Source: Marinobacterium aestuarii
GTDB taxonomy: Bacteria > Pseudomonadota > Gammaproteobacteria > Pseudomonadales > Balneatricaceae
Reading direction: 5' to 3'
DNA: 64,000 bases
Assembly (NCBI RefSeq): GCF_001651805.1
Contig: NZ_CP015839.1
Location: forward strand, 372,001-436,000
The position numbers and the translations under genes were made by a program. Under the pieces are notes generated by a model. It made no database searches. It was not told the DNA's origin and saw only the letters and a program-made list of their open reading frames with translations. Below are positions 1 through 64,000 of the stretch, one piece after another (position 1 is the first letter of the stretch; every line of letters begins with the position of its first letter).

Positions 1-1050
1 TACCACCACCGTGGCGCCGAGAAAATGGGTGAACGCCAGGCCTGGCACAGCTACATCCCCTATACCGACCGCATTGATTACCTCGGCGGCGTGATGAACA
101 ACCTGCCCTATGTGCTGGCTGTCGAGCAACTGGCCGGCATTCAGGTGCCGCCGCGTGCCCAGGTGATCCGGGTGATGATGGCCGAGCTGTTCCGCATTGC
201 CAGCCATCTGGTGTTCTACGGCACCTTTGCCCAGGATGTGGGCCAGATGTCCCCGGTGTTCTACATGTTTGCCGATCGCGAAAAGCTGTTTGGCATTGTC
301 GAGGCCATCACCGGCGGGCGCATGCACCCGGCCTGGTTTCGCATCGGCGGTGTGGCCCAGGATTTGCCCTTGGGCTGGGATCGGATGGTGCGGGAGTTCA
401 TCGACTACCTGCCCGGCCGGCTGGCCGAGTACGACGCCATGGTGATGCGTAATGGCACGCTGCAACGCCGTACCCGGGGCATCGGCGTCTACAACACGGC
501 CGAGGGCCTGGCCTGGGGGGCCAGCGGACCGGGTCTGCGGGCCACCGGGCTGGACTGGGACCTGCGCAAAAAGCGGCCCTACAGCGGTTACGAGCAGTTC
601 GACTTCGACGTGGTTACTGCCAGTAACGGCGATTGCTACGACCGCTGCCTGGTGCGGGTCGAGGAAATGCGTCAGAGCCTGCGCATCATCCGCCAGTGCC
701 TGGACAACATGCCAGCGGGGCCCTACAAGGCGCGGCATCCGCTGACCACGCCACCGCCCAAGGACCGTACCCTGGCCGATATCGAGACGCTGATCCAGCA
801 TTTCGTCAACAGCAGCTGGGGGCCCGTCATCCCGCCCGGTGAGGCGATGGTGGCGATCGAGGCGACCAAGGGCATGAATGCCTACTACCTGGTCAGTGAC
901 GGCTCGACCCAGTCGTACCGGACCCGCATCCGCACGCCGTCTTTTGCCCACCTGCAGATGATTCCGCTGCTGAGCCGGGGGCTCTTTGTCAGCGATCTGA
1001 TTGCCATTATCGCCAGTATCGATTTCGTCATGGCCGATGTGGATCGGTAA
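1..1050 (+). CDS. nuoD: NADH-quinone oxidoreductase subunit D (or C-terminal part of fused NuoCD), 5' partial
   Basis: This is the 49-kDa subunit of respiratory complex I, in the peripheral arm next to the quinone site. The frame is open from base 1, so the gene starts before the window. The visible part carries the family signatures: HRGAEKMGE at the edge, [22 protein letters not shown], a [13 protein letters not shown] stretch, and a conserved C-terminus [15 protein letters not shown] ending FVMADVDR. It is followed after 18 bases by nuoE with a strong GGGGAGG site. Related gammaproteobacteria often fuse NuoC to NuoD. The missing 5' end means I cannot tell whether this one is fused. Confidence 0.97.
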
Positions 1051-1068
1051 ACAGAGGGGAGGTTGGAC

Positions 1069-1593
1069 ATGAGCGCAATCTTTGCCCGCGACCGCGGCTG
1101 GTCGAATAGCTATCTGAGCCAGGCCGAGCGCGAGAGCATCGAGCAGGAGGCCCAGGCCTATCCGCAGCGCGATGCACTGTGCATCGAGGCATTGCGGATC
1201 GTGCAGCAGCACCGTGGCTGGGTGTCCGACGACAGCGTGGCGGCGATTGCCGACTACCTGGGCCTGGGGGCGGCCCAGGTCGATGCGGTGGCGACCTTCT
1301 ACAACCTGATTTTTCGCCAGCCGGTGGGGCGCCAGGTGATCTACCTGTGCAACAGCGTGACCTGCTGGATGCTGGGCTGCGATGCCCTCAGGGCCCGGAT
1401 TGGCGAGGAGCTGGGCATCGACTTTGGCCAGACCAGCGCGGACGGCGAATACACGCTGCTGCCCATTACCTGCCTGGGTGACTGCGACCATGCGCCGGCG
1501 CTGATGATCGCTGACCGGCACCACCATGACCTGGACCCCGACAGCCTGGCTGCACTGCTGCAGCCCCCGGCGTCCGGCCAGGCGAAGGAGTAG
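1069..1593 (+). CDS. nuoE: NADH-quinone oxidoreductase subunit E
   Basis: This 24-kDa complex I subunit holds the N1a [2Fe-2S] cluster in the NADH dehydrogenase module. Four Cys in the expected arrangement are visible: Cys94 and Cys99 (CNSVTC) and Cys135 and Cys139 (CLGDC). At 174 aa the length is normal for the family. I chose ATG 1069 over the in-frame TTG at 1063 because AGGGGAGG lies 6 bases before the ATG and would overlap the TTG. It is in the nuo operon, and nuoF starts 3 bases after its stop. Confidence 0.96.
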   Translation: MSAIFARDRGWSNSYLSQAERESIEQEAQAYPQRDALCIEALRIVQQHRGWVSDDSVAAIADYLGLGAAQVDAVATFYNLIFRQPVGRQVIYLCNSVTCWMLGCDALRARIGEELGIDFGQTSADGEYTLLPITCLGDCDHAPALMIADRHHHDLDPDSLAALLQPPASGQAKE

Positions 1594-1596
1594 GCC

Positions 1597-2880
1597 ATGG
1601 AACGCCCGCTGACCCAGCACCTGAAACCGGACGGTTCGGCCCTGACCCTGGCGCAATACCGCGACCTGGGCGGCTACGAGGCCCTGCAAGCGGCCCTCGG
1701 TGGCATGAGTCCCGATGATGTCGTGACCCGGGTCAAGAACGCCAACCTGCGCGGACGGGGCGGGGCGGGGTTTCCCACCGGCGTGAAGTGGAGCCTGGTG
1801 CCGCGTGGCGAGGGCGCGCCCCATCCCAAATACATGGTTGCCAATGCCGACGAAATGGAGCCCGGCGCCTTCAAGGACAGGCTGTTGCTCGAACGCCATC
1901 CGCACCAGCTGCTCGAGGGCCTGATGCTGGCCGCCTATGCCATCGAGGCCGACGTGGCCTACGTCTTTCTGCGCGGTGAATATGTTGATGCCGCGAAGCG
2001 GCTGCGTGTTGCCATCAGGGAAGCCTATGCGGCGGGCCTGCTGGGCGAGCATATCCAGGGCAGCGATTACAGCCTGCAGCTGTACCTGCACATCAGCGCC
2101 GGGCGCTATATCTGCGGCGAGGAAACCGCGCTGATCAATGCGTTGGAGGGCAAGCGCGCGACGCCCAGGGCCAAGCCGCCCTTTCCGCAAATCAGCGGCG
2201 CCTGGGGCCAGCCCACGGTGGTCAATAACGTCGAGACGCTGTGCAATGTGCCGCACATCATCCGCCACGGCAGCGACTGGTACCAGGGGCTGGGCCTGGG
2301 CGAGGAAAGCGGCACCAAGCTGTTTGGCGTCAGTGGCCGGGTATGCCGGCCGGGCGCCTGGGAGCTGCCGATGGGCACACCGATACGGGACATCTTTGAA
2401 GGCTGTGCCGGTGGCATGCGCGAGGGCTATCAGCTGAAAGGCTTTCTGCCCGGCGGCGGATCCACCGACTTCCTGCTGCCGGAGCACCTGGACCTGCCGA
2501 TGACCTACGAGAGTATCGGCAAGGCCGGCAGTCGCATGGGTACCGGCACCCTGATCGTGCTCGACGACCAAACCTGTCCGGTGGGCATGGTATTGAACCT
2601 CGAACGTTTTTTTGCCCAGGAATCCTGCGGCTGGTGCACGCCCTGCCGTGATGGCCTGCCCTGGACCCGCCAGTTGCTGGAGGCGATCGAGTCCGGCCAG
2701 GGGCGCGACGCGGATCTTGATACGCTGGCAGAGCACTGCCGTTTCATGGGGCCGGGCAAAACCTTCTGCGCGCTGGCACCGGGTGCCATGGAGCCGCTGC
2801 AAAGTGCGCTGAAGCACTTTCGCGGTGATTTCGAACGGCATATCGCAGAGCACAGCTGCCCCTATCGGAGCTCGTTGTAG
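1597..2880 (+). CDS. nuoF: NADH-quinone oxidoreductase subunit F (NADH- and FMN-binding)
   Basis: This 51-kDa subunit oxidises NADH, passes electrons to FMN and holds the N3 [4Fe-4S] cluster. The glycine-rich GRGGAGF motif (residues 53-59) and the ICGEE segment near 172 form the nucleotide/FMN site. Cluster ligands are Cys344, Cys347 and Cys350 (SCGWCTPC) plus Cys391. The length, 427 aa, is typical. AAGGAG at the end of nuoE serves as ribosome site. Its TAG stop lies inside a small REP-like palindrome (2877-2893). The nuoG start follows after 69 bases, the loosest junction in this part of the operon. Confidence 0.97.
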   Translation: MERPLTQHLKPDGSALTLAQYRDLGGYEALQAALGGMSPDDVVTRVKNANLRGRGGAGFPTGVKWSLVPRGEGAPHPKYMVANADEMEPGAFKDRLLLERHPHQLLEGLMLAAYAIEADVAYVFLRGEYVDAAKRLRVAIREAYAAGLLGEHIQGSDYSLQLYLHISAGRYICGEETALINALEGKRATPRAKPPFPQISGAWGQPTVVNNVETLCNVPHIIRHGSDWYQGLGLGEESGTKLFGVSGRVCRPGAWELPMGTPIRDIFEGCAGGMREGYQLKGFLPGGGSTDFLLPEHLDLPMTYESIGKAGSRMGTGTLIVLDDQTCPVGMVLNLERFFAQESCGWCTPCRDGLPWTRQLLEAIESGQGRDADLDTLAEHCRFMGPGKTFCALAPGAMEPLQSALKHFRGDFERHIAEHSCPYRSSL

Positions 2881-2894
2881 GCGCGGCTCCTACG
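2876..2894. repeat. Short REP-like palindrome at the nuoF stop codon
   Basis: GTAGG (2877-2881) pairs with CCTAC (2889-2893) around a 7-base CG-rich loop, and a sixth pair can form inside the loop after one mismatch. The minus-strand reading (GTAGGAGCCGCGCCTAC) resembles the short palindromic REP repeats of pseudomonads, which often lie at gene ends. I saw no second copy in the window, so the assignment is tentative. Confidence 0.35.
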
Positions 2895-2949
2895 CATAGC
2901 CAGACCTTTGACTAAGCTTAGGAACACGCTCGACATCATCGAGGTCGTG

Positions 2950-5748
2950 ATGAGCAAAATCCTGATCGACGACAAAGAATACGCAGTTAACCCGCAGCAC
3001 AATCTGCTGCAGGTGATCTTGTCGCTGGGTCTGGATCTGCCCTATTTCTGCTGGCATCCGGCGCTGGGGTCGGTGGGCTCCTGTCGCCAGTGCGCGGTGA
3101 CCCAGTATATGGACGACAACGACAGCCGTGGTCGCCTGGTCGTGGCCTGCATGACGCCCATCCAGGACGGCATGCGCATCGGCCTGCACGAGGCCCAGGC
3201 TAGCGCCTTTCGTGCCTCGGTCATCGAAACCCTGATGACCAACCACCCGCACGACTGCCCGGTGTGCGAAGAAGGCGGCGAGTGCCATCTGCAGGACATG
3301 ACCGAAATGAGCGGCCATATCCTGCGTCGCTACCGGGGGCTGAAGCGTACCCACCGTAACCAGTACCTGGGCCCGTTCATCAACCACGAAATGAACCGCT
3401 GCATCGCCTGTTACCGTTGTGTACGGTTTTATCAGGACTATGCCGGTGGCCAGGATCTGAGTGCCCAGGCCGCGCACAACCATGTCTATTTCGGTCGTGA
3501 ACAGGACGGTGTGCTGGACAGCCCGTTCAGCGGCAACCTGGTCGAAGTCTGCCCGACCGGCGTCTTTACCGACCGTACCTACAGCCGCCACTACAGCCGC
3601 AAATGGGATCTGCAGTGCGCGCCCTCCGTCTGTGCGCACTGTGCGGTGGGCTGCAATACCACACCGGCGCAGCGCTATGACCGCATCCTGCGCATCACTA
3701 ACCGTTACCAGCATCAGCTCAATGGCTATTTTCTCTGTGACCGGGGCCGCTTTGGCTACGACTACAGCAATGCGCCTGAGCGACTGAGGCAGGGGTATCG
3801 GCGCAGCGCCACCGGTACGGAGGGTACCGATGCGGGCGTGCTGCTGGCCGGGCTGATCGAGCGGATCCGGGACCCCGCGCAGGCGGTATTCGCGATCGGC
3901 TCGCCGCGAGCGTCGCTGGAGAACAACTTTGCCCTCAGTACCCTGGTTGGGCCGGAGCATTTCTTCGCCGGTATCGCCGCGGGGGAATTGCAGTGTCTGC
4001 GGCGCTATCTGCGTATCGCCGCCCGCCGCGATACCGGCTTTGCAACCCTGCGGGATATCGAGCAGGCCGATGCGGCCCTGATTATCGGCGAGGACATTGC
4101 CGCGACCGCGCCGCGCGTGGCCCTGTCGCTGCGCCAGCTGGTGCGTAACCGCAGCCTCGCCCGGGCTCGAGAACAGAAAATCGCCCCCTGGCAGGATGCC
4201 GCGGTACGCAACCTGGGCCATGGACAACGCAGCCCGTTGTGGCAACTGGTGCCCGGTGGCACGGCGCTGGACGATATTACCGAGCGGCTGTTCTGCGTAC
4301 CGGTGGACGACATTGCCCGTCTGACCCGGGCCCTGGCGCGCCATCTGGCCGGCGACGCGACCGAGGCGATTACCGATCCGCAGCAGCGGGCCTGGGTCGA
4401 GGATGCCGCCGCGATGCTGTGCCAGGCCCGCCAGCCGCTGTTGCTGGCAGGCTGCGGGATCGCGGCGCCGGACCCGCTCGATGCCCTGGCCGAACTCGAG
4501 CAGGCGCTGCGTGACCGTGGGCACGAGCCGCTGCTCTATGTGGGCGCCATGGAAAGCAACAGCGTGGGGCTGGCGGCACTGGCACAGCAGGGATTCGATG
4601 AGCTCAGGGTGGCGATGGAGCAGGCGCGGGCGCAGGGCAAAGCCCGCAGCCTGGTGATCCTGGAAAACGATCTGCAGCGCCGCCTTGCCCCTGAAGCCCT
4701 GGCGCGGTTGCGCCGCCTCGCCGACCACTGGCTGGTGCTGGATAGTCTCGATACCGACACGGTGCAGCGGGCGGACGCCCTGGTGCCGGTGCCGACGCAG
4801 TTTGAACAGCAGGGCACCCTGGTCAATGCCTCAGGCATGGCCCAGCGGTTCCAGGCGGTGCAGAGCACCGAGTGTGCACCGCCCTGGCAGCAGCTGGCCC
4901 GGGCTGTGATACGGCAGCTGAATGGGGCAGAGCAAAGCCCGGATGCCCGCTGGGCCCTGCTGGCGCGCTGGCACAGCAGTGATGCGGTGCGGCACAGTCT
5001 GGCGGCTGCCGTGCCCATATTCGCTGATATTGAGCGCGCCGGCCCCGCGGCGGATATGCCTGCGCGGGGGGGGCGGCTCCAGCGCCAGAGTGCCCGTTAC
5101 AGCGGCCGTACCGCGATGCATGCACACCAGCAGGTGCGCGAATTTCCACCGCCCGCGGATGCGGATTCACCCTACAGCTTCTCGATGGAGGGCGTCCCGG
5201 GCCCAGGGGCCGCGCGGGCGAGCGTCTGGGCACCCGGCTGGAATTCCGGCCAGGCCCTGAACCGCTTTCAGCAGGAAGTCGGCGCGGACTGGCGGGATGC
5301 GCCGGCGCTGGTACGGCTGGATTTCAGGGCGCTTGATCAACCGCAATTCGTTCCCGCACCCGTCATGGCCGGTACGCCGCAATGGCAGCTGATACCCCGT
5401 TATGAGGTGTTTGCCGCCGAGGAACTCAGCGGCTATGCACCCGCCGTGGCGGAGCGGGCCGGACCTGCGGTACTGGGTATCGATAGCCAGAGTGCCCGCC
5501 GGCTGAACGTCACCAGCTGGGATAGCCTGGAGCTGCACTATGGTGGCTGCAGCCAGACGCTCTATGTGCAGGTGGAGAAAAGCCTGCCGGCCGACAGTCT
5601 TGCCATACCGCAACGCCCCGGATTCTGGCGGGCCGGCACCGATCAGTCACCGGCGTTAAGCCTGCGCCCGGCAGCGCAGCCGTTGCCGCCACCGGTGCGG
5701 CTGATCGCCAGCGACCGGGAAGGTGATCGCGGAGGTGATCATGGCTGA
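2950..5748 (+). CDS. nuoG: NADH-quinone oxidoreductase subunit G
   Basis: This 75-kDa iron-sulfur subunit of complex I relays electrons from NuoF/E toward NuoI. The N-terminal ferredoxin-like domain has [2Fe-2S] ligands Cys34, Cys45, Cys48 and Cys67. Next come the [14 protein letters not shown] cluster motif (about 99-112), CIACYRC, and a further [13 protein letters not shown] motif matching the extra N7 cluster of the E. coli-type protein. A molybdopterin-oxidoreductase-like domain follows. I chose ATG 2950 ([11 protein letters not shown]) because family members begin there; the frame could also open at a TTG at 2908. The product is 932 aa. The end overlaps the nuoH start by 8 bases. Confidence 0.96.
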
Positions 5749-6685
5749 ACTGGGCGTAATCGGTCTTCGAGTGCTTTCGCTGCTGGGACTGCTGGTGGTT
5801 GCTGCGGCGCTGCTCACCTGGCTGGAACGACGGCTGCTGGGGCTTTGGCAGGACAGGTACGGGCCGAACCGCGTCGGGCCCTTTGGCATACTGCAGGTCG
5901 TCGCGGACATGCTGAAGCTGCTGGGCAAGCATGAATTCGTGCCGCCCTTCGCCGACCGGCCGGTGTTCGTGCTGGCGCCGGCCATCGCCCTGGTCATGGT
6001 GCTGCTGACCTTTGTCATCGTTCCGTTCACCCCCGCCTTTCCACTGGTCGACCTGAATATCGGCCTGCTGTTTTTTCTCGCCATGACCTCCCTGGGCGTC
6101 TACGGCATCCTGCTCGGCGGCTACGCCTCCAACAACAAGTACGCGCTGCTGGGAGCGCTGCGATCGGCCGCCCAGACGCTCAGCTATGAGGTCTTCATGG
6201 GGCTGTCGCTGCTCGGGGTGGTGTTGCAGACAGGCTCCTTCAGCCTGGGCCGGATCGTCGAGGCGCAGCAGGAGCTCTGGTTCTGTGTGCCGCAGTTCCT
6301 CGGCATGCTGCTGTTCCTCATCGCCGGTATTGCCCAGAGTCATCGTCTGCCGTTCGATCTGCCGGAGGCCGAGCATGAACTGACGGCGGGTTTTCATACC
6401 GAGTATTCGGGTATGAAGTTCGGAATGTTTTTCCTGGCCGAATATCTCGGCGTGATCTTGGTGTCGTCACTGATGACGACACTGTTTTTTGGCGGCTGGC
6501 TCGGCCCGGTGCTGCCGGGCTGGCTCTGGTTTGTGCTGAAAACCGGCGTTTTTGTGGTGCTGTTTGTACTGATGCGGGCGGCTTTGCCGCGGCCGCGCTA
6601 CGACCAGCTGATGCGTTTTGGCTGGAAATGCCTGCTGCCGCTGGCGTTGCTAAATCTGATCGTTACCGGCTGGGTACTGCTTTAG
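5741..6685 (+). CDS. nuoH: NADH-quinone oxidoreductase subunit H
   Basis: This membrane subunit forms much of the quinone-access chamber and links the peripheral arm to the proton-pumping arm. It is 314 aa with about eight hydrophobic segments. Conserved stretches include [21 protein letters not shown] near the N-terminus and the [12 protein letters not shown] and [12 protein letters not shown] loops that line the quinone cavity. I chose ATG 5741, since GGAGG lies 5 bases upstream; an in-frame start at 5723 has no such site. It overlaps nuoG by 8 bases. Confidence 0.96.
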
Positions 6686-6717
6686 TAACCGCGCCGGCTG
6701 ACGGGGAGGAGACCACC

Positions 6718-7233
6718 ATGTTCAGTGAGCTCAGATCGCTCTGGAAGGTGCTGCAGCATACGGTTCGGCCGCGTGAAACGGTGCAGTATCCGGAACAGCA
6801 GCCCTACCTGGCGCCCCGCTACCGGGGCCGCATCGTGCTGACCCGGGACCCGGATGGTGAGGAACGCTGCGTTGCCTGCAATCTCTGTGCGGTGGCCTGT
6901 CCGGTGGACTGCATCGCCCTGCAGAAGACCGAGGATGATCAGGGCCGCTGGTATCCCGAGTTCTTTCGCATCAATTTTTCGCGCTGCATCCTCTGTGGCC
7001 TCTGTGAGGAGGCCTGCCCGACCCTGGCGATTCAGCTGACACCGGATTTTGAAATGTGTGAATACGACCGGCAGAACATGGTGTACGAGAAAGAGGATCT
7101 GCTGATCAGTGGCCCGGGGAAGTATCCCGACTACAGCTTCTATCGCGTGGCGGGCAAGGCCATCGGGGGCAAGGACAAGGGGCAAGCGGCCCAGGAAGCC
7201 GAGCCGATCAACGTCAAGAGTCTGCTGCCATAG
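6718..7233 (+). CDS. nuoI: NADH-quinone oxidoreductase subunit I (2x[4Fe-4S] ferredoxin)
   Basis: This 171-aa subunit carries the N6a and N6b clusters that deliver electrons to N2 and quinone. Two CxxCxxCxxxCP motifs are present: [12 protein letters not shown] and [12 protein letters not shown]. The start is ATG 6718, preceded by GGGGAGGAG. The stop TAG lies immediately beside the left end of a 159-bp inverted-repeat element, which pushes nuoJ 174 bases downstream where most nuo genes almost touch. Confidence 0.97.
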
Positions 7234-7234
7234 G

Positions 7235-7393
7235 AGTCTGTCGGACTTAACACTGATCTACTGCGGTAAAGCCGATTTTGGTCATTTTGTGTACTCTTTT
7301 TTGTTAAATAGAACCACTATTCGCCTCAAAAGAGCCCAAAAACTGCCTCAAAACGGTCTTTCCCTCGCTACGATCGGTTAAGCCCAACACACT
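7235..7393. mobile_element. MITE-like element, copy 1, inserted between nuoI and nuoJ
   Basis: This 159-bp AT-richer stretch is matched, in reverse orientation and without gaps, by 59447-59605; my hand alignment gives about 21 mismatches (about 87% identity). The ends form an imperfect terminal inverted repeat of about 17-20 bases, AGTCTGTCGGACTTAAC on the left against AGTGTGTTGGGCTTAAC read inward from the right. It has no convincing gene of its own. This is the pattern of a miniature inverted-repeat transposable element moved by an unseen transposase. It leaves the nuoI stop and the nuoJ ribosome site intact. No clear target duplication is visible. Confidence 0.75.
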
Positions 7394-7407
7394 CCTGGGA
7401 GGATGGA

Positions 7408-7914
7408 ATGCAACTACTGTTTGATCTGAGTGCCCTCATTGCCCTGCTGGCCGCCTGGCAGGTGATTCGTGGCGTCAATGCGGTGCATGCGCTGCTGTAC
7501 CTGATCGTTACATTGCTGGCCATTGCCCTGATGTTCTTCATGCTCGGCGCCCCCTTCGCCGCGGCGCTGGAGGTGATCATTTATGCCGGTGCCATCATGG
7601 TGCTGATGGTATTCGTGATCATGATGCTGAATCAGGGCGACAGTGCTGTCGGCCAGGAGCGGGCCTGGCTTGCAGGCCGGATCTGGCGGGGACCGGCGCT
7701 GCTGTCTGCCGTGCTGCTGGCACAGCTGGGCTATCTGTTGCTGCCGGCAGCGGTGGTCGGCAGGGACGCGGCCGCTGTCGATGCCGTGGCGGTGGGGCAC
7801 GCGCTCTACGGTCCCTATCTGCTGCTGGTGGAGCTGGCATCCATGCTGTTGCTGGCCGCGCTCGTCGGTGCCTGGCACCTGACCCGCGCCCTGAAACATC
7901 GACCACGGGAGTAA
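7408..7914 (+). CDS. nuoJ: NADH-quinone oxidoreductase subunit J
   Basis: This 168-aa membrane subunit of complex I has about five hydrophobic helices. It contains the family's EVIIYAGAIMVLMVFVIMML helix, with the pi-bulge region thought to link redox and pumping movements. The start is ATG 7408, with GGGAGG just after the end of the upstream inserted element. It therefore keeps its own ribosome site although the spacer to nuoI has been expanded. nuoK follows after 6 bases. Confidence 0.95.
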   Translation: MQLLFDLSALIALLAAWQVIRGVNAVHALLYLIVTLLAIALMFFMLGAPFAAALEVIIYAGAIMVLMVFVIMMLNQGDSAVGQERAWLAGRIWRGPALLSAVLLAQLGYLLLPAAVVGRDAAAVDAVAVGHALYGPYLLLVELASMLLLAALVGAWHLTRALKHRPRE

Positions 7915-7920
7915 GGCTAA

Positions 7921-8241
7921 ATGGATAGCCCAGGACTGCTGGTGCCCGTCGAGCATGGCCTGCTGTTTGCGGCGGCGCTGTTCTGCATCGGGCTGGCCGG
8001 CGTGCTGACAAGGCGCAATCTGCTGTTCATGCTGATGTCGCTGGAGCTGATGCTCAATGCCGCGGCCTTTGTGTTCGTACTGGCGGGTGCGGTGCATGGT
8101 AATGCCGATGGCCAGGTGATGTTCATCCTGATCCTGACGCTGGCGGCCGCCGAGGTGGCTATTGCGCTGGCGCTGGTGGTGCAGCTGTATCGGCGCCGCC
8201 GCAGCCTGGATATCGACAGCCTTGACGGCATGCGAGGGTAG
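7921..8241 (+). CDS. nuoK: NADH-quinone oxidoreductase subunit K
   Basis: This is a three-helix membrane subunit (106 aa) of the proton-translocating arm. Two membrane-embedded glutamates typical of NuoK are visible, in the [12 protein letters not shown] and [14 protein letters not shown] segments. The last codons (LYRR...IDSLDG) have a degenerate copy about 124 bases downstream, in the gap before nuoL. Confidence 0.95.
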
Positions 8242-8308
8242 CATGGGGCATCTGGACGGATGGGCGAAAGGGATCAGGCCGAAGCGGAACAGGCGGCTGA
8301 AAACGGGG

Positions 8309-8352
8309 CTGTACCGGCGTGTTCAGCGTCCAGCAATCGACCGCCTTGACGG
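8309..8352 (+). repeat. Degenerate second copy of the nuoK 3' end
   Basis: Bases 8309-8352 align without gaps to 8185-8228, the end of nuoK, with 30 of 44 identical by hand. The last 17 bases differ at a single position. The same reading frame gives LYRR....IDRLDG against LYRR....IDSLDG. The 126-base nuoK-nuoL gap may therefore contain the remnant of a small duplication rather than designed spacer. Chance similarity of the weaker half cannot be excluded. Confidence 0.45.
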
Positions 8353-8367
8353 AGTGGAGGAGGTCGC

Positions 8368-10182
8368 ATGACGGCATGGCTGGGCTGGATACCTGCGTTG
8401 CCGCTGTTCAGCAGCCTGGTGCTGCTGCTGGTCGGCGGGCGTATTGGGCATCGGCTGGTGACCCTGCTGGGCGTGGGTTCGGTACTGGGCTCGGGACTGC
8501 TGTCCGGGATGCTGATCGTCGACTTCGTGGCGGCAGAGGGTGCGGCGGTGACGATCCGGCTGCTGCCCTGGTTCAGCAGCCCGGGGCTGAGCGTCTCTTT
8601 CGGACTCTATTTCGACGGTCTCAGTGCGGTGATGCTGGGCGTGATCACCGGGGTCGGGCTGCTGATTCACCTGTATTCCGCTGCGTACATGGCCGGTGAT
8701 GAGGGCTATGCCCGCTTCTTCGGCTATCTCAACCTCTTTGTGGGCGCCATGCTGTTGCTGGTACTGGCGGACGATTTCCTGCTGCTGTACCTCGGCTGGG
8801 AAGGCGTGGGGCTGTGCAGCTTCCTGCTGATCGGTTTCTGGTACAAGGAACCGGGCAATGGCTATGCCGCGCGCAAGGCATTTGTCGTGACGCGGGTCGG
8901 GGATATCGCCCTGGCGGCGGCCTTGCTGATCATGATCCAGCAGTTCGGTACCCTGCATATCCAGACGGTCATCGAGCGTGCACAGCTGCAGTGGCTGGGG
9001 ACGGACTGGTCGTTCTGGGTGGCCTTGCTGCTGCTGGGCGGGGCGGTGGGCAAGTCCGCGCAGCTGCCGCTGCAGACCTGGCTGCCCGATGCCATGGCGG
9101 GGCCTACGCCGGTCAGCGCGCTGATCCATGCCGCGACCATGGTGACCGCCGGCGTCTATCTGATAGCCAGGACCCAGGGCCTCTTTCTGCTGTCGCCCCA
9201 GGTCATGGAACTGGTGGCACTCATTGGCGCCCTGACCCTGTTCCTGGCCGCCTGCAGTGCGCTGGTACAGCATGACCTGAAGCGGGTGCTGGCCTATTCC
9301 ACCATCAGCCAGATTGGCTACATGTTTTTTGCCCTGGGCGCCGGCGCCTTTTCGGCGGCGATCTTCCATCTGATGACCCATGCCTTCTTCAAGGCGCTGC
9401 TGTTCCTGGCCGCGGGCCAGGTGATCCTGAGCCTGCACCACGAGCAGGACCTGCGCCGCATGGGCGGACTGCTGCGCCGGCTGCCTTTCAGCGCGCTCTG
9501 TTTTGCCATCGGCTGCGCGGCGCTGGCCGCACTGCCGCTGACCTCCGGTTTTTACAGCAAGGATGCGATCCTGCTGCAGGCCTATGGGCTGCACGGGGGC
9601 AGTCTGGCCTGGTGGCTGGCGCTGGCCGGTGCCGGGATCACGGCGCTGTACAGCCTGCGGCTGTTCCTGAAACTGTTCTTCGGCGAGGCGGTTACCGAGC
9701 CCCGCCCCGATATGCGGCCGACGCTGGTGGTCCCGCTAGTGCTGCTCTGCCTGCTGGCACTCTTGGGTGCGCTGATCCCGCAACCGCTGGAGGCTGTCTT
9801 TGTACCGCTGGCGGTGATCGAGGTGCCGGCGGCTGTGCATGGCGCCATCCTGGTCATGCCCTGGCTGGGGCTGGCGACGGGTGCGCTGCTGTGGCGCCAT
9901 GGCAGTGGCTTGCGACAGCGCTGGAGCGACAGTGCGCTGGCGCGCAGCTGGCGTGCCGGTTGGGGCTTCGATGCCCTCTATGATGGCCTGCTGGTGCGGC
10001 CGCTGTTGTTGCTGGCGCGCCTCAATCGCAAGGATCTGGCCGATCAGCCGGTGCAGTTCCTGGCTTGGCTCAGCATGCGTGGCCACGCCTGGCTCTCGAT
10101 CGCCCAGAACGGGCGTCTGCGCCGCTATGCCGCCGGTATTGCCCTGGGCGCCGTGCTGGTGCTGACGGTGGTGACGCTATGA
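8368..10182 (+). CDS. nuoL: NADH-quinone oxidoreductase subunit L
   Basis: This is the distal antiporter-like proton-pumping subunit (604 aa), with about 16 membrane helices including the long lateral helix region at the C-terminus. Conserved segments visible are LLLYLGWEGVGLCSFLLIGFWY, GKSAQLPLQTWLPDAMAGPTPVSALIHAATMVTAGVY and HDLKRVLAYSTISQIGYMF, which contain the key Glu and Lys of the pump channel. GGAGGAGG lies ahead of ATG 8368. The stop overlaps the nuoM start as ATGA. Confidence 0.96.
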   Translation: MTAWLGWIPALPLFSSLVLLLVGGRIGHRLVTLLGVGSVLGSGLLSGMLIVDFVAAEGAAVTIRLLPWFSSPGLSVSFGLYFDGLSAVMLGVITGVGLLIHLYSAAYMAGDEGYARFFGYLNLFVGAMLLLVLADDFLLLYLGWEGVGLCSFLLIGFWYKEPGNGYAARKAFVVTRVGDIALAAALLIMIQQFGTLHIQTVIERAQLQWLGTDWSFWVALLLLGGAVGKSAQLPLQTWLPDAMAGPTPVSALIHAATMVTAGVYLIARTQGLFLLSPQVMELVALIGALTLFLAACSALVQHDLKRVLAYSTISQIGYMFFALGAGAFSAAIFHLMTHAFFKALLFLAAGQVILSLHHEQDLRRMGGLLRRLPFSALCFAIGCAALAALPLTSGFYSKDAILLQAYGLHGGSLAWWLALAGAGITALYSLRLFLKLFFGEAVTEPRPDMRPTLVVPLVLLCLLALLGALIPQPLEAVFVPLAVIEVPAAVHGAILVMPWLGLATGALLWRHGSGLRQRWSDSALARSWRAGWGFDALYDGLLVRPLLLLARLNRKDLADQPVQFLAWLSMRGHAWLSIAQNGRLRRYAAGIALGAVLVLTVVTL

Positions 10183-11696
10183 GCCTGGTGCTGCTGATCC
10201 TGATCCCGCTGCTGGGGGCGCTGCTGGTCTGGCTGGCGGAGCGCTGGCATGCCGATCTCAGCCGGGTCCTGAGTCTTGCGGTGCTGGGGCTCGACGCGCT
10301 GCTGCTGTTGCTGTTGCCCCATGAAGCCCCGGCGGGCGGGCTCTGGTGGCTGCAGTTCCAGGCCGACTGGCTGCCGAACCTGGGTATCAGCTGGCATTTC
10401 GCCCTGGATGGTCTCAGTGTGCTGCTGCTGTGGCTGACCCTGTTTATCGGTGCCGTATCGGTGCTGGTATCCTGGCGCGAGATCGACCAGCGGGTCGGAT
10501 TCTTTCATTGCAATCTGCTGTTGTCGGTGGCCGGGATCATCGGCGTGTTCACGGCCCTGGACCTGTTTGTATTCTTTGTGTTCTGGGAGCTGATGCTGAT
10601 CCCTATGGTGCTGCTGATCGCCATCTGGGGTCATGAAAACCGTCGCTACGCCGCCATCAAGTTCTTCATCTTCACCCAGGCCAGCAGCCTGCTGATGCTG
10701 GTGGCGATCCTCGGCCTGGTGTTTGTGCATTATGACCAGATCGGGTACCTGAGCTTTGGCTATGGCGATCTGTTGCGGCTGCAGCTGGCACCAAAGCAGG
10801 CCTTCTGGCTGATGCTGGGCTTTTTTGTCGCCTTTGCCGTCAAGCTGCCCGTGGTGCCGCTGCATACCTGGCTGCCGGATGCGCACACCGAAGCGCCAAC
10901 GGCTGGCAGCGTGCTGCTGGCGGCCATTCTGCTGAAGACTGGTGCCTATGGATTACTGCGTTTTGTGCTGCCACTGTTCCCCATGGCCAGCGCCGACTTT
11001 GCACCCATGGCCATGGGGCTGGGCGCGCTCGGTGTTCTCTATGGCGCCAAGCTGGCCTTTGCCCAGCACGACATGAAGCGGCTGGTGGCCTACACCAGCG
11101 TCAGCCATATGGGCTTCGTGCTGCTGGGCATCTATGCGATGAACGGCCTGGCGCTGCAGGGCGCCCTGATGCAGATGCTGGCGCACGGTCTGAGCACGGC
11201 GGCACTCTTTATCATCGTCGGCATGCTGTACGCGCGCTGGCATACCCGTGATCTGCGTGAGCTGGGCGGGCTCTGGCTGGTGCTGCCACGGCTGTCGGGC
11301 TTTACCCTGTTGTTTGCACTGGCGTCCCTGGGGCTGCCGGGGCTGGCAAACTTCGTCGCCGAGTTCCTGATCCTGGCCGGTGCCTTCCAGCGTGACTGGC
11401 CTATTACGCTGGTGGCGATGCTGGGGCTGGTGGGGGCCGCGCTCTATGCGCTGTTGCTGGTGCAGCGCAGCCTCTGGGGCACCAGGGTGAAGGAGGCCAA
11501 GGTACATGACTGTTCCCCCCGGGAGTGGACGGTACTGGCGAGTCTGGCGTTGCTGCTGCTGGTGTTCGGCCTGCATCCGCAACCGGTGCTGGATCTGGTG
11601 CAGCGCCCGGTCGCAGCCATTCTGGCCGAACTGCCGGCGCAGAATTCCGGCCGTGCCGAGCTGCTGCACCGGGCATCAAGGGAGCGACATCCATGA
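10179..11696 (+). CDS. nuoM: NADH-quinone oxidoreductase subunit M
   Basis: This antiporter-like proton-pumping subunit of complex I has 505 aa and about 14 helices. The FFVFWELMLIPMVLLIAIWG helix holds the conserved Glu. The KLPVVPLHTWLPDAHTEAPTAGSVLLA and HDMKRLVAYTSVSHMGFVLLG segments are diagnostic. I chose ATG 10179 because it overlaps the nuoL stop (ATGA), as usual for this operon; the frame is open further upstream but inside nuoL. It overlaps nuoN in the same way. Confidence 0.96.
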   Translation: MSLVLLILIPLLGALLVWLAERWHADLSRVLSLAVLGLDALLLLLLPHEAPAGGLWWLQFQADWLPNLGISWHFALDGLSVLLLWLTLFIGAVSVLVSWREIDQRVGFFHCNLLLSVAGIIGVFTALDLFVFFVFWELMLIPMVLLIAIWGHENRRYAAIKFFIFTQASSLLMLVAILGLVFVHYDQIGYLSFGYGDLLRLQLAPKQAFWLMLGFFVAFAVKLPVVPLHTWLPDAHTEAPTAGSVLLAAILLKTGAYGLLRFVLPLFPMASADFAPMAMGLGALGVLYGAKLAFAQHDMKRLVAYTSVSHMGFVLLGIYAMNGLALQGALMQMLAHGLSTAALFIIVGMLYARWHTRDLRELGGLWLVLPRLSGFTLLFALASLGLPGLANFVAEFLILAGAFQRDWPITLVAMLGLVGAALYALLLVQRSLWGTRVKEAKVHDCSPREWTVLASLALLLLVFGLHPQPVLDLVQRPVAAILAELPAQNSGRAELLHRASRERHP

Positions 11697-13159
11697 CCCT
11701 GCTCGAGTTGCGGGCGCTGCTGCCACTGCTGCTGGTGGCGCTGACCATCCTGGTGACCATGCTGCTGGCGGGTTTCTGCCGGCATCGGCGCCTGTTGTTC
11801 TGGGTTTACCAGCTGGGCCTGCTGGGGGCGCTGCTGTCGCTCTGTGGCAATCTGGATCTCCAGGCACAGGGCCTTGCGGTGACGCCGCTGTTGCGCATCG
11901 ATGCGTTCTTCGGCTTTTTTGCCGCGCTTTTCATCCTGGTGGCCATGTGTGTCGGCCTGATGGCGGCACAGTATTTCGGGCGGCGCCAGCACCTGGCGGT
12001 GCCGGTGGAGGAATCCTATGTGCTGCTGGCGCTGTGCCTGCTGGGGGCGCTGGTACTGGCGGCGGCACAGCATCTGGCGGCCCTGTTTATCGGTCTGGAA
12101 CTGATGAGTGTCGCGAGCTTCGCGCTGGTGGCCTACCCCTGCGGCGGCGCCCCGGCATCGGACCGGCTGCAGCTGCCAAGCCTTGAGGCCGGGCTGAAAT
12201 ACCTGCTGCTCTCGTCGGTGGCATCGGCCTTCCTGCTGTTCGGTATGGCCTGTCTGTATCTGCATACGGGTACGTTGGCGTTCGCCCATCTGTCTCTGCC
12301 GGTGGACGGTGCTGCGTCGAGCTTGCTGCCACTGGTCGGGCTGGCGATGCTGCTGATCGGTGTGGCCTTCAAACTGGCGTTGGTGCCTTTTCACATGTGG
12401 TCGCCGGATGTGTACCAGGGGGCGCCGACACCGTTCACGGCGCTGATTGCGACCCTGTCCAAAGGGGCGCTGGTGGTGGTTTTGCTGCGTTATCTGCTGC
12501 TGAGCCAGGCGCTGCAAATCGAACAGGTTGCCACCCTGCTGATGGCGCTGGCGACCCTGTCCATCCTGGTGGGCAACCTGCTGGCCCTGCGCCAGGACGA
12601 TATGAAGCGACTGCTGGCCTATTCCTCGATCGCCCATCTGGGCTACCTGCTGGTGGTGGTTCTGGCTGCCGGGCAGGCCGTTTCCAGCGAGCTCGCGCTG
12701 CAGGCCGGTGCCTTCTATCTGCTGGCCTACAGCCTCACGACCCTGGCGGCGTTCGCCATGATCAGCGCGCTGTCCGGCGGTGGCGACGAAATCCGGGACT
12801 ACCGGCTCGATCGCTACCGTGGCCTGTGTTGGCGGGCGCCCTGCCTGGGTGGCTGTTTCATGCTGATCCTGCTGTCGTTGGCGGGCATACCGCTCACGGT
12901 CGGCTTTATCGGCAAGTTCTACATCTTTGCCGCCGGCGCCCAGGCCCGGCTCTGGTGGCTGCTGGGCGTGGTGGTACTGGGCAGTGCCCTGGGCCTCTAC
13001 TACTATCTGCGCATCATTTTGATTATGTTGCGCCAGGATGATCAGGTCTCAAGCCTGATCGGTCGTCACGGACGCTGGCTGGTGTATGGCCTGACGCTGC
13101 TGCTGCTGCTGCTGGGAATCTATCCGCTGCCGGTGATGCAATGGCTGCCACTTTTATAG
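11693..13159 (+). CDS. nuoN: NADH-quinone oxidoreductase subunit N
   Basis: This is the third antiporter-like pumping subunit (488 aa) and the last gene of the nuo operon. Recognisable parts are LFIGLELMSVASFALVAY, GVAFKLALVPFHMWSPDVYQGAPTPFTALIATLSKGA and RQDDMKRLLAYSSIAHLGYLL. The start ATG 11693 overlaps the nuoM stop. No obvious terminator follows, so the small gene 65 bases downstream may be partly co-transcribed. Confidence 0.95.
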   Translation: MTLLELRALLPLLLVALTILVTMLLAGFCRHRRLLFWVYQLGLLGALLSLCGNLDLQAQGLAVTPLLRIDAFFGFFAALFILVAMCVGLMAAQYFGRRQHLAVPVEESYVLLALCLLGALVLAAAQHLAALFIGLELMSVASFALVAYPCGGAPASDRLQLPSLEAGLKYLLLSSVASAFLLFGMACLYLHTGTLAFAHLSLPVDGAASSLLPLVGLAMLLIGVAFKLALVPFHMWSPDVYQGAPTPFTALIATLSKGALVVVLLRYLLLSQALQIEQVATLLMALATLSILVGNLLALRQDDMKRLLAYSSIAHLGYLLVVVLAAGQAVSSELALQAGAFYLLAYSLTTLAAFAMISALSGGGDEIRDYRLDRYRGLCWRAPCLGGCFMLILLSLAGIPLTVGFIGKFYIFAAGAQARLWWLLGVVVLGSALGLYYYLRIILIMLRQDDQVSSLIGRHGRWLVYGLTLLLLLLGIYPLPVMQWLPLL

Positions 13160-13224
13160 GCAAAACTGCTTATAGTTAAGGTGTCCCTGTCCATTGCACC
13201 AGGCTTTTTCCGGGGGTATGTATC

Positions 13225-13686
13225 ATGAAAAACTTCGAAACCGTGGCTGATCTGGTCAATAACGCCATTGCCGTGCATCGCGAGGCGGCCAGCCTGTACC
13301 GGGACCTCGATCAGCGTAGCGAGGATGCCCGCGCCAGGCTCGTGCTGGAGTACCTGATCAAACATGAGCAACAGATGGAAACCGGTGTGAAAAACCGCCT
13401 CAGGGCCGGTACGCCGGGGATGCTGGCAACTTACATCCAGTACACCTTCGAGGATGCGCCCAATGCTTTCATGGCGGCGCTGGCAAAGGAGTTTCCCAAG
13501 CCCAATGCCGACCAGGTCTGCGAGATAGCCCTGAGGGTGGATGGGTATCTGGTGGATTTGTTCGAGGGGGCCCGCCAAGAAATCGATGCGGCCCATGCCA
13601 TTGAATACCTCGATGATCTGTTGCAGCTGGAGTCGCTGGAGCGGCGAAAGCTTACCCAGACACTCAATTCGCTGCACGATATTTAG
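13225..13686 (+). CDS. Small ferritin-like (rubrerythrin-related) four-helix protein
   Basis: This 153-aa soluble, mostly helical protein has no signal peptide. Helix 1 has HREAASLYRDL and helix 2 has EYLIKHEQQM, an ExxxxH arrangement reminiscent of the diiron-binding helices of the rubrerythrin/ferritin-like superfamily. The second pair of helices (EIALRVDGYLVDLFE and ESLERRK) keeps acidic residues but lacks the second ExxH histidine. The metal site may therefore be altered. It follows nuoN on the same strand by 65 bases. I infer the fold from helix pattern only, and the function is unknown; an iron or oxidative-stress role is possible. Confidence 0.55.
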   Translation: MKNFETVADLVNNAIAVHREAASLYRDLDQRSEDARARLVLEYLIKHEQQMETGVKNRLRAGTPGMLATYIQYTFEDAPNAFMAALAKEFPKPNADQVCEIALRVDGYLVDLFEGARQEIDAAHAIEYLDDLLQLESLERRKLTQTLNSLHDI

Positions 13687-13759
13687 CAGGCTGTCTGTCA
13701 ACCCTGAATTCAGTGCTGCGGTTACTGCAGAATGCCGATGCCTGTTGCCAGTCATGCGG

Positions 13760-14743
13760 TCAGAGCGCAACGCCTTTATGCGGCTCCTGCTGTGCCGGCG
13801 GTTTACTGTCCCCGAGCCTCGCCAGCGCCCTGCCCAATGCATCAAAACGCTCCCCCCTGATACCGATGCACACCAGTTGATTACCCGCCGCAGCACGCCT
13901 GGTCGGTAGCCAGCTGAGCGTCGCTCCGCTGAGCTGAAACACCTGGGGGCGGTCCTGGTCCCGGCGCTTCAGCATGCCCTTGGCGCGCAGCACCACATCG
14001 GCGTATTGCCGCAGCAGGGCTTCGAGCTGTGCGGCATCGATGGGGCCGGCATAGTTCAGGCTGACCGAGCGCCAGGCGGGACTGGGTGCGAATGCCGTGA
14101 CGGGTGCGGCTTGTGCGCCCAGGGCTGCCGTTGCCGTCGTGGGCGCCCCTGCGGGGATGACCGCATCGATCTGCGCGGATACTGTATTTCCGTCAAGACA
14201 GAGCCTTGCAGCGGGGTTGAGTGCGCGCAGCACCGTCAGTTGACGGGCGCGGCTGGCGTCGTCGCTGGCGAGGCGGTTAACGTGCAGCTGGTCAGCCGCG
14301 CTGATCTGGGCGTGCCAGACAGCACCGGTATAGGGGCTGCCGGCATGGGTATCCATCTGGCTGGCATCGACCAGGCACACTACCGTAGCGAGGCTGAGCT
14401 GGCGCGACACCCGGGCGATATCTGCGATGCGGGCGGGTTCTGCCACGCCGCTGGCCTCGATGTAGAGCGCGGCGGGGCGCGGTTCCATGCGCATGGCCTG
14501 GGCCAGCTGTTCGGCCAGGGTTCCGCCCAGGGTGCAGCAGATGCAGCCATTGGCCAGGCGCAGGATGCGCTCGTCCTGGTACTCAATCAGCTGGGCATCG
14601 ATATTGATCGAGCCGAAGTCGTTCACCAGAATCAGACTGTCGCGGGGCAGGCCTCGGCGAATCTGCAGGTTCAGCCAGCTGGTCTTGCCGGCCCCCAGAA
14701 AACCGCTGATAACGGTCAGCGGCACTCTTTCAGCGGTTGGCAT
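13760..14743 (-). CDS. COG0523/CobW-type G3E GTPase, putative metallochaperone
   Basis: This 327-aa P-loop GTPase belongs to the family that inserts metals (Zn, Co and others) into client proteins. The Walker A motif is GFLGAGKT (14-21), and the metal-binding CxCC motif is CICC (67-70). A C-terminal CobW_C-like domain is present. The usual NKxD guanine-recognition motif appears as NRLA, which is unusual, and there is no His-rich tail. I chose the start at 14743 because GGGAGG lies 9 bases upstream and homologues begin shortly before the P-loop. Its start overlaps the amidohydrolase stop by 14 bases, so that enzyme is the obvious candidate client. Confidence 0.85.
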   Translation of the reverse strand: MPTAERVPLTVISGFLGAGKTSWLNLQIRRGLPRDSLILVNDFGSINIDAQLIEYQDERILRLANGCICCTLGGTLAEQLAQAMRMEPRPAALYIEASGVAEPARIADIARVSRQLSLATVVCLVDASQMDTHAGSPYTGAVWHAQISAADQLHVNRLASDDASRARQLTVLRALNPAARLCLDGNTVSAQIDAVIPAGAPTTATAALGAQAAPVTAFAPSPAWRSVSLNYAGPIDAAQLEALLRQYADVVLRAKGMLKRRDQDRPQVFQLSGATLSWLPTRRAAAGNQLVCIGIRGERFDALGRALARLGDSKPPAQQEPHKGVAL

Positions 14744-16358
14744 GGACCTGGCCTCCCAGTACGGTCGCAAGCACCGGTATATCACGCAGCCGGGCCGGAT
14801 CGACCCCGTAGGGGTCCTGCCCGAGTACCGCCATATCGGCGAACTTGCCGACTTCCAGACTGCCGACCAGGTGATCGAGTCGCAGCGTATAGGCGGCGCC
14901 CAGGGTGATCATGTCCAGCGCTTCGGCCACGCTGACCCTTTCGTGTTCGCCCAGTACCTGGCCGGATGCGCTCTGGCGCATCACGGCGCACCAGGCGGTG
15001 AACAGCGGCCCCAGGGGGGTGACGGGCGCATCGCTGTGGATGGCCGTCACTATGCCCAGGCGTCGCGCCGAGGCCAGGGGCTCGAGGCGGCGGCTGCGTT
15101 CAAACCCCAGGGTGCGTTCGCGGTGAATGTCGCCCCAGTAGTAAATATGGTTGGCAAACATGTTGAGGCACAGGCCAAGCTTGGCGGTGCGGCGCAGCTG
15201 GGCATGGTCGATGATCTGGCAGTGCTGCAGCGTATGGCGATGGTCGGCGCGGGGCCACAGCTCCAGTGCGCTTTCCACCGCATCCAGCATCAGCTCCACG
15301 GCTTCGTCGCCATTGGTATGGATATGCAGTTGCAGCCCGGCCTGGTGATAGACCTGCACCATGTTCATTAACGCATCGGGGGGCGCATTCCAGATGCCAT
15401 TGCCGTGGCCGTCGTGGTATCCAGGCCACTTCATGCGCGCCGTGTAGCCCTGGATCGAACCGTCGGTCATCATCTTGACCAGGCCAAAGTGCAGCTTGTC
15501 GTTGCCCAGTTCCAGGCACTGCTGCAGCCGCTCAACGCCCTGCTCCGGTGTCCAGGCCAGCGCACTCAGGGCCGGCACCAGCCGCGCCGGGAACTGCGGA
15601 TCCTGCGTGACCTGGCGCAGCGCGGCTATACCCTCATCGGTGAGCGGGTTGTAGAGATCGGTGATGGTCGTGACGCCGGCATTACGTGCCACCTGGCCAT
15701 AGCGGTAGAGGGTCTCGGGCGCCGCCACCGCCTCGAACAGGTTCGTGCCCAGGGTCTCGAAGATGGCGTGCATGGCCGCCATTTCCTGCAGTTCGCCGTT
15801 GGGCTGGCCGTCGTCGCCGAGCATGATGCCCTCGATGCCGGCGTGCCGATCGAGCTGTGACAGTGCCAGCATGCGGCTGTTGACGGTCATAACGTGCAGG
15901 TTGGCGTGCATGATCACCACTGGGCGGTTATCCACAGCGGCATCGAGCTGGCGGCGGTCAATGCGATCGTCCTCGAAGTAAACCGGGTCAAAGCCCCAGG
16001 CGATCAGCGGCGCGTCGGGCGCGAGTTCTGCTGCGGCCTCGCGCAGGCACTGCTGCATGGCCTCGATGCTGCTGGCGCCCTCCCAGCGTCGGCCATCGGG
16101 GTCGGTGCGGGGGAAATACCCCAGATACAGGTAGTCCCACATGGCGCCTTCCAGCGCATGGCTGTGGCCCTCGACAAAGCCCGGCAGGATAATATTGTCG
16201 GCAAAACGCTCATCCAGGCTGTAGTCCCCCAGTTCCTGCATGGATTCCAGCGGCCCCACTGCCAGCACGCGACCATCGCGCACGGCTATATGGCTGGCTT
16301 GGGGTTGCGACGGGTTCATGGTGATGATGCGCCTGGCGGCAAAGACGGTAATGGACAT
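14730..16358 (-). CDS. YtcJ-type metal-dependent amidohydrolase
   Basis: This 542-aa member of the amidohydrolase superfamily has the characteristic early strand followed by GHSHALEG, with metal-ligand histidines 65 and 67. It ends with a composite beta domain (VGSLEVGKFADMAVLGQDP). Family members hydrolyse amides such as N-substituted formamides or cyclic amides; the substrate here cannot be told from the sequence. The ATG directly follows the stop of the upstream symporter gene (TAA then ATG), with AAGGAG inside that gene. The link to a GltS-type carrier hints that an acidic or N-acylated amino compound is imported and cleaved (inference). Confidence 0.88.
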   Translation of the reverse strand: MSITVFAARRIITMNPSQPQASHIAVRDGRVLAVGPLESMQELGDYSLDERFADNIILPGFVEGHSHALEGAMWDYLYLGYFPRTDPDGRRWEGASSIEAMQQCLREAAAELAPDAPLIAWGFDPVYFEDDRIDRRQLDAAVDNRPVVIMHANLHVMTVNSRMLALSQLDRHAGIEGIMLGDDGQPNGELQEMAAMHAIFETLGTNLFEAVAAPETLYRYGQVARNAGVTTITDLYNPLTDEGIAALRQVTQDPQFPARLVPALSALAWTPEQGVERLQQCLELGNDKLHFGLVKMMTDGSIQGYTARMKWPGYHDGHGNGIWNAPPDALMNMVQVYHQAGLQLHIHTNGDEAVELMLDAVESALELWPRADHRHTLQHCQIIDHAQLRRTAKLGLCLNMFANHIYYWGDIHRERTLGFERSRRLEPLASARRLGIVTAIHSDAPVTPLGPLFTAWCAVMRQSASGQVLGEHERVSVAEALDMITLGAAYTLRLDHLVGSLEVGKFADMAVLGQDPYGVDPARLRDIPVLATVLGGQVHANR

Positions 16359-17768
16359 TTAGCAGGGCTCCTTGATCGGGTTTGCGGATGCCTGGCCGGC
16401 CTTTGGGCGGCGTTTCATCAGTAGTGGCACGCAGGCGAGGAAGAACAGTGCCGTGCCGCCGAACACCATCAGGTAGGTCCAGCCGCCGAGGGAGGGCACC
16501 AGCGGGGCAAAAACGAACAGGATGTGAAAGTTAGTGACGATGATCGCCAGGTTGAAGAACGCCAGTTCCTTGGGGACCGAGGTGCTGAAGTTGGCATCCA
16601 TCATGCGTAACAGCAGCAGACCGGTGCCGGTGGAGCCGCAGCAGCAGCCGAAGGCGGTGATGGCCCTTTCGCGGCCAAGGTTGCCACTGAGGCGGCCGAG
16701 AAACAGGCAGCCAATCAGCGTGGTGACGGTTACGGCGAGCGTAACCAGCAAAATGGGGGTCAGCAGAGCGTAGAGCACGGCAAACTTGATGCTCATCAGG
16801 GTACCGACCACCATGAAGTCCACCGACGAGCCGGTAATGCGTTTCAGGGTTTCGTCATCGACCCGGTGCGACAGACCCAGGCGGTCTATGGCCAGGCGCA
16901 GCAGCACGCAGACCGCCAGCCCGTGGAGGAAAAACAGGTTGTAGCTGAAGAGTACCGACAGGTTGATACCGCCGGGCTTAAAGTCCGCCACGACCGGCTG
17001 CATGGCGCCGAGCCAGATATAGGTCAGCACATAGGCCAGGGCCAGCAGCCCCAGGTGGTAGGCGAAGGAGTCGAGGTTGGCCGGGTGCGAGATCATGTGA
17101 CCGCTGACGGGCTTGTGTTCATCAGAGTAAAAACCGGCTGTGAAGTCATCGTCGATATTGGAGGCCTTGTTGGCATTCAGGCCGCGGCGGATAAAGTTCT
17201 TCGCCATGGGCACACCCACCAGAAAGGCCACCAGAAAGCCGAGAGAGGCGTAGATCAGGCCTACCTGGGCGGCATTCTCAATGCCGTATTCCTTTTCCCA
17301 GATGCCGCCGTAGGTCAGCGCCTGGCCTGGCCCCTGGGTAAAGCCATGGGTGATGATGGCGCCGAGCCATTCGCTTACGCCGGCGCCGGTCAGGGCGTCA
17401 TAGCCCGCGATGACGCCATAGCCGATCACGCCCTGCAGCCCCAGACTGATGCTCCATATCAGTGTCAGCCAGAGTCCGCCACGCACGATACTACCGCCGG
17501 ACAGGGATGCATCCTTGCTGTTGCCAGTCAGGCACAGGGACATGAAACTCAGGGTGAAAAAGTGGAAGGTCAGGGCCGTGAAGTCGGCCGTACTGAAGCC
17601 CGGAATCAGTTCCAGCGACAGCAGAATAAAGCCCAGCAGGCCGCCGATAATGCTGGCCGGAACCAGCGAATTGCGCAGCAGGCCGATACGGTTGCGCAGC
17701 AGGCTGCCACACAGCAGCATGCTGGCGAGCAGCGCGAAGGCGATAACGCCGTGAAAGGTACTTCCCAT
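16359..17768 (-). CDS. GltS-family sodium/glutamate-type symporter
   Basis: This integral membrane carrier (469 aa, about 10-12 helices) is related to sodium:glutamate symporters. Two inverted-repeat halves are visible, with a glycine-rich re-entrant segment (HGFTQGPGQALTYGG) near the middle and FGCCCGSTGTGLLLLRMMDANF in the second half. It is the first gene of a three-gene operon with the amidohydrolase and GTPase. GAGG lies 6 bases upstream of its ATG. It is divergent from the LysR gene at 18004, which may control it. Substrate specificity is unknown. Confidence 0.8.
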   Translation of the reverse strand: MGSTFHGVIAFALLASMLLCGSLLRNRIGLLRNSLVPASIIGGLLGFILLSLELIPGFSTADFTALTFHFFTLSFMSLCLTGNSKDASLSGGSIVRGGLWLTLIWSISLGLQGVIGYGVIAGYDALTGAGVSEWLGAIITHGFTQGPGQALTYGGIWEKEYGIENAAQVGLIYASLGFLVAFLVGVPMAKNFIRRGLNANKASNIDDDFTAGFYSDEHKPVSGHMISHPANLDSFAYHLGLLALAYVLTYIWLGAMQPVVADFKPGGINLSVLFSYNLFFLHGLAVCVLLRLAIDRLGLSHRVDDETLKRITGSSVDFMVVGTLMSIKFAVLYALLTPILLVTLAVTVTTLIGCLFLGRLSGNLGRERAITAFGCCCGSTGTGLLLLRMMDANFSTSVPKELAFFNLAIIVTNFHILFVFAPLVPSLGGWTYLMVFGGTALFFLACVPLLMKRRPKAGQASANPIKEPC

Positions 17769-18003
17769 GATGAGCCTCGTCTGTCTGGTTTTTTCTGTTT
17801 TTATTGTGAAAACGAATCAGCGTACTAAGCCTGGTCGGCAAGGAAGGCGCCCATGCGCCCTCTATCTATGACCTCCAATTGCTAGATGGATCACCTGCAT
17901 CGACGGGGGTAAACCTGTGTGCCGGTGTTATTTCAAAGTAGAGGATTTAATATGACTTGTATAATATCGTTTTGATAACAAATGATGCTTTAGGGGTATC
18001 AAT
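17769..18003. promoter_or_regulatory. Divergent promoter region between GltS-type operon and LysR gene
   Basis: This 235-base spacer carries the start regions of two divergent units. A perfect TATAAT occurs at 17960-17965, but I see no well-spaced -35. The sequence TTGTATAA (17957-17964) followed by TGATAACAAA (17973-17982) recurs in similar form upstream of the permease gene (TTGTATAA 18951-18958, TGATAGTAAA 18964-18973). This suggests a shared operator for the adjacent LysR regulator. The rest shows no gene. Confidence 0.45.
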
Positions 18004-18897
18004 ATGCGAATCGACCTGCGTCACCTGCGCGCCTTTGAAGCAGTGGCTGAAGAGCTGCACTTTCGTCGTGCCGCTGAGCGTCTCAACCTGGCCCAACCGG
18101 CGCTGAGCCGCACTATCCAGCAGCTGGAAGAGTTCATAGGTGAGGCGCTGTTGCTGCGCACCAACAGGCGTGTCGAGCTGACGGAAGCCGGTCGGGTCTT
18201 TCTGGCCGAGAGCAAAGCCATTTTCGCGCGCCTGGACAGCGCCGTGCAGCAGGCCCGCAAGGCCGCCGCCGGGCATATAGGTCAGCTGCGTATTGGTTAC
18301 ACCGACTTTGCCGTATCAGGTCAGCTGCCCCCCATTCTGGACGGCTTTCACCGCCGCTATCCCGACATCCGTACCGAACTGATTTATGGCTCCACCCGGC
18401 AGCAGCTGGAAAAGCTCAAGGAAGGTGCTATTGAGTTTGGTTTTGTGACGGGGCCGCTGCTGGAGCCTGATCTGGATCGTGCCGTGGTACAGCGTGATCG
18501 CTTCGTCGCCGTGCTGTCGCTGCGCCACCCCCTGGCAGGGCAGGCAGAGGTGGAACTGGCGGATCTGGCCCGGGAGCCCTTTGTGCTCGGGATCATGCGG
18601 CGCTGGTCCCATTACCGGCGCCAGCTCGATGCGCTCTGCATTGCGGCAGGCTTCCTGCCCAATGTCGCCCAGGAGGCGTATAACAGTGAGGGTGTGTTCG
18701 GCTTTGTGGCGGCCAATATTGGTGTGACCGTGCATCTTGAAAGTGCCGGCAGCTTCAGCCGCAAAGGGGTGGTGTTGCGCCCGCTCAAGGGGGTGACGGC
18801 TCGCGTCTGCACCGAAGCGGTCTGGGTCAGGGCCGGTGTTACGCCGGTGCAGCAGAAGTTTATCGATTTCCTGCAGGCCTGGTCGCCGCCGGACTGA
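18004..18897 (+). CDS. LysR-family transcriptional regulator
   Basis: This 297-aa regulator has an N-terminal winged helix-turn-helix (LRAFEAVAEELHFRRAAERLNLAQPALSRTIQQLEE, about residues 7-42) and a C-terminal periplasmic-binding-like effector domain (about 90-290). AGGGG lies 7 bases before ATG 18004. It sits between a divergent GltS-type/amidohydrolase operon and a downstream permease/GS-like operon, and LysR proteins commonly control such neighbours. Shared TTGTATAA-type sequences in front of itself and of the permease support control of the latter. Confidence 0.93.
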   Translation: MRIDLRHLRAFEAVAEELHFRRAAERLNLAQPALSRTIQQLEEFIGEALLLRTNRRVELTEAGRVFLAESKAIFARLDSAVQQARKAAAGHIGQLRIGYTDFAVSGQLPPILDGFHRRYPDIRTELIYGSTRQQLEKLKEGAIEFGFVTGPLLEPDLDRAVVQRDRFVAVLSLRHPLAGQAEVELADLAREPFVLGIMRRWSHYRRQLDALCIAAGFLPNVAQEAYNSEGVFGFVAANIGVTVHLESAGSFSRKGVVLRPLKGVTARVCTEAVWVRAGVTPVQQKFIDFLQAWSPPD

Positions 18898-18950
18898 GGC
18901 CGGCACCTGCTCCAGTGCCTGTGCTTTGCGCCGAAAACCCTCATCTCTCT

Positions 18951-19007
18951 TTGTATAACCTTCTGATAGTAAAACTAAAAAGCGTAGTATTAAAAAATAC
19001 GATACTA
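18951..19007. promoter_or_regulatory. Putative LysR operator and promoter upstream of the permease operon
   Basis: A perfect inverted repeat TAGTAT-N11-ATACTA spans 18985-19007. The N11 spacing and T...A ends fit the LysR box. Just upstream is TTGTATAA...TGATAGTAAA (18951-18973), similar to a sequence in front of the LysR gene. The rest of the 267-base gap (18898-19164) shows no gene. That this is the operator of the neighbouring regulator is inference. Confidence 0.5.
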
Positions 19008-19164
19008 GCCTATTGGTCGCCATTAACCTGCCTAGGTGCTGCGGCCCGACCGGGGCTAAAGTAGCTGGCGTACCCGTTTTGCCGGGCTGGCCTGCGGGCT
19101 TCCGAGCGATGCAAACAATAACAACAGGCCGACCCGGACTCCGGGATCGCAGAGGGTTTTTTCG

Positions 19165-20598
19165 ATGACAGAGATGACGACCGCTTCGGTGGGGTATGAG
19201 TCCGTTTCCAGCGACTACCTCGACAAGCGCCAGCTCAAGAAAGGTGCCGCCGGCTGGATATTGCTGGCGAGCCTTGGAGTGTCTTATGTGATTTCCGGCG
19301 ACTTTGCCGGCTGGAATTTTGGTCTCGGGCAGGGCGGCTTTGGCGGTATGCTGATCGCCACCGTCCTGATGGCGCTGATGTACAGCTGCAAGGTGCTGGC
19401 GCTGGCCGAGCTGTCGGCCTCGCTGCCCACCGCTGGCGGCGGCTACAGCTTTGCCCGCCGGGCTCTGGGCCCCTGGGGCGGCTACCTGACCGGCACTGCC
19501 ATCCTGCTGGAATATGCCATTGCACCGGCCGCCATCGCGATCTTTATCGGTGGCTATGTCAACGAGCTGTTCGGGCTCGATGGCCCGCTGGTCTATGCCG
19601 CTTTCTATGCGGTCTTTATCGGCATTCACCTCTGGGGTGCCGGTGAGGCGCTGAAAATCATGATGGTGATTACCGGCCTGGCCGTGGCCGCCATTCTGGT
19701 GTTTATCATCGGCACCCTGCCGTATTTCAGTGTCGATAACCTGTTCGATATCAGCGTCAATACGGCCGCGGCCGGGGCCAGCAGCTTTCTGCCCGAGGGT
19801 TATATAGGTATCTGGGCGGCGCTGCCCTTTGCCATGTGGCTGTTTCTGGCGGTAGAGGGCGTGCCCCTGGCGGCGGAGGAGTGCAAGAATCCGGCGAAGG
19901 ACATGCCCCGCGGCATCATCACCGCCATGGCCGTGCTGCTGGTGTTCGGCATTCTGGTGCTGTTTCTGGCGCCCGGTGTGGCCGGTGCCGATCTGATGAA
20001 GGATCACGGCGCACCGCTGGTGGGCGCGCTCCAGGCGGTTTACGGTGAAGACTCGGGGGCGGCGACCTTCGTCAACCTGGTGGGGCTGTTCGGCCTGATC
20101 GCATCCTTCTTTTCCATTATCTATGCTTATTCACGCCAGGTGTTCGCACTGTCCCGCGCCGGTTATCTGCCGCGCTGGCTGTCGGTGACCGGCAAGAACA
20201 AGGTGCCGACCCTGGCGCTGGTGGTACCGGGCCTGATCGGTTTTGGACTGTCCCTGACCGGCGAGGGGGACCTGATGATCACCATGGCGGTGTTCGGCGC
20301 AACCATTTCCTATGCCTTGATGACGCTGTCCCACATGATCCTGCGCCGCAAGGAGCCGAATCTGGAACGCCCCTACAGGACCCCGGGCGGCTCTGTGACC
20401 TCCGGTATCGCTTTTGTACTCTCTATTGCGGCCTTCGCCTCCACCTTTCTGGTGAGCACGGAAGCGGCCATCTGGAGCGGTGTCTTCTATGCGGTGATGG
20501 TGGCCTATTTCGCCTTTTACAGTCGCCATCGACTGGTGGCCCGGGCGCCGGAGGAAGAGTTTGCAGCCATTGCACGGGCTGAATCCGAATTGAGCTGA
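19165..20598 (+). CDS. APC-family permease, ethanolamine permease (Eat) type
   Basis: This amino acid/amine permease has 477 aa and about 12 membrane helices. Its N-terminus (DYLDKRQLKKGAAGWI...GVSYVISGDFAGWNFGLGQGG) and the stretch TAGGGYSFARRALGPWGG...TAILLEYAIAPAAIAIFIG are the pattern I associate with Eat-type ethanolamine permeases of pseudomonads. AGAGGG precedes ATG 19165. It heads an operon with a GS-like ligase, two dehydrogenases and a glutaminase-like protein. This supports uptake of ethanolamine or another amino alcohol or amine, but another APC substrate is possible. Confidence 0.85.
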   Translation: MTEMTTASVGYESVSSDYLDKRQLKKGAAGWILLASLGVSYVISGDFAGWNFGLGQGGFGGMLIATVLMALMYSCKVLALAELSASLPTAGGGYSFARRALGPWGGYLTGTAILLEYAIAPAAIAIFIGGYVNELFGLDGPLVYAAFYAVFIGIHLWGAGEALKIMMVITGLAVAAILVFIIGTLPYFSVDNLFDISVNTAAAGASSFLPEGYIGIWAALPFAMWLFLAVEGVPLAAEECKNPAKDMPRGIITAMAVLLVFGILVLFLAPGVAGADLMKDHGAPLVGALQAVYGEDSGAATFVNLVGLFGLIASFFSIIYAYSRQVFALSRAGYLPRWLSVTGKNKVPTLALVVPGLIGFGLSLTGEGDLMITMAVFGATISYALMTLSHMILRRKEPNLERPYRTPGGSVTSGIAFVLSIAAFASTFLVSTEAAIWSGVFYAVMVAYFAFYSRHRLVARAPEEEFAAIARAESELS

Positions 20599-20610
20599 GG
20601 ACGGGCGTCA

Positions 20611-20631
20611 CGCAGGCCGCAGCGGCCTGCG
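20611..20631 (+). other. Stem-loop between permease and GS-like gene
   Basis: CGCAGGCCG-CAG-CGGCCTGCG is a perfect 9-bp stem with a 3-base loop, not followed by a T-run. It is probably an mRNA processing or stabilising hairpin rather than a terminator. Confidence 0.5.
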
Positions 20632-20653
20632 GACACGACAATAAAAACCGGGG

Positions 20654-20668
20654 GCTGATGCGTTCAGC
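20654..20668 (+). other. Second stem-loop before the GS-like gene
   Basis: GCTGA-TGCGT-TCAGC, with flanking G-run and C-run that could extend it, lies about 20 bases before the ATG and ends close to the GAGGA ribosome site. It could modulate translation of the ligase. Confidence 0.4.
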
Positions 20669-20688
20669 CTTCCCCGAGGACAGGCAAG

Positions 20689-22068
20689 ATGATGAATCCC
20701 AGAGATGTAAAAACGATCGCCGATGCCAAACGTATCGTGGAAGAGCGCGGCCTGCGCGACGTCAAGGTGGGCCTCTATGATGTCGATGGCATCATGCGTG
20801 GCAAGTACATGTGCAAGGACAAGTTTTTCAGTGCGCTGGACAGCGGCTTTGCCTTCTGCGATGTGGTGCTGGGCTGGGATTCCAATGACCAGCTGTATGA
20901 GAATGTCGGCGTCAAATACACCGGCTGGCACACCGCCTACCCGGATGCGCCGGTGCGGGTACTGCCCCACACCTGCCGCGAGCTGCCGTTCGAAAAGGAC
21001 ATGCTGCTGTTTATCTGCGAGTTCGATACCCCGGCCGACAGCATCTGTCCGCGCAACCTGCTGCAGCGGGTACTCAAGCGGGCCGACCGGCTGGGCTTTG
21101 AGTCTTATGCCGCCTTTGAGTACGAATTTTTTCTGTTCAACGAGACACCTGACTCGATCCGCGAAAAGGGTTATCGCGATCTGAAACCCATTACCCCGGG
21201 CTTTCATGGCTATTCGATGCTGCGCAACTCCGTGCACGCCGAGCTGTACCACGACCTGCTGGAGTTCTCACGGCAGATGGATTTCCCCATTGAGGGCCTG
21301 CATACCGAAACCGGCCCGGGCGTACTGGAAGCCGCGTTGATTGTGGATAACGCCTCGGATGCGGCCGACAAGGCGGCGCTGTTCAAGACCTTCACCAAGG
21401 TCTGGGCGCAGCGCAACAACATGATGGCCACTTTCATGGCCAAGTGGTCCAACGACTACCCGGGCCAGTCGGGGCATATCCACATGTCACTCAAGCACAA
21501 GGATGGCTCCGGTTCGGTGTTCCATGACCCCACGCAACCGCACAATATGAGTCGGCAGCAGCGTCACTTTATCGGCGGCCAGCAGAAACTGATGCCACAG
21601 CTGCTGGCCATGATGGCGCAGACGGTGAATGCCTATTCGCGCCTGGTGCCGGGCTTCTGGGCGCCGACCGATGCGACCTGGGCGGTGGAGAACCGGACCA
21701 CGGCGCTGCGGGTAATTCCGGGTTCCGAGAAATCCCAGCGGGTGGAGTTCCGTCTCGGCTCCGCTGACGCCAACCCCTATATCGCCCTGGCGGCGGCGCT
21801 GGGCGCAGGGCTCTGGGGTATCGAAAACGAAGTTGAACCCGAAGCCGCCGTGCAGGGCAATGCCTACACCCAGCCCCATCCCGACAGCCTGGCGCTGCCA
21901 CTATCCCTGCATGAGGCCGCCGTGGCGCTGCGCGAATCCGAGGCGGCGAAAGAGCTGTTCGGCGAGGCCTTTGTCGAGCATTACGCCGCCACCCGGGTGT
22001 GGGAATGCCAGGAGTACCGCAAGCATGTGAGCGACTGGGAACTGCAGCGGTACTTCGAAATTATCTAA
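20689..22068 (+). CDS. Glutamine-synthetase-like gamma-glutamyl amine ligase
   Basis: This 459-aa member of the glutamine synthetase superfamily has the catalytic half intact. Metal-binding glutamates are at 144 and 146 (EYEFF), 207 (TETGPG) and 214, with His263 in SGHIHMSL and the ATP/glutamate-binding segment around NRTTALRVIPG. The N-terminal domain is divergent from ammonia-using GlnA, and the tyrosine adenylylation site is not evident. Such proteins (PuuA, PauA, IpuC, GlnA4 types) ligate glutamate to an amine. Given the Eat-type permease and downstream alcohol and aldehyde dehydrogenases, gamma-glutamyl-ethanolamide is a reasonable product (inference). Two start ATGs are adjacent; GAGGA fits either. 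Confidence 0.87.
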   Translation: MMNPRDVKTIADAKRIVEERGLRDVKVGLYDVDGIMRGKYMCKDKFFSALDSGFAFCDVVLGWDSNDQLYENVGVKYTGWHTAYPDAPVRVLPHTCRELPFEKDMLLFICEFDTPADSICPRNLLQRVLKRADRLGFESYAAFEYEFFLFNETPDSIREKGYRDLKPITPGFHGYSMLRNSVHAELYHDLLEFSRQMDFPIEGLHTETGPGVLEAALIVDNASDAADKAALFKTFTKVWAQRNNMMATFMAKWSNDYPGQSGHIHMSLKHKDGSGSVFHDPTQPHNMSRQQRHFIGGQQKLMPQLLAMMAQTVNAYSRLVPGFWAPTDATWAVENRTTALRVIPGSEKSQRVEFRLGSADANPYIALAAALGAGLWGIENEVEPEAAVQGNAYTQPHPDSLALPLSLHEAAVALRESEAAKELFGEAFVEHYAATRVWECQEYRKHVSDWELQRYFEII

Positions 22069-22092
22069 GCATTGCCGTTATCCGCTGATCCG

Positions 22093-22106
22093 CCCGTTGC
22101 GACGGG
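22093..22106 (+). other. Stem-loop between ligase and aldehyde dehydrogenase genes
   Basis: CCCGT-TGCG-ACGGG is a short perfect hairpin in the 63-base spacer. No T-run follows. Confidence 0.4.
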
Positions 22107-22131
22107 TGCCTGAATTGAGACGAGTATTGAT

Positions 22132-23523
22132 ATGAGCAAACAGCTGAAAACCCTGTCACCGATCGATGGCTCCGAATACGTGGTGCGTGACTACGCCACG
22201 ACAGCCCAGATAGAGGCGACGCTGGCCCGCGCCGCCGCTGCCCAGAAAGCCTGGAAACGCACCCCGCTTGAAGAGCGCATGGCGCTGTGCAGCCGCATGG
22301 TGGATGCCTTTGTCGCCCGCAAGGACGAGATCGCGCTGGAGCTGTGCTGGCAGATGGGCCGGCCCATCCGCTATGCCGCCGGTGAAGTGGGCGGTCTTGA
22401 AGAGCGGGCCCGCTACATGATATCGGCCGCCGCCGAGGCGCTGCAGCCGATTCAGCTGCCGGAAAAGACCGGTTTCAGTCGCTATATCACCCGTGAAGCC
22501 CTGGGCGTGGTGTTCGTGATTGCCCCCTGGAACTTTCCCTACATGACGGCGGTGAATGCCATTATTCCGGCGATCCTGGCGGGCAACAGCGTGATTTTGA
22601 AACATTCCGCCCAGACGCCGCTCTGTGCCGAGCGCTTCGCCGAAGCCTTCGCCGCCGCCGGCCTGCCGGAGGGCGTGTTCCAGTACCTGCACCTGGCCCA
22701 CGGCGATACCCAGGGCCTGATCCAGGACGAACGTATCAGCCATGTCTGCTTTACCGGCTCAGTGCCGGGGGGCGAAATGGTGGAGCGGGCCGCGGCAGGG
22801 CGCTTTATCGGCGTCGGACTTGAGCTTGGCGGCAAGGACCCGGCCTATGTGCGGGCCGATGCGGACCTGGATCATGCGGTGGAAACCACAGTCGACGGTG
22901 CCTTTTTCAACTCCGGCCAGTCCTGCTGCGGCATTGAGCGCATCTATGTGCACGAATCGCTGTATGAACGTTTCGTCGAGCAGGCAGTGGCGCTGGTCAA
23001 GGCCTATAAACTGGGGCGCTCCGATGATCCCGACACCACCCTGGGGCCGGTGGTACGGGCCAGCGCTGCCGACTTTATCCGCGGCCAGGTGAGCGAGGCG
23101 GTTGCCGCCGGCGCAGTGGCCCATATAGATGCCGCCGACTTCCCGCTGGATGCCCCCGGCAGCGCCTATCTGGCGCCCCAGGTGCTGACGAACGTGAACC
23201 ACGGCATGCGCGTCATGACGGAGGAAACCTTTGGGCCCGTCGTCGCCATCCAGAAGGTCAGCTCGGATGAAGAGGCCCTGGCACTGATGAATGACTCCGA
23301 GTTCGGCCTGACCGCCTCGGTGTTTACCCGCGATATCGACGCCGGCGTCGCCATTGGGGAGCAACTGGAGACAGGTACCTTCTTCATCAACCGCTGCGAC
23401 TACCTGGATCCGGCCCTGGCCTGGACCGGCGTGAAAAACTCCGGCCGTGGCTGCACCCTGTCGAGCGTCGGATTTGAGCACCTGACCAGGCCCAAGTCGT
23501 TCCATCTGAAGACCGAAATCTGA
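22132..23523 (+). CDS. NAD(P)-dependent aldehyde dehydrogenase
   Basis: This 463-aa member of the ALDH superfamily has PWNFP (oxyanion Asn134), the general base Glu231 in LELGGKDP, and catalytic Cys265 in NSGQSCC, followed by a second Cys. The length is a little short for the family but complete. It lies between the gamma-glutamyl ligase and the iron alcohol dehydrogenase. I infer that it oxidises a gamma-glutamylated amino aldehyde to the acid, for example gamma-glutamyl-aminoacetaldehyde to gamma-glutamylglycine. A free aldehyde substrate is the alternative. Confidence 0.93.
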   Translation: MSKQLKTLSPIDGSEYVVRDYATTAQIEATLARAAAAQKAWKRTPLEERMALCSRMVDAFVARKDEIALELCWQMGRPIRYAAGEVGGLEERARYMISAAAEALQPIQLPEKTGFSRYITREALGVVFVIAPWNFPYMTAVNAIIPAILAGNSVILKHSAQTPLCAERFAEAFAAAGLPEGVFQYLHLAHGDTQGLIQDERISHVCFTGSVPGGEMVERAAAGRFIGVGLELGGKDPAYVRADADLDHAVETTVDGAFFNSGQSCCGIERIYVHESLYERFVEQAVALVKAYKLGRSDDPDTTLGPVVRASAADFIRGQVSEAVAAGAVAHIDAADFPLDAPGSAYLAPQVLTNVNHGMRVMTEETFGPVVAIQKVSSDEEALALMNDSEFGLTASVFTRDIDAGVAIGEQLETGTFFINRCDYLDPALAWTGVKNSGRGCTLSSVGFEHLTRPKSFHLKTEI

Positions 23524-23539
23524 GCGCCCAACCGATTCC

Positions 23540-23564
23540 GGTGACCGGCCAGCGGCCGGGCACC
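23540..23564 (+). other. Stem-loop between aldehyde and alcohol dehydrogenase genes
   Basis: The arms GGTGACCGGCC and GGCCGGGCACC pair with one mismatch around AGC. There is no T-run. It resembles the hairpins in the other spacers of this operon. Confidence 0.45.
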
Positions 23565-23577
23565 TCAAGCTGAGAAT

Positions 23578-24753
23578 ATGACCATGAACTACGAAAATCT
23601 GAGCGGCAACTGGAACTACCCCAGCAGCATTCGCGCCGGCGCCGGCCGTATCAACGAACTGGCCGAGTGCTGCAGGGCGCAGGGCATGCAGGCGCCGCTG
23701 CTGATCACGGATCCTGGCCTGGCGGCGCTGCCGATGGTGGCCGAGGCCGAAGCGCAGTGCCGGGCTGCGGGCTTGCGCATTGGCCTGTTCAGCGAGATCA
23801 AGGGCAACCCCACCGGCAGGAACGTCGATGATGGCCTGGCGGCCTACCGGGCGGGCAAGCACGACGGCGTTATCGCCTTTGGTGGGGGCTCTGCGCTGGA
23901 TGCCGCCAAGGCCGTGGCGCTGATGGCAGGCCAGACGCTGGAACTGTGGGACTTCGAGGATGTGGGCGACAACTGGACCCGCGTCAACGCCGAGGGTGTG
24001 GCGCCCATAGTGGCGGTGCCGACCACCGCCGGTACCGGCTCCGAAGTGGGCCGCGCCTCGGTGATCACCGATGACGCACAGCATATCAAGAAGATCATTT
24101 TCCACCCCAAGATGCTGCCGGGCATCGTAATTCTGGACCCTGTGCTGACTGTCGGCCTGCCGCCCAAGGTCACCGCAGCCACCGGCATGGATGCGCTGTC
24201 CCACAACCTGGAAGCGCTCTGCTCGCCGTTCTGGCATCCCATGGCCGAGGGCATTGCCATCGAAGGCATTCGCCTGGTGCGTGAATTTCTGCCCCGTGCC
24301 GTGGCCGATGGCACGGATCTGGAGGCGCGGATGCAGATGATAGTGGCGTCCTCCATGGGAGCGACGGCCTTTCAGAAGGGCCTCGGTGGCATGCACGCCC
24401 TGGCCCATCCGCTGGGGGCGCTGTTCGATGCCCATCACGGCCTGCTCAATGCCATCCTGATGCCCTATGTGCTCAAGGCCAACCGTGAAGTGGTGACGCA
24501 GCGTCTCGAGCGCACAGCCCGCTATATCGGCCTGGCCGATGCGAGCTTCGATGGCTTCCTCAACTGGGTTCTGCAGCTGCGTGCCCAGGTGGGTATCCCC
24601 CATAGCCTGGGCGAAATCGGCATTGATGAGAGTGCGCTTGAAAAAATCGGTCGCATGGCCACCGAGGATCCGTCCGCCGGTGGCAACCCGATTCAGTTCA
24701 GCGCCGAGCAGTACAGCGCGCTCTGTGGTCGCGCCATTCGTGGCGAGCTCTGA
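23578..24753 (+). CDS. Iron-containing alcohol dehydrogenase
   Basis: This 391-aa group III dehydrogenase has the NAD-binding FGGGSALDAAK (101-111) and PTTAGTGSEVGR motifs. Metal-ligand candidates are Asp205 and His209 (GMDALSHNLEA), His273 (GGMHALAH) and His287 (DAHHG). In this operon it would oxidise the hydroxyl of the gamma-glutamylated amino alcohol to an aldehyde ahead of the neighbouring ALDH (inference). Two starts, ATG 23578 and ATG 23584, are possible, with only a weak ribosome site. Confidence 0.92.
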   Translation: MTMNYENLSGNWNYPSSIRAGAGRINELAECCRAQGMQAPLLITDPGLAALPMVAEAEAQCRAAGLRIGLFSEIKGNPTGRNVDDGLAAYRAGKHDGVIAFGGGSALDAAKAVALMAGQTLELWDFEDVGDNWTRVNAEGVAPIVAVPTTAGTGSEVGRASVITDDAQHIKKIIFHPKMLPGIVILDPVLTVGLPPKVTAATGMDALSHNLEALCSPFWHPMAEGIAIEGIRLVREFLPRAVADGTDLEARMQMIVASSMGATAFQKGLGGMHALAHPLGALFDAHHGLLNAILMPYVLKANREVVTQRLERTARYIGLADASFDGFLNWVLQLRAQVGIPHSLGEIGIDESALEKIGRMATEDPSAGGNPIQFSAEQYSALCGRAIRGEL

Positions 24754-24780
24754 TTCGCGGATAGATAACGGGAGGTCGTG

Positions 24781-25485
24781 ATGAAAATTGGCATTTTGCA
24801 GTGCGATGACGTGCAGGAGCAGCTGCAGCCGGCGTTCGGCAACTATCCGCAGATGTTTCGCGACCTGATGCTGCGGGTCGATCCGCAGCTTGAGTTTGCG
24901 GTCTACGACGTGCGGCTCGGTGAGCTGCCGGTCGATATCGACGAGTGCGATGCCTATATCACCTCCGGCAGCCGGCACGGTGTGCTGGACGGCCTGGCCT
25001 GGGTGGCGGAGCTGGAAGGCTTTGTCCGGCGCCTGGATGCCGGCAAGAAGAAATTTGCCGGTATCTGCTTTGGCCATCAGCTGCTGGCCCGGGCGCTGGG
25101 CGGAGAGGTCGAAAAATCACAGCGGGGCTGGGGTGTAGGGGTGTCGTTCAACCAGGTCGATAGTCGCAAGGCCTGGATGGAGCCGTACAAGCCCGCTATC
25201 GACCTGGTGGTCAGTCATCAGGACCAGGTGAGCGCACTACCCGAGGGGTTTGAGGTGCTGGCCAGCAGCGCCTTCTGCCCCTACTACATGCTGCAGTACC
25301 AGGATCATATGCTCAGTGTGCAGGGTCATCCCGAGTTCTCCAGAGACTATTCCCGTGCGCTGACCCTGAGCCGGCAGAACCGGATTCCACCGAACCGGGT
25401 ACGTGAAGCTCTGCACTCACTCAGCGCCGAGGTCGATGATCTGCTGGTGATGCGCTGGATTATTAATTTCTTTTACGACCGCTAG
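24781..25485 (+). CDS. Class I glutamine-amidotransferase-like gamma-glutamyl hydrolase
   Basis: This 234-aa GATase1 domain protein has the nucleophile Cys96 in GICFGHQ and the His183/Glu185 pair in VQGHPEFS. There is no synthetase partner domain, so it likely acts alone as a hydrolase that removes the gamma-glutamyl group, the last step of the pathway encoded here. I chose ATG 24781 rather than the in-frame GTG at 24778 because GGAGG at 24771-24775 is correctly spaced for the ATG. It ends the operon and is followed by a strong hairpin. Confidence 0.88.
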   Translation: MKIGILQCDDVQEQLQPAFGNYPQMFRDLMLRVDPQLEFAVYDVRLGELPVDIDECDAYITSGSRHGVLDGLAWVAELEGFVRRLDAGKKKFAGICFGHQLLARALGGEVEKSQRGWGVGVSFNQVDSRKAWMEPYKPAIDLVVSHQDQVSALPEGFEVLASSAFCPYYMLQYQDHMLSVQGHPEFSRDYSRALTLSRQNRIPPNRVREALHSLSAEVDDLLVMRWIINFFYDR

Positions 25486-25500
25486 GGGCTGGAAGCCATC

Positions 25501-25530
25501 GCCCGCTGCAGCTCTGCAGCGGGCTCTTCT
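25501..25530 (+). terminator. Terminator hairpin after the GATase-like gene
   Basis: GCCCGCTGCAG-CT-CTGCAGCGGGC (25501-25524) is a perfect 11-bp stem followed by TCTTCT. It lies 16 bases after the stop codon and closes the permease-ligase-dehydrogenase operon. Confidence 0.75.
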
Positions 25531-25543
25531 GAAATGTAATGGG

Positions 25544-25647
25544 TCATTCGTTATTCGTTATTCGTTATTCGCGGCGTAGATCGTCTTGTGCTTGTTCCTT
25601 GTTCCTTGTTCCTTTCCCCTCGCACCTGTACCTGTACCTCGCACCTG
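25544..25647. repeat. Three successive short tandem repeats between convergent genes
   Basis: Four 7-base units (TCATTCG then TTATTCG three times, 25544-25571) are followed by CTTGTTC three times (25591-25611). After that comes CGCACCTGTACCTGTACCTCGCACCTG-type repetition (25621-25647). No gene lies in the 169-base gap. The tracts resemble slippage-prone heptanucleotide repeats sometimes seen between genes of GC-rich gammaproteobacteria. Confidence 0.75.
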
Positions 25648-25654
25648 CTTTTCC

Positions 25655-26605
25655 CTATTCCAGCTTGATTTGCGGCAGCAGCCAGTCATATTCGGCGCCG
25701 ATTTCGGCCACAAAGCTGTCTTGCAGAATGCGCCGGCAGTCGCGGGCGATCATGCCGGGCAGGTCGCCCAGTTCACCCTTGCGGGTGGTGAGGGTGATCT
25801 CGCGGGCAAAGCCATGACCCAGGGGCAGCAGGGTAACCTGATGCTGGCGAATGCCGCTCTGGAACAGGCACAGCGGTGTGGTGATGGTGCAACCGATATT
25901 GCTGGCCACGGCGGAAACCACGGCGAAGGAATTGTCGAGCTGCAGGCGCAGCGGCGGTTCCTGGCGCGCCAGGCGCAGGAAGCGCTCCACATCCTGGCCG
26001 ATCAGCGAGCTGGTGCTATAGCGGATAAAGTCCAGTCGCTGCAGTACGTCGGCCAGGGTCTTGGGGCCTGTGTAGTCGTTGGGTACCGCCAGCACGAAGG
26101 GTTCCTTCAGAATGCGATGGCGGTCCAGGTCCGAGTGATCGGCCAGGGGGTCATCGGAAATGATGATGTCCGCCTGGCGTGACAGCAGCATATGGGCATG
26201 CAGGTGGGATTGCCCGGTGATGGCGGCCCAGCTCTGGGTACGCTGGCGCAGAACGTCGATCAGGGGCTTGCCCACGGCGGTGATGATGGAATCCACCAGG
26301 GCGATCTTCACATGGCGCAGCAGCTTGTAGTCGGCTTTGCGCATTTTCTGGCTGGTAAGGCGGGCTTCCTGCAGCAGGCTCTGGGCGCGGTCGTACAGGT
26401 AGCGCCCGGCGGTGGTGATCTCCATGGGCCTGACGCTGCGATCCATCAGCTCGACGCGCATCTCGGCTTCCAGGTTGGTAAGCATCTGCGACAGCGATGA
26501 TTGGCTCATGCCCAGGCGCTGGCCAGCCAGGGTCAGGTTGCCGGTTTCGGCGATCTGGACGAAAGCCTCCAGGGTACGCAGGTCAAAGCCGAAGGAAGAC
26601 GACAT
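25655..26605 (-). CDS. LysR-family transcriptional regulator
   Basis: This 316-aa regulator has an N-terminal helix-turn-helix (TLEAFVQIAETGNLTLAGQRLGMSQSSLSQMLTNLEAEM) and a C-terminal effector-binding domain. AAGGG lies about 6 bases before the ATG. It is convergent with the GATase-like gene. It lies 128 bases downstream of the racemase-family gene on the same strand, so it may be read with that operon or from its own promoter. Its target is unknown; the racemase/DadA/TRAP operon is the best candidate. Confidence 0.92.
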   Translation of the reverse strand: MSSSFGFDLRTLEAFVQIAETGNLTLAGQRLGMSQSSLSQMLTNLEAEMRVELMDRSVRPMEITTAGRYLYDRAQSLLQEARLTSQKMRKADYKLLRHVKIALVDSIITAVGKPLIDVLRQRTQSWAAITGQSHLHAHMLLSRQADIIISDDPLADHSDLDRHRILKEPFVLAVPNDYTGPKTLADVLQRLDFIRYSTSSLIGQDVERFLRLARQEPPLRLQLDNSFAVVSAVASNIGCTITTPLCLFQSGIRQHQVTLLPLGHGFAREITLTTRKGELGDLPGMIARDCRRILQDSFVAEIGAEYDWLLPQIKLE

Positions 26606-26733
26606 GAAAGCCCTTTGTGGATGCGGTCAGGCAATTGGATCAGGCTTTCATTATCGCCCTGTCAGCGCCGCTGGCAACCATTGGGATGCTGTAATTTCTT
26701 TTTGTTTTCAATTGATTGTGCATTCAGGATGCC

Positions 26734-27465
26734 TCAGGGGCGCCAGGCGGGTTGGCCTGCATGGGTCAGGGTGCTGGCCACCATGCGGGTCAGGCTGCTG
26801 AGGTCAAACACCGGCAGGGCAAAGCGGGCCTGCAGTCTCTGCGAGAAGCAGGACAGGTCGGTGCATTCGAGCACCAGGGCACCGATTTCGGGGTGGCGCT
26901 CGAGCAGGGTGCTGATAACGCCGGTCAGTTCGGCTTCGAACAGCGTCATGTCGAGATCCTGGCCGTTGCCCTGAAGAATCACGTCACGGAACTGGGGCTG
27001 GTGCTGCATGCCGGCAATGGCGACCGGTTCAGCACCAATGCCGGCACCGCGCAGGTGGTCTTCGCTGAGGGCCTCGCTGTTGGCGACTATGACGCCCACC
27101 CGGCGTTGTGGTCCCAGCATGCGCGAAACCAGCGGCACCTGAATCAGGCTGGAAAGAAACACCGGCACCGACACCGCCGCGGCTATGTCCTGCTGATGCA
27201 GTGCCAGAAAGCCGCAGCTGCCGGTAATCGCCCGTACGCCTTCACGTTCCAGCTCCCGTGCCGCATCGATAAAGGGTTGCAGCAGGGCGGGGTCACGCTG
27301 GCGGATCAGTCGGTCGATGGTGGCACCCTGTACCGTTTTGTACAGCAGCGGGAAGTTAAAGCCCGCCGGGTTCTTGATATGCCCCAGGGGTTTGGGAAAG
27401 CGGGATTCCAGGCTGAGCACGCCAATGGGAATACCGTAGTAGTTCTGGCCGCCGCGCAGCATCAT
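26734..27465 (-). CDS. Aspartate/glutamate/hydantoin racemase-family protein
   Basis: This 243-aa cofactor-independent racemase-type protein has two conserved Cys, one in each half: Cys84 in ITGSCGFLALHQ and Cys201 in LECTDLSCF. They are the expected acid/base pair. AGGAG lies 9 bases before ATG 27465. It sits in an operon with a DadA-type D-amino acid dehydrogenase and a TRAP transporter. Interconversion of L and D forms of an imported amino acid or related compound is therefore likely, but the true substrate and reaction are unknown. Confidence 0.8.
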   Translation of the reverse strand: MMLRGGQNYYGIPIGVLSLESRFPKPLGHIKNPAGFNFPLLYKTVQGATIDRLIRQRDPALLQPFIDAARELEREGVRAITGSCGFLALHQQDIAAAVSVPVFLSSLIQVPLVSRMLGPQRRVGVIVANSEALSEDHLRGAGIGAEPVAIAGMQHQPQFRDVILQGNGQDLDMTLFEAELTGVISTLLERHPEIGALVLECTDLSCFSQRLQARFALPVFDLSSLTRMVASTLTHAGQPAWRP

Positions 27466-27540
27466 GTGATTTATCTCCTGTGTGAGAGTAGGTGTTGCGA
27501 ACCGAGTCCTGAGCGAGCAGCAGGCGTGCCAGTGCCGGCA

Positions 27541-28809
27541 TCAGGCGAACCGCTCCGGCGCAAAGGGTGTCAGATCGATATCCGTGGGCTGATCCGAAAT
27601 CAGCTGGCAGACCAGTTGTCCGGTAATGGCGGCCAGTGTCAGGCCGAGATGACCATGGCCAAATGCCAGGGTCACGCGGGGCTGGGCTTTGAGCGTACCG
27701 ATTACCGGCAGCGAATCCGGTGTTGAAGGCCGGCTGCCCATCCAGCTGGATTTCACCTGGGTGTGCCTTCCGAGCATTCTGTCGGCATGTGTGTGCATCA
27801 GCGCACTGCGGCGCTCATCCGGCGGCGCCTGGCAGGCGGCAAACTCGGCAGTGCCGGCCACCCGTATGCCATCGCTCATGGGGGTCAGGAAAATGCCCTG
27901 ATCCAGCCACCCCACCGGGCGCGTCAGGGTATCGCTGGGCAGATCCAGCGTCAGGTGATAACCGCGCTCGGAGACCAGAGGCACCCGCACGCCACACTGG
28001 CCCGCCAGGGCCTTGGATGCGGCACCTGTGGCGATCACCAGGCGGTCAAACCGCAGCTGTTGCAGGCCACAGCGCAGTTCAACTGCGTCGGCATCGGCAT
28101 GGATCGAATCCACTTTCTGTTGCACAAAGCGCCCGTCCTGGTCACAAAAGTGGGTAAACAGGGCACGGCTGAGCGCCACCGGACTGACGGTATGGCGCGT
28201 TCTGGGATAGTAGACGCCGCCGGCATGAAAGCCGTTGAGGTTCGGCTCCAGCTGCTGCACCTGCGTGGCGCTAAGGAACTCCAGTTCCACACCCTGCTCG
28301 CGGCGTTCCCGCAGCCCCTGGGTGCGGGCCTGGGCAAAGCCCTCGGTGCTGCTAAATAGCCCAAGGCAGCCATGGGACTGCACCAGAGACTCTGTACCGG
28401 TGAGGGCCAGCAGGCTGCGGTCAGCTGCTGGAGCCAGCTCCTGCAGTGCGGTGAGCGCCTGCTTGCCGCGCCTGTAGCGGGACGGGAAGCAGGCCTTGAA
28501 GAAATGCCAGCCGTAGGGCATGAGCTGGGGCAGATAGCTCGGCTGCACCGACACCGGGCTCTGGGCATCGAGCAGCATGGCGGGCATCTTGCACAGCAGC
28601 GAAAAACTGGTGAAGGGCAGGCGGGCGTAGTCGGCGAAAAGACCGGCATTGCCAAAGGAAGTGCCGAGCCCGGGTTGAGCCTGGTCGATCAGGGTCACCC
28701 GGTGGCCGGCCCGCTGCAGCCAGAGGGCGCTGCACAGACCTATGATGCCGGCGCCGATCACGGCGACTTGGCGGACATCGCCGGCAGGCTGAGTGGGATG
28801 GTCGGACAT
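27541..28809 (-). CDS. FAD-dependent D-amino acid dehydrogenase-type oxidoreductase (DadA family)
   Basis: This 422-aa DAO-fold flavoprotein has the FAD-binding GAGIIG at residues 19-24 after a short extension and a C-terminal GHGHLGLTLAAITG segment typical of DadA-like enzymes. The family oxidises D-amino acids to 2-oxo acids and ammonia, passing electrons to the respiratory chain. AGGTGA precedes the start. Its place between the TRAP permease and a racemase suggests an import-racemise-oxidise pathway. A sarcosine-type or other amine substrate remains possible. Confidence 0.87.
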   Translation of the reverse strand: MSDHPTQPAGDVRQVAVIGAGIIGLCSALWLQRAGHRVTLIDQAQPGLGTSFGNAGLFADYARLPFTSFSLLCKMPAMLLDAQSPVSVQPSYLPQLMPYGWHFFKACFPSRYRRGKQALTALQELAPAADRSLLALTGTESLVQSHGCLGLFSSTEGFAQARTQGLRERREQGVELEFLSATQVQQLEPNLNGFHAGGVYYPRTRHTVSPVALSRALFTHFCDQDGRFVQQKVDSIHADADAVELRCGLQQLRFDRLVIATGAASKALAGQCGVRVPLVSERGYHLTLDLPSDTLTRPVGWLDQGIFLTPMSDGIRVAGTAEFAACQAPPDERRSALMHTHADRMLGRHTQVKSSWMGSRPSTPDSLPVIGTLKAQPRVTLAFGHGHLGLTLAAITGQLVCQLISDQPTDIDLTPFAPERFA

Positions 28810-28880
28810 GAGTCACCTGCTGGCGCCCGTTGTGGGCGCGTCTATAGGGGGCGGGTGTGATGGCGGCTAGGTGACTGACG

Positions 28881-30965
28881 TCAGGAATTGGCGCAGCGCG
28901 CCGCCGGTGCCAGGGTTTCGTCCTGGCGCCGTGCCAGTAGCTGCTGCGCCAGTACCGGCAGCAGCAGGGCCAGACCGTAGAGGTCGGACTGCAGGCCCGG
29001 CGTGATCAGCGCTATGGCGGCGGCAAAGGTCAGCAGGCGGGGCAGCAGAGGCAGGTTGCGCAGCGCATAGCCGGTGATGGCGATACCGAACACGAAGATG
29101 CCCGCCATACAGCTAAAGGTGGTGAGCAGATACTCGGACCAGGTGAAGTAATCCTCCAGCACGATCAGCATGGCCGGCGAGTAGACGAACACGAATGGCA
29201 TCATGATCTTGGCGTTGCCGAGCTGGAAGGCCGATATGCCGGTACGAAACGGATTGGCATTGGCAATGCCGGCGGCGGCATAGGCCGAGGTGCACACCGG
29301 CGGGGTAATCTCCGACAGCACACCGTAATAGAGCACGAACAGGTGCGCCGCGAGCGCCGGAACACCCAGGTTAGACAGTGCCGGCTGTGCCACGGCACTG
29401 AGCATGATGTAGAGCGCGGCCGTGGGCAGGCCGGCCCCCATCAGGATGCAGGACAGCGCGATCAGCACCAGGGATACGAACAGGGTTGCCTGATCCAGTG
29501 AGAACAGTTCGAACGGCAGCCAGGTGGTCATGGCCATCAGCGACTCGCCTATATCCTGGGCGCCGCTGGTCACCAGAAAGCCGAGGCGAAAAGCCACGCC
29601 TGTGGTGGTGATGACACCCACCACTATGCCGACGGCCGAACAGGCCGCTCCCACCGCCAGGGCGTATTTGGCGCCTATCTTGAATGCATCGAAAATGTCG
29701 CCAAAGCCAATACGGTTGCGCGGGTTAAGCACCCCCACGGCCAGGCTGGCGGCGATACCGGAGAAGGCCGCCATATAGGGCGTAAAGCCACTGAAGAGTA
29801 CGCCGATCAGCACCACCAGTGGCAGCATGGTGGGCCAGCCGTCTTTCAGTACCGCCAGCAGATGGGGAATGTCCTCTTTGGCGCAGCCCTTGAGGCCGAG
29901 TTTCTTGGCCTTGAAGTGCACTATGGTCAGTACGCCAATGTAGTGCATGATGGCCGGTGTCATGGCGGCCAGCACTATGCTGCCGTAGGACATCTGCAGG
30001 TTCTCGGCCATGATAAAGGCCGCCGCGCCCATGATCGGCGGGGTAATCTGGCCACCGGCACTGGAAGCCGCCTCAACGCCGCCGGCAAAGTGGCCGGGGT
30101 AGCCGAGCTTTTTCATGTTGGGAATGGTCAGGGAGCCGGTCGAGACCGTATTGGCCACGGCGGAGCCCGAAATGGTGCCGAAAAAGGCCGATGAGACCAC
30201 GCTGACCTTGGCCGGGCCGCCGGAATAACGGCCGGCAACGATGGTGGCGATATCGATGAAGAACTGGCCCAGCCCCATGCGCTGGGCGATAACGCCAAAG
30301 AGCACAAAGTGGAACACCACGGTCGACACTACCCAGAGGGTAATGCCGAAGATGCCCTCGGCCGGGAAATAGATATTGTTGATGAACTGATTCCAGCTCA
30401 CGCCGGGGTGGCGCAGTATATCGAAGGGCAGGTACTGCCCGAAGAGCGCATAGCAGGCGAACAGAATAATGATCAGCGGCAGAACCGGGCCCAGGGTGCG
30501 GCGGGTTGCTTCCAGCACCAGGAACACCAGCAGGCTGCCAAATATGATATCCAACAGCGCCGGGTTTCCCTGACGCAGCGCCTGTTCGTCAAGCACCAGG
30601 CCAACGAAGCTCAGGTCCAGCCCCATCCAGGTGAAACCTATATAGAGGGATGCGACTACACTGAGGCCCGCCAGCACAAAATCGTACAGGGGTACGCGGC
30701 TGCTCTGGTCGGCGTTCTTGCGTTCCAGACACTTGAAGCCTGCGTAGTAGATAAAGATCATCGACAGCACGCCGGACAGGTGGATGCCCATGTGCCAGTA
30801 ATCGGCCGGCAGCCCGAAGCCCGCCGTGATGAAATGGTAGAGGGCGAACAGGGCTAACAGCACGCCGCAGACCTGTTCCAGTTTGCGCGGGAGCTTGCGG
30901 GTTTGCAGTTCGGAGTCGTACTGCTCTTCCAGCTCCTGCATCTGTTCGATACTGATCTTGTCCAT
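28881..30965 (-). CDS. TRAP transporter fused permease (small plus large subunit, TAXI type)
   Basis: This 694-aa integral membrane protein combines a DctQ-like N-terminal part with a DctM-like large domain, as in fused permeases working with TAXI binding proteins. A cytoplasmic coiled N-terminus (about 1-40) precedes many hydrophobic helices. Conserved GTISGSAVANTVSTGSLTIPNMKKLGY and GGQITPPIMGAAAFIMAE motifs are present. I chose the start at 30965 because GAGG lies 7 bases upstream; an in-frame start 36 bases earlier lacks a site. A 9-bp hairpin separates it from the binding-protein gene. Confidence 0.92.
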   Translation of the reverse strand: MDKISIEQMQELEEQYDSELQTRKLPRKLEQVCGVLLALFALYHFITAGFGLPADYWHMGIHLSGVLSMIFIYYAGFKCLERKNADQSSRVPLYDFVLAGLSVVASLYIGFTWMGLDLSFVGLVLDEQALRQGNPALLDIIFGSLLVFLVLEATRRTLGPVLPLIIILFACYALFGQYLPFDILRHPGVSWNQFINNIYFPAEGIFGITLWVVSTVVFHFVLFGVIAQRMGLGQFFIDIATIVAGRYSGGPAKVSVVSSAFFGTISGSAVANTVSTGSLTIPNMKKLGYPGHFAGGVEAASSAGGQITPPIMGAAAFIMAENLQMSYGSIVLAAMTPAIMHYIGVLTIVHFKAKKLGLKGCAKEDIPHLLAVLKDGWPTMLPLVVLIGVLFSGFTPYMAAFSGIAASLAVGVLNPRNRIGFGDIFDAFKIGAKYALAVGAACSAVGIVVGVITTTGVAFRLGFLVTSGAQDIGESLMAMTTWLPFELFSLDQATLFVSLVLIALSCILMGAGLPTAALYIMLSAVAQPALSNLGVPALAAHLFVLYYGVLSEITPPVCTSAYAAAGIANANPFRTGISAFQLGNAKIMMPFVFVYSPAMLIVLEDYFTWSEYLLTTFSCMAGIFVFGIAITGYALRNLPLLPRLLTFAAAIALITPGLQSDLYGLALLLPVLAQQLLARRQDETLAPAARCANS

Positions 30966-31001
30966 ACTGGACCTCGCATGGCCAGGTGAGTCCGGGTGCA
31001 T

Positions 31002-31028
31002 GCCGGCGGCGACAATAATGCCGCCGGC
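31002..31028 (-). other. Intercistronic hairpin between TAXI binding protein and TRAP permease genes
   Basis: GCCGGCGGC-N9-GCCGCCGGC is a perfect 9-bp stem without a T-run. Hairpins here usually protect or attenuate the message so that the binding protein is made in excess over the permease. Confidence 0.5.
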
Positions 31029-31081
31029 AACCGGTGCCGAGCAGGCTCAGACCGGGTGCGCGCTTAGTGTTGGGCGGTGGC

Positions 31082-32089
31082 TTAGTGCAGTACGCCGGCT
31101 TCGCGGTAGAACTTTTCGGCGCCCGGATGCAGCGGAATGGTGACGCCGCTCAGAGCCGTGTCCAGCTTGATCAGGCGGGCCTTGGGATGGCCGCTTTCGA
31201 ACAGCTGGCGGGTGCTGTCATTCCACAGCGCCTTGGTGATGTCGTACACGAGCTCTTCGGAGACATCGGCGTTGGTCATCCACTGGGCGCCGCCGGCCAG
31301 CGTTTTGACGTCATAGTCCACGCCTTCGTAGGTGCCGCCGGGGATGGTTTCGGAATAGTAGTAGGGCAGGGCCTTCTCGATAATGGCCCTTTCCTCGTCA
31401 CTGAAGGAGTACAGCTCCATGCCCCGGGTTGCATCCAGTTGCACGATGGCGGCCACCGGTGTGCCGGCGACATAGAAGTAGGCATCGAGCTGGCCGTCGG
31501 CCAGGTGCTCGGCGCTCTGGGTGTTATTCAGCTCGGCTTCGTCGATGTTGGAGCGGTCCAGGCCGAACTGACTCAGCAGCTGCAATACCGCCACCTGGGT
31601 GCCGGAGCCCGCCTGGGCAATGCCGACGCGCTTGCCCTTGAGGTCTTGCAGCGAATTCAGTTTGGCCCCCTTGGGCAGCACCAGGTGCATTTCTTCGGGA
31701 AACAGGTTGGCGATCACGCGCAGCTTGTCGTATTTGGCCTGACCTTCAAACTTGCCGCCGCCGTTGTAGGCGGTATGGACGATGCCGGCAATGGCGAGGC
31801 CCGATTCCATCTGCCCGGTCTGCACACCGGTGGCATTGGCAACCGAGGCATTGGAGGACTGCGCAATGGCGACCAGGCCCGGAACGCCGCAGCTGCCGCC
31901 GTCTTCACAGGGACGTGAGCCCGGCGGGCTGCTGATGGCGTTGGCGATCAGGCCGGCAATGGGGAAGTAGGATCCACCGGCGCTGCCGCTGCCAATGCGA
32001 AAGAACTGCATTTCGGCGGCCTGGCTGAAGCCGGACAGGGCGGTGGTGGCGGCCAGTGCGGTACCGGCGATAAGGGTCTTGAGGCGCAT
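31082..32089 (-). CDS. TAXI-family TRAP transporter solute-binding protein
   Basis: This 335-aa periplasmic binding protein has a signal peptide (MRLKTLIAGTALAATTALSGFSQA, cut after about residue 25). The mature N-terminus FFRIGSGSAGGSYFPIAGLIANAIS is the TAXI hallmark. It would deliver its ligand to the fused permease encoded next. AGGAG lies 7 bases before the ATG. It is the first gene of the minus-strand operon and is divergent from a LysR gene. The ligand is unknown; an amino acid or similar acid fits the downstream enzymes. Confidence 0.93.
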   Translation of the reverse strand: MRLKTLIAGTALAATTALSGFSQAAEMQFFRIGSGSAGGSYFPIAGLIANAISSPPGSRPCEDGGSCGVPGLVAIAQSSNASVANATGVQTGQMESGLAIAGIVHTAYNGGGKFEGQAKYDKLRVIANLFPEEMHLVLPKGAKLNSLQDLKGKRVGIAQAGSGTQVAVLQLLSQFGLDRSNIDEAELNNTQSAEHLADGQLDAYFYVAGTPVAAIVQLDATRGMELYSFSDEERAIIEKALPYYYSETIPGGTYEGVDYDVKTLAGGAQWMTNADVSEELVYDITKALWNDSTRQLFESGHPKARLIKLDTALSGVTIPLHPGAEKFYREAGVLH

Positions 32090-32334
32090 ATTGAGCTCCT
32101 GGATTGTTGTTTTTGGTGCTGCAGGATCGGGTGCGGCACGGGGCCGCCGGATGTTATTCGCTAGGGGGGCGGGCGTGGGTTGAGCGGCGGGGCGGGTCGA
32201 ATAGGTCCATGGGGTCTCCGTTGTTCTGTTGTTGTGAGAGAACCTGATGTGTGCATTATTCGATCAGATGAATATAATAACAAATCGTATTTTTTTACGA
32301 CTTGATCAGATTTTTTTATATTAATGGAGTGGCC
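32090..32334. promoter_or_regulatory. Divergent control region with phased GATCAGAT repeats
   Basis: This AT-rich 245-base spacer lies between the TAXI-TRAP operon and a LysR gene. GATCAGAT occurs at 32262-32269 and again at 32304-32311, exactly 42 bases (four helical turns) apart. Between them lies TCGTA-N6-TACGA (32285-32300). This arrangement would suit a LysR tetramer binding one DNA face. No gene is visible. Confidence 0.5.
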
Positions 32335-33258
32335 ATGAACCTGCGTCAGATGGAAGCGTTTCGAGCGGTGATGCTCACAGGCTCCGTATCCCAGGCGGCC
32401 AAACAGCTGTTCAAGACTCAGCCGGCGGTGAGCATGTTGCTGAGTGCGCTGGAGCAGGAGATCGGCTTTCAGCTGTTTGAACGGCGCAAGAAACGGCTAT
32501 ATCCAACGCCCGAGGCCAAATACCTGTTCGACGAGGTGGAGTCGATTTTTTCGCGCATACACGATGTTTCCCAGACAGTGCGTGATATTCAGAACAAGCA
32601 GTTCGGCTATCTGCGTATCGGCTGCATGCCGGGGCCGTCCACTTTCTTTGTGCCGGATCTGGTGGCGGATTTTCTCGAGGCGCACCCGCGGGTACAGGTC
32701 TCACTGCAAACCCGCACCTCGCCCTCGGTCATCGAATGGGTTGCGTCCAACCAGTACGATATTGGCCTGGCGGAGATCACCAGCCGGGATCAGGGTGTCG
32801 ATACCGACAGTGTTTCCCTGCCGTGCCTCTGTGCGCTGCCGGCGGCCCATCCGCTGGCGGCACAGGAGCTGATCACGCCCGCGCTGCTCGATGACGAGGC
32901 CATGATTACGCTGCACCCGGACCACATGACCTTTCATGATCTGCAAAAGCATTTTGAACAGGCGGGTGTGCGCATGAATGTGCGCCTGCAGACGCGCTTT
33001 TTTATTCCGGCGCTGCGCTTTGTCGAACGCGGGCTCGGTGTCTGCATCATGGATCCGATATCGGTGGCCAGCTATTGCAGCTATGCGGCGCCCGGCAAGG
33101 TGGTATTCCGGCGTTTCGAGCCCGAGATCAGGCTCAAGTTCGGTATCATGTACCCGGCGGATCTGCCGCGCTCCGGCATTACCCAGGTATTTGCCGAGCA
33201 GCTGCACGGGCGGATACTGGATTTGCAGGAGAGCCCGCAGCGTTTAACGCTCTGGTAA
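32335..33258 (+). CDS. LysR-family transcriptional regulator
   Basis: This 307-aa protein has a helix-turn-helix (LRQMEAFRAVMLTGSVSQAAKQLFKTQPAVSMLLSALEQEIG) and an effector-binding domain. I chose ATG 32335 because GGAG lies 5 bases upstream and LysR proteins start right before MNLRQMEAF; an in-frame upstream start at 32302 has no site. It is divergent from the TAXI-TRAP operon and 50 bases upstream of an SSS symporter gene, so it probably controls one or both. Confidence 0.93.
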   Translation: MNLRQMEAFRAVMLTGSVSQAAKQLFKTQPAVSMLLSALEQEIGFQLFERRKKRLYPTPEAKYLFDEVESIFSRIHDVSQTVRDIQNKQFGYLRIGCMPGPSTFFVPDLVADFLEAHPRVQVSLQTRTSPSVIEWVASNQYDIGLAEITSRDQGVDTDSVSLPCLCALPAAHPLAAQELITPALLDDEAMITLHPDHMTFHDLQKHFEQAGVRMNVRLQTRFFIPALRFVERGLGVCIMDPISVASYCSYAAPGKVVFRRFEPEIRLKFGIMYPADLPRSGITQVFAEQLHGRILDLQESPQRLTLW

Positions 33259-33308
33259 CGGATCAAAGCCAGCGAGTTGGCTTTCATTAAATAGATCGGA
33301 GTTGTCGC

Positions 33309-34715
33309 ATGCATCTGTACGATATGCTGGGTCTGGCCGGGTACTTTGTGCTGCTGATCTACATCGGTTACAGCAGCGCAAAAAAGGTGAAATCCAGCGC
33401 GGATTTTGCGGTGGCGGGCAACCGGATCATCTGGCCCATACTGTTTGCCACCCTGGCGGCGTCTTTCCTCGGCGGCGGCGCTTCCATGGGGCGCGCCAGC
33501 AAGGCCTTTGAAGATGGCTACGCCTTCATGTTTGCCGCCACGGCCTTCCCCATTGCCACGGTACTGTCGGGGCTCTACATAGCGCCTCGGCTCAAGCGTT
33601 ATGTGAATGCCCAGACCATCGGCGACATCATGGAGCAGCACTTCGGGGCGCCGGCGCGGCTCTTCACCGGGCTGTTTTCACTGGTGTTCTGTGTCGGCAT
33701 TCTGGGTGCCCAGGCGCTGGCGGTGGGCACGGTGTTCAACGCGGTGCTCGGCATCGAAGTCAGCAGCGGCATTCTGCTGGGCATGGCCGTGGTGCTGATC
33801 TACTCTACCCTCGGTGGCCTCTGGGCGGTGATTCAGACCGATGTGGTGCAGTTTCTGCTGCTGGCCATCTTCCTGCCGGTAACCATGGTGGTGGGTGTGC
33901 AGGCTGTTGGCGGCCCCGCCGAGCTGATCAGCCGGCTGCCCGAAGGCCACTTCAGCCTGATGGGCGACTACAGCGCCGCCATGTTTATCAGTATTTTCAT
34001 TGCCTTCCTGCTGGGTGAAACCCTGGTGCCGCCCTATACCCAGCGCGCGCTGGCGGCCCCCGATGCAGGCAATGCCAGGCTCGGTTACAGCCTGGCGGGG
34101 GTCTTCGGCTTTCTGTTCTATTTTGTCACCACCACCATCGGCCTGGTCGCGCTGGTGCTGTACCCGGATATAAGCCCGGATCAGGCGCTGCCTGCGCTGA
34201 TCCGCAGTCTGCTGCCGGTGGGAGTCACGGGTCTTGTGCTGGCGGCGCTGCTGGCGGTGGTGATGTCGACCGCCGATTCCTACCTGAATTCCGCCGCCGT
34301 CATTTTTGTTCGCGATATTTACCAGCGCTTTATCGACCCCGGGGTGACGGAGCGGCGGCGTTTGCGTATCGAACGCTGGGTTAACCTGCTGATCGGCATA
34401 GGGGCGGTGATCTTCGCGCTCTATGCCAGTTCCATTATCGATGCGCTGCTGCTGAGCTACAGTCTCTGGGCGCCGACGGTACTGATTCCCTTTGTCGCCG
34501 GTGTACTGTTTGATCTCAAATGCAGCCGCTCGGCCATCAGCGCCATGCTGGCCGGCGCTCTGGTGACGCTGATCTGGCAGAGCGCGCCCCAGGATCTGCA
34601 GGCGTTCACCGGTGTGAGTGCACTTATGGCCGGTGTGCTGGCCAATGGCCTGGTCTTTACGCTGGTGTACCGTCTAAACCGCGCCGCGGGCGCGAATCCT
34701 GAATCCAGCTTTTAA
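33309..34715 (+). CDS. Sodium:solute symporter (SSS family)
   Basis: This 468-aa transporter has about 13 membrane helices. SSS-type signatures visible include the N-terminal YIGYSSAKKVKSSADFAVAGNRIIWPI segment, with the AASFLGGGASMGRASKAFEDGY loop, and a helix-8 region AALLAVVMSTADSYLNSAAVIFVRDIYQRF that supplies the Na+ site serine and threonine. GGAG precedes ATG 33309. It is followed after 10 bases by a 34-codon membrane peptide gene. The substrate is unknown; an amino acid or carboxylate fits the setting. Confidence 0.88.
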   Translation: MHLYDMLGLAGYFVLLIYIGYSSAKKVKSSADFAVAGNRIIWPILFATLAASFLGGGASMGRASKAFEDGYAFMFAATAFPIATVLSGLYIAPRLKRYVNAQTIGDIMEQHFGAPARLFTGLFSLVFCVGILGAQALAVGTVFNAVLGIEVSSGILLGMAVVLIYSTLGGLWAVIQTDVVQFLLLAIFLPVTMVVGVQAVGGPAELISRLPEGHFSLMGDYSAAMFISIFIAFLLGETLVPPYTQRALAAPDAGNARLGYSLAGVFGFLFYFVTTTIGLVALVLYPDISPDQALPALIRSLLPVGVTGLVLAALLAVVMSTADSYLNSAAVIFVRDIYQRFIDPGVTERRRLRIERWVNLLIGIGAVIFALYASSIIDALLLSYSLWAPTVLIPFVAGVLFDLKCSRSAISAMLAGALVTLIWQSAPQDLQAFTGVSALMAGVLANGLVFTLVYRLNRAAGANPESSF

Positions 34716-34725
34716 GGGGGCTGCA

Positions 34726-34830
34726 ATGCATTGGTTTGGCATGGTTGTCTACGGTGTGGCGGGGCTCTGTATCCTTACGGCCCTGGTTGTCGGTATCAAG
34801 GCCTGGATTTTTTATCGAGACGGCGGTTGA
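34726..34830 (+). CDS. 34-aa single-span membrane peptide, putative SSS symporter partner
   Basis: This short frame encodes MHWFGMVVYGVAGLCILTALVVG followed by IKAWIFYRDGG. It has one hydrophobic span of about 20 residues and a basic/acidic tail. AAGGGGG lies 6 bases before ATG 34726, 10 bases after the symporter stop. Several symporters have tiny accessory membrane subunits encoded beside them, so I infer a stabilising or regulatory partner. I do not recognise a named family. Confidence 0.6.
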   Translation: MHWFGMVVYGVAGLCILTALVVGIKAWIFYRDGG

Positions 34831-34997
34831 TTCAGAGCTGGCTGGTGTGATTGAAACTTTGGGAGCTAGAAAAATGATGTAAAATCTTCTTTGTTAGTGA
34901 TTAAATTATGATCATTGATTTTACGTTGCATTAATTGACTATAAATTTATAAATTGTTGGGTTTAATCATCAATAGTGCCGGTTATTGATGCTGCCT
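34831..34997. other. AT-rich spacer upstream of the leuA leader
   Basis: This stretch is markedly AT-richer than its surroundings and includes a perfect 12-base palindrome TATAAATTTATA (34940-34951) and ATGATCAT. No gene or T-tailed terminator is evident. It may hold upstream activating elements or a bend for the leuA promoter. Confidence 0.4.
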
Positions 34998-35367
34998 TTG
35001 CACACATTAACCCCCGGGTCCCCGCTAGAATGGCTCTACGAAATCGCTGATCCCCTCAGCGGTGCCGGCAACCGGGGCTCCCAGCAGATGACCCGGTGAC
35101 CGTCACTCTCCACAAGAGAGTCGGATCCGCCCGCGCCGCCTGGGTCCCACAAGGACCTGAAATTCAGGCTACAGAGCCCTGCGGAGCTGTTCAGCGTTTC
35201 ATCCCTCTTTTTTGATGATCAGGATCAGACCATGACGTTTTTCAGGGTGCTATCGATACGACTTTGATGCGGTTGCCGGGCCAGGAGTTTCTGTGGCGCC
35301 CGGGAGCCAGGCCTCAGCCACCTTCGCGACCTGAATCGCGATCCGTATTGATAGCTGGAGAAACCGC
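34998..35367 (+). promoter_or_regulatory. leuA promoter and long structured leader RNA
   Basis: A likely -10 (TAGAAT, 35026-35031) begins a leader of about 330 bases. Stems visible by eye are CGCTGA/TCAGCG (35045-35061), CCG-ACTCTC/GAGAGT-CGG with loop CACAA (35100-35124), GGTCC/GGACC again with loop CACAA (35143-35157), CCTGAA/TTCAGG (35156-35168), CCGGGC/GCCCGG (35276-35303) and TCGCGA/TCGCGA (35324-35341). The third and fourth stems share bases and cannot both form, as expected of a switch. A rare-codon leader peptide frame lies inside (35232-35267). I could not match it to a named riboswitch class. Confidence 0.6.
35232..35267 (+). CDS. Candidate leuA leader peptide (11 aa)
   Basis: The frame MTFFRVLSIRL starts at ATG 35232 with AGGA 7 bases upstream. 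Five of its eleven codons are rare in a GC-rich genome (AGG, CTA, ATA, CGA, CTT), and they read through Val, Leu, Ile and Leu just before the stop. Ribosome stalling at rare Leu/Ile codons is how leu-type attenuators sense branched-chain amino acid supply. It is followed by a CCGGGC/GCCCGG stem. No classical T-tailed terminator is visible, so the mechanism is uncertain. Confidence 0.5.
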   Translation: MTFFRVLSIRL

Positions 35368-37050
35368 ATGAGTTCGTTTGATCACCGCAAGTACCGCCCC
35401 TTTGCTCCCATTCGCAAAACCGACCGCCGCTGGCCGGACCAGATCATCGACCGTGCGCCCCGCTGGTGCAGCGTCGATCTGCGTGATGGTAACCAGGCGC
35501 TGATCGAGCCCATGAACGTGGTGCAAAAACGCCGCATGTTCGAGTTGCTGGTAAAGCTGGGCTTCAAGGAAATCGAGGTGGGCTTCCCCGCCGCCTCCCA
35601 GCCGGACTTTGACTTTGTTCGCTCCCTGATCACCGATAATCTGATTCCCGATGATGTCACCATCCAGGTGCTGACCCAGGCGCGGGATGAGCTGATTGCG
35701 CGCACCTTTGAATCCCTGCGCGGTGCCCGCCGCGCCATAGTGCACCTGTACAACTCCACCTCTACGGTGCAGCGTGAACAGGTGTTCGGGCTGGATCGCG
35801 AGGGGATCAGGGCCATTGCCGTCAAGGGTGCGCACACAGTGGCACGGCTGGCCTCAGAGAGGCCCGAGACCCAGTGGGTCTTCCAGTACTCCCCCGAGAG
35901 CTTCACCGGCACCGAGCTGGATTACGCGGTGGAGGTCTGCGACGCGGTCACCGCCGTGTGGCAGCCGACACCGGACAACAAGGTTATTATCAACCTGCCG
36001 GCCACGGTGGAAATGTCGACCCCCAATGTCTTTGCCGATCAGATCGAGTGGGTCTGTGACCATATCGCCAGGCGCGACTCAATCATCATCAGCCTGCATA
36101 CCCATAACGACCGCGGTTGCGGTGTGGCGGCGGCGGAGCTCGGCGTCATGGCCGGTGCCGACCGTATCGAGGGCACGCTGCTGGGTAACGGTGAACGTAC
36201 CGGCAACATGGATATCGTCACCATGGCGCTGAATTTATACAGCCAGGGGGTGGATCCGCAGCTGGATCTGGCCAATATGGACGAAATCGTCGAGTGCGTG
36301 AAGGCGTGCACCCAGTTACCAGTACATCCGCGCCACCCCTATGCCGGCGAGCTGGTGTTTACGGCCTTTTCGGGTAGCCATCAGGATGCTATTCGCAAGT
36401 GCCTGGCCCGGCGTCAGAGCGATGCCTCTTGGGACGTGGCCTATCTGCCGATCGACCCCGAAGACCTGGGGCGTGATTACCAGGCCGTGATCCGCATCAA
36501 CAGCCAGTCCGGCAAGGGCGGCGTGGCCTACGTGCTGGAGCGCGAATACGGCATCCAGATGCCGCGCTGGCTGCAGATTGAATTTAGCGCCAGGGTACAG
36601 CAGGCCACCGAAGCCTCGGCCACCGAGCTGAACGGCGAGCAGATCTGGCACATATTCAATGAAACCTACCTGCGCCCGGCCGACAGCGGCGCCCGTATTC
36701 TGGGCTATCAGCTGAGCCGTGATAATGGCCAGGACAGCCTGAGTGCCACTATTCACTGGCAGGGCGAAACCCGCTCGGTGACGGGCACTGGCACAGGCGT
36801 GGTTGGCGCCTTTGTTGATGCACTGAACCGGGAGATGAGAGAAACAGTGCTGTTGGTGGAATACAGCGAACATGCCCTGGGCGCTACCCACGGTGAAGGC
36901 GCCGAGGCGATCAGTTTCGTGCAGATGGGCATTAACGGCAGTCGTTACAGCGGTGTGGCGGTGAGTGAGGACATAGTGACCGCATCCCTGAATGCGATCC
37001 TCGATGCCCTGGCCCGGGGCGGCAGTGAGGCGCGAGTGGCCGCGGCCTGA
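35368..37050 (+). CDS. leuA: 2-isopropylmalate synthase
   Basis: This 560-aa enzyme condenses acetyl-CoA with 2-oxoisovalerate in the first committed step of leucine biosynthesis. The N-terminal TIM-barrel domain shows RWCSVDLRDGNQAL (catalytic Arg and metal-binding Asp) and the HTHNDRGCGVAAAELG metal motif with GNGERTGN. The C-terminal regulatory LeuA_dimer domain follows, as in the longer LeuA type common in proteobacteria and actinobacteria. GGAG precedes ATG 35368. It is a single-gene unit with a structured leader and a strong downstream terminator. Confidence 0.96.
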   Translation: MSSFDHRKYRPFAPIRKTDRRWPDQIIDRAPRWCSVDLRDGNQALIEPMNVVQKRRMFELLVKLGFKEIEVGFPAASQPDFDFVRSLITDNLIPDDVTIQVLTQARDELIARTFESLRGARRAIVHLYNSTSTVQREQVFGLDREGIRAIAVKGAHTVARLASERPETQWVFQYSPESFTGTELDYAVEVCDAVTAVWQPTPDNKVIINLPATVEMSTPNVFADQIEWVCDHIARRDSIIISLHTHNDRGCGVAAAELGVMAGADRIEGTLLGNGERTGNMDIVTMALNLYSQGVDPQLDLANMDEIVECVKACTQLPVHPRHPYAGELVFTAFSGSHQDAIRKCLARRQSDASWDVAYLPIDPEDLGRDYQAVIRINSQSGKGGVAYVLEREYGIQMPRWLQIEFSARVQQATEASATELNGEQIWHIFNETYLRPADSGARILGYQLSRDNGQDSLSATIHWQGETRSVTGTGTGVVGAFVDALNREMRETVLLVEYSEHALGATHGEGAEAISFVQMGINGSRYSGVAVSEDIVTASLNAILDALARGGSEARVAAA

Positions 37051-37086
37051 TCCTGACACCTGAAAATCTGACCTGAAACAAAAAAA

Positions 37087-37114
37087 TCCCGTGCAGCGCT
37101 GCACGGGATTTTTT
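37087..37114. terminator. Bidirectional terminator between leuA and dsbB
   Basis: TCCCGTGCAGC-GCTGCACGGGA (37087-37108) is a perfect 11-bp self-complementary arm pair, preceded by seven A and followed by a T-run. It can end transcripts from both convergent genes. Confidence 0.9.
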
Positions 37115-37136
37115 GTTCAGGGCGTGTCGGCGGCTG

Positions 37137-37652
37137 TCAGAAAAAGCTTTTGCGTCTGGCGCGGGAGATCAGTATCAAGCCAGTCAGCAGGACCATAAAG
37201 GCGCTGAAGACGACCAGCACTTCGGCCATGGTGAAGCCAAGGGGCATTTCCGGCGTATAGCCGCAGGGCTCCCAGATTTCAAAGACTTCCGGCAGCCACG
37301 TCTCGGGTGTGAGCCAGGCCGGCAGGCCTGATTCCATGCTGCAGCTGCCCTCGATCCAGCCTCGCTCGACGCCAAGGGTGGTCCAGCTGCGCTCCAGCAT
37401 CCCCAGCATGGCAACAAACCCCAGCAGCTGCGCCAGCTTGCGGGTAAAAGTCCAGCCACAGCCCAGGAAACCCAGCAGGCAGGCCAGAATAAAGCCCGCC
37501 AGCCACAGCCTGATATGCACGCAAAGTACACAGGGACCGTAGCCCAGTTCGTACTGGTAATAGAGCGCGATACCTTCGACGGTCAGGCCGATCAGAATCA
37601 TCGCCAGCCAGTACCAGGCGCTGCGCCCGAGAGTCGATAGCTGGTTGAGCAT
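37137..37652 (-). CDS. dsbB: Disulfide bond formation protein B
   Basis: This inner-membrane quinone reductase reoxidises DsbA. The 171-aa protein has four hydrophobic helices, the first periplasmic redox pair CVLC after GYGP, and a second pair of Cys in the large periplasmic loop (EGSCSMESG and IWEPCGY). I chose ATG 37652 because AAGGA lies 8 bases upstream and DsbB proteins begin close to the first helix; an in-frame start 87 bases earlier would add a non-conserved tail. Confidence 0.93.
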   Translation of the reverse strand: MLNQLSTLGRSAWYWLAMILIGLTVEGIALYYQYELGYGPCVLCVHIRLWLAGFILACLLGFLGCGWTFTRKLAQLLGFVAMLGMLERSWTTLGVERGWIEGSCSMESGLPAWLTPETWLPEVFEIWEPCGYTPEMPLGFTMAEVLVVFSAFMVLLTGLILISRARRKSFF

Positions 37653-37806
37653 TGGGGCGTCCTTAAGCAAAGTGGTTGCGCTATCTGAACACAAAAGCAG
37701 CGTAAGATTCCAGAGGTCTTGCCTTTGTAGTGACGCCAATTTGCGTCATTATATTTTCTGGCCGGTTGGCCCCGCACTACTGTGCTCTGTAGCACGTTAT
37801 TTTTTT

Positions 37807-38727
37807 CTAGGTTGTCAGGCCATGGGGGGCCTTGCCCGGTGTTTTGCGCAAAGCCAGCCAGGTGTTAACGCTGATGGCGCCGAGAATCGCGGTGCCGCCT
37901 AGCAGAGTATGTATGGTGGTGGTTTCGCCCAGCGCGAGCCAGACCCAGATAGGCCCCAGCACCGTTTCCAGCAGCATGAACAGGCTGACCTCGGTGGAGG
38001 GCAGATAACGGGGGGCCGTCATGACCAGGATGGTCGCCAGCGGTATCTGGATCAGCCCCATAAGCGCGAGCCAGCCGTAACTGGCAGGCTCCAGTGTGAG
38101 CGGGGTCGCCAGGGGCCAGCTGATGAAGGCTGCAATGGCACCGGCCAGGGCGATGATCGGCAGGCGCGGCAAGTCCTGAAAGCGGCGCAACAGGGTGAAC
38201 ATCATGCCCATGCTGGCGGCCAGCAGCAGGGCGGCAAGATCGCCCATGCTCTGGCTGTTGGCGCTGTCGGAGCCTGCAAACACCACCATCACGCCGATCA
38301 CAGACACGCCTATGGCGATCAGGGTACGGCGCAGTACCCGTTCGTGCAGCAGCAGGCGGGAAAAAAGCGCCGCGAACAGGGGGGCGCTTGCCAGGATTAC
38401 CACCGTATTGGCGGTACTGGTATGGCTGATGGAAAACACAAACAGCCAGGTATTCACGCCATAGAGACTGGCAATGGCGATGCCTGCAAGCCAGAACATG
38501 GGGCTTGCAGGCCAGCGCTGGCGCCAGCACAGGCACAACAGGGCGGTGGTCAGGCAGGTCAGAGCACCGCGCCAGAATGTCACGTTATAGGATGTGCTGT
38601 CGGCCAGGCGGATCAGCAAGGCATCAAAGCTCAGCACCAGTATGCCGCAGGCAGCAATCAGCATGCCCTTGGCGTGATCATCATAGTGCCCCAGCGGAAC
38701 ACTGGCAGTTTTGCTTGTTACTGACAT
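37807..38727 (-). CDS. EamA/DMT-family membrane exporter
   Basis: This 306-aa drug/metabolite-type transporter has ten hydrophobic helices in two EamA repeats (about 20-145 and 160-290). Family members export amino acids or other metabolites; the substrate is unknown. An alternative start 15 bases upstream (38742) exists; I prefer 38727 because a GAGAG element precedes it by 8 bases. The next gene upstream on the same strand is a second, different EamA protein, separated by a strong hairpin. Confidence 0.85.
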   Translation of the reverse strand: MSVTSKTASVPLGHYDDHAKGMLIAACGILVLSFDALLIRLADSTSYNVTFWRGALTCLTTALLCLCWRQRWPASPMFWLAGIAIASLYGVNTWLFVFSISHTSTANTVVILASAPLFAALFSRLLLHERVLRRTLIAIGVSVIGVMVVFAGSDSANSQSMGDLAALLLAASMGMMFTLLRRFQDLPRLPIIALAGAIAAFISWPLATPLTLEPASYGWLALMGLIQIPLATILVMTAPRYLPSTEVSLFMLLETVLGPIWVWLALGETTTIHTLLGGTAILGAISVNTWLALRKTPGKAPHGLTT

Positions 38728-38744
38728 GGTAAAAACTCTCATCG

Positions 38745-38771
38745 GCCCGGGGCTGCAGCGCAGCCCCGGGC
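38745..38771 (-). terminator. GC-rich hairpin between two EamA genes
   Basis: GCCCGGGGCTG-CAGCG-CAGCCCCGGGC is a perfect 11-bp stem just after the upstream EamA stop. On the minus strand a TTTTT run follows only after about 10 bases. It may act as a partial terminator or processing site between the two exporter genes. Confidence 0.55.
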
Positions 38772-38782
38772 GTTAACACGAA

Positions 38783-39670
38783 TTATAAAAGCAGCCGTGC
38801 AGGTCTGAGCCTGTGGCCCCAGAAGAAGAGGGCCAGGCCCGTCATGATGACAGCGGTTCCACTCCAGACACTCAGGCCTACATTCTCATCATTAAGCAGG
38901 CTGCCTAGCAGTAGCGCGAACACCGGAGTGATCAGGGTGACCAGAGCCACGGTGCTCGGCGGCAGTTTGCTGAGAATATAGAAGTAGCTGACAAAACCGA
39001 TCAGCGAGCCAAATACCGCCAGATAAAGAATGGCCCAGGGCGAGTGGCTGCTAAAGTCGAAAGTCGGTGCCGTACCATCCAGCAGCAGCCAAAGCAGGCC
39101 GTAGCAGGGCAGGCTCAGCATGAGCGCACCCACGGTATGTGGCAGTGGATGAATCGCCAGGGCCTCGCGCTTGACCATCACAGCGCTGAGGCTGAACAGC
39201 AGCACCGCCAGCAGTAACAGTGCAATACCAGGCCAGGTCTCAAGGCTCAGGGTGGCATCATCCATAAATATCCAGCCCAGACCTGAAAGCGCGATAACAC
39301 AGGCCAGCCAGCGGTGCGGCGCCATCGGGGCCTCGCGCAGCAGTACCTGGGCGAGCAGGGCCGAGAGCACCGGCGACAGGCCAAAGATCACCGAAATCAG
39401 GCCTGAGGGCACGAAACGCACCGCCAGGTAGGTGGAGCTCATGGCGCCGAAAATACCCAGGGTCGCGAAGGCGTAGGACCTGAGGGCCTGGCGGTGCCAG
39501 GGCATGTCCAGTCGCAGTGTTCGCACCAGCAGCCAGCCCAGTACTGCGGCTATACCCATACGCAGCCAGGCGGCCATAAGCGGGTTGACGGTTTCGCTGC
39601 TCCAGGCAATTCCCAGCGGGGTGGTGGCCCAGATAGCCAGTACGGCCAGATAGGCGCTTGGCACGGACAT
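38783..39670 (-). CDS. EamA/DMT-family membrane exporter (second copy type)
   Basis: This 295-aa protein has ten hydrophobic helices in two EamA repeats, including AVRFVPSGLISVIFGLSPVLSALLAQ in the first half and YLAVFGSLIGFVSYFYILSKLPPSTVALVTLITPVFALLLGSLLNDE in the second. It differs clearly in sequence from the following EamA protein, so this is not a recent duplication. GGAG lies 8 bases before the ATG. The substrate is unknown. Confidence 0.87.
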   Translation of the reverse strand: MSVPSAYLAVLAIWATTPLGIAWSSETVNPLMAAWLRMGIAAVLGWLLVRTLRLDMPWHRQALRSYAFATLGIFGAMSSTYLAVRFVPSGLISVIFGLSPVLSALLAQVLLREAPMAPHRWLACVIALSGLGWIFMDDATLSLETWPGIALLLLAVLLFSLSAVMVKREALAIHPLPHTVGALMLSLPCYGLLWLLLDGTAPTFDFSSHSPWAILYLAVFGSLIGFVSYFYILSKLPPSTVALVTLITPVFALLLGSLLNDENVGLSVWSGTAVIMTGLALFFWGHRLRPARLLL

Positions 39671-39764
39671 CGCTCTTACTCCTTTTCAGTGATGGCCGGA
39701 AAACATCCTGTTTCCGGTTGCTCTGGATCCTGCATCAATCTACAAGCCCTGCGCTCGCGGGGGG

Positions 39765-39877
39765 CCACCAGGGATGGTGGAAATCCTGAAAACGCAGGAG
39801 CAGTTTTTAGGGGACCGCCATGGAGGGCGGGAAATTCGTTATTGCAGGAGCAAATAACGATACGTACATCCCTGTAC
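39765..39877. repeat. Tandem ~50-bp palindromic units
   Basis: Three small hairpins start at 39765 (CCACCA-GGGA-TGGTGG), 39815 (CCGCC-N6-GGCGG) and 39864 (GTACA-TCCC-TGTAC), about 50 bases apart. An identical GCAGGAGCA lies between successive hairpins, at 39794-39802 and 39844-39852, exactly 50 bases apart. This is a degenerate tandem array of palindrome plus box in an otherwise empty spacer. No gene is convincing here. Confidence 0.6.
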
Positions 39878-39881
39878 ACAA

Positions 39882-39911
39882 AAGGCCGCAGGCGGTGAGC
39901 GCTGCGGCCTT
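39882..39911. terminator. Hairpin with T-run on the minus strand, orphan terminator candidate
   Basis: AAGGCCGCAG-N10-CTGCGGCCTT forms a 10-bp stem. Read on the minus strand it is followed by TTTTGTGT, as in an intrinsic terminator. No minus-strand gene is recognised upstream of it, so it may end a small RNA or simply be part of the neighbouring repeat array. Confidence 0.45.
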
Positions 39912-40302
39912 GGGAAAACCGAACCCTGCAGGACCGGCTAACGTTCGACCGCACGGGGCCACATCCAGCGGGCCGGGATGGCCTGTCGGTTGCGGTGCGC
40001 GCTAATAAGAGTCGGGACGTTCATGCTGCTGATCCGGATTGCTGAGCCGACATCTTGCGTCATTTTTGATCATTTGGTCAACCCTGGGTCAGCGCTGCGC
40101 ACCAAATCTGTGCATCACTCTTGTGGCGCCAGCATAGCGCCGAATGCAGTGCCCGGTGATGCCCTGCACGACTCCGGCGAAGGTGTTCGCGCCCGCAGGC
40201 TCCGCCTTGGCTATTGGAGGCTGTGGCAAAGGGGGCGCTTAGCGCCCATGCTTGAGTGCAGAATGGATCTGTTGTTGACGCTGGCTGTTTAGGGAGGTCT
40301 GG
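39912..40302. other. Spacer without recognised genes
   Basis: The region upstream of the adaptor gene holds a 104-codon open frame (39978-40292, +) with no family resemblance and a poor start, which I do not call as a gene. The immediate GGGAGG before 40303 belongs to the next gene. I see no other structure. Confidence 0.4.
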
Positions 40303-41259
40303 ATGTTACGTGTTGTGCTTGGTTTGGCGCTCTTCGTTCTGGCCGGATGTCAGTGGCCGCAGGAGGACGGTATTAATGGCGTGCTGGCCTGGGATAGGGT
40401 GGAGTTGATCGCCGAGCTGAACGAACCCATCCTGCAGGTCGATGCCCGGGAAGGCCAGCGCCTGAGCGCGGGAGATCTGATTCTGCAACAGGATGACCGG
40501 CTGATGCGCGCGCGTCTGGCCGAGGCAGCGGCTGTGCTGAAAGAGGCCAGTGCACGGCTGGCAGAGCTGCGGCGAGGACCCAGAGTTGAACGTATAGAGG
40601 CGGCCCGGGCACGCCTGGCGGGGGCAGAAGCCGAGGCGGACAACGCGGCGGCGGAGCTGAAGCGTCTGGAAACACTGCAACGCCAGCGCCTGACCAGTGT
40701 CGAGGCGCTTGAGCTGGCTCGAACCCAGGCCAGCAGCAGCCGGGCGCGCTCCCGGATGAATCGGGCAGAGCTGGATGAGCTGCTGCACGGCAGCACGGCA
40801 GCAGAACTGCTGCAGGGCGAAGCCCGGGTACAGCAGGCCGAGGCGCGCCTGGCGCAGGTCGATATCCAGCTGCAGCGACTGCAGCTGCGTGCGCCCCGAG
40901 ACGGCCTGCTGGACGAGCTGCCCTTTGAGCAGGGTGAGCGTCCGCCGGCGGGCAAGGTAGTGGCGGTGCTGCTGGCAGGAGAGGGGCCCCATGCCAGAGT
41001 CTATGTGCCCGAACCGATGCGGGCGCGGCTGCAGCAGGGCAGTCGCGCCCAGGTGCGGGTGGATGGTCTCGATGGCGTCTTCGATGGCGAGATTCGCTAT
41101 ATAAGTGCGGATGCCAGCTTTACGCCTTTTGATGCCCTCACCGAGCGGGATCGCTCGCGGCTGAGCTATCTGGCGGAGGTGCAGCTCAGTGGCGCCGGTG
41201 TTGAAACCCTGCCAGGCGGTCTGCCGGTACAGGTTGTTTTCGATGGGCTGAGCCTGTGA
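40303..41259 (+). CDS. HlyD/YbhG-type periplasmic adaptor, predicted lipoprotein
   Basis: This 318-aa membrane-fusion protein starts with a lipoprotein signal (LFVLAGC, lipidated Cys16). A lipoyl-like half, a long alpha-helical coiled-coil hairpin (about 60-185, rich in Ala, Glu, Arg and Leu) and the second lipoyl/beta-barrel half follow. It would connect the ABC pump encoded next to an outer-membrane channel. GGGAGG precedes ATG 40303, and its stop overlaps the ATPase start (GTGA). Anchoring by lipid rather than by a helix is a variation of the usual YbhG type. Confidence 0.88.
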   Translation: MLRVVLGLALFVLAGCQWPQEDGINGVLAWDRVELIAELNEPILQVDAREGQRLSAGDLILQQDDRLMRARLAEAAAVLKEASARLAELRRGPRVERIEAARARLAGAEAEADNAAAELKRLETLQRQRLTSVEALELARTQASSSRARSRMNRAELDELLHGSTAAELLQGEARVQQAEARLAQVDIQLQRLQLRAPRDGLLDELPFEQGERPPAGKVVAVLLAGEGPHARVYVPEPMRARLQQGSRAQVRVDGLDGVFDGEIRYISADASFTPFDALTERDRSRLSYLAEVQLSGAGVETLPGGLPVQVVFDGLSL

Positions 41260-42242
41260 CCAGCCCCGTGCAGGCGTCAGCCGAGACCGGCGAGCTGGCC
41301 ATTGAGGCGCGGGGGCTGAGTCGGCGCTTTGGTGATCTGGTGGCGGTCAGCGGGCTTGATCTGCAGGTGCCCAGGGGCATGGTGTATGGATTTCTTGGCC
41401 CCAATGGTTCCGGCAAGTCCACCACCATTCGCCTGCTCTGTGGCCTGCTGCTGCCCAGCGCCGGCAGCGCCCGGGTACTGGGCCACGAGGTGCCCGGTGA
41501 TGCCGAGCGGCTCAGGCACAAGATTGGCTACATGACCCAGCGCTTCTCGCTCTATGAAGACATGACGGTGCTGGAAAATCTCGATTTCATCGCCCGCATC
41601 TATGGGCTCTCCAGGGTTCTGCGCCAGCAGCGTATCCAGCAGGCCTTGCAGCAGTATCACCTCGGCGAACTGGCGCGGCAGTTTGCCGGCCGTCTCAGTG
41701 GCGGCCAGCGCCAGCGCTTGTCCCTGGCGGCGGCGACACTGCATAGGCCGCAATTGCTGCTGCTGGATGAGCCGACCAGTGCGGTGGATCCCCAGAGCCG
41801 CCGCGACTTCTGGGAAGCACTTTTTGCGCTGCTGGAACAGGGCACCACTATTCTGGTGTCGACCCATTACATGGACGAGGCCGAGCGCTGTCACCGGCTG
41901 GCGATTCTGGACCGTGGCGTGCTGGTGGCCGATGGCGCACCACTGCAGCTGATGGCGGACATTGATTGCGCGGTCGTGCTGGTGGAATCCGCTGTGCCAC
42001 GGGCGGTGCAGCGGGCCCTGAGCGGCCTGGACAGAGTGCGCAGCATAACCCAGCTGGGCATGCGCCAGCGCGTGCTGCTGCCCCGCAGTGTCGAGCAGCC
42101 GGCCGAGCAGGTGCGCACGCTGTTGCAGGCGGCGGGCATTGAGGCGCAGTGTTGCGATACCACGCCCAGTCTGGAGGATGTGTTTGTGGCGGTGACACAA
42201 AGCGGTCGCGGCAAGGCCGGCGGATCGGAGTTGAGGCCCTGA
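41256..42242 (+). CDS. ABC exporter ATP-binding protein
   Basis: This 328-aa single nucleotide-binding domain has Walker A GPNGSGKST, the signature LSGGQRQRLSLA, Walker B LLLLDEPTSAVD and the H-loop STHYMDE, followed by a C-terminal extension typical of ABC-2 type export ATPases. The start is a GTG overlapping the adaptor stop by four bases. Unlike the well-known YbhF, it has only one ATPase domain, so it must dimerise. Confidence 0.95.
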   Translation: MTSPVQASAETGELAIEARGLSRRFGDLVAVSGLDLQVPRGMVYGFLGPNGSGKSTTIRLLCGLLLPSAGSARVLGHEVPGDAERLRHKIGYMTQRFSLYEDMTVLENLDFIARIYGLSRVLRQQRIQQALQQYHLGELARQFAGRLSGGQRQRLSLAAATLHRPQLLLLDEPTSAVDPQSRRDFWEALFALLEQGTTILVSTHYMDEAERCHRLAILDRGVLVADGAPLQLMADIDCAVVLVESAVPRAVQRALSGLDRVRSITQLGMRQRVLLPRSVEQPAEQVRTLLQAAGIEAQCCDTTPSLEDVFVAVTQSGRGKAGGSELRP

Positions 42243-43339
42243 TGGCGCTGCAGCGGCTCTGGGCGATTCTGGCCAAGGAGATTCGCCAGCTCAGGCGCGA
42301 TCGCCTGACCTTCGGCATGATCTTTGGCATTCCGATGCTGCAGATCATCATGTTCGGCTACGCCATCAACACTGATGTACGCCAGCTCAGTGCCGCGGTG
42401 GCGGATCAGGCGGGCAGCGCGCTCTCCGCCCAGCTGCAATCGCAGCTGGAAGCCTCCCAGGTGCTGCGCATAGTGGCGCGGGTCGACAGTGCCGCCTCGC
42501 TGCAGAAATTGCTGGATCGCGGTCAGGTGCATGTGGGAGTGCTGATTCCACCGGACTTCGAACGCCGCCTGCAGCAGTCGGCGCGCCCGGCGGTGCAGCT
42601 GCTGGTGGATGGCAGCGACCCCATCATACTGGCGTCGGTGCAGCGGCTGCTGAACATGCCGCTGGGGATGGATACGGCCGCGCAGCTGGAGCCTGAGGTG
42701 CCGTTGTTCGAGGTACGCAATTTTTACAATCCCGAACGTCGCTCGGCGGTGTTCGTGGTGCCGGGGCTGATCGGCGTGATTTTGACCATGACCATGGTGA
42801 TGTTTACCGCCGTGGCCATAGTACGCGAACGCGAGCGCGGCAATCTTGAGCTGCTGATCAATACGCCGGTCAGCTCGCTGGAGCTGATGCTGGGCAAGGT
42901 GCTGCCCTACATCCTGATTGGCCTGGTGCAGGTCACGGTGATCCTGCTGCTGGGGGCGCAGCTGTTCAATGTGCCCCTGAATGGCTCGCTGCTGGAGGTG
43001 TATCTGGCGGCGCTGCTGTTTATTGCCGCCAATCTTGGGCTGGGGCTGCTGATCTCAACCCTGGTGGGCACTCAGTTTCAGGCGATTCAGATGGCGTTCT
43101 TCTTCTTCTTGCCGTCTATTTTGCTGTCGGGGTTCATGTTCCCGTTCGACGGCATGCCCCGCGCAGCAAGGCTGATAGCCGAGCTGTTGCCACTGACCCA
43201 TTTTATCCGGCTGATACGGGGCCTGATGCTGCGCGGTGTCGAACTGGTTCAGCTCTGGCCGGATGTGCTGGTGCTGCTGGGTTTTTTTCTGCTCAGCATG
43301 ACGCTGGCGGTACTGCGCTTTCGCAAGCGGCTGGATTAG
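42242..43339 (+). CDS. ABC-2 type exporter permease
   Basis: This 365-aa membrane protein has an N-terminal helix, a large extracytoplasmic domain (about 45-165) and five further helices (GLIGVILTMTMVMFTAVAIVRERERG...). This is the YbhR/YhhJ-type ABC-2 permease layout. The start codon overlaps the ATPase stop by one base (TGATG). Only one permease is encoded, so a homodimer is expected. The three-gene adaptor-ATPase-permease unit probably exports hydrophobic or drug-like compounds; the substrate is not evident. Confidence 0.92.
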   Translation: MALQRLWAILAKEIRQLRRDRLTFGMIFGIPMLQIIMFGYAINTDVRQLSAAVADQAGSALSAQLQSQLEASQVLRIVARVDSAASLQKLLDRGQVHVGVLIPPDFERRLQQSARPAVQLLVDGSDPIILASVQRLLNMPLGMDTAAQLEPEVPLFEVRNFYNPERRSAVFVVPGLIGVILTMTMVMFTAVAIVRERERGNLELLINTPVSSLELMLGKVLPYILIGLVQVTVILLLGAQLFNVPLNGSLLEVYLAALLFIAANLGLGLLISTLVGTQFQAIQMAFFFFLPSILLSGFMFPFDGMPRAARLIAELLPLTHFIRLIRGLMLRGVELVQLWPDVLVLLGFFLLSMTLAVLRFRKRLD

Positions 43340-43456
43340 AATCAAAGCCGGGTCGCGGGTTTCTCTGCGGGTTAAGCGTGACGGCAAGGCCCTGCAAGCT
43401 TGCAACTTCAGGTGCAGTCGTTAGTCTGAGTGCTGGTCGAATCGAATGGAGTCCGT

Positions 43457-45001
43457 ATGAGTCTTGAAGATCTCAAGCTAGGTTTGCGCAATATCACCCA
43501 CAGTGATTACCCGCAGATTCAGGAGTTGATGGATCGGGTGTACCCGGATATCGGCGGTGCCTGGCCCGAGTCCACTATCCACAAGCTGGTGGATGAATTC
43601 CCCGAAGGTCAGATCTGCGTGGTGGATAATGAACGGGTGGTGGGCATCGCCCTGACCGCGCTGGTCAGTTACGAAAAGTTCAGCAACCCCCATACCTATG
43701 ACGATCTGATCGGGCGTGGCCAGGAAATCCATGTCGACCCCGAAGGCGATGCGCTTTACGGGCTGGATGTGCTGATCAACCCCGAATACCGCGGTTATCG
43801 CCTGGGCCGGCGGCTCTACGATGCGCGCAAGGAACTCTGTCGCCAGTTCAATCTGCGCAGCATTCTGGCGGGCGGCCGCATTCCCAAGTACCACGAGTAC
43901 AGCGACGAGCTGTCGGCCAAGGAATATATAGGCAAGGTGGCACGCAAGGAAATATACGACCCGATTCTGAGCTTTCAGCTGGCCAATGACTTTACTGTCA
44001 AGCGACTGCTGCGGCGTTATCTGCCGGAGGACGAAAAGTCCGCCGGTTACGCCACCCTGCTGGAATGGGACAACATCCTCTACGAGCCCGAGGCGCGGCC
44101 GATCAGTGTGCGCAAGACCCAGGTGCGGGTCGGTGTGGTGCAGTGGCAGATGCGTACCATAGAGTCGGTGGAAGACATCCTGCAGCAGGTGGAATACTTC
44201 GTCGATACAGTCTCGGAGTACGAAAGCGACTTTGTGCTCTTTCCCGAGTTTTTCAACGGCGCCCTGATGGGACTGACCAATCAGTCGCAGCGTACCGAGG
44301 CCATTCGTTATCTGGCGGGGTATACCGAGCAGTTTCGCGAGGCCATGCTGCAGATGGCGGTGAGCTACAACATCAATATTATTACCGGTTCCATGCCGCT
44401 GATTGAAAATGATCGCCTCTACAATGTGTCCTACCTGTGTCACCGCGATGGCACCTGCGAGGAGCAGCGCAAGCTGCATATTACGCCCCACGAAAGGCGT
44501 GACTGGGTTATCGAAGGTGGCGAAGGCCTGCAGGTGTTCAATACCGATGCGGGCAAGATCGGCATTCTGATCTGCTACGACGTCGAATTTCCGGAGCTGG
44601 GGCGCCTGCTGGCCGAAGAGGGCATGGAAATCCTGTTCGTGCCTTTCTGGACAGATACCAAGAACAGCTATCTGCGGGTGCGCCATTGTGCCCAGGCCAG
44701 GGCGATCGAGAACGAGTGCTATGTCTGCATCGCGGGTAGCGTTGGCAACCTGCCGAGTGTGGATAACCTGGACGTGCAATACGCCCAGTCGGCGGTGTTT
44801 TCACCGTCGGACTTCATGTTCCCCCACGATGCGGTGCTGTCCGAAACCACGCCAAATACCGAGATGATCATGTTCTCGGATCTGGATCTGGACAAGCTCA
44901 AGGTGGTGCGCGCCGAAGGCTCGGTGACCAATCTGCGTGATCGCCGGCATGATCTGTATCAGGTGACGATGCGCAACAAGGGCGGCATGGCCGACAGCTG
45001 A
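43457..45001 (+). CDS. Fused GNAT acetyltransferase - carbon-nitrogen hydrolase
   Basis: This 514-aa two-domain protein has residues about 8-210 as a GNAT domain with an acetyl-CoA loop near RGYRLGRRL (112-120). Residues about 222-505 are a nitrilase-superfamily domain with the Glu264 (FPEF), Lys339 (RKLH) and Cys373 (ICYDVEFPE) triad. I chose ATG 43457 because GGAG lies 5 bases upstream. Fusions of this architecture occur in several bacteria, but the substrate is unknown. Acylation and amide hydrolysis of the same metabolite, or repair of a damaged metabolite, are possible roles. Confidence 0.92.
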   Translation: MSLEDLKLGLRNITHSDYPQIQELMDRVYPDIGGAWPESTIHKLVDEFPEGQICVVDNERVVGIALTALVSYEKFSNPHTYDDLIGRGQEIHVDPEGDALYGLDVLINPEYRGYRLGRRLYDARKELCRQFNLRSILAGGRIPKYHEYSDELSAKEYIGKVARKEIYDPILSFQLANDFTVKRLLRRYLPEDEKSAGYATLLEWDNILYEPEARPISVRKTQVRVGVVQWQMRTIESVEDILQQVEYFVDTVSEYESDFVLFPEFFNGALMGLTNQSQRTEAIRYLAGYTEQFREAMLQMAVSYNINIITGSMPLIENDRLYNVSYLCHRDGTCEEQRKLHITPHERRDWVIEGGEGLQVFNTDAGKIGILICYDVEFPELGRLLAEEGMEILFVPFWTDTKNSYLRVRHCAQARAIENECYVCIAGSVGNLPSVDNLDVQYAQSAVFSPSDFMFPHDAVLSETTPNTEMIMFSDLDLDKLKVVRAEGSVTNLRDRRHDLYQVTMRNKGGMADS

Positions 45002-45054
45002 GTGGGCTGCATAACCAGCTCTTTGCCAATGACTAGCAATGGGCTGGCAAAAGG

Positions 45055-45087
45055 AAAAAGGCGTGGCGCCGGCGCCGCGCCTTTTTT
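45055..45087. terminator. Bidirectional terminator
   Basis: AAAAAGGCG-T-GGCGCC pairs with GGCGCC-G-CGCCTTTTT, giving a long stem with a T-run on both strands. It lies between the convergent GNAT-nitrilase and oxygenase genes. Confidence 0.88.
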
Positions 45088-45105
45088 GTGGACGCCGCTG
45101 CGCGG

Positions 45106-45789
45106 TCAGCGCGGCGGGTCGACGATACCGCCCAGACTGTTGTTAACCCGGTACCAGCCGGCCAGACTCAGGCGTTCGCGCTGTGCCGGCAGGACTTCGT
45201 GGGGAAAGCGGTCGCTGAGAAAGACCACCAGGGTGCCATAGCAGGGTTGAACCCGCTCGATGGGCGTTTGCGCCGCTTCATCGGCATAGATCAGCAGTTC
45301 ACCGCCGTTACCGGGTTGCCAGTCGGGATTCAGGTAGTAGACGGTCGAGAGTACACGGTTGGTGCGTCCCTGGAAGGCATCCAGATGGCGGCGGTAAAAG
45401 GCCCCTTGTGGATAACGCGAGAAGTGGCACTCGTAGTCAAACAGCCCCATCATCAGGCGTCGGTTGATACCGATGCGCAGTTCTTCCATCCAGGCCAGAT
45501 AGGCGGATTCCTCGGGCCTTGAGGCCGACAGCCAGCGAATCTGGTCGCCGCGTACCTGGCGGTTAAGCTGGTGTTCCTGATCCCGGCCTATGCCGGCGCG
45601 TCTGAAATCTTCCTGCTCCAGATCCTGCATGTACTGGTACATGCGGTCGGTCAGCCAGCCTGGCAGTGCCTGTGGATAAATGCAGTAGCCGGTGGTCGCC
45701 AGGTCGTCGGCGATTCGATCAAGCAGCAGGGTATTGTCGGGCAGGACTATGGCGTTCAAGTACGTGCTCAATGTTTGACCAAAGCGCAC
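45106..45789 (-). CDS. 2-oxoglutarate/Fe(II)-dependent dioxygenase-like protein
   Basis: This 227-aa protein belongs to the prolyl-4-hydroxylase-like 2OG-Fe(II) superfamily. Iron ligands are His135 and Asp137 (RRHLDAF) and His197 (RFPHEVLP), and the 2-oxoglutarate-binding Arg206 lies in RERLSLAGWYR. The substrate is unknown; homologues hydroxylate proteins or act in metal-linked processes. The start is uncertain: the frame opens at GTG 45789, with a TTG 33 bases further in as alternative, and neither has a strong ribosome site. Confidence 0.87.
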   Translation of the reverse strand: MRFGQTLSTYLNAIVLPDNTLLLDRIADDLATTGYCIYPQALPGWLTDRMYQYMQDLEQEDFRRAGIGRDQEHQLNRQVRGDQIRWLSASRPEESAYLAWMEELRIGINRRLMMGLFDYECHFSRYPQGAFYRRHLDAFQGRTNRVLSTVYYLNPDWQPGNGGELLIYADEAAQTPIERVQPCYGTLVVFLSDRFPHEVLPAQRERLSLAGWYRVNNSLGGIVDPPR

Positions 45790-45893
45790 TATTTACGCCT
45801 GAAAACGGTGTTTGTCCATCAATATTGGCAGCAGAAAGCGTTTATGGCGCCCTGGGGGATGCTCCGCAGGGCGCTGTGGGGGCGGGTGCAGGC

Positions 45894-47267
45894 TCAGAAC
45901 TTGCGGATGCGGTACTTGCGGCCCTTGATGGTGCCGTTTTGCAGCTGTGCCAGTGCCTTGGAGGCTACCGCGCGTTCGACGGCGACATAGGAGACAAAGT
46001 CGAAGATGAAAATCTTGCCCACGCTGCTGCCGGCAATGCCGGAGGTGCCGGTGAGGGCGCCGAGGATATCGCCGGGACGCACCTTGTTCTTGCGCCCGCC
46101 ATTGATGGCCAGGGTCACCATGCCCGCTGGCGCCGGACGCTCGCTGCTGAGTTCTGGCAGCGGCAGGAAGTCCGGATCCGCCGCCTGCTGGGCTTCCATG
46201 ATCGCATTGACCTTGTAGCCTTCGGACGGAATAACCAGGTTCAGTGCCAGACCTTCGCGGCCGGCACGGCCGGTGCGGCCGATGCGGTGGGTGTGGGTGT
46301 CTGAATCACGGGTCAGCTCGTAGTTGATGACGCAGGGCAGGTCGTCGATATCCAGGCCGCGTGCCGCTACGTCTGTGGCAATCAGAATCGGGCAGCTGCG
46401 GTTGGAAAACAGCACCAGTACCTGGTCGCGATCGCGCTGATCCAGCTCGCCGTGCAACACCGCGGCGCTAAAGCCTTGATTGTTGAGGTAGGCGCCCAGT
46501 TCGTTGCAGCTTTGTCGTGTATTACAGAAGACCACCGCCGCTTCCGGGCGGTAGTGCAGCAGCAGCAGCTCCAGCGATTGCATGCGCGACTCGCGGTCGG
46601 TTTCGAAGAAGTGCTGGGTAATCTTCAGCGGGCTCTCGGTTTCTTCGAGGGAAATCATCTGCGGATCGCGCTGGAATTCGCCGCTGAGCGACTGGATGCC
46701 GTCCGGGTAGGTCGCCGAGAACAGCAGCGTCTGGCGGCTCGAGGGTGTGGTCTGGGCGATCTGCTTGATCTCGTCGCGAAAGCCCATGTCCAGCATGCGG
46801 TCGGCTTCGTCCAGCACCAGTGTCTGGATGCGATCGAGCTTGAGGGTGCCCTTGCTGAGGTGGTCCCGGATGCGCCCGGGTGTGCCGACGATTACATGAG
46901 CGCCATGCTCCAGCGAGCCGATCTGTGGGCCTATGGAAATGCCGCCCGACAGGGTGATGATCTTGATGTTGGCCTGGAAGCGGGCCAGCCGGCGCAGTTC
47001 ATTGGCCACCTGGGTTGCGAGTTCCCGTGTCGGGCACAGTACCAGCGCCTGGGGGCTGAAGCTGGTGGGCTCCAGCTTGAGCAGCAGGCCGATACCGAAG
47101 GCTGCCGTCTTGCCGCTGCCGGTTTTGGCGCGGGCAATCAGGTCACGGTTTTCCAGCAGCAGGGGCAGGCTCTGCTGCTGGATGGGCGTCATCTCGTGAT
47201 AGCCAATGGCGCTCAGGTTATCGAGCATGGCCTGGGGCAATGGCAGGTCGGTAAAGGGGAGTGACGT
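45894..47267 (-). CDS. dbpA: ATP-dependent RNA helicase DbpA
   Basis: This DEAD-box helicase acts in 50S ribosome assembly, targeted to hairpin 92 of 23S rRNA by its C-terminal RNA-binding domain. Motifs present are AKTGSGKT, PTRELA, VGTPGR, DEAD, SAT and HRIGRTGRAG, and the C-terminal RRM-like domain ends YVAVERAVASKALAQLQNGTIKGRKYRIRKF. I chose a TTG start at 47267 because GAGG lies 7 bases upstream and it gives 457 aa with an E. coli-like N-terminus. An upstream ATG at 47327 lacks a site. Confidence 0.94.
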   Translation of the reverse strand, partial: TSLPFTDLPLPQAMLDNLSAIGYHEMTPIQQQSLPLLLENRDLIARAKTGSGKTAAFGIGLLLKLEPTSFSPQALVLCPTRELATQVANELRRLARFQANIKIITLSGGISIGPQIGSLEHGAHVIVGTPGRIRDHLSKGTLKLDRIQTLVLDEADRMLDMGFRDEIKQIAQTTPSSRQTLLFSATYPDGIQSLSGEFQRDPQMISLEETESPLKITQHFFETDRESRMQSLELLLLHYRPEAAVVFCNTRQSCNELGAYLNNQGFSAAVLHGELDQRDRDQVLVLFSNRSCPILIATDVAARGLDIDDLPCVINYELTRDSDTHTHRIGRTGRAGREGLALNLVIPSEGYKVNAIMEAQQAADPDFLPLPELSSERPAPAGMVTLAINGGRKNKVRPGDILGALTGTSGIAGSSVGKIFIFDFVSYVAVERAVASKALAQLQNGTIKGRKYRIRKF

Positions 47268-47375
47268 CAACGGGGAGCCTCGGTAGCCGGTCAGAAAGCG
47301 GCCATTATAGCGGAATCGGATCGCCAATGCTGTGTGGCGACAAGCACTTGCCCAGTGTTGCCACAGGCCTGTCGG

Positions 47376-48221
47376 TTATGCGCCGAGACAGGTCTGCAGC
47401 AGCGGCCCCGCAGGGGCTTCGAGCTTGAGACTGAGCAGATCATCAGCCCGGGTGCGGCCCAGATTCACCGCGGCTATGGGCTTGCCGAGCGCTGCGGCCT
47501 GGCGGCAAAAGCGAAAGCCTGAATACACCATCAGCGAGGAGCCGACTACCAGCATGGCGTCGGCCTGTGCCAGCGCATCCATGGCAGTGCTGACGCGCTC
47601 CTTGGGTACCTGATCGCCGAAGAACACTACGTCGGGCTTGAGGATGCCGCCACACTGGTCGCAGTCATGCAGGCGAAAACGGCTGAAATCCAGCTCCAGG
47701 TCGGCGTCTCCGTCCGGTGCGGCCGGCGCCTGCAGCTTGGCGAAGTCCGGGTTGTCGTCGGCCAGACGCTGCTGCACCTGGGCCCGGCTGTAGCGTAGCT
47801 GGCAGCCCAGACAGAGCACAGAGTCGGAACGGCCATGCAGATCCAGCACCCGGGCGCTGCCGGCGCGCTGATGCAGCCCGTCCACATTCTGCGTGACCAG
47901 CAATTCGATCTGCTGGCGCCGCTCCAGTTCGACCAGGCCCAGGTGGGCTGTATTGGGCCTGGCACGGGCCATCAGTGGCCAGCCCACCAGGCTGCGGGCC
48001 CAGAAGCGTTGGCGACAACTGTGCTGGGTGACGAAGTCACGGTGATCCACCGGGGGTGGGCGTTTCCAGTTGCCCTGGTGGTCGCGGTAGTCGGGGATGC
48101 CGGAGTCGGCACTGATACCGGCGCCGGACAGCACGAACAGCCGTGGATGGCGGGTCATAAAGGCGTTGAGCTCGTCGCCGAGCTGTTGCAGGGGGCTGTG
48201 GTGCAGCGTCGTATCTGGCAT
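47376..48221 (-). CDS. Sir2-family NAD-dependent protein deacylase
   Basis: This 281-aa sirtuin has the NAD-binding GAGIS (33-37), TQNVDGLH (110-117), catalytic His129 in DLHG, and a structural zinc site with Cys137, Cys140, Cys187 and Cys190. It would remove acyl groups from lysines using NAD+. I chose the start at 48221 because the longer frame adds a non-conserved 32-residue leader; the ribosome site is weak. No operon partner is clear, and the unknown gene upstream is 99 bases away. Confidence 0.91.
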   Translation of the reverse strand: MPDTTLHHSPLQQLGDELNAFMTRHPRLFVLSGAGISADSGIPDYRDHQGNWKRPPPVDHRDFVTQHSCRQRFWARSLVGWPLMARARPNTAHLGLVELERRQQIELLVTQNVDGLHQRAGSARVLDLHGRSDSVLCLGCQLRYSRAQVQQRLADDNPDFAKLQAPAAPDGDADLELDFSRFRLHDCDQCGGILKPDVVFFGDQVPKERVSTAMDALAQADAMLVVGSSLMVYSGFRFCRQAAALGKPIAAVNLGRTRADDLLSLKLEAPAGPLLQTCLGA

Positions 48222-48320
48222 GGGAAAGGCGTTTGTCCGCTGTCTGTTCCGGAGTTTTGCCCAGAGTACGTGCAACACAGGCGTCGGGCCAGCGTTTTGG
48301 CTGCGCGCATTACACAATGC

Positions 48321-48815
48321 TCAGAGGGGTTCTATATCGTAAAGCTGCAGTGAGTCCAGCGGACGAAACAGCAGTACGTGGCGGTAATGATTGCCGCCCT
48401 CCAGCGCCAGGGTAGCAAAGCCGTCCAGTCCAATTGAAGGGCAATAGGATTCCAGCGCAGTACAGAGGCGCTCCAGTCCTGGGCCTATATCTTCCAGGCG
48501 GTTGGGTGTGGCGGTCGGTGGTGCAGTTGCCTCACAGGCTTCAGGCGTTATCGAAGTTCGCAGCAGCGGGATTATGGCCTGAACCGGCAGAATGGCCAGG
48601 CGCAGCGCGGCCTTGGGCGTTGCAGTGATCAGGTAGCCACGGTTTTGGTGTTCCAGCAGGGCAGGGGAATGGCTCCACAGGCTGGTGCTGTTGCTGTAGT
48701 AGCCACTGTGATAAAGGTGGCTGGGCTGACCATAGACTTCAACCTGGCGGGTCTCGATGGCCTGCTGCAACTGCTGATCCAGTTGCAGCAGCAGGTCCTG
48801 TTCCGGTGCTGGCAT
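48321..48815 (-). CDS. Uncharacterised 164-aa protein
   Basis: I do not recognise this protein. It is soluble, without signal peptide or membrane span. An N-terminal helix (EQDLLLQLDQQLQQAIETRQ) precedes a mixed region, and a short hydrophobic strand set ends HVLLFRPLDSLQLYDIEPL. A Pro/Thr-rich linker lies near residues 95-107. GAGG lies 6 bases before ATG 48815, supporting a real gene. It is on the same strand as the sirtuin and upstream of it. Confidence 0.6.
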   Translation of the reverse strand: MPAPEQDLLLQLDQQLQQAIETRQVEVYGQPSHLYHSGYYSNSTSLWSHSPALLEHQNRGYLITATPKAALRLAILPVQAIIPLLRTSITPEACEATAPPTATPNRLEDIGPGLERLCTALESYCPSIGLDGFATLALEGGNHYRHVLLFRPLDSLQLYDIEPL

Positions 48816-48979
48816 GGCGGCCTCGACGGTATCTGGCGCTAGCGGTACGCAGCGCAGACCTTGATGTCCTTGTCCGGGCTGGCGCGCCCTCTAACCTTAG
48901 TTCAGAGCCCCTGTGGCGGTGAACCCGCTTTACAGGAAACCGACAAAGATAGAGCCGACGGGGACTGTCAGCAGACACA

Positions 48980-49016
48980 AAAAAGGGCCCGCCAGAGTGA
49001 CTGGCGGGCCCTTTTT
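48980..49016. terminator. Bidirectional terminator downstream of malate synthase
   Basis: AAAAAGGGCCCGCCAG-AGTGA-CTGGCGGGCCCTTTTT is a perfect 16-base arm pair including A- and T-runs. It lies 24 bases after the glcB stop and is the strongest intrinsic terminator in the window. Confidence 0.93.
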
Positions 49017-49039
49017 ATCCGTGCTTCAGCTGTGCTCGA

Positions 49040-51220
49040 TCAGCCGGCGGCCTTGGCCTTGGCTTCGATGCGGCGACGGTGCAAGACGGGCTCGGTGTAG
49101 CCGTTGGGCTGCTCGCGGCCTTCGAGTACCAGTTCACAGGCCGCCTGGAAGGCGACGCTGTCGGCGAAGTTGCCGGCCATGGGCTGGTACAGCGGATCAT
49201 TGCTGTTCTGGCCATCCACCACGCCTGCCATGCGCTCCAGGGTTTCGACAACCTGTTCGCGGCTGCAGATGCCGTGGTGCAGCCAGTTGGCAATGTGCTG
49301 GGCGGAGATGCGCAGGGTCGCGCGGTCTTCCATCAGGCCCACATCATTGATATCCGGCACCTTGGAGCACCCTACGCCCTGGTCAACCCAGCGCACAACA
49401 TAGCCGAGGATACCCTGGGCGTTATTGTCCAGTTCCTGCTGAATCTCTTCAGCGGACCAGTTGGGGCTCTGCGACACCGGGATGGTGAGGATGTCGTCGA
49501 CGCTGGCGCGCGGACGGCTCTTGAGCTCGTCCTGACGGGCGAACACATCCACCTGGTGATAGTGCATGGCGTGCAGGGTTGCGGCCGTGGGCGACGGAAC
49601 CCAGGCGGTGTTGGCGCCGGCCAGGGGGTGACCGATCTTGGCCTTGAGCATATTGGCCATCTGATCGGGAATGGCCCACATGCCTTTGCCGATCTGGGCG
49701 CGGCCCTGGAGTCCACAGGCCAGACCGATGTCGACGTTGGAGTCTTCGTAGGCCTGAATCCAGGAAGCGCCCTTCATGTCGCCCTTGCGGATGACGGGGC
49801 CCGCTTCCATGGAGGTGTGGATTTCATCACCGGTGCGATCCAGGAAGCCGGTGTTGATAAACACCACGCGATCCTTGGCGGCGCGGATGCATTCCTTCAG
49901 GTTCACCGTGGTGCGGCGTTCCTCATCCATGATGCCCATTTTCAGGGTGAAGGGTGCCAGCCCCAGGGCCTGCTCAACACGGCCGAAGAGTTCGTTGGCA
50001 AAGGCCACTTCCTCGGGGCCATGCATCTTCGGCTTGACGATGTACATGGAGCCGGTAGTAGTGTTGCGCAGCGGTCCTGTGCCCTTGAGATCGTGGATGG
50101 AGATCAGGGTGGTGATCATGCCGTCCAGGATGCCTTCGGGGACTTCGTTGCCGTCCTTGTCGAGGATGGCGTTGTTGGTCATCAGATGGCCAACATTGCG
50201 CACGAACATCAGGCTGCGGCCTTTCAGGCTCAGGCTGCTGCCATCCAGAGCGCTGTAGTCGCGATCCGGGTTCAGGCTGCGGGTAACGCTGCTGTCGCCC
50301 TTCTTGACTGATTCGGTCAGGTTGCCCTTCATCAGGCCCAGCCAGTTGCGATAGACCAGCACCTTGTCATCGGCATCGACGGCGGCGACGGAGTCTTCGC
50401 AGTCCATGATGGTGGTCAGGGCGGATTCGAGCAGCAGGTCCTTGATACCGGCGGGGTCGTCTCTGCCGACCAGGCTGGTAGCATCAATCTGGATTTCGAA
50501 GTGCAGGCCATTGTTCAGCAGCAGAATGGCACTGGGTGCCGCAGCGTCTTCGCCACGGAAGCCACGCAGTTGTTCCGGCTGCTGCAGGGCGCTGGTGCTG
50601 CCATTGTTGAGGCTGACGACCAGCTGAGCGTTCTGAATGCTGTAGCCGACGGCGTCCTTGTGGGAGCCTGTGGCCAGGGGAACGGCCTGGTCGAGGAAGT
50701 CGCGGGCAAAGGCGATAACTCTGGCGCCGCGGGTGGGGTTGTAGCTCTTGCCTGCCTCGGCACCGCTGTCGCTGGGAATGGCGTCTGTGCCGTAGAGGGC
50801 GTCGTACAGACTTCCCCAGCGGGCATTGGCCGCATTCAGCGCGTAGCGGGCATTCATGACCGGAACCACGAGCTGGGGGCCAGCCATGGTGGCCATTTCC
50901 GGATCGACATTGCTGGTGGTGACGCTGAAGGTATCGCCTTCAGGCAGCAGGTAGCCGATGTCGGTCAGGAAAGCCTTGTAGTCGGAAAAATTGAAAGCCT
51001 GTCCCTTGCGATCCCGGTGCCAGGCGTCAATCTGTGCCTGCAGCTGGTCTCGTTTGGTCAGGAGCTCACGATTGCGCGGTGCAAGATCGTGCACAATCGA
51101 ATCGAACGCAGTCCAGAATTGCTCGGTTGTTACACCGGTGCCTGGCAGCGCTTCGTTATTGATAAAGTCATATAGACTTGGGGTAACCTGAAGGTTACCG
51201 CTCTGTACCCTGTTGCTCAT
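49040..51220 (-). CDS. glcB: Malate synthase G
   Basis: This enzyme condenses glyoxylate with acetyl-CoA to malate, in the glyoxylate shunt and glycolate use. The 726-aa length and the inserted domains mark the G isoform. Recognisable segments are [34 protein letters not shown], the metal/active-site [16 protein letters not shown] and [20 protein letters not shown], and the [22 protein letters not shown]-terminal part. GAGG lies about 8 bases before the ATG. It is a single-gene unit with its own terminator. Confidence 0.97.
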
Positions 51221-51413
51221 TATGTACTGCCTCTTGCTTATCTCAGTCCCGAACGGGGCGAGGCACCCGAAACCGGGCAGTATTAGTTTAGTTTTGGTCT
51301 TTTGTGCGACGCAGTAATTTACCCGATTTTTGGCAAACTGTCGCCCCCCGCGCGCCTAAAGTATTAGAAACCCGCGTAACTTCGCTGTTTGTGCAGCCCG
51401 AATTGGCGACGAA

Positions 51414-51785
51414 TCAGAACAGCCAGCTGCCCGGATTGGCCGGTGCTTCACGCCGTTCAAGGCATTGCAGCCCCTTGACACAGCGGACGATGAACCAGAT
51501 GACCGCAAACAGTAAAATCAGAAATCCGACACCTATTCCGGTCAATAAAGCCCCTAAAAGTGTATACAGAAGGCCGATCCAGAAAGTTCTGATCTGCCAG
51601 CTATAGTGGGCCTTAACGCAGTCTGTTGCCTCGGATCTGTATACATAGGCCATGACCAGTCCCACCAGTGCGGTGATGCCCACCACCAGGCTGACGAGGT
51701 ACAGAATATAGATGATCCTGGCGTTGCCACCGTGCTGTTGCGTCGCCGACTTGTCGCTGGGGTCAGGTGATAGATCCTGTGTCAT
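51414..51785 (-). CDS. DUF4870-like small membrane protein
   Basis: This 123-aa protein has a charged N-terminus and about three hydrophobic helices. Between the first two lies the polar loop RSEATDCVKAHYSWQIRTFWIGLL, typical of this uncharacterised family. I chose the ATG at 51785, as GGGAG lies 6 bases upstream. It overlaps the thioesterase gene by 23 bases, and I recall this pairing from pseudomonads. Function is unknown; a membrane partner of the thioesterase is a guess. Confidence 0.8.
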   Translation of the reverse strand: MTQDLSPDPSDKSATQQHGGNARIIYILYLVSLVVGITALVGLVMAYVYRSEATDCVKAHYSWQIRTFWIGLLYTLLGALLTGIGVGFLILLFAVIWFIVRCVKGLQCLERREAPANPGSWLF

Positions 51786-52233
51786 GTGCACTCCCTTGTG
51801 GTGTTGGTGTTGGGTTGCTGTGGAGGGGTTGCAACTGGGCCCGGATCGCGTCCGGCAGCGGCACCGAGCGGCCGCTGGCATGATCCATCCACACCACCTT
51901 GGAATAGCCCTCGCCGACCTGCACCTCAGGGTTGGAGTCGGCGTAGGCATGGTAATAGATCATGAAGCTTGAGCGTCCGGGGTCGGCGACGAAGCAGTCG
52001 ATGCGCAGCGTGTCCGGATAGACCAGCGGGCGCAGGAAGCTGTAGCCAACATTGATGATCACCGGAGCCTGGGCAGCGCCTTCAAGAGCGGCCCCGAGCC
52101 TGATCAGCAGCTGTACCCGTGCCTCTTCCAGGTAGCGGATATATTGCACATTGTTGATGTGGCCATAGGCGTCCATGTCACCCCAGCGCAGGGGCAGGCT
52201 GCAGCTGTGCAGCAGTTTTCCGGTGTCAGTCAT
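51763..52233 (-). CDS. 4-hydroxybenzoyl-CoA-type (hotdog) acyl-CoA thioesterase
   Basis: This 156-aa hotdog-fold thioesterase has the catalytic segment LRWGDMDAYGHINNVQYIRYLEEAR (Asp near residue 19) and a second conserved strand PVIINVGYSFLRPLVYPDTLRI. It hydrolyses acyl-CoA to acid and CoA; chain length cannot be told. I chose ATG 52233, as family members begin just before this motif. It overlaps the MscK-like gene by 8 bases upstream and the DUF4870-like gene by 23 bases downstream, which points to translational coupling. Confidence 0.9.
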   Translation of the reverse strand: MTDTGKLLHSCSLPLRWGDMDAYGHINNVQYIRYLEEARVQLLIRLGAALEGAAQAPVIINVGYSFLRPLVYPDTLRIDCFVADPGRSSFMIYYHAYADSNPEVQVGEGYSKVVWMDHASGRSVPLPDAIRAQLQPLHSNPTPTPQGSAHDTGSIT

Positions 52234-55200
52234 TGCGGCTGTCTCCAGCGGTAGGTTCCTGGGTGTTGGCGCCGGGGTGCAGGTGCACATCGAGTTGCGG
52301 GAAGGCGATTTCCAGCCCGGCATGCCTGAATTTGCGATCGATGGTGGTGTTGACATTGTGGGTCACCACCATGCGGTCGGACATGGCGCTGACAAACAGG
52401 CGCAGCTCCAGATCCAGGGTGCTGGCGCCAAAGCCGGTGAAGAAAGCCTCGGGTGAAGGGTCGCTCAGCACGCGCTCGGTTTCCCGCGCGGCTTCCTCCA
52501 TCAGTCCCCGGGCCTGTTCGGTATCGGAGCCATAGGCCACGCCCACCCGAATGACCACCCGGGTGGTCGGGTCGGTGAGCGACCAGTTGATCAGCTGGTC
52601 GGTGATAAAGGTCTTGTTGGGGATGATCACTTCCTTGCGATCCCAGTCGACAATGGTGGTGCCGCGTATGTGAATGCGCGTCACTGTGCCGCTGACACCG
52701 CCAATGGTGACGGTATCGCCGATCCGCATGGGTTTCTCGAACAGGATGATCAGGCCAGATACAAAGTTGGCGACGATTTCCTGCAGGCCAAAACCCAGCC
52801 CGACACTGAGTGCCGCCACCAGCCACTGCAACTTGGACCACTGCAGTCCCAGTTCGCCGACGCAGACAAAGGTGCCGACCACCACCAGGGCGTACTTGAT
52901 AAGGGTGGTGATGGCATAACCCGTACCGGGGTTCAGGGTCATGTGGCGCAGTATCAGCAGTTCCAGCAGCCCCGGCAGGTTGGAGGCGGCAAAAATGCTC
53001 AGCCCCAGCAGCAGGGCGGCGAACAGCAGGTTCTTGAAGGTCACGCTGGTCAGGACATCGCCTTCGCTGGTACTGCTGATATTGGACCAGAGCACCAGCT
53101 TGTCGAACACATCCAGCGCCGGCAGAAAGTCACGCAGCACCAGCCACAGCAGGCCCAGCAGCAGAATCAGGCTGGTGGTCGCCAGCAGCTTGCGTGATTG
53201 CTCGGTGATGTCCTGCATGTTGAGGTAGTCGGTGCTCAGGGAGGGTTCGTCCTCGTTTTTCTCCCGTGCTGCGGTTATTTCGGCCTGACGTGCCTGGGCG
53301 CGGTCGAAGGCCAGCTTGCGTTCGGCGATCAGCAACCAGCGCAGCCCAAGGCCGTAGGCGACGAAAACCGACAGGCAGACCACCATGACCAGCAGCAGCA
53401 GAATCATGAATATCTGGCTGGTAAAGACATAGCCCACCAGCATCATGATCAGCAGGATAAAGTTGAATCCCACCAGGGTGCCCAGCCAGACTTCAGCCTT
53501 GAACCACCAGTGACTGCTTTGGGTCAGTCGGTTGAGCTGGGGGGCGACGGTCAGCAGACTGCCCCACAGCAGGGTGATGAAGCCTGTGAGCGACAGCATC
53601 AGCAGGCGCTCAAGGCCGGATTTCATCACCTCGGAGTCGAGTGTCGTGGCGTAGACATAGAGAATGCCCAGCAGCAGCGGGCCGCAGCTCAGGCCCAGCA
53701 GCAACAGGCGCTGGCGCAGGACACGGGCGAGATCAGGCGCGACCCCGAAGTGGCCGACAAACAGACCGTGGGGTGCTTGCAGCCAGATGCGCAGGAAATG
53801 GATGACCCAGACGATAAGCGCGGCTATATGCAGCATGAACGCCAGTACATCGAAGTCGGGGTGGCCGGGGTTGAGCGTGTAGCGTGCGGTGATCAGCAGC
53901 AGTACCGGCAGTGGCAGGGCGATGACCGGCGCCAGCACCAGTGGCAGGGCGGTATGGACGAAACGATCCTGCAGCACATTACCGATGTCCTGGTGCCAGA
54001 ATCGCTGTCGGGCGCGCTGGTAGCGCAGCAGGAGCAGCGCCAGGCCACATAGCAGAACCAGCCCCAGCAGCGGCAGGGCAAGCCGGGACGAATAGCGCAG
54101 CAGGGGTTCAGCGGTATTCTTCTGCCAGCGCTCCAGCAGCAGTCGGCGGCTGTCGGCCAGCTCGCCAAACCAGTTGAGCTGTATAGGCGTGACGCTGGGC
54201 AGCCAGAGCAACTGTTCGCTGATCAGGGTACGGGCCTGGGTGATGCGTTCATTGATGTTTTCCTGCACCGACAGCAGTGACGACAGCTCGGCTACCAGAC
54301 TGAGGCGGGCATCACGCAGTTTGCCGAACAGGCTCAGGCGGTCGGTGAGCAGCTGGCGATACTGACTGCGGGCTTCCTGTGGCAGTTGCAGGCCGGCGGA
54401 GGTTTCATAGCCACCCAGCTCCTGTTCGGTGCTGAGCTGGTCGCGATTAAGGCGAATATTCTGCAGCCGCAGCTGGTTGATGCGGGCGCGGGTGCCGGTG
54501 GTATTGAGTGGCCGTGTCAGGCCGGCCTGCAGTCGGTGCAGTTCGGTGCCGACGTACTGTATTTCCAGTTCCAGCTGCTGGGATATGGTGCGGTAGGCCT
54601 CATCGACGCGGGCCAGATGCGCACCCTGTTGCCGGCGCAGATCGCTGGTCTGTTCGATGCCGGCCAGGGTATCGCGCAGTTCCATGCTCAGGCTGCGGTT
54701 CTGCTCGCCGGCGGCCTGCAGCACGGGGTCGAGCCCGCTGAGGCTGTTCTGCTGCAATTCGCTGAGGGTCTTCTCGGTCTGGCTGCGCAGGCGCCACTGG
54801 ATCAGCTCTTCGAGTTGCTGCAACTGCTGGGTGCTGGCGCTGATGTCGCGGTTGAGCTGCTGCAGTTGCAGTTCATTCAGTTCGGCGCGCCCGGGCAGGG
54901 TCAGCAGTTCCAGTTCGAGGCTCTGAATCTGGGCGCTGCGTGCCCGCAGGCGGGCGTTCTGCAGCAGCTGACTGGCTTCGCTGTTGCTGTTCAGATCGGC
55001 GGCGGGCTCGCTGGTCTGCTTGAGCTGGGCCAGCTGGTCACGCAGGCTAAGCCGCTTGCTCTCATTGCGGCTGGTATCCTGTTGCAGCTGATCGCGGGCC
55101 TGCTGCTGATCCAGCATGCCGGCCTTCTGCAGCGTCTGGCGCTGTTGCAATTGCTCCAGTGTCTGCGCATCTGTGTCCGAGAGCTTCGGGTCGGTCACCT

Positions 55201-55528
55201 CGCCTGGTGCCTGTCGCAGACGGCGGATGTCGTCGGGCAGGGTTTCCAGTTCTTGCCGCAGCTGTGCGGCACTGGCGTCGTACTGCTTCAGGTCCTGCAG
55301 CGCATCCAGCGCCTGCTGATAGCGGTCCTTTTCGGCCTGTTCATCGGGGCTTGGTGTCTTGCCCTCGTACTGTGCCAGACGCTCGGTAATCAGCGCTATA
55401 TCTTCATCGGGCCCGGCCCAGGCGCTGCTGCCCAGCAGCAGGACGAGTATCAGCAATAGGGGGATAATGGCCTGGACGCCGCGGTACGCTCGCGCTAACG
55501 GATTGATATCCAATATAGACTTCAACAT
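52226..55528 (-). CDS. Large mechanosensitive channel, MscK/KefA-like
   Basis: This 1100-aa inner-membrane channel of the MscS superfamily has a signal peptide (cut near AWA, about residue 37). A long periplasmic region with heptad-like coiled coils (about 40-470) and about ten further helices follow. The MscS core has the pore helix LVAALSVGLGFGLQEIVANFVSGLIILFEKP and the GDTVTIGGVSGTVTRIHIRGTTI beta domain. It would relieve osmotic pressure. The 3' end overlaps the thioesterase start. It is divergent from an alpha/beta hydrolase gene by 65 bases. Confidence 0.93.
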   Translation of the reverse strand: MLKSILDINPLARAYRGVQAIIPLLLILVLLLGSSAWAGPDEDIALITERLAQYEGKTPSPDEQAEKDRYQQALDALQDLKQYDASAAQLRQELETLPDDIRRLRQAPGEVTDPKLSDTDAQTLEQLQQRQTLQKAGMLDQQQARDQLQQDTSRNESKRLSLRDQLAQLKQTSEPAADLNSNSEASQLLQNARLRARSAQIQSLELELLTLPGRAELNELQLQQLNRDISASTQQLQQLEELIQWRLRSQTEKTLSELQQNSLSGLDPVLQAAGEQNRSLSMELRDTLAGIEQTSDLRRQQGAHLARVDEAYRTISQQLELEIQYVGTELHRLQAGLTRPLNTTGTRARINQLRLQNIRLNRDQLSTEQELGGYETSAGLQLPQEARSQYRQLLTDRLSLFGKLRDARLSLVAELSSLLSVQENINERITQARTLISEQLLWLPSVTPIQLNWFGELADSRRLLLERWQKNTAEPLLRYSSRLALPLLGLVLLCGLALLLLRYQRARQRFWHQDIGNVLQDRFVHTALPLVLAPVIALPLPVLLLITARYTLNPGHPDFDVLAFMLHIAALIVWVIHFLRIWLQAPHGLFVGHFGVAPDLARVLRQRLLLLGLSCGPLLLGILYVYATTLDSEVMKSGLERLLMLSLTGFITLLWGSLLTVAPQLNRLTQSSHWWFKAEVWLGTLVGFNFILLIMMLVGYVFTSQIFMILLLLVMVVCLSVFVAYGLGLRWLLIAERKLAFDRAQARQAEITAAREKNEDEPSLSTDYLNMQDITEQSRKLLATTSLILLLGLLWLVLRDFLPALDVFDKLVLWSNISSTSEGDVLTSVTFKNLLFAALLLGLSIFAASNLPGLLELLILRHMTLNPGTGYAITTLIKYALVVVGTFVCVGELGLQWSKLQWLVAALSVGLGFGLQEIVANFVSGLIILFEKPMRIGDTVTIGGVSGTVTRIHIRGTTIVDWDRKEVIIPNKTFITDQLINWSLTDPTTRVVIRVGVAYGSDTEQARGLMEEAARETERVLSDPSPEAFFTGFGASTLDLELRLFVSAMSDRMVVTHNVNTTIDRKFRHAGLEIAFPQLDVHLHPGANTQEPTAGDSRND

Positions 55529-55593
55529 GTGGCAGACAGGACTCAGGGGCGGATTCTCGCTACAGTGTGTTTGTACCCTGGCCTGGAGATGCC

Positions 55594-56589
55594 ATGAAGG
55601 TCATTGATCCTCGACAAATCCGCGACGGGCTTGATGTGTTCGAGCCCAACGATATCACGCTTTGTACCCCGCAGCTGCAGGCGTATCTGGAACATTATCG
55701 CCTGATCGAGCTGATGTCGCGCGCTGAGTACAGTATCGGACTGGAAAGCGTCGACGGGCTGGATCTGGTGGTGCAGCAGTTCCGCCCCAGGGCGGCGATC
55801 TGTGGTACGGCAGTGTTGCTCCATGGCTACACCGATCATGCCGGGCTTTACCGTCATCTGATCGACTTTCTGCTGCAGCGGGGCTGGAATGTGCTCATCT
55901 ATGACCTGCCGGGTCATGGCCTGTCCTGCGGCCCAGCCCTGGGTATCGATCATTTCTCGACCTATGCGCGGCAGCTGTCGGTACTGCTGCAGCGCCACGA
56001 AAACAGCTTGCCGGGCCCCTGGGTTCTGATGGGGCAGAGCACCGGGGCCGCCATCCTGATGGAGCAGCAGCGTGGCGGTGATGCCGTTGCCGAGCGGGTG
56101 GCGGGACGGGTGTATCTGGCGCCGCTGATACGGCCAGTAATGATGGATGTGATCGCACGCAAATACCGCTGGTTCGGCCGTTTTCTCAAACAGGTGAAAC
56201 GTAACTATTCAGAAAACTCCGGCGATGCGTCCTTTGTGCACTTTGTGCGCCAGCACGATCCGCTGCAGCACTCCCGCGTGGCGGTCAGCTGGGTCAGGGC
56301 CATGCTGGAATGGGTCAAGCTGATTGAGGCCAGCGGGCCGCTCAAGGGCACGCCGCTGCTGTTGCAGGGAGAGGAGGATGGCACTGTGGACTGGCGGCAT
56401 AACATGGCGGTGTTGCAGCGGCTGTATCCGTCGCTGCAACCGGTGCTGATTCCAGGCGCACGGCATCATCTGGTGAATGAAACACCGCAGCTGCGCTGCG
56501 AAGTCTTTGGCCACATAGGCGCTTATCTGGACAGCATCGACCTGGCGCTTGCCGTGGAGCCACGCATGCAAAAACGCCCGCGGATCTGA
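55594..56589 (+). CDS. Alpha/beta hydrolase (lysophospholipase-like)
   Basis: This 331-aa hydrolase has the oxyanion segment LLHGYTDHAG (76-85), the nucleophile elbow GQSTG with Ser149, the acid in GEEDGTVDW (Asp262 or Asp266) and His291/292 in GARHHLVNE. The monoacylglycerol lipase/lysophospholipase type of lid region lies between about 165 and 240. I chose ATG 55594 because GGAG lies about 7 bases upstream. The substrate is unknown. Confidence 0.87.
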   Translation: MKVIDPRQIRDGLDVFEPNDITLCTPQLQAYLEHYRLIELMSRAEYSIGLESVDGLDLVVQQFRPRAAICGTAVLLHGYTDHAGLYRHLIDFLLQRGWNVLIYDLPGHGLSCGPALGIDHFSTYARQLSVLLQRHENSLPGPWVLMGQSTGAAILMEQQRGGDAVAERVAGRVYLAPLIRPVMMDVIARKYRWFGRFLKQVKRNYSENSGDASFVHFVRQHDPLQHSRVAVSWVRAMLEWVKLIEASGPLKGTPLLLQGEEDGTVDWRHNMAVLQRLYPSLQPVLIPGARHHLVNETPQLRCEVFGHIGAYLDSIDLALAVEPRMQKRPRI

Positions 56590-56606
56590 CGATCAGCGGG
56601 CGCCGG

Positions 56607-56629
56607 CATTGCCTGCAGTGCAGGCAATG
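56607..56629. terminator. Hairpin between convergent hydrolase and serA genes
   Basis: CATTGCCTGCA-G-TGCAGGCAATG is an 11-base perfect arm pair, with a loop of at least 3-5 bases in practice. It lies 18 bases after the hydrolase stop. No T-run follows on either strand, so termination strength is uncertain. Confidence 0.5.
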
Positions 56630-56644
56630 GATTCAGCTGTGCTA

Positions 56645-57877
56645 TCAGAACAGGCGACGGGCGCGGATGGTGCCTTCGATCTCGAGGATCTTTTCCAGCG
56701 CCATTTCCGAGTAGTCGGCGTCCACATCCACCACTACATAACCGACCTTGTCGTTGGTCTGCAGGTACTGACCCGAGATGTTGACATTGTTTTCGGAGAA
56801 CACGGTGTTGATGGCGCTGAGGATACCGGGAATGTTGCGGTGTACGTGCAGCAGACGGTGTACCTTGGCGTGGGCCGGCAGGGCCACTTCCGGGAAGTTG
56901 ACTGAGGTGATGGTCGAGCCGTTGTCGCTGTATTTCGCCAGCTTTTCCGCCACTTCGTAGCCGATGTTTTCCTGCGCTTCCATGGTGGAACCACCGACGT
57001 GCGGCGTCAGGATCACATTGTCGAATGCACGCAGCGGCGAAATGAATTCGTCCTTGTTGCTGCGTGGCTCAACCGGGAATACATCCACGGCGGCACCCAG
57101 TACGCGGCCGCTTTCCAGTGCACCACAGAGCGCGTCTATATCGACCACGGTGCCGCGGGCGGCGTTGATGAAGATCGAGCCCTGCTTGATCTTCTCAAAC
57201 TGGGCCGCGCCCATCATGTCCTTGGTGGAGCGGGTTTCCGGCACGTGCAGCGAGATCACGTCGCAGGTGGCCAGCAGCTCGTCCATGGAAGCGATCTGGC
57301 TGGCGTTGCCCAGCGGCAGTTTGGTCACGACATCGTAAAAATGCACGATCATGCCCAGGGACTCGGCCAGCACGCTCAGTTGTGAACCTATGCTGCCGTA
57401 GCCGACGATACCCAGCTTCTTGCCACGGATTTCGTAGGAGTTGGTGGCCGACTTCTGCCACTCGCCGCGGTGGGCCTTGGCATTTTTCTCCGCCACGCCG
57501 CGCAGCAGGATAATGGCTTCAGCCAGTACCAGTTCAGCCACGGAGCGGGTGTTGGAGTAGGGCGCGTTGAATACCACAATGCCAAGCTCGGTGGCGGCCT
57601 TGAGGTCAACCTGATTGGTGCCGATACAGAAGCAACCGACAGCGATCAGCTTCTCGGCAGCGCTCAGAACCTTCGCAGTCAACTGCGTACGGGAGCGAAT
57701 GCCGATGAAGTGTACGTCCTTGATTTTTTCGATCAATTCTTCTTCCGGCAGGGAGCCGGTGACGTACTCGATGCTGTTGTAACCTTGTGCATTCAGGGTA
57801 TCGACCGCCGACTGGTGGACGCCTTCCAGCAGCAAAATCCTGATCTTGCTTTTTTCCAGAGAAGTGGTCTTGCTCAT
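56645..57877 (-). CDS. serA: D-3-phosphoglycerate dehydrogenase
   Basis: This is the first enzyme of serine biosynthesis, oxidising 3-phosphoglycerate with NAD+. At 410 aa it is the E. coli-type form with a C-terminal ACT domain (about 335-410; NIPGILSAINTVFSENNVNISGQYLQT) for serine feedback. The Rossmann GYGSIG motif, the active-site Arg in NAARGTVVD and His in TPHVGGST are present. The ribosome site is weak. A hairpin-rich 207-base gap separates it from ppnP upstream. Confidence 0.96.
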   Translation of the reverse strand: MSKTTSLEKSKIRILLLEGVHQSAVDTLNAQGYNSIEYVTGSLPEEELIEKIKDVHFIGIRSRTQLTAKVLSAAEKLIAVGCFCIGTNQVDLKAATELGIVVFNAPYSNTRSVAELVLAEAIILLRGVAEKNAKAHRGEWQKSATNSYEIRGKKLGIVGYGSIGSQLSVLAESLGMIVHFYDVVTKLPLGNASQIASMDELLATCDVISLHVPETRSTKDMMGAAQFEKIKQGSIFINAARGTVVDIDALCGALESGRVLGAAVDVFPVEPRSNKDEFISPLRAFDNVILTPHVGGSTMEAQENIGYEVAEKLAKYSDNGSTITSVNFPEVALPAHAKVHRLLHVHRNIPGILSAINTVFSENNVNISGQYLQTNDKVGYVVVDVDADYSEMALEKILEIEGTIRARRLF

Positions 57878-57949
57878 ACTGTACGACTCGTGTGGTGGTT
57901 AGCGGGCGGGTATTTCAGGGCGGCTATGTTAGCACAAAGTTACATGAAT

Positions 57950-57975
57950 GAGTTTGACGGCTGAGCGTCAAACTC
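57950..57975 (-). other. Hairpin in the serA upstream region
   Basis: GAGTTTGACG-GCTGAG-CGTCAAACTC is a perfect 10-bp stem about 75 bases ahead of the serA start. There is no T-run. It may be a regulatory site or a 5'-leader hairpin. Confidence 0.45.
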
Positions 57976-58013
57976 CGGATTTATATTCAACTTTAGATGA
58001 GCAGATTTACGCA

Positions 58014-58046
58014 ACAGACGGCGTAGATGGGCGCTGCGCCGTCTGT
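58014..58046 (-). other. Hairpin downstream of ppnP
   Basis: ACAGACGGCG-N13-CGCCGTCTGT is a perfect 10-bp stem located 39 bases after the ppnP stop. It lacks a clear T-run. It may end or protect the ppnP message. Confidence 0.45.
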
Positions 58047-58084
58047 CGAGGTTACCGGTAACTGAGGTTGCCAGCAGTGTGCTA

Positions 58085-58366
58085 TCAGCCGTAGAAGCAG
58101 AGGTAAGCGGTGGCCTGTTTGACCTGCAGCTGGAATTTCTGGTTGGCGTCGATATTGAACTCGGTGCCGGCGGGATAGCTGACAAAGGCGTCGCTGCCCG
58201 GCAGTTTGACGATCAGCTCGCCGCTGCTCACAACCATGCGCTCTTTTTCGCTGGTACCGAATTCGTATTCGCCGATGGCCATAACGCCTGCGGTAACGCG
58301 GCCTTCGGTGTTTTCGAAACCGATGGATGTGACCTTGCCTTCAAAGTATTCATTCACGTGGAACAT
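58085..58366 (-). CDS. ppnP: Pyrimidine/purine nucleoside phosphorylase PpnP (YaiE/DUF1255)
   Basis: This small cupin-fold enzyme (93 aa) matches the YaiE/PpnP family over its whole length, from [17 protein letters not shown] to [13 protein letters not shown], with the [10 protein letters not shown] segment central. Family members phosphorolyse a wide range of nucleosides to base and ribose-1-phosphate. GAGG lies about 8 bases before the ATG. It is a single-gene unit. Confidence 0.93.
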
Positions 58367-58478
58367 GCAGAGATCCTCTGTGCTTTAAGCCGGAAAGAGA
58401 GTTGTCGATCAATTGGAAACAGGAAAGGCAGCATCATAGTGGCAGCGCTTGATCTTGGCTATATGCAACTTCCGTCTG

Positions 58479-59375
58479 TCAGCCTTGTTCCTTCGCTTCG
58501 GCCGCCGCTGAATGAGCCAGTACAAAGTCGACAAAAGCCCGGTTGGCACGGGACAGATAGCCCTGGCGGCGCCAGGCAACCGACAGGTCGAGCCAGACGG
58601 GCTCTTCGAACGGAATCGCCACAAGCTCCGGGTCATCTCGCAGCACCATGGCCAGCAGGGTGGAGATGCCAAAGCCCTGTTTGACGATCGACTTGATCAG
58701 CGGCAGCAGGTTGGTTTCAAAACCTATATTGGGCGTGCAGTTACCGCGTTTGGCGATCTGGTCAACCGCCTTGCGGTGAAAATAGCCCTGCTGGAACAGC
58801 ACCAGCTCCTCATTGAAAAAGGCCTCGTAGCTGATATGGGACTGCTGCGCCAGCGCATGATCCTGGGGCAGTATGACCATCATCTGCTGGCGCAGAAAGA
58901 CGCTGGACTCCAACTCGTCGGGTACGGCATCGGCCACGATGATGGCCAGATCCAGCAAGCCTTCCTGCAACATCTCCTGCAGCCGACCGGTGCCGGCCTC
59001 CACCACCGAGAGCCTGAGGTTGGGGTGCTGGTGGCGAAAGGCCATCAGGATGGGGGGGAAGTAATAGGAGCCCAGCATGCCAGGAATGCCGACCCGCACT
59101 TCGCCGCGGGTCAGGCCGCGCAACTCCTGCATTTCGAGTTGGGCATCGTCCACCATCTGCAGAATGCGGCTGGCATGTTCCAGCAGCCGCTGGCCTTCAT
59201 CCGTAACAACGACCTTGCGATCATTGCGGTGGAACAGCGTCAGTTCGAGTTCGGCTTCGAGCTTGCGAATGGCCATGCTGACGGCGGGCTGGGCCACATG
59301 CAGCACCTCAGCCGCCCGGGTAAAGCTGGCGTGGCGTGCCACCTCGACGAAATAGCGCAGCGGTTTGATATCCAT
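58479..59375 (-). CDS. LysR-family transcriptional regulator
   Basis: This 298-aa protein has a helix-turn-helix (MDIKPLRYFVEVARHASFTRAAEVLHVAQPAVSMAIRKLEAELE) and an effector domain with GEVRVGIPGMLGSYYFPPIL at its start. No good ribosome site precedes the ATG. It is divergent from an MFS exporter gene at 59639, its probable target. The spacer between them is almost filled by the second copy of the inverted-repeat element, which may have changed the shared control region. Confidence 0.92.
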   Translation of the reverse strand: MDIKPLRYFVEVARHASFTRAAEVLHVAQPAVSMAIRKLEAELELTLFHRNDRKVVVTDEGQRLLEHASRILQMVDDAQLEMQELRGLTRGEVRVGIPGMLGSYYFPPILMAFRHQHPNLRLSVVEAGTGRLQEMLQEGLLDLAIIVADAVPDELESSVFLRQQMMVILPQDHALAQQSHISYEAFFNEELVLFQQGYFHRKAVDQIAKRGNCTPNIGFETNLLPLIKSIVKQGFGISTLLAMVLRDDPELVAIPFEEPVWLDLSVAWRRQGYLSRANRAFVDFVLAHSAAAEAKEQG

Positions 59376-59446
59376 TGGATAAGCACTCGTTATCAGTACG
59401 ATAACAACTATATATTTTTATGATGGAGATGGCAGCGTTATGCTGC

Positions 59447-59605
59447 AGCCTGTCGGACTTGACCTATCGTAGCGAGGGGAAGTCCGTTTTGAGGCAGTTT
59501 TTGAGCTCTTTTGAGACGAATAGTGGCTCTATTTAACGAAAAAGAGCGCGGAAAATGACCAAAATCGGCTTTTCCGCAGTAGATTAATGTTAAGTCTGAC
59601 AGGCT
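59447..59605. mobile_element. MITE-like element, copy 2, between LysR and MFS genes
   Basis: This is the second copy of the 159-bp element, inverted relative to the one at 7235-7393. The ends are GCAGCCTGTCGGACTTGAC on the left and GCAGCCTGTCAGACTTAAC read inward from the right, a better-preserved terminal repeat than in copy 1. There is no internal gene. It lies 71 bases from the LysR start and 33 bases from the MFS start, so it could carry or disrupt promoter elements of either gene. Confidence 0.75.
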
Positions 59606-59638
59606 GCTAGAGCCTGTTACTGGCAGGTGGGTACGAAA

Positions 59639-60832
59639 ATGATCGAAGCGGGCAGCAGGGCATTCTGGCGGGCGACTCTGGCACTCTGTCTGGGGTCGGT
59701 GATGATCTTTGCCAATGTGTATGTGACGCAGCCGCTGCTGCCGATGATTGCGGAGTCCTTTGGTATTTCGCCGTTGCAGGCGGGCTGGAGCTTTACCGTC
59801 ACCACCCTGACTCTGGGACTGTCGCTGCTGTTCTACGGTCCACTGTCCGATGCTCTGGGTAGGCGCGGCATTATTCTGCTGAGTATGGGGGGCGCGGCTC
59901 TGACCACCCTGGCGCTGTCCCAAGCCGACAGTTACGCCATGCTGCTGGGATTGCGGGCCCTGCAGGGCGCTTTCCTGGGGGGGCTGCCCGCGATAGCCAT
60001 TGCCTATATGGGGGATGAGTTCGACCGCAAGGCGCTGATGCTGGCGGTGGGCTTTTACATCAGCGGCAATACCCTGGGAGGCGTCGGCGGACGCCTGGTG
60101 GGTGGCTTCGTGGGTGACAGCTACGGCTGGCCCCAGGCTTTTCTGGTGATGGCCGCCATCAGCCTGGTGCTGCTGGGGCTGGTGATCTGGCTGTTGCCGG
60201 CATCCAGTGGTTTCAGTCCGCGAGCACTGCGCCCGCGCATCATGCTGCGGGATCTGGCCGGGCATCTGCGCAACCCGCTGTTGCTGGGCGCCTACCTGGT
60301 GGGAGGGTTGAACTTCTTTATCTTTATCAACCAGTACAGCTATGCCACCTTTATGCTGGCGGACGAGCCCTATGGCCTGTCGGCGAAATTCCTCGGCATG
60401 CTGTTCCTGACCTACCTCAGCGGTACCCTGGGCTCAGCCTTGTCGGGGCGCGCGGCGCAGCATCTGCCACAGCCAGTCTGCCTGATGATCGGTATTGTGC
60501 TGCTGATGCTTGGCTCCACTGTGACCCTGATACCGACGCTGCCGGCCATAGTGGTGGGTTTTCTGATCAACAGTTTTGGCTTTTTCTTTGCGCACTCGAC
60601 CGCCAGCAGCTGGGTGAGCCGCCATGCCGAACAGGCACGGGCCAGCGCATCGTCGCTCTATCTGCTGTTTTATTACCTGGGGGCCAGCTGCGGCGGCTTC
60701 TATCTGGCGCCTTTCTGGCACGCCCATGGCTGGACGGGCGTCATTGCGGCGTCCCTGGCGGTGTTCTGTCTGACACTGTGGATAAGTTTCCTGCTGTTGC
60801 GGGCCGAGCGTCGCCGGCCGGTGCTGGCCTGA
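59639..60832 (+). CDS. Major facilitator superfamily transporter (YnfM-like)
   Basis: This 397-aa protein has 12 hydrophobic helices. The motif between helices 2 and 3 is YGPLSDALGRRGIILLSMGGA. The N-terminus FANVYVTQPLLPMIAESFGISPLQAGWSFTVTTLTLGLSLL resembles YnfM-type drug or arabinose-like exporters. I chose ATG 59639; an in-frame GTG 12 bases earlier is possible. It is divergent from a LysR gene, a common exporter-regulator pairing. The substrate is unknown. Confidence 0.9.
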   Translation: MIEAGSRAFWRATLALCLGSVMIFANVYVTQPLLPMIAESFGISPLQAGWSFTVTTLTLGLSLLFYGPLSDALGRRGIILLSMGGAALTTLALSQADSYAMLLGLRALQGAFLGGLPAIAIAYMGDEFDRKALMLAVGFYISGNTLGGVGGRLVGGFVGDSYGWPQAFLVMAAISLVLLGLVIWLLPASSGFSPRALRPRIMLRDLAGHLRNPLLLGAYLVGGLNFFIFINQYSYATFMLADEPYGLSAKFLGMLFLTYLSGTLGSALSGRAAQHLPQPVCLMIGIVLLMLGSTVTLIPTLPAIVVGFLINSFGFFFAHSTASSWVSRHAEQARASASSLYLLFYYLGASCGGFYLAPFWHAHGWTGVIAASLAVFCLTLWISFLLLRAERRRPVLA

Positions 60833-60941
60833 GGTTGCCGCGCACGCGACTGGATAGCCCCGCGGGCCGGGGTTATGATTTGCGCTTTGACATCTGTATC
60901 TGTGCGGCCTGCGGGCCGCGAGCAACCAAGGGGAAAGGGCG

Positions 60942-61604
60942 ATGAACTACCAGCACCGTTTTATGGATGGCACGGCGACGGATCTGCCGTTGGGTAAGAT
61001 CGTCTGTGTCGGGCGCAACTACGCTGACCACGCCGCCGAGCTGAATAACCCGATTCCCACGGTGCCCATGCTGTTTATCAAGCCCGCCAGCTCAGCGCTG
61101 CCCATGGCCGAGCCCTTCGCCATTCCGGCGGATCAGGGGCGGGTGCACTTTGAAACCGAGATGTCGATCCTGATTGGCAGCCGTCTGCGCAAGGCCAGCG
61201 AGAACGAGGCCGCCCAGGCGATTGCCGGTATCGGCCTGGCACTGGATCTGACGCTGCGCGATCTGCAGGATGACCTCAAGCGCCAGGGGCATCCCTGGGA
61301 AAAAGCCAAGGGGTTTGATGGCGCCTGCCCGCTGTCGGATTTCGTCGCGCCGGATGCAGTCAGCAGTCTGCAGGATGTGCAGATCCGCTTGCGCGTCAAC
61401 GGTGAAACCCGTCAGGATGGCAACAGCCGCTATATGCTGAATCCCGTGCTGCCGCTGCTCAGCTATATCTCGAAGTACTTCACTCTGGAACCCGGTGATG
61501 TGGTGCTGACCGGTACGCCGGCGGGTGTCGGACCTATTCAGTCCGGTGATCAGCTCGAAGTGGAGCTGGTGGGGCTGCTGCAGGTGACAAGCGCGGTGCT
61601 CTGA
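60942..61604 (+). CDS. Fumarylacetoacetate hydrolase-family protein (YcgM type)
   Basis: This 220-aa FAH-fold metalloenzyme begins with KIVCVGRNYADHAAEL and carries the metal-ligand segment VHFETEMSILIG (Glu...Glu) and the C-terminal PGDVVLTGTPAGVGP loop. Proteins of this short type have been linked to acylpyruvate hydrolysis and oxaloacetate handling; the actual reaction here is not shown. GGGGAAAGGG precedes ATG 60942. Confidence 0.92.
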   Translation: MNYQHRFMDGTATDLPLGKIVCVGRNYADHAAELNNPIPTVPMLFIKPASSALPMAEPFAIPADQGRVHFETEMSILIGSRLRKASENEAAQAIAGIGLALDLTLRDLQDDLKRQGHPWEKAKGFDGACPLSDFVAPDAVSSLQDVQIRLRVNGETRQDGNSRYMLNPVLPLLSYISKYFTLEPGDVVLTGTPAGVGPIQSGDQLEVELVGLLQVTSAVL

Positions 61605-61751
61605 CACTTAGCCTGCCGGCTGCGACCTGACCCTGCCTGATTCCCTGCCTGAAGAGCGGTCGGGTTGCTTTTGCCCACTGTACTCAGCGGGGCTGGCGTC
61701 CTGCGTATAGACTGCTAGAGAGGCAGTGGCAGTTTTGGCGGGGGATTCAGG

Positions 61752-62495
61752 ATGGCGACGGCGTTGGTGGTAGGGGCGACCCGGGGAATTGGGCAGGGCT
61801 TCGTGCGGGCACTGCTACAGCGCGACTGGAATGTGTATGCCAGCTACCGGGACTTCGCCGGCGCTGGCACCCTGAATGCGCTGACCGCAGCTTTTCCGGG
61901 TCAGCTGCATCTGCTGCAGCTCGATCTGGCGGAGGAGTCGAGTATTGTTGCGGCTACCGGCATACTGCAGCAGCATCTTGACGAACCCCTGGCGCTGGCG
62001 CTCTGTTGTGCCGGCCTTTTGCACGAAGGCGAACACTTGCCCGAGAAAAGCCTGTCGCAACTGTCGGGCGACTGGCTGCAGCGCGCCATAACGGTCAATG
62101 CGCTGGGTCCGCTGTTGCTGCTAAAGCATGTGCATCCGTTGCTGGTCCAGCATAGCGCCAGTCAGTTTGCGGTTATTTCGGCGCGGGTCGGCAGTATCAG
62201 CGAGAATCAGCTCGGAGGCTGGTACAGCTACCGTGCTTCAAAGGCGGCACTGAACATGCTGATGAAAACCGCTGCCATCGAGATGACGCGTCGCTTCCCG
62301 CATCTGCAGTTACTCTGCCTGCATCCTGGCACTACCTCCACCGATCTGTCGGAGCCCTTCAGCAAAAGGGTCGCGCCCGAAAAGCTCTTTACAGTGGAGC
62401 GTTCGGTGCACCAGCTGCTGAGAGTGCTGGACGATGCCCGCAATGGCCCCAGTGGCCGTTTCCTGAGCTGGGATGGCAGCGAGGTGCCCTGGTAG
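61752..62495 (+). CDS. Short-chain dehydrogenase/reductase (C-factor-like)
   Basis: This 247-aa Rossmann-fold SDR has the cofactor motif GATRGIG (8-14), a catalytic Ser in VISARVGSIS and YSYRASK as the YxxxK pair, followed by LHPGTTSTDLSEPF. The sequence type is close to C-factor/YciK-like short SDRs whose substrates are mostly unknown. It stands alone, 147 bases downstream of the FAH gene, and is closed by a bidirectional terminator. Confidence 0.92.
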   Translation: MATALVVGATRGIGQGFVRALLQRDWNVYASYRDFAGAGTLNALTAAFPGQLHLLQLDLAEESSIVAATGILQQHLDEPLALALCCAGLLHEGEHLPEKSLSQLSGDWLQRAITVNALGPLLLLKHVHPLLVQHSASQFAVISARVGSISENQLGGWYSYRASKAALNMLMKTAAIEMTRRFPHLQLLCLHPGTTSTDLSEPFSKRVAPEKLFTVERSVHQLLRVLDDARNGPSGRFLSWDGSEVPW

Positions 62496-62526
62496 CGACT
62501 GCCTCGAGCTGAGTCGCTGTAATAAT

Positions 62527-62558
62527 AAAAAAGCGCCCGCGATAGCGGGCGCCTGTTT
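62527..62558. terminator. Bidirectional terminator between SDR and cytochrome genes
   Basis: GCGCCCGC-GATA-GCGGGCGC (62533-62552) is flanked by an A-run on the left and CTGTTTT on the right. It is shared by the two convergent genes. Confidence 0.88.
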
Positions 62559-62577
62559 TATAGGGAGTTTTATCCGT

Positions 62578-64000
62578 TTAGAGGGTTTTCAGGTACTCGA
62601 GCAGTGCCAGGCGCTGGGCCTCGCTCAGGTAGGGGCCGATGGTGCCGGGGGCTGTACCGTTATTGAACTCGTGGCCGCGGTTGGAATTGCCCGCAAGGCG
62701 GGTGTCGAGCAGGGAAACACTGGCGTTGGGCTGGCTCAGGTAGCCGACTTTAACGGGATCAAATTCACGCTGGCCCAGGGAGAACTGCGCCGGGCGTTCG
62801 GCAACCGGGGATAACAGCGCATAGAGATTGGGCACAGACCCATTGTGCAGAAAGGGAGCTGTCGCCCAGATGCCATTCAGCGGACGCGCCTTGTAGCCGG
62901 CGCCGGCCTGCAGGCAGTTGGGTCTGTTGCCGTTGAGGTTTTGCTGTTCGGCGTCCCCGATACCGTGCTGACGATACCAGTAGTCGGTCGTTTCCTGCAC
63001 CAGGGCGCCGAGGGAATAGGCGAATGAGGCATCCTGGGCTTCAGTGACACGCAGTGGCGTGCAGTTCTCACCCTGGTAGACCTGCGTATCTATCCCCAGA
63101 CCCCGGGTGTCGACGGTGCGCTCGGCCAAGACCCTGGACTGCATGGGGTCGGTGCCGATTTCCTCCAGCGGGATCATGTTGAGGCGCAGCAGACGCTCGC
63201 CGGCGCTGTTGTGGGTGGCCCAGTAGCGCTCGCTCCAGAAGGCGTCGGACTGTACCGGTGGCAGATGGCAGCCCTGGCACAGCTGCTGGTAGAGCCCGGC
63301 GCCTTTGCTTGCCAGAGGGGCGTCAATCGCCGGCAGTATGTTCTCTGGCCACTTGGGGGCGCGCAGACCGCTGAATGACTTGTGCTCGAACGGGGCCTGG
63401 GTGCCGGCCAGTTGCTGTTCGATGCGGTGCAGCGTCTTTACGCGCACGCTGGATTCGAAGCGTGTCGGGCCTTCTTCCAGATTCACCAGCGCGGCAACCC
63501 CCAGGGCTTCGCCGGCGTTGCGTACCATGGGCTGCATGATGGAACCGTCGTACTGCACCCATTCAAACCAGGACGAGGTCCAGATATGGGGGTAGTTTAC
63601 CGGCGCGTTGACGGGCACGAAGTTCTGCGGCCGGTTGGCGTCCAGCGCGAATACCTGGTTACCTATGCGGTTGAGGGCATCCAGACGGGTAAAGCCTTCC
63701 ACGTTTTTCAGGTTGGCTTTGACCGTTTTGGCGATGTCCTTGAGGGTATGGCTTTCGTTACCGGCGTTGATATCACGCACTATAGCCTGTTGCTCCTGAG
63801 CTTCGATGGTGGCCAGCTGCATGTCGATCAGCTCCATCAGCGTTTTGGAGAAGTCTTTTTTTAGCTGTTTGCGGTTGGCGTCGGTGTTGCGCTCGCCCAG
63901 TACGCGGGCGGCGAAGCGGTTGAATCGCAGCGTGCTGTAGTTATTCTCGAACATGGCCAGGAAGAGTACGTTGGTCAGGCGGGTGATGTCCGTCATGGCA
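62578..64000 (-). CDS. c-type cytochrome of the diheme peroxidase/RoxA-like kind, 5' partial
   Basis: At least 474 residues of the C-terminal part are visible, and the frame stays open to the window edge, so the N-terminus lies outside. One haem motif CQGCH is visible about halfway. The second half has the peroxidase-like pattern GYKARPLNGIWATAPFLHNGSVPNLYALL, where the Met/His-region loop sits, and ends GPYLSEAQRLALLEYLKTL. Other haem sites, if any, must be upstream. The family includes di-haem peroxidases and rubber-oxygenase-like proteins. Function is not assignable from this part. Confidence 0.75.
   Translation of the reverse strand, partial: AMTDITRLTNVLFLAMFENNYSTLRFNRFAARVLGERNTDANRKQLKKDFSKTLMELIDMQLATIEAQEQQAIVRDINAGNESHTLKDIAKTVKANLKNVEGFTRLDALNRIGNQVFALDANRPQNFVPVNAPVNYPHIWTSSWFEWVQYDGSIMQPMVRNAGEALGVAALVNLEEGPTRFESSVRVKTLHRIEQQLAGTQAPFEHKSFSGLRAPKWPENILPAIDAPLASKGAGLYQQLCQGCHLPPVQSDAFWSERYWATHNSAGERLLRLNMIPLEEIGTDPMQSRVLAERTVDTRGLGIDTQVYQGENCTPLRVTEAQDASFAYSLGALVQETTDYWYRQHGIGDAEQQNLNGNRPNCLQAGAGYKARPLNGIWATAPFLHNGSVPNLYALLSPVAERPAQFSLGQREFDPVKVGYLSQPNASVSLLDTRLAGNSNRGHEFNNGTAPGTIGPYLSEAQRLALLEYLKTL

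Follow-up and report, generated by a model that had tools for sequence, protein, structure and literature searches.

A gammaproteobacterial operon probably encoding ethanolamine gamma-glutamylation, with a ligase and a hydrolase that differ from the known pair

The window, a stretch of 64,000 nucleotides of Marinobacterium aestuarii (contig NZ_CP015839.1, positions 372,001 to 436,000), carries five adjacent open reading frames on the + strand, with 24-90 bases between neighbours (Table 1). They encode an Eat-type permease, a GS-like ligase (called GS1 here), an aldehyde dehydrogenase (ALDH), an iron alcohol dehydrogenase (Fe-ADH) and a stand-alone class I GATase. An earlier note, made from the sequence alone, had described this operon together with Cys265/Glu231 of the ALDH and Cys96/His183/Glu185 of the GATase. 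All five reading frames and all these residues were recovered, the GATase being numbered from the ATG at 24781 (the triad is Cys97/His184/Glu186 when counted from the GTG). The likely regulator is the downstream LysR gene, whose homologues are located downstream or upstream of eat, depending on the locus. The upstream LysR gene (18004-18897) was rejected because its close homologue (97%) adjoins the operon in only one of 63 named loci (L037), whereas the downstream gene recurs. A promoter and terminator scan was uninformative: it returned 1 promoter-like and 7 terminator-like sites, for shuffle means of 1.7 and 5.3.

Table 1. Predicted features of the operon and its likely regulator (positions in the window)
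Feature	Position	Strand	Support
Eat-type APC permease, putative ethanolamine uptake	19165..20598	+	TIGR00908, 544.4 bits (cut-off 381.75)
GS-like ligase GS1, proposed gamma-glutamylethanolamide synthetase	20689..22068	+	PF00120, 328.9 bits
Aldehyde dehydrogenase, proposed gamma-glutamylacetaldehyde dehydrogenase	22132..23523	+	PF00171, 424 bits
Iron alcohol dehydrogenase (Fe-ADH), proposed gamma-glutamylethanolamide dehydrogenase	23578..24753	+	PF00465, 166 bits
Stand-alone GATase class I, proposed gamma-glutamylglycine hydrolase	24778..25485	+	PF00117
LysR-type regulator, likely regulator of the operon	25655..26605	-	homologues adjoin the operon in 14/63 named loci

The five-gene grouping is not a chance neighbourhood. 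Among the 63 named GS1 loci, which were collected with GS1 so that its presence is given and which include loci truncated at contig ends, ALDH and Fe-ADH are each found in 59, the GATase in 36 and Eat in 22. Fe-ADH and ALDH are missing beside GS1 in L104, L107, L109 and L112, and the neighbours in these GS1-only loci have no theme in common.

GS1 retains the metal residues, as had been claimed. Glu144, Glu146, Glu207 and Glu214 are conserved in 63/63 orthologues, and His263 and Glu353 in 62/63, i.e. in all alignments that reach them; their assignment as metal residues follows from alignment to GlnA and PuuA and from GS numbering. The alignment shows neither of the GS ammonium residues D50 and E327. 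The E327 position is occupied by a tryptophan, Trp324, in 62/62 orthologues aligned at the site, and a tryptophan (W296) is also described there for PauA7 (PMC6529630). In the same description, ligases of this type are recognised by metal sites that are kept and D50 and E327 that are lost (PMC6529630), which is the combination found in GS1 and the one expected of a ligase of the ethanolamine gamma-glutamylation pathway. With the NCBIfam models of GlnA, type III GS and PuuA, GS1 does not reach the cut-off scores. A glutamine synthetase proper was thus rejected (213.6 bits for a GlnA cut-off of 429, D50 and E327 missing), as was PuuA, the gamma-glutamylputrescine synthetase (NF045547, 182 bits for a cut-off of 650; 30% identity). 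Membership of the known ethanolamine ligase (ETAGA) subfamily, GS2, was also rejected: GS1 falls in a separate supported clade and scores 208 bits to 5dm3, which we take to be Csal_0679, versus 632 bits for the GS2 of L113. By sequence, GS1 is a subfamily distinct from GS2. At 30-31% identity to GS2 and 37-38% to IpuC, it is too distant for orthology to reveal its substrate. That the ligase lies outside the known ethanolamine ligase subfamily was the less expected point of the analysis and had escaped the earlier note.

The two dehydrogenases are more uniform. Asn134, Glu231 and Cys265 of the ALDH are kept in 59/59 orthologues, as are Asp205, His209, His273 and His287 of Fe-ADH (59/59), which we take to be the metal ligands. 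Identity to the counterparts in GS2 operons is 53-62% for the window ALDH, which is 31.5% identical to PuuC, and 53-60% for the window Fe-ADH. Fourteen of the 51 loci fetched with the window Fe-ADH have the order RpiR, FGase, DctM, EtoX, GS2, ALDH, FeADH, the small TRAP protein having been left out of the query set. This is the order of the Phaeobacter operon, described as RpiR, gamma-glutamylglycine amidohydrolase (GGAH), EtoV, EtoW, EtoX, ligase (ETAGA), ALDH (GAADDH) and alcohol dehydrogenase (GETADH) (PMC10132767). Compared with these 14 operons, which stand in for the proteins of strain MED193, the window ALDH is 55-59% and Fe-ADH 53-58% identical. By gene order and 53-59% identity, the window therefore holds an ALDH and an alcohol dehydrogenase of the published-operon families.

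The hydrolase is of another kind. The GATase cysteine is found in 36/36 orthologues and the histidine and glutamate in 35/36, i.e. in all alignments that reach them. Its best match by sequence among solved structures is gamma-glutamyl peptidase 1 (E 1.9e-23), and PuuD gave no match to it at E 1e-8. An N-formylglutamate-amidohydrolase-like (FGase-like) GGAH was rejected, the window protein belonging to PF00117 and not to PF05013, the family of the hydrolase in 4/4 GS2 loci scanned.

Flanks were analysed in the 68 of 85 GS1 loci and 43 of 44 GS2 loci with at least 4.5 kb on each side, a rule that removed L083 (GS1 with an FGase-like gene) and L088 (GS1 with EtoX). No GATase lies nearby in 30 of the 68 GS1 loci. 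Uptake genes vary as well. Eat clears the TIGR00908 threshold for ethanolamine permeases, which predicts ethanolamine import, and its identity is just 40-41% in six of the 22 named loci where it adjoins GS1. In Pseudomonas, Vibrio and elsewhere, GS1 operons lie next to a close homologue of Csal_0678. Two such binding proteins match PDB 4uab, Csal_0678 with bound ethanolamine (PMC12410723), at 559 and 581 bits. EtoX-type (4uab-like) proteins occur in 11 of the 68 loci, and 34 of the 68 have neither Eat nor EtoX nearby. The Eat/EtoX state switches at least 6 times on a quick GS1 tree (minimum number of changes). GS1 operons presumably use different carriers for one substrate.

The distribution of Fe-ADH follows that of the ligases. 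Among 398 genomes of the phylum, Fe-ADH is present in 53, GS1 or GS2 in 52 and both in 51 (Fisher p 8e-61, relatedness being left out of account), and this tie is far stronger than that of Fe-ADH to any single transporter. GS1 and GS2 were found together in 0/398; genome G041 carries both. Fe-ADH is also present in 41/43 GS2 loci, a figure that is not independent since most GS2 loci were found by the Fe-ADH search.

We read the operon, with a probability of about 0.8, as a version of the published ethanolamine gamma-glutamylation pathway that occurs in Gammaproteobacteria and whose first and last enzymes have been displaced. Each reaction and its substrate are predicted from sequence. Eat would import ethanolamine. 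GS1 would then form gamma-glutamylethanolamide by ATP-dependent coupling of the ethanolamine amine to the gamma-carboxyl of glutamate. Fe-ADH would oxidize the hydroxyl of this amide to the aldehyde, the ALDH would convert the glutamylated aldehyde to gamma-glutamylglycine, and the GATase-type hydrolase would release glycine and regenerate glutamate. Such a route would yield no free acetaldehyde or aminoacetaldehyde and would need no B12. The Fe-ADH/ALDH module would be common to both variants, the ligase and hydrolase coming from other subfamilies or folds. The glutamylate-oxidise-cleave scheme of the earlier note is well supported at the sequence level by the published ALDH and Fe-ADH families, the adjacent Csal_0678-type binding proteins and the near-complete co-occurrence of Fe-ADH with the ligase. 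Also in favour of the reading are the ligase residues, the relation of the GATase to gamma-glutamyl peptidase 1, and the lack of EutB and presence of gcvP in the genome. Points against it are the low identity of GS1 to GS2 and IpuC, two other gene contexts inside the GS1 clade (below), the GS1 loci without Eat or EtoX, GATase or dehydrogenases, a genome with the Eat/ALDH/Fe-ADH row but neither ligase (G186), the presence of both ligases in G041 and the two GS1 genomes with EutB.

The same chemistry could act on another small primary amino alcohol, L-alaninol or serinol, to give alanine or serine. GS1 is indeed nearer to IpuC of the isopropylamine/alaninol route than to GS2, and 4xf5, a second entry of the Csal_0678 sequence, has 2-amino-1-propanol as its ligand. 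This substrate is nevertheless unlikely given the score of Eat with the ethanolamine permease model. Moreover, no alanine or serine catabolic enzyme was found among 20 scanned neighbour proteins from 14 GS1 loci (a minority of the neighbours), and EtoX is described as ethanolamine-binding (PMC10132767). Quite improbable is a polyamine or aminopropanol pathway, in which GS1 would be a PauA/PuuA-type ligase and the dehydrogenases would act on polyamine-derived gamma-glutamyl intermediates. The GS1 relatives at L122 (51%), L126 (41%) and L167 (60%) do have a polyamine-type ABC transporter or a class III aminotransferase as neighbour, and an arginine decarboxylase gene lies directly upstream in a single GS1 locus, L052. 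L122, which lacks Fe-ADH and carries genes for a class III aminotransferase, an FGase-like protein and a polyamine-type ABC transporter, and L167, with a class III aminotransferase, both lie inside the GS1 clade, which may therefore cover more than one substrate. However, PuuA branches outside the GS1/GS2/IpuC group (on long branches), putrescine catabolism has no step at which Fe-ADH would oxidise a terminal alcohol, and the five genes include neither a transaminase nor a PuuB-like oxidase.

It is hardly credible that free ethanolamine or some unrelated alcohol is the substrate of the two dehydrogenases while the ligase and GATase serve only nitrogen handling. Two genomes without GS1 and GS2 agree with this: in one (G186) Eat, ALDH and Fe-ADH are consecutive, and in the other (G235) Fe-ADH has no such ligase or ALDH beside it. 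The 51 of 53 Fe-ADH genomes that hold a ligase, and the looser tie of Fe-ADH to transporters, argue against it.

The window chemistry is very probably the gamma-glutamyl ethanolamine route, but this is already known elsewhere. A pathway that turns ethanolamine into glycine and glutamate by way of gamma-glutamylethanolamide and gamma-glutamylglycine is published for Chromohalobacter, Agrobacterium, Phaeobacter and, with its later steps as proposals, Streptomyces (PMC10132767, PMC6529630, PMC9397018). The two-step oxidation of alcohol and aldehyde on a glutamylated carrier, regarded as unusual in the earlier note, is part of that scheme. The novelty is one of degree and lies in the make-up, a GS1 subfamily ligase and a GATase in place of the FGase-like protein of GS2 operons. 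The operon described for Phaeobacter sp. MED193 and Chromohalobacter salexigens (PMC10132767) shares with the window the oxidation module, a GS-like ligase, an importer dedicated to ethanolamine, as predicted for Eat, and a hydrolase, for which the window has the candidate GATase; this comparison was made through the same-order operons, Csal_0678 alone being compared by sequence, through PDB. It differs in its GS2-type ligase, FGase-like hydrolase, TRAP importer and RpiR, in place of GS1, GATase, Eat and LysR. For the GlnA4 cluster of Streptomyces coelicolor (SCO1610-1615), likened here by its description, identical intermediates are proposed and GlnA4, like GS1, is reported without D50 and E327, but a short-chain dehydrogenase stands in place of Fe-ADH (PMC6529630). 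One figure legend of that paper (Fig. 2) names a glutamine amidotransferase (orf5), possibly a precedent for the window GATase, whereas its discussion assigns SCO1615 to the formylglutamate amidohydrolase family.

More distant systems share parts of the set. The isopropylamine cluster of Paenarthrobacter aurescens TC1 has a ligase of the same larger group (IpuC, 37.7% to GS1), an ALDH, an SDR and glutamine amidotransferases. It differs by a cytochrome P450 and ferredoxin and the lack of Fe-ADH; its ALDH is just 34% identical to that of the window and its amidotransferase 28% identical to the window GATase over part of the length. The E. coli Puu pathway (PuuA, PuuC, PuuD) follows the same ligase/ALDH/hydrolase logic on a gamma-glutamyl carrier, with PuuA at 30% and PuuC at 31.5% identity and the amine oxidase PuuB instead of an alcohol dehydrogenase.

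Ethanolamine of membrane lipids is a nitrogen and carbon source. It is rather likely that GS1 and the GATase were recruited independently as a second synthetase/hydrolase pair, and that in many members of the Gammaproteobacteria, among them Marinobacterium, Pseudomonas, Photobacterium, Legionella and Microbulbifer, they took the place of the known pair while the Fe-ADH/ALDH core was conserved. Surveys based on EtoX or the known ligase would then miss much of the pathway. L122 and L167, with their other contexts inside the GS1 clade, and the possible Streptomyces precedent slightly lower these odds. In an ocean survey of ethanolamine users based on the TRAP protein EtoX, about 94% of the matches are given as Alphaproteobacteria (PMC10132767); such counts would overlook operons that have a GS1 ligase and either Eat or no recognisable transporter. 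The case suggests a pathway with a fixed middle oxidation module and exchangeable uptake, entry and exit enzymes, and makes ligase specificity directly and cheaply testable.

The B12-dependent eut ammonia-lyase route was ruled out in this strain, EutB having 0 matches in its complete genome; Eat is nevertheless shared with the short Eat-eutBC ethanolamine operon. Absence of eutBC from genomes with the operon, a check put forward in the earlier note, is a tendency and not a rule: EutB is rarer in GS1 genomes (2/28) than in others (24/68). For the use of glycine, gcvP is present in the M. aestuarii genome.

The earlier note had claimed five ORFs and a set of catalytic residues. The ORFs are found where it placed them, on the + strand with short gaps between them, and the residues are present and conserved among orthologues. 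The genome is complete (one contig, 5.19 Mb). The window ligase, GS1, shares 96% identity with the M. sedimentorum and M. profundum proteins. Both chemistry and pathway are known, ethanolamine gamma-glutamylation being in print (PMC6529630, PMC9397018, PMC10132767, excerpts). What is new is a variant in its parts: no account of a GS1-type ligase combined with Eat and a GATase turned up in the open-licence literature, as far as the accessible text goes.

Features of the window
Feature	Position	Strand	Remarks
Eat ethanolamine permease	in operon 19165-25485	+	over curated cut-off
Ligase (GS1)	in operon 19165-25485	+	PF00120
ALDH	in operon 19165-25485	+	PF00171
Fe-ADH	in operon 19165-25485	+	PF00465
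GATase	in operon 19165-25485	+	PF00117
Downstream LysR	25655-26605		
CobW-type GTPase, amidohydrolase family 3 protein, GltS-like symporter	within 13760-18897	-	
Upstream LysR	18004-18897		divergent from the three preceding genes
Asp/Glu-racemase-like, DAO-type D-amino acid dehydrogenase-like, TRAP DctM, NMT1-type binding protein	26734-32089	-	consecutive

According to the available portions of PMC10132767, the Phaeobacter locus tags run RpiR, gamma-glutamylglycine amidohydrolase, EtoV, EtoW, EtoX, ethanolamine gamma-glutamylase, ALDH and alcohol dehydrogenase; the last genes of the series are induced on phosphorylethanolamine, and EtoX binds ethanolamine (about 8 uM). This order is recovered in 14 of the 51 loci fetched around Fe-ADH hits. 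The four loci of relatives carrying GS2, the known ligase type, all include a PF05013 (FGase-like) hydrolase and an ALDH 55-59% identical to that of the window. L113 and L116 have an Fe-ADH (56% identity to the window's), while a GMC oxidoreductase stands in its place in L114 and L115. TRAP genes with an EtoX homologue occur in L113, L114 and L116, and ABC transporter genes in L115; the L113 GS2 matches PDB 5dm3 with 632 bits. Given the published order and these similar operons, homology would assign the ALDH and Fe-ADH of the window the functions that they have in the published ethanolamine pathway.

Among 398 phylum genomes (thresholds E <=1e-100 for Fe-ADH, E <=1e-110 for GS1), 53 contain Fe-ADH, 10 GS1 and 42 GS2. 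Of the 53 genomes with Fe-ADH, 51 also carry a ligase of one type or the other, versus one of the 345 others (G454, 44% identity; Fisher p 8e-61, not corrected for relatedness). GS1 occurs in 9 of these 53, GS2 in 42 and both in none, against 7.1 expected (P of none 1.2e-8), which is how one ligase replacing the other in the same pathway should look. The exclusion is incomplete since G041, one of 96 relatives searched and outside the 398, carries both; its GS2 locus has a GMC oxidoreductase. The 54 Fe-ADH hits comprise the 51 fetched loci, the window, L106 and L116. Within 9 kb, 47 of the 51 have a GS-like ligase and 10 are missing an ALDH. No ligase stands at the Fe-ADH locus of G102 or G110, but G102 has GS1 ~28 kb away and G110 has GS2 elsewhere in the genome. 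Neither ligase is found in the Fe-ADH genomes G186 and G235. In G186, where both are absent genome-wide, Eat, ALDH and Fe-ADH are consecutive (L142, 6069-10489), and this locus may be an exception using another ligase or none.

The hydrolase is swapped as well. Where both flanks of a locus reach 4.5 kb or more, GATase accompanies 38/68 GS1 and 1/43 GS2 loci, and the FGase-like protein 0/68 and 31/43, respectively. Among proteins of solved structure, the GATase is closest to gamma-glutamyl peptidase 1. An FGase-like protein occurs in L083, a GS1 locus left out of the 68 owing to its short flank, and, by annotation, in plasmid locus L122 (ligase 51%). An EtoX homologue accompanies 12 GS1 loci (11 among the 68), and those of L084 (Vibrio sp.) and L101 (same-family genome) match 4uab, the structure of Csal_0678 with ethanolamine (PMC12410723, in part), with 559 and 581 bits. 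The Eat permease of the window and this binding protein, members of two unrelated transporter families, both point to ethanolamine. A quick tree built from 69 GS1 rows (24 Eat, 11 EtoX) requires at least 6 changes of Eat/EtoX state, and 34 of the 68 loci have neither.

Using the ligase as query and one genome per species, 63 named GS1 loci were obtained. Clustering, in which loci truncated at contig ends are also counted, scores the ligase as an ORF in 62, ALDH and Fe-ADH in 59 each, GATase in 36 and Eat in 22 (6 of them, from Steroidobacter relatives, at only 40-41% identity). Of the 96 relatives, 28 carry GS1 at >=60% identity, 4 carry GS2 (31-32%) and G077 a single intermediate protein (47%). 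L104, L107, L109 and L112 contain GS1 orthologues or near relatives (46-67%) without Fe-ADH or ALDH, and no common theme was found among their scanned neighbours.

GS1 shares 30-31% identity with GS2, 37% with IpuC, 30% with PuuA and 25% with the GlnA of its own genome. In a 43-row, midpoint-rooted tree with several long branches, GS1 and distant kin form a clade separate from GS2, both meet IpuC at a fork that the tree does not resolve, and PuuA, GlnA and two paralogues from the own genome are set apart. An ordinary glutamine synthetase is ruled out on published criteria because D50 is absent and the E327 position is occupied by Trp324 (62/62 aligned orthologues). This resembles PauA7 (W296) and differs from the GlnA4 model (F331; both from the accessible part of PMC6529630). 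The GS1 sequence cannot tell ethanolamine from other small amines. Moreover, the clade may not be uniform in substrate, since L122 and L167, with class III aminotransferases nearby, nest within it. L167 (G248:C22; GS1 60%) also adjoins an Fe-ADH (52%) and an SBD_N/NBD_C-type protein, without ALDH. In L126 (Shinella plasmid) and L175 (G395:C4), a ligase akin to GS1 yet distinct from it (41% identity) stands with PotD-type ABC transporters and an Fe-ADH sharing 52% identity with that of the window; these loci may represent a further route through a glutamylated amino alcohol. A further own-genome ligase (L002, G000:C1:2606720-2610712; 30% to GS1), nearest to PuuA in the tree, adjoins an ALDH; the pair probably serves polyamine catabolism.

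EutB has no match in the own genome; in relatives it is rarer with GS1 and not always absent (2/28 versus 24/68; one-sided p 0.003, uncorrected). Glycine is usable since gcvP is present (single 1009-aa frame, 3249716-3251884). A second gcvP-like gene (G000:C1:5162866-5163938), split into frames of 842 and 71 aa, is perhaps broken.

A homologue of the downstream LysR adjoins the operon, on either side, in 14 of the 63 named loci, and we infer that this protein would be its regulator. For the upstream LysR, a close homologue adjoins the operon in just one of the named loci (L037); this LysR probably regulates the CobW, amidohydrolase and GltS-like genes rather than the ethanolamine operon. The genes from the racemase to the NMT1-type protein look like a separate cluster for amino acid uptake and oxidation.
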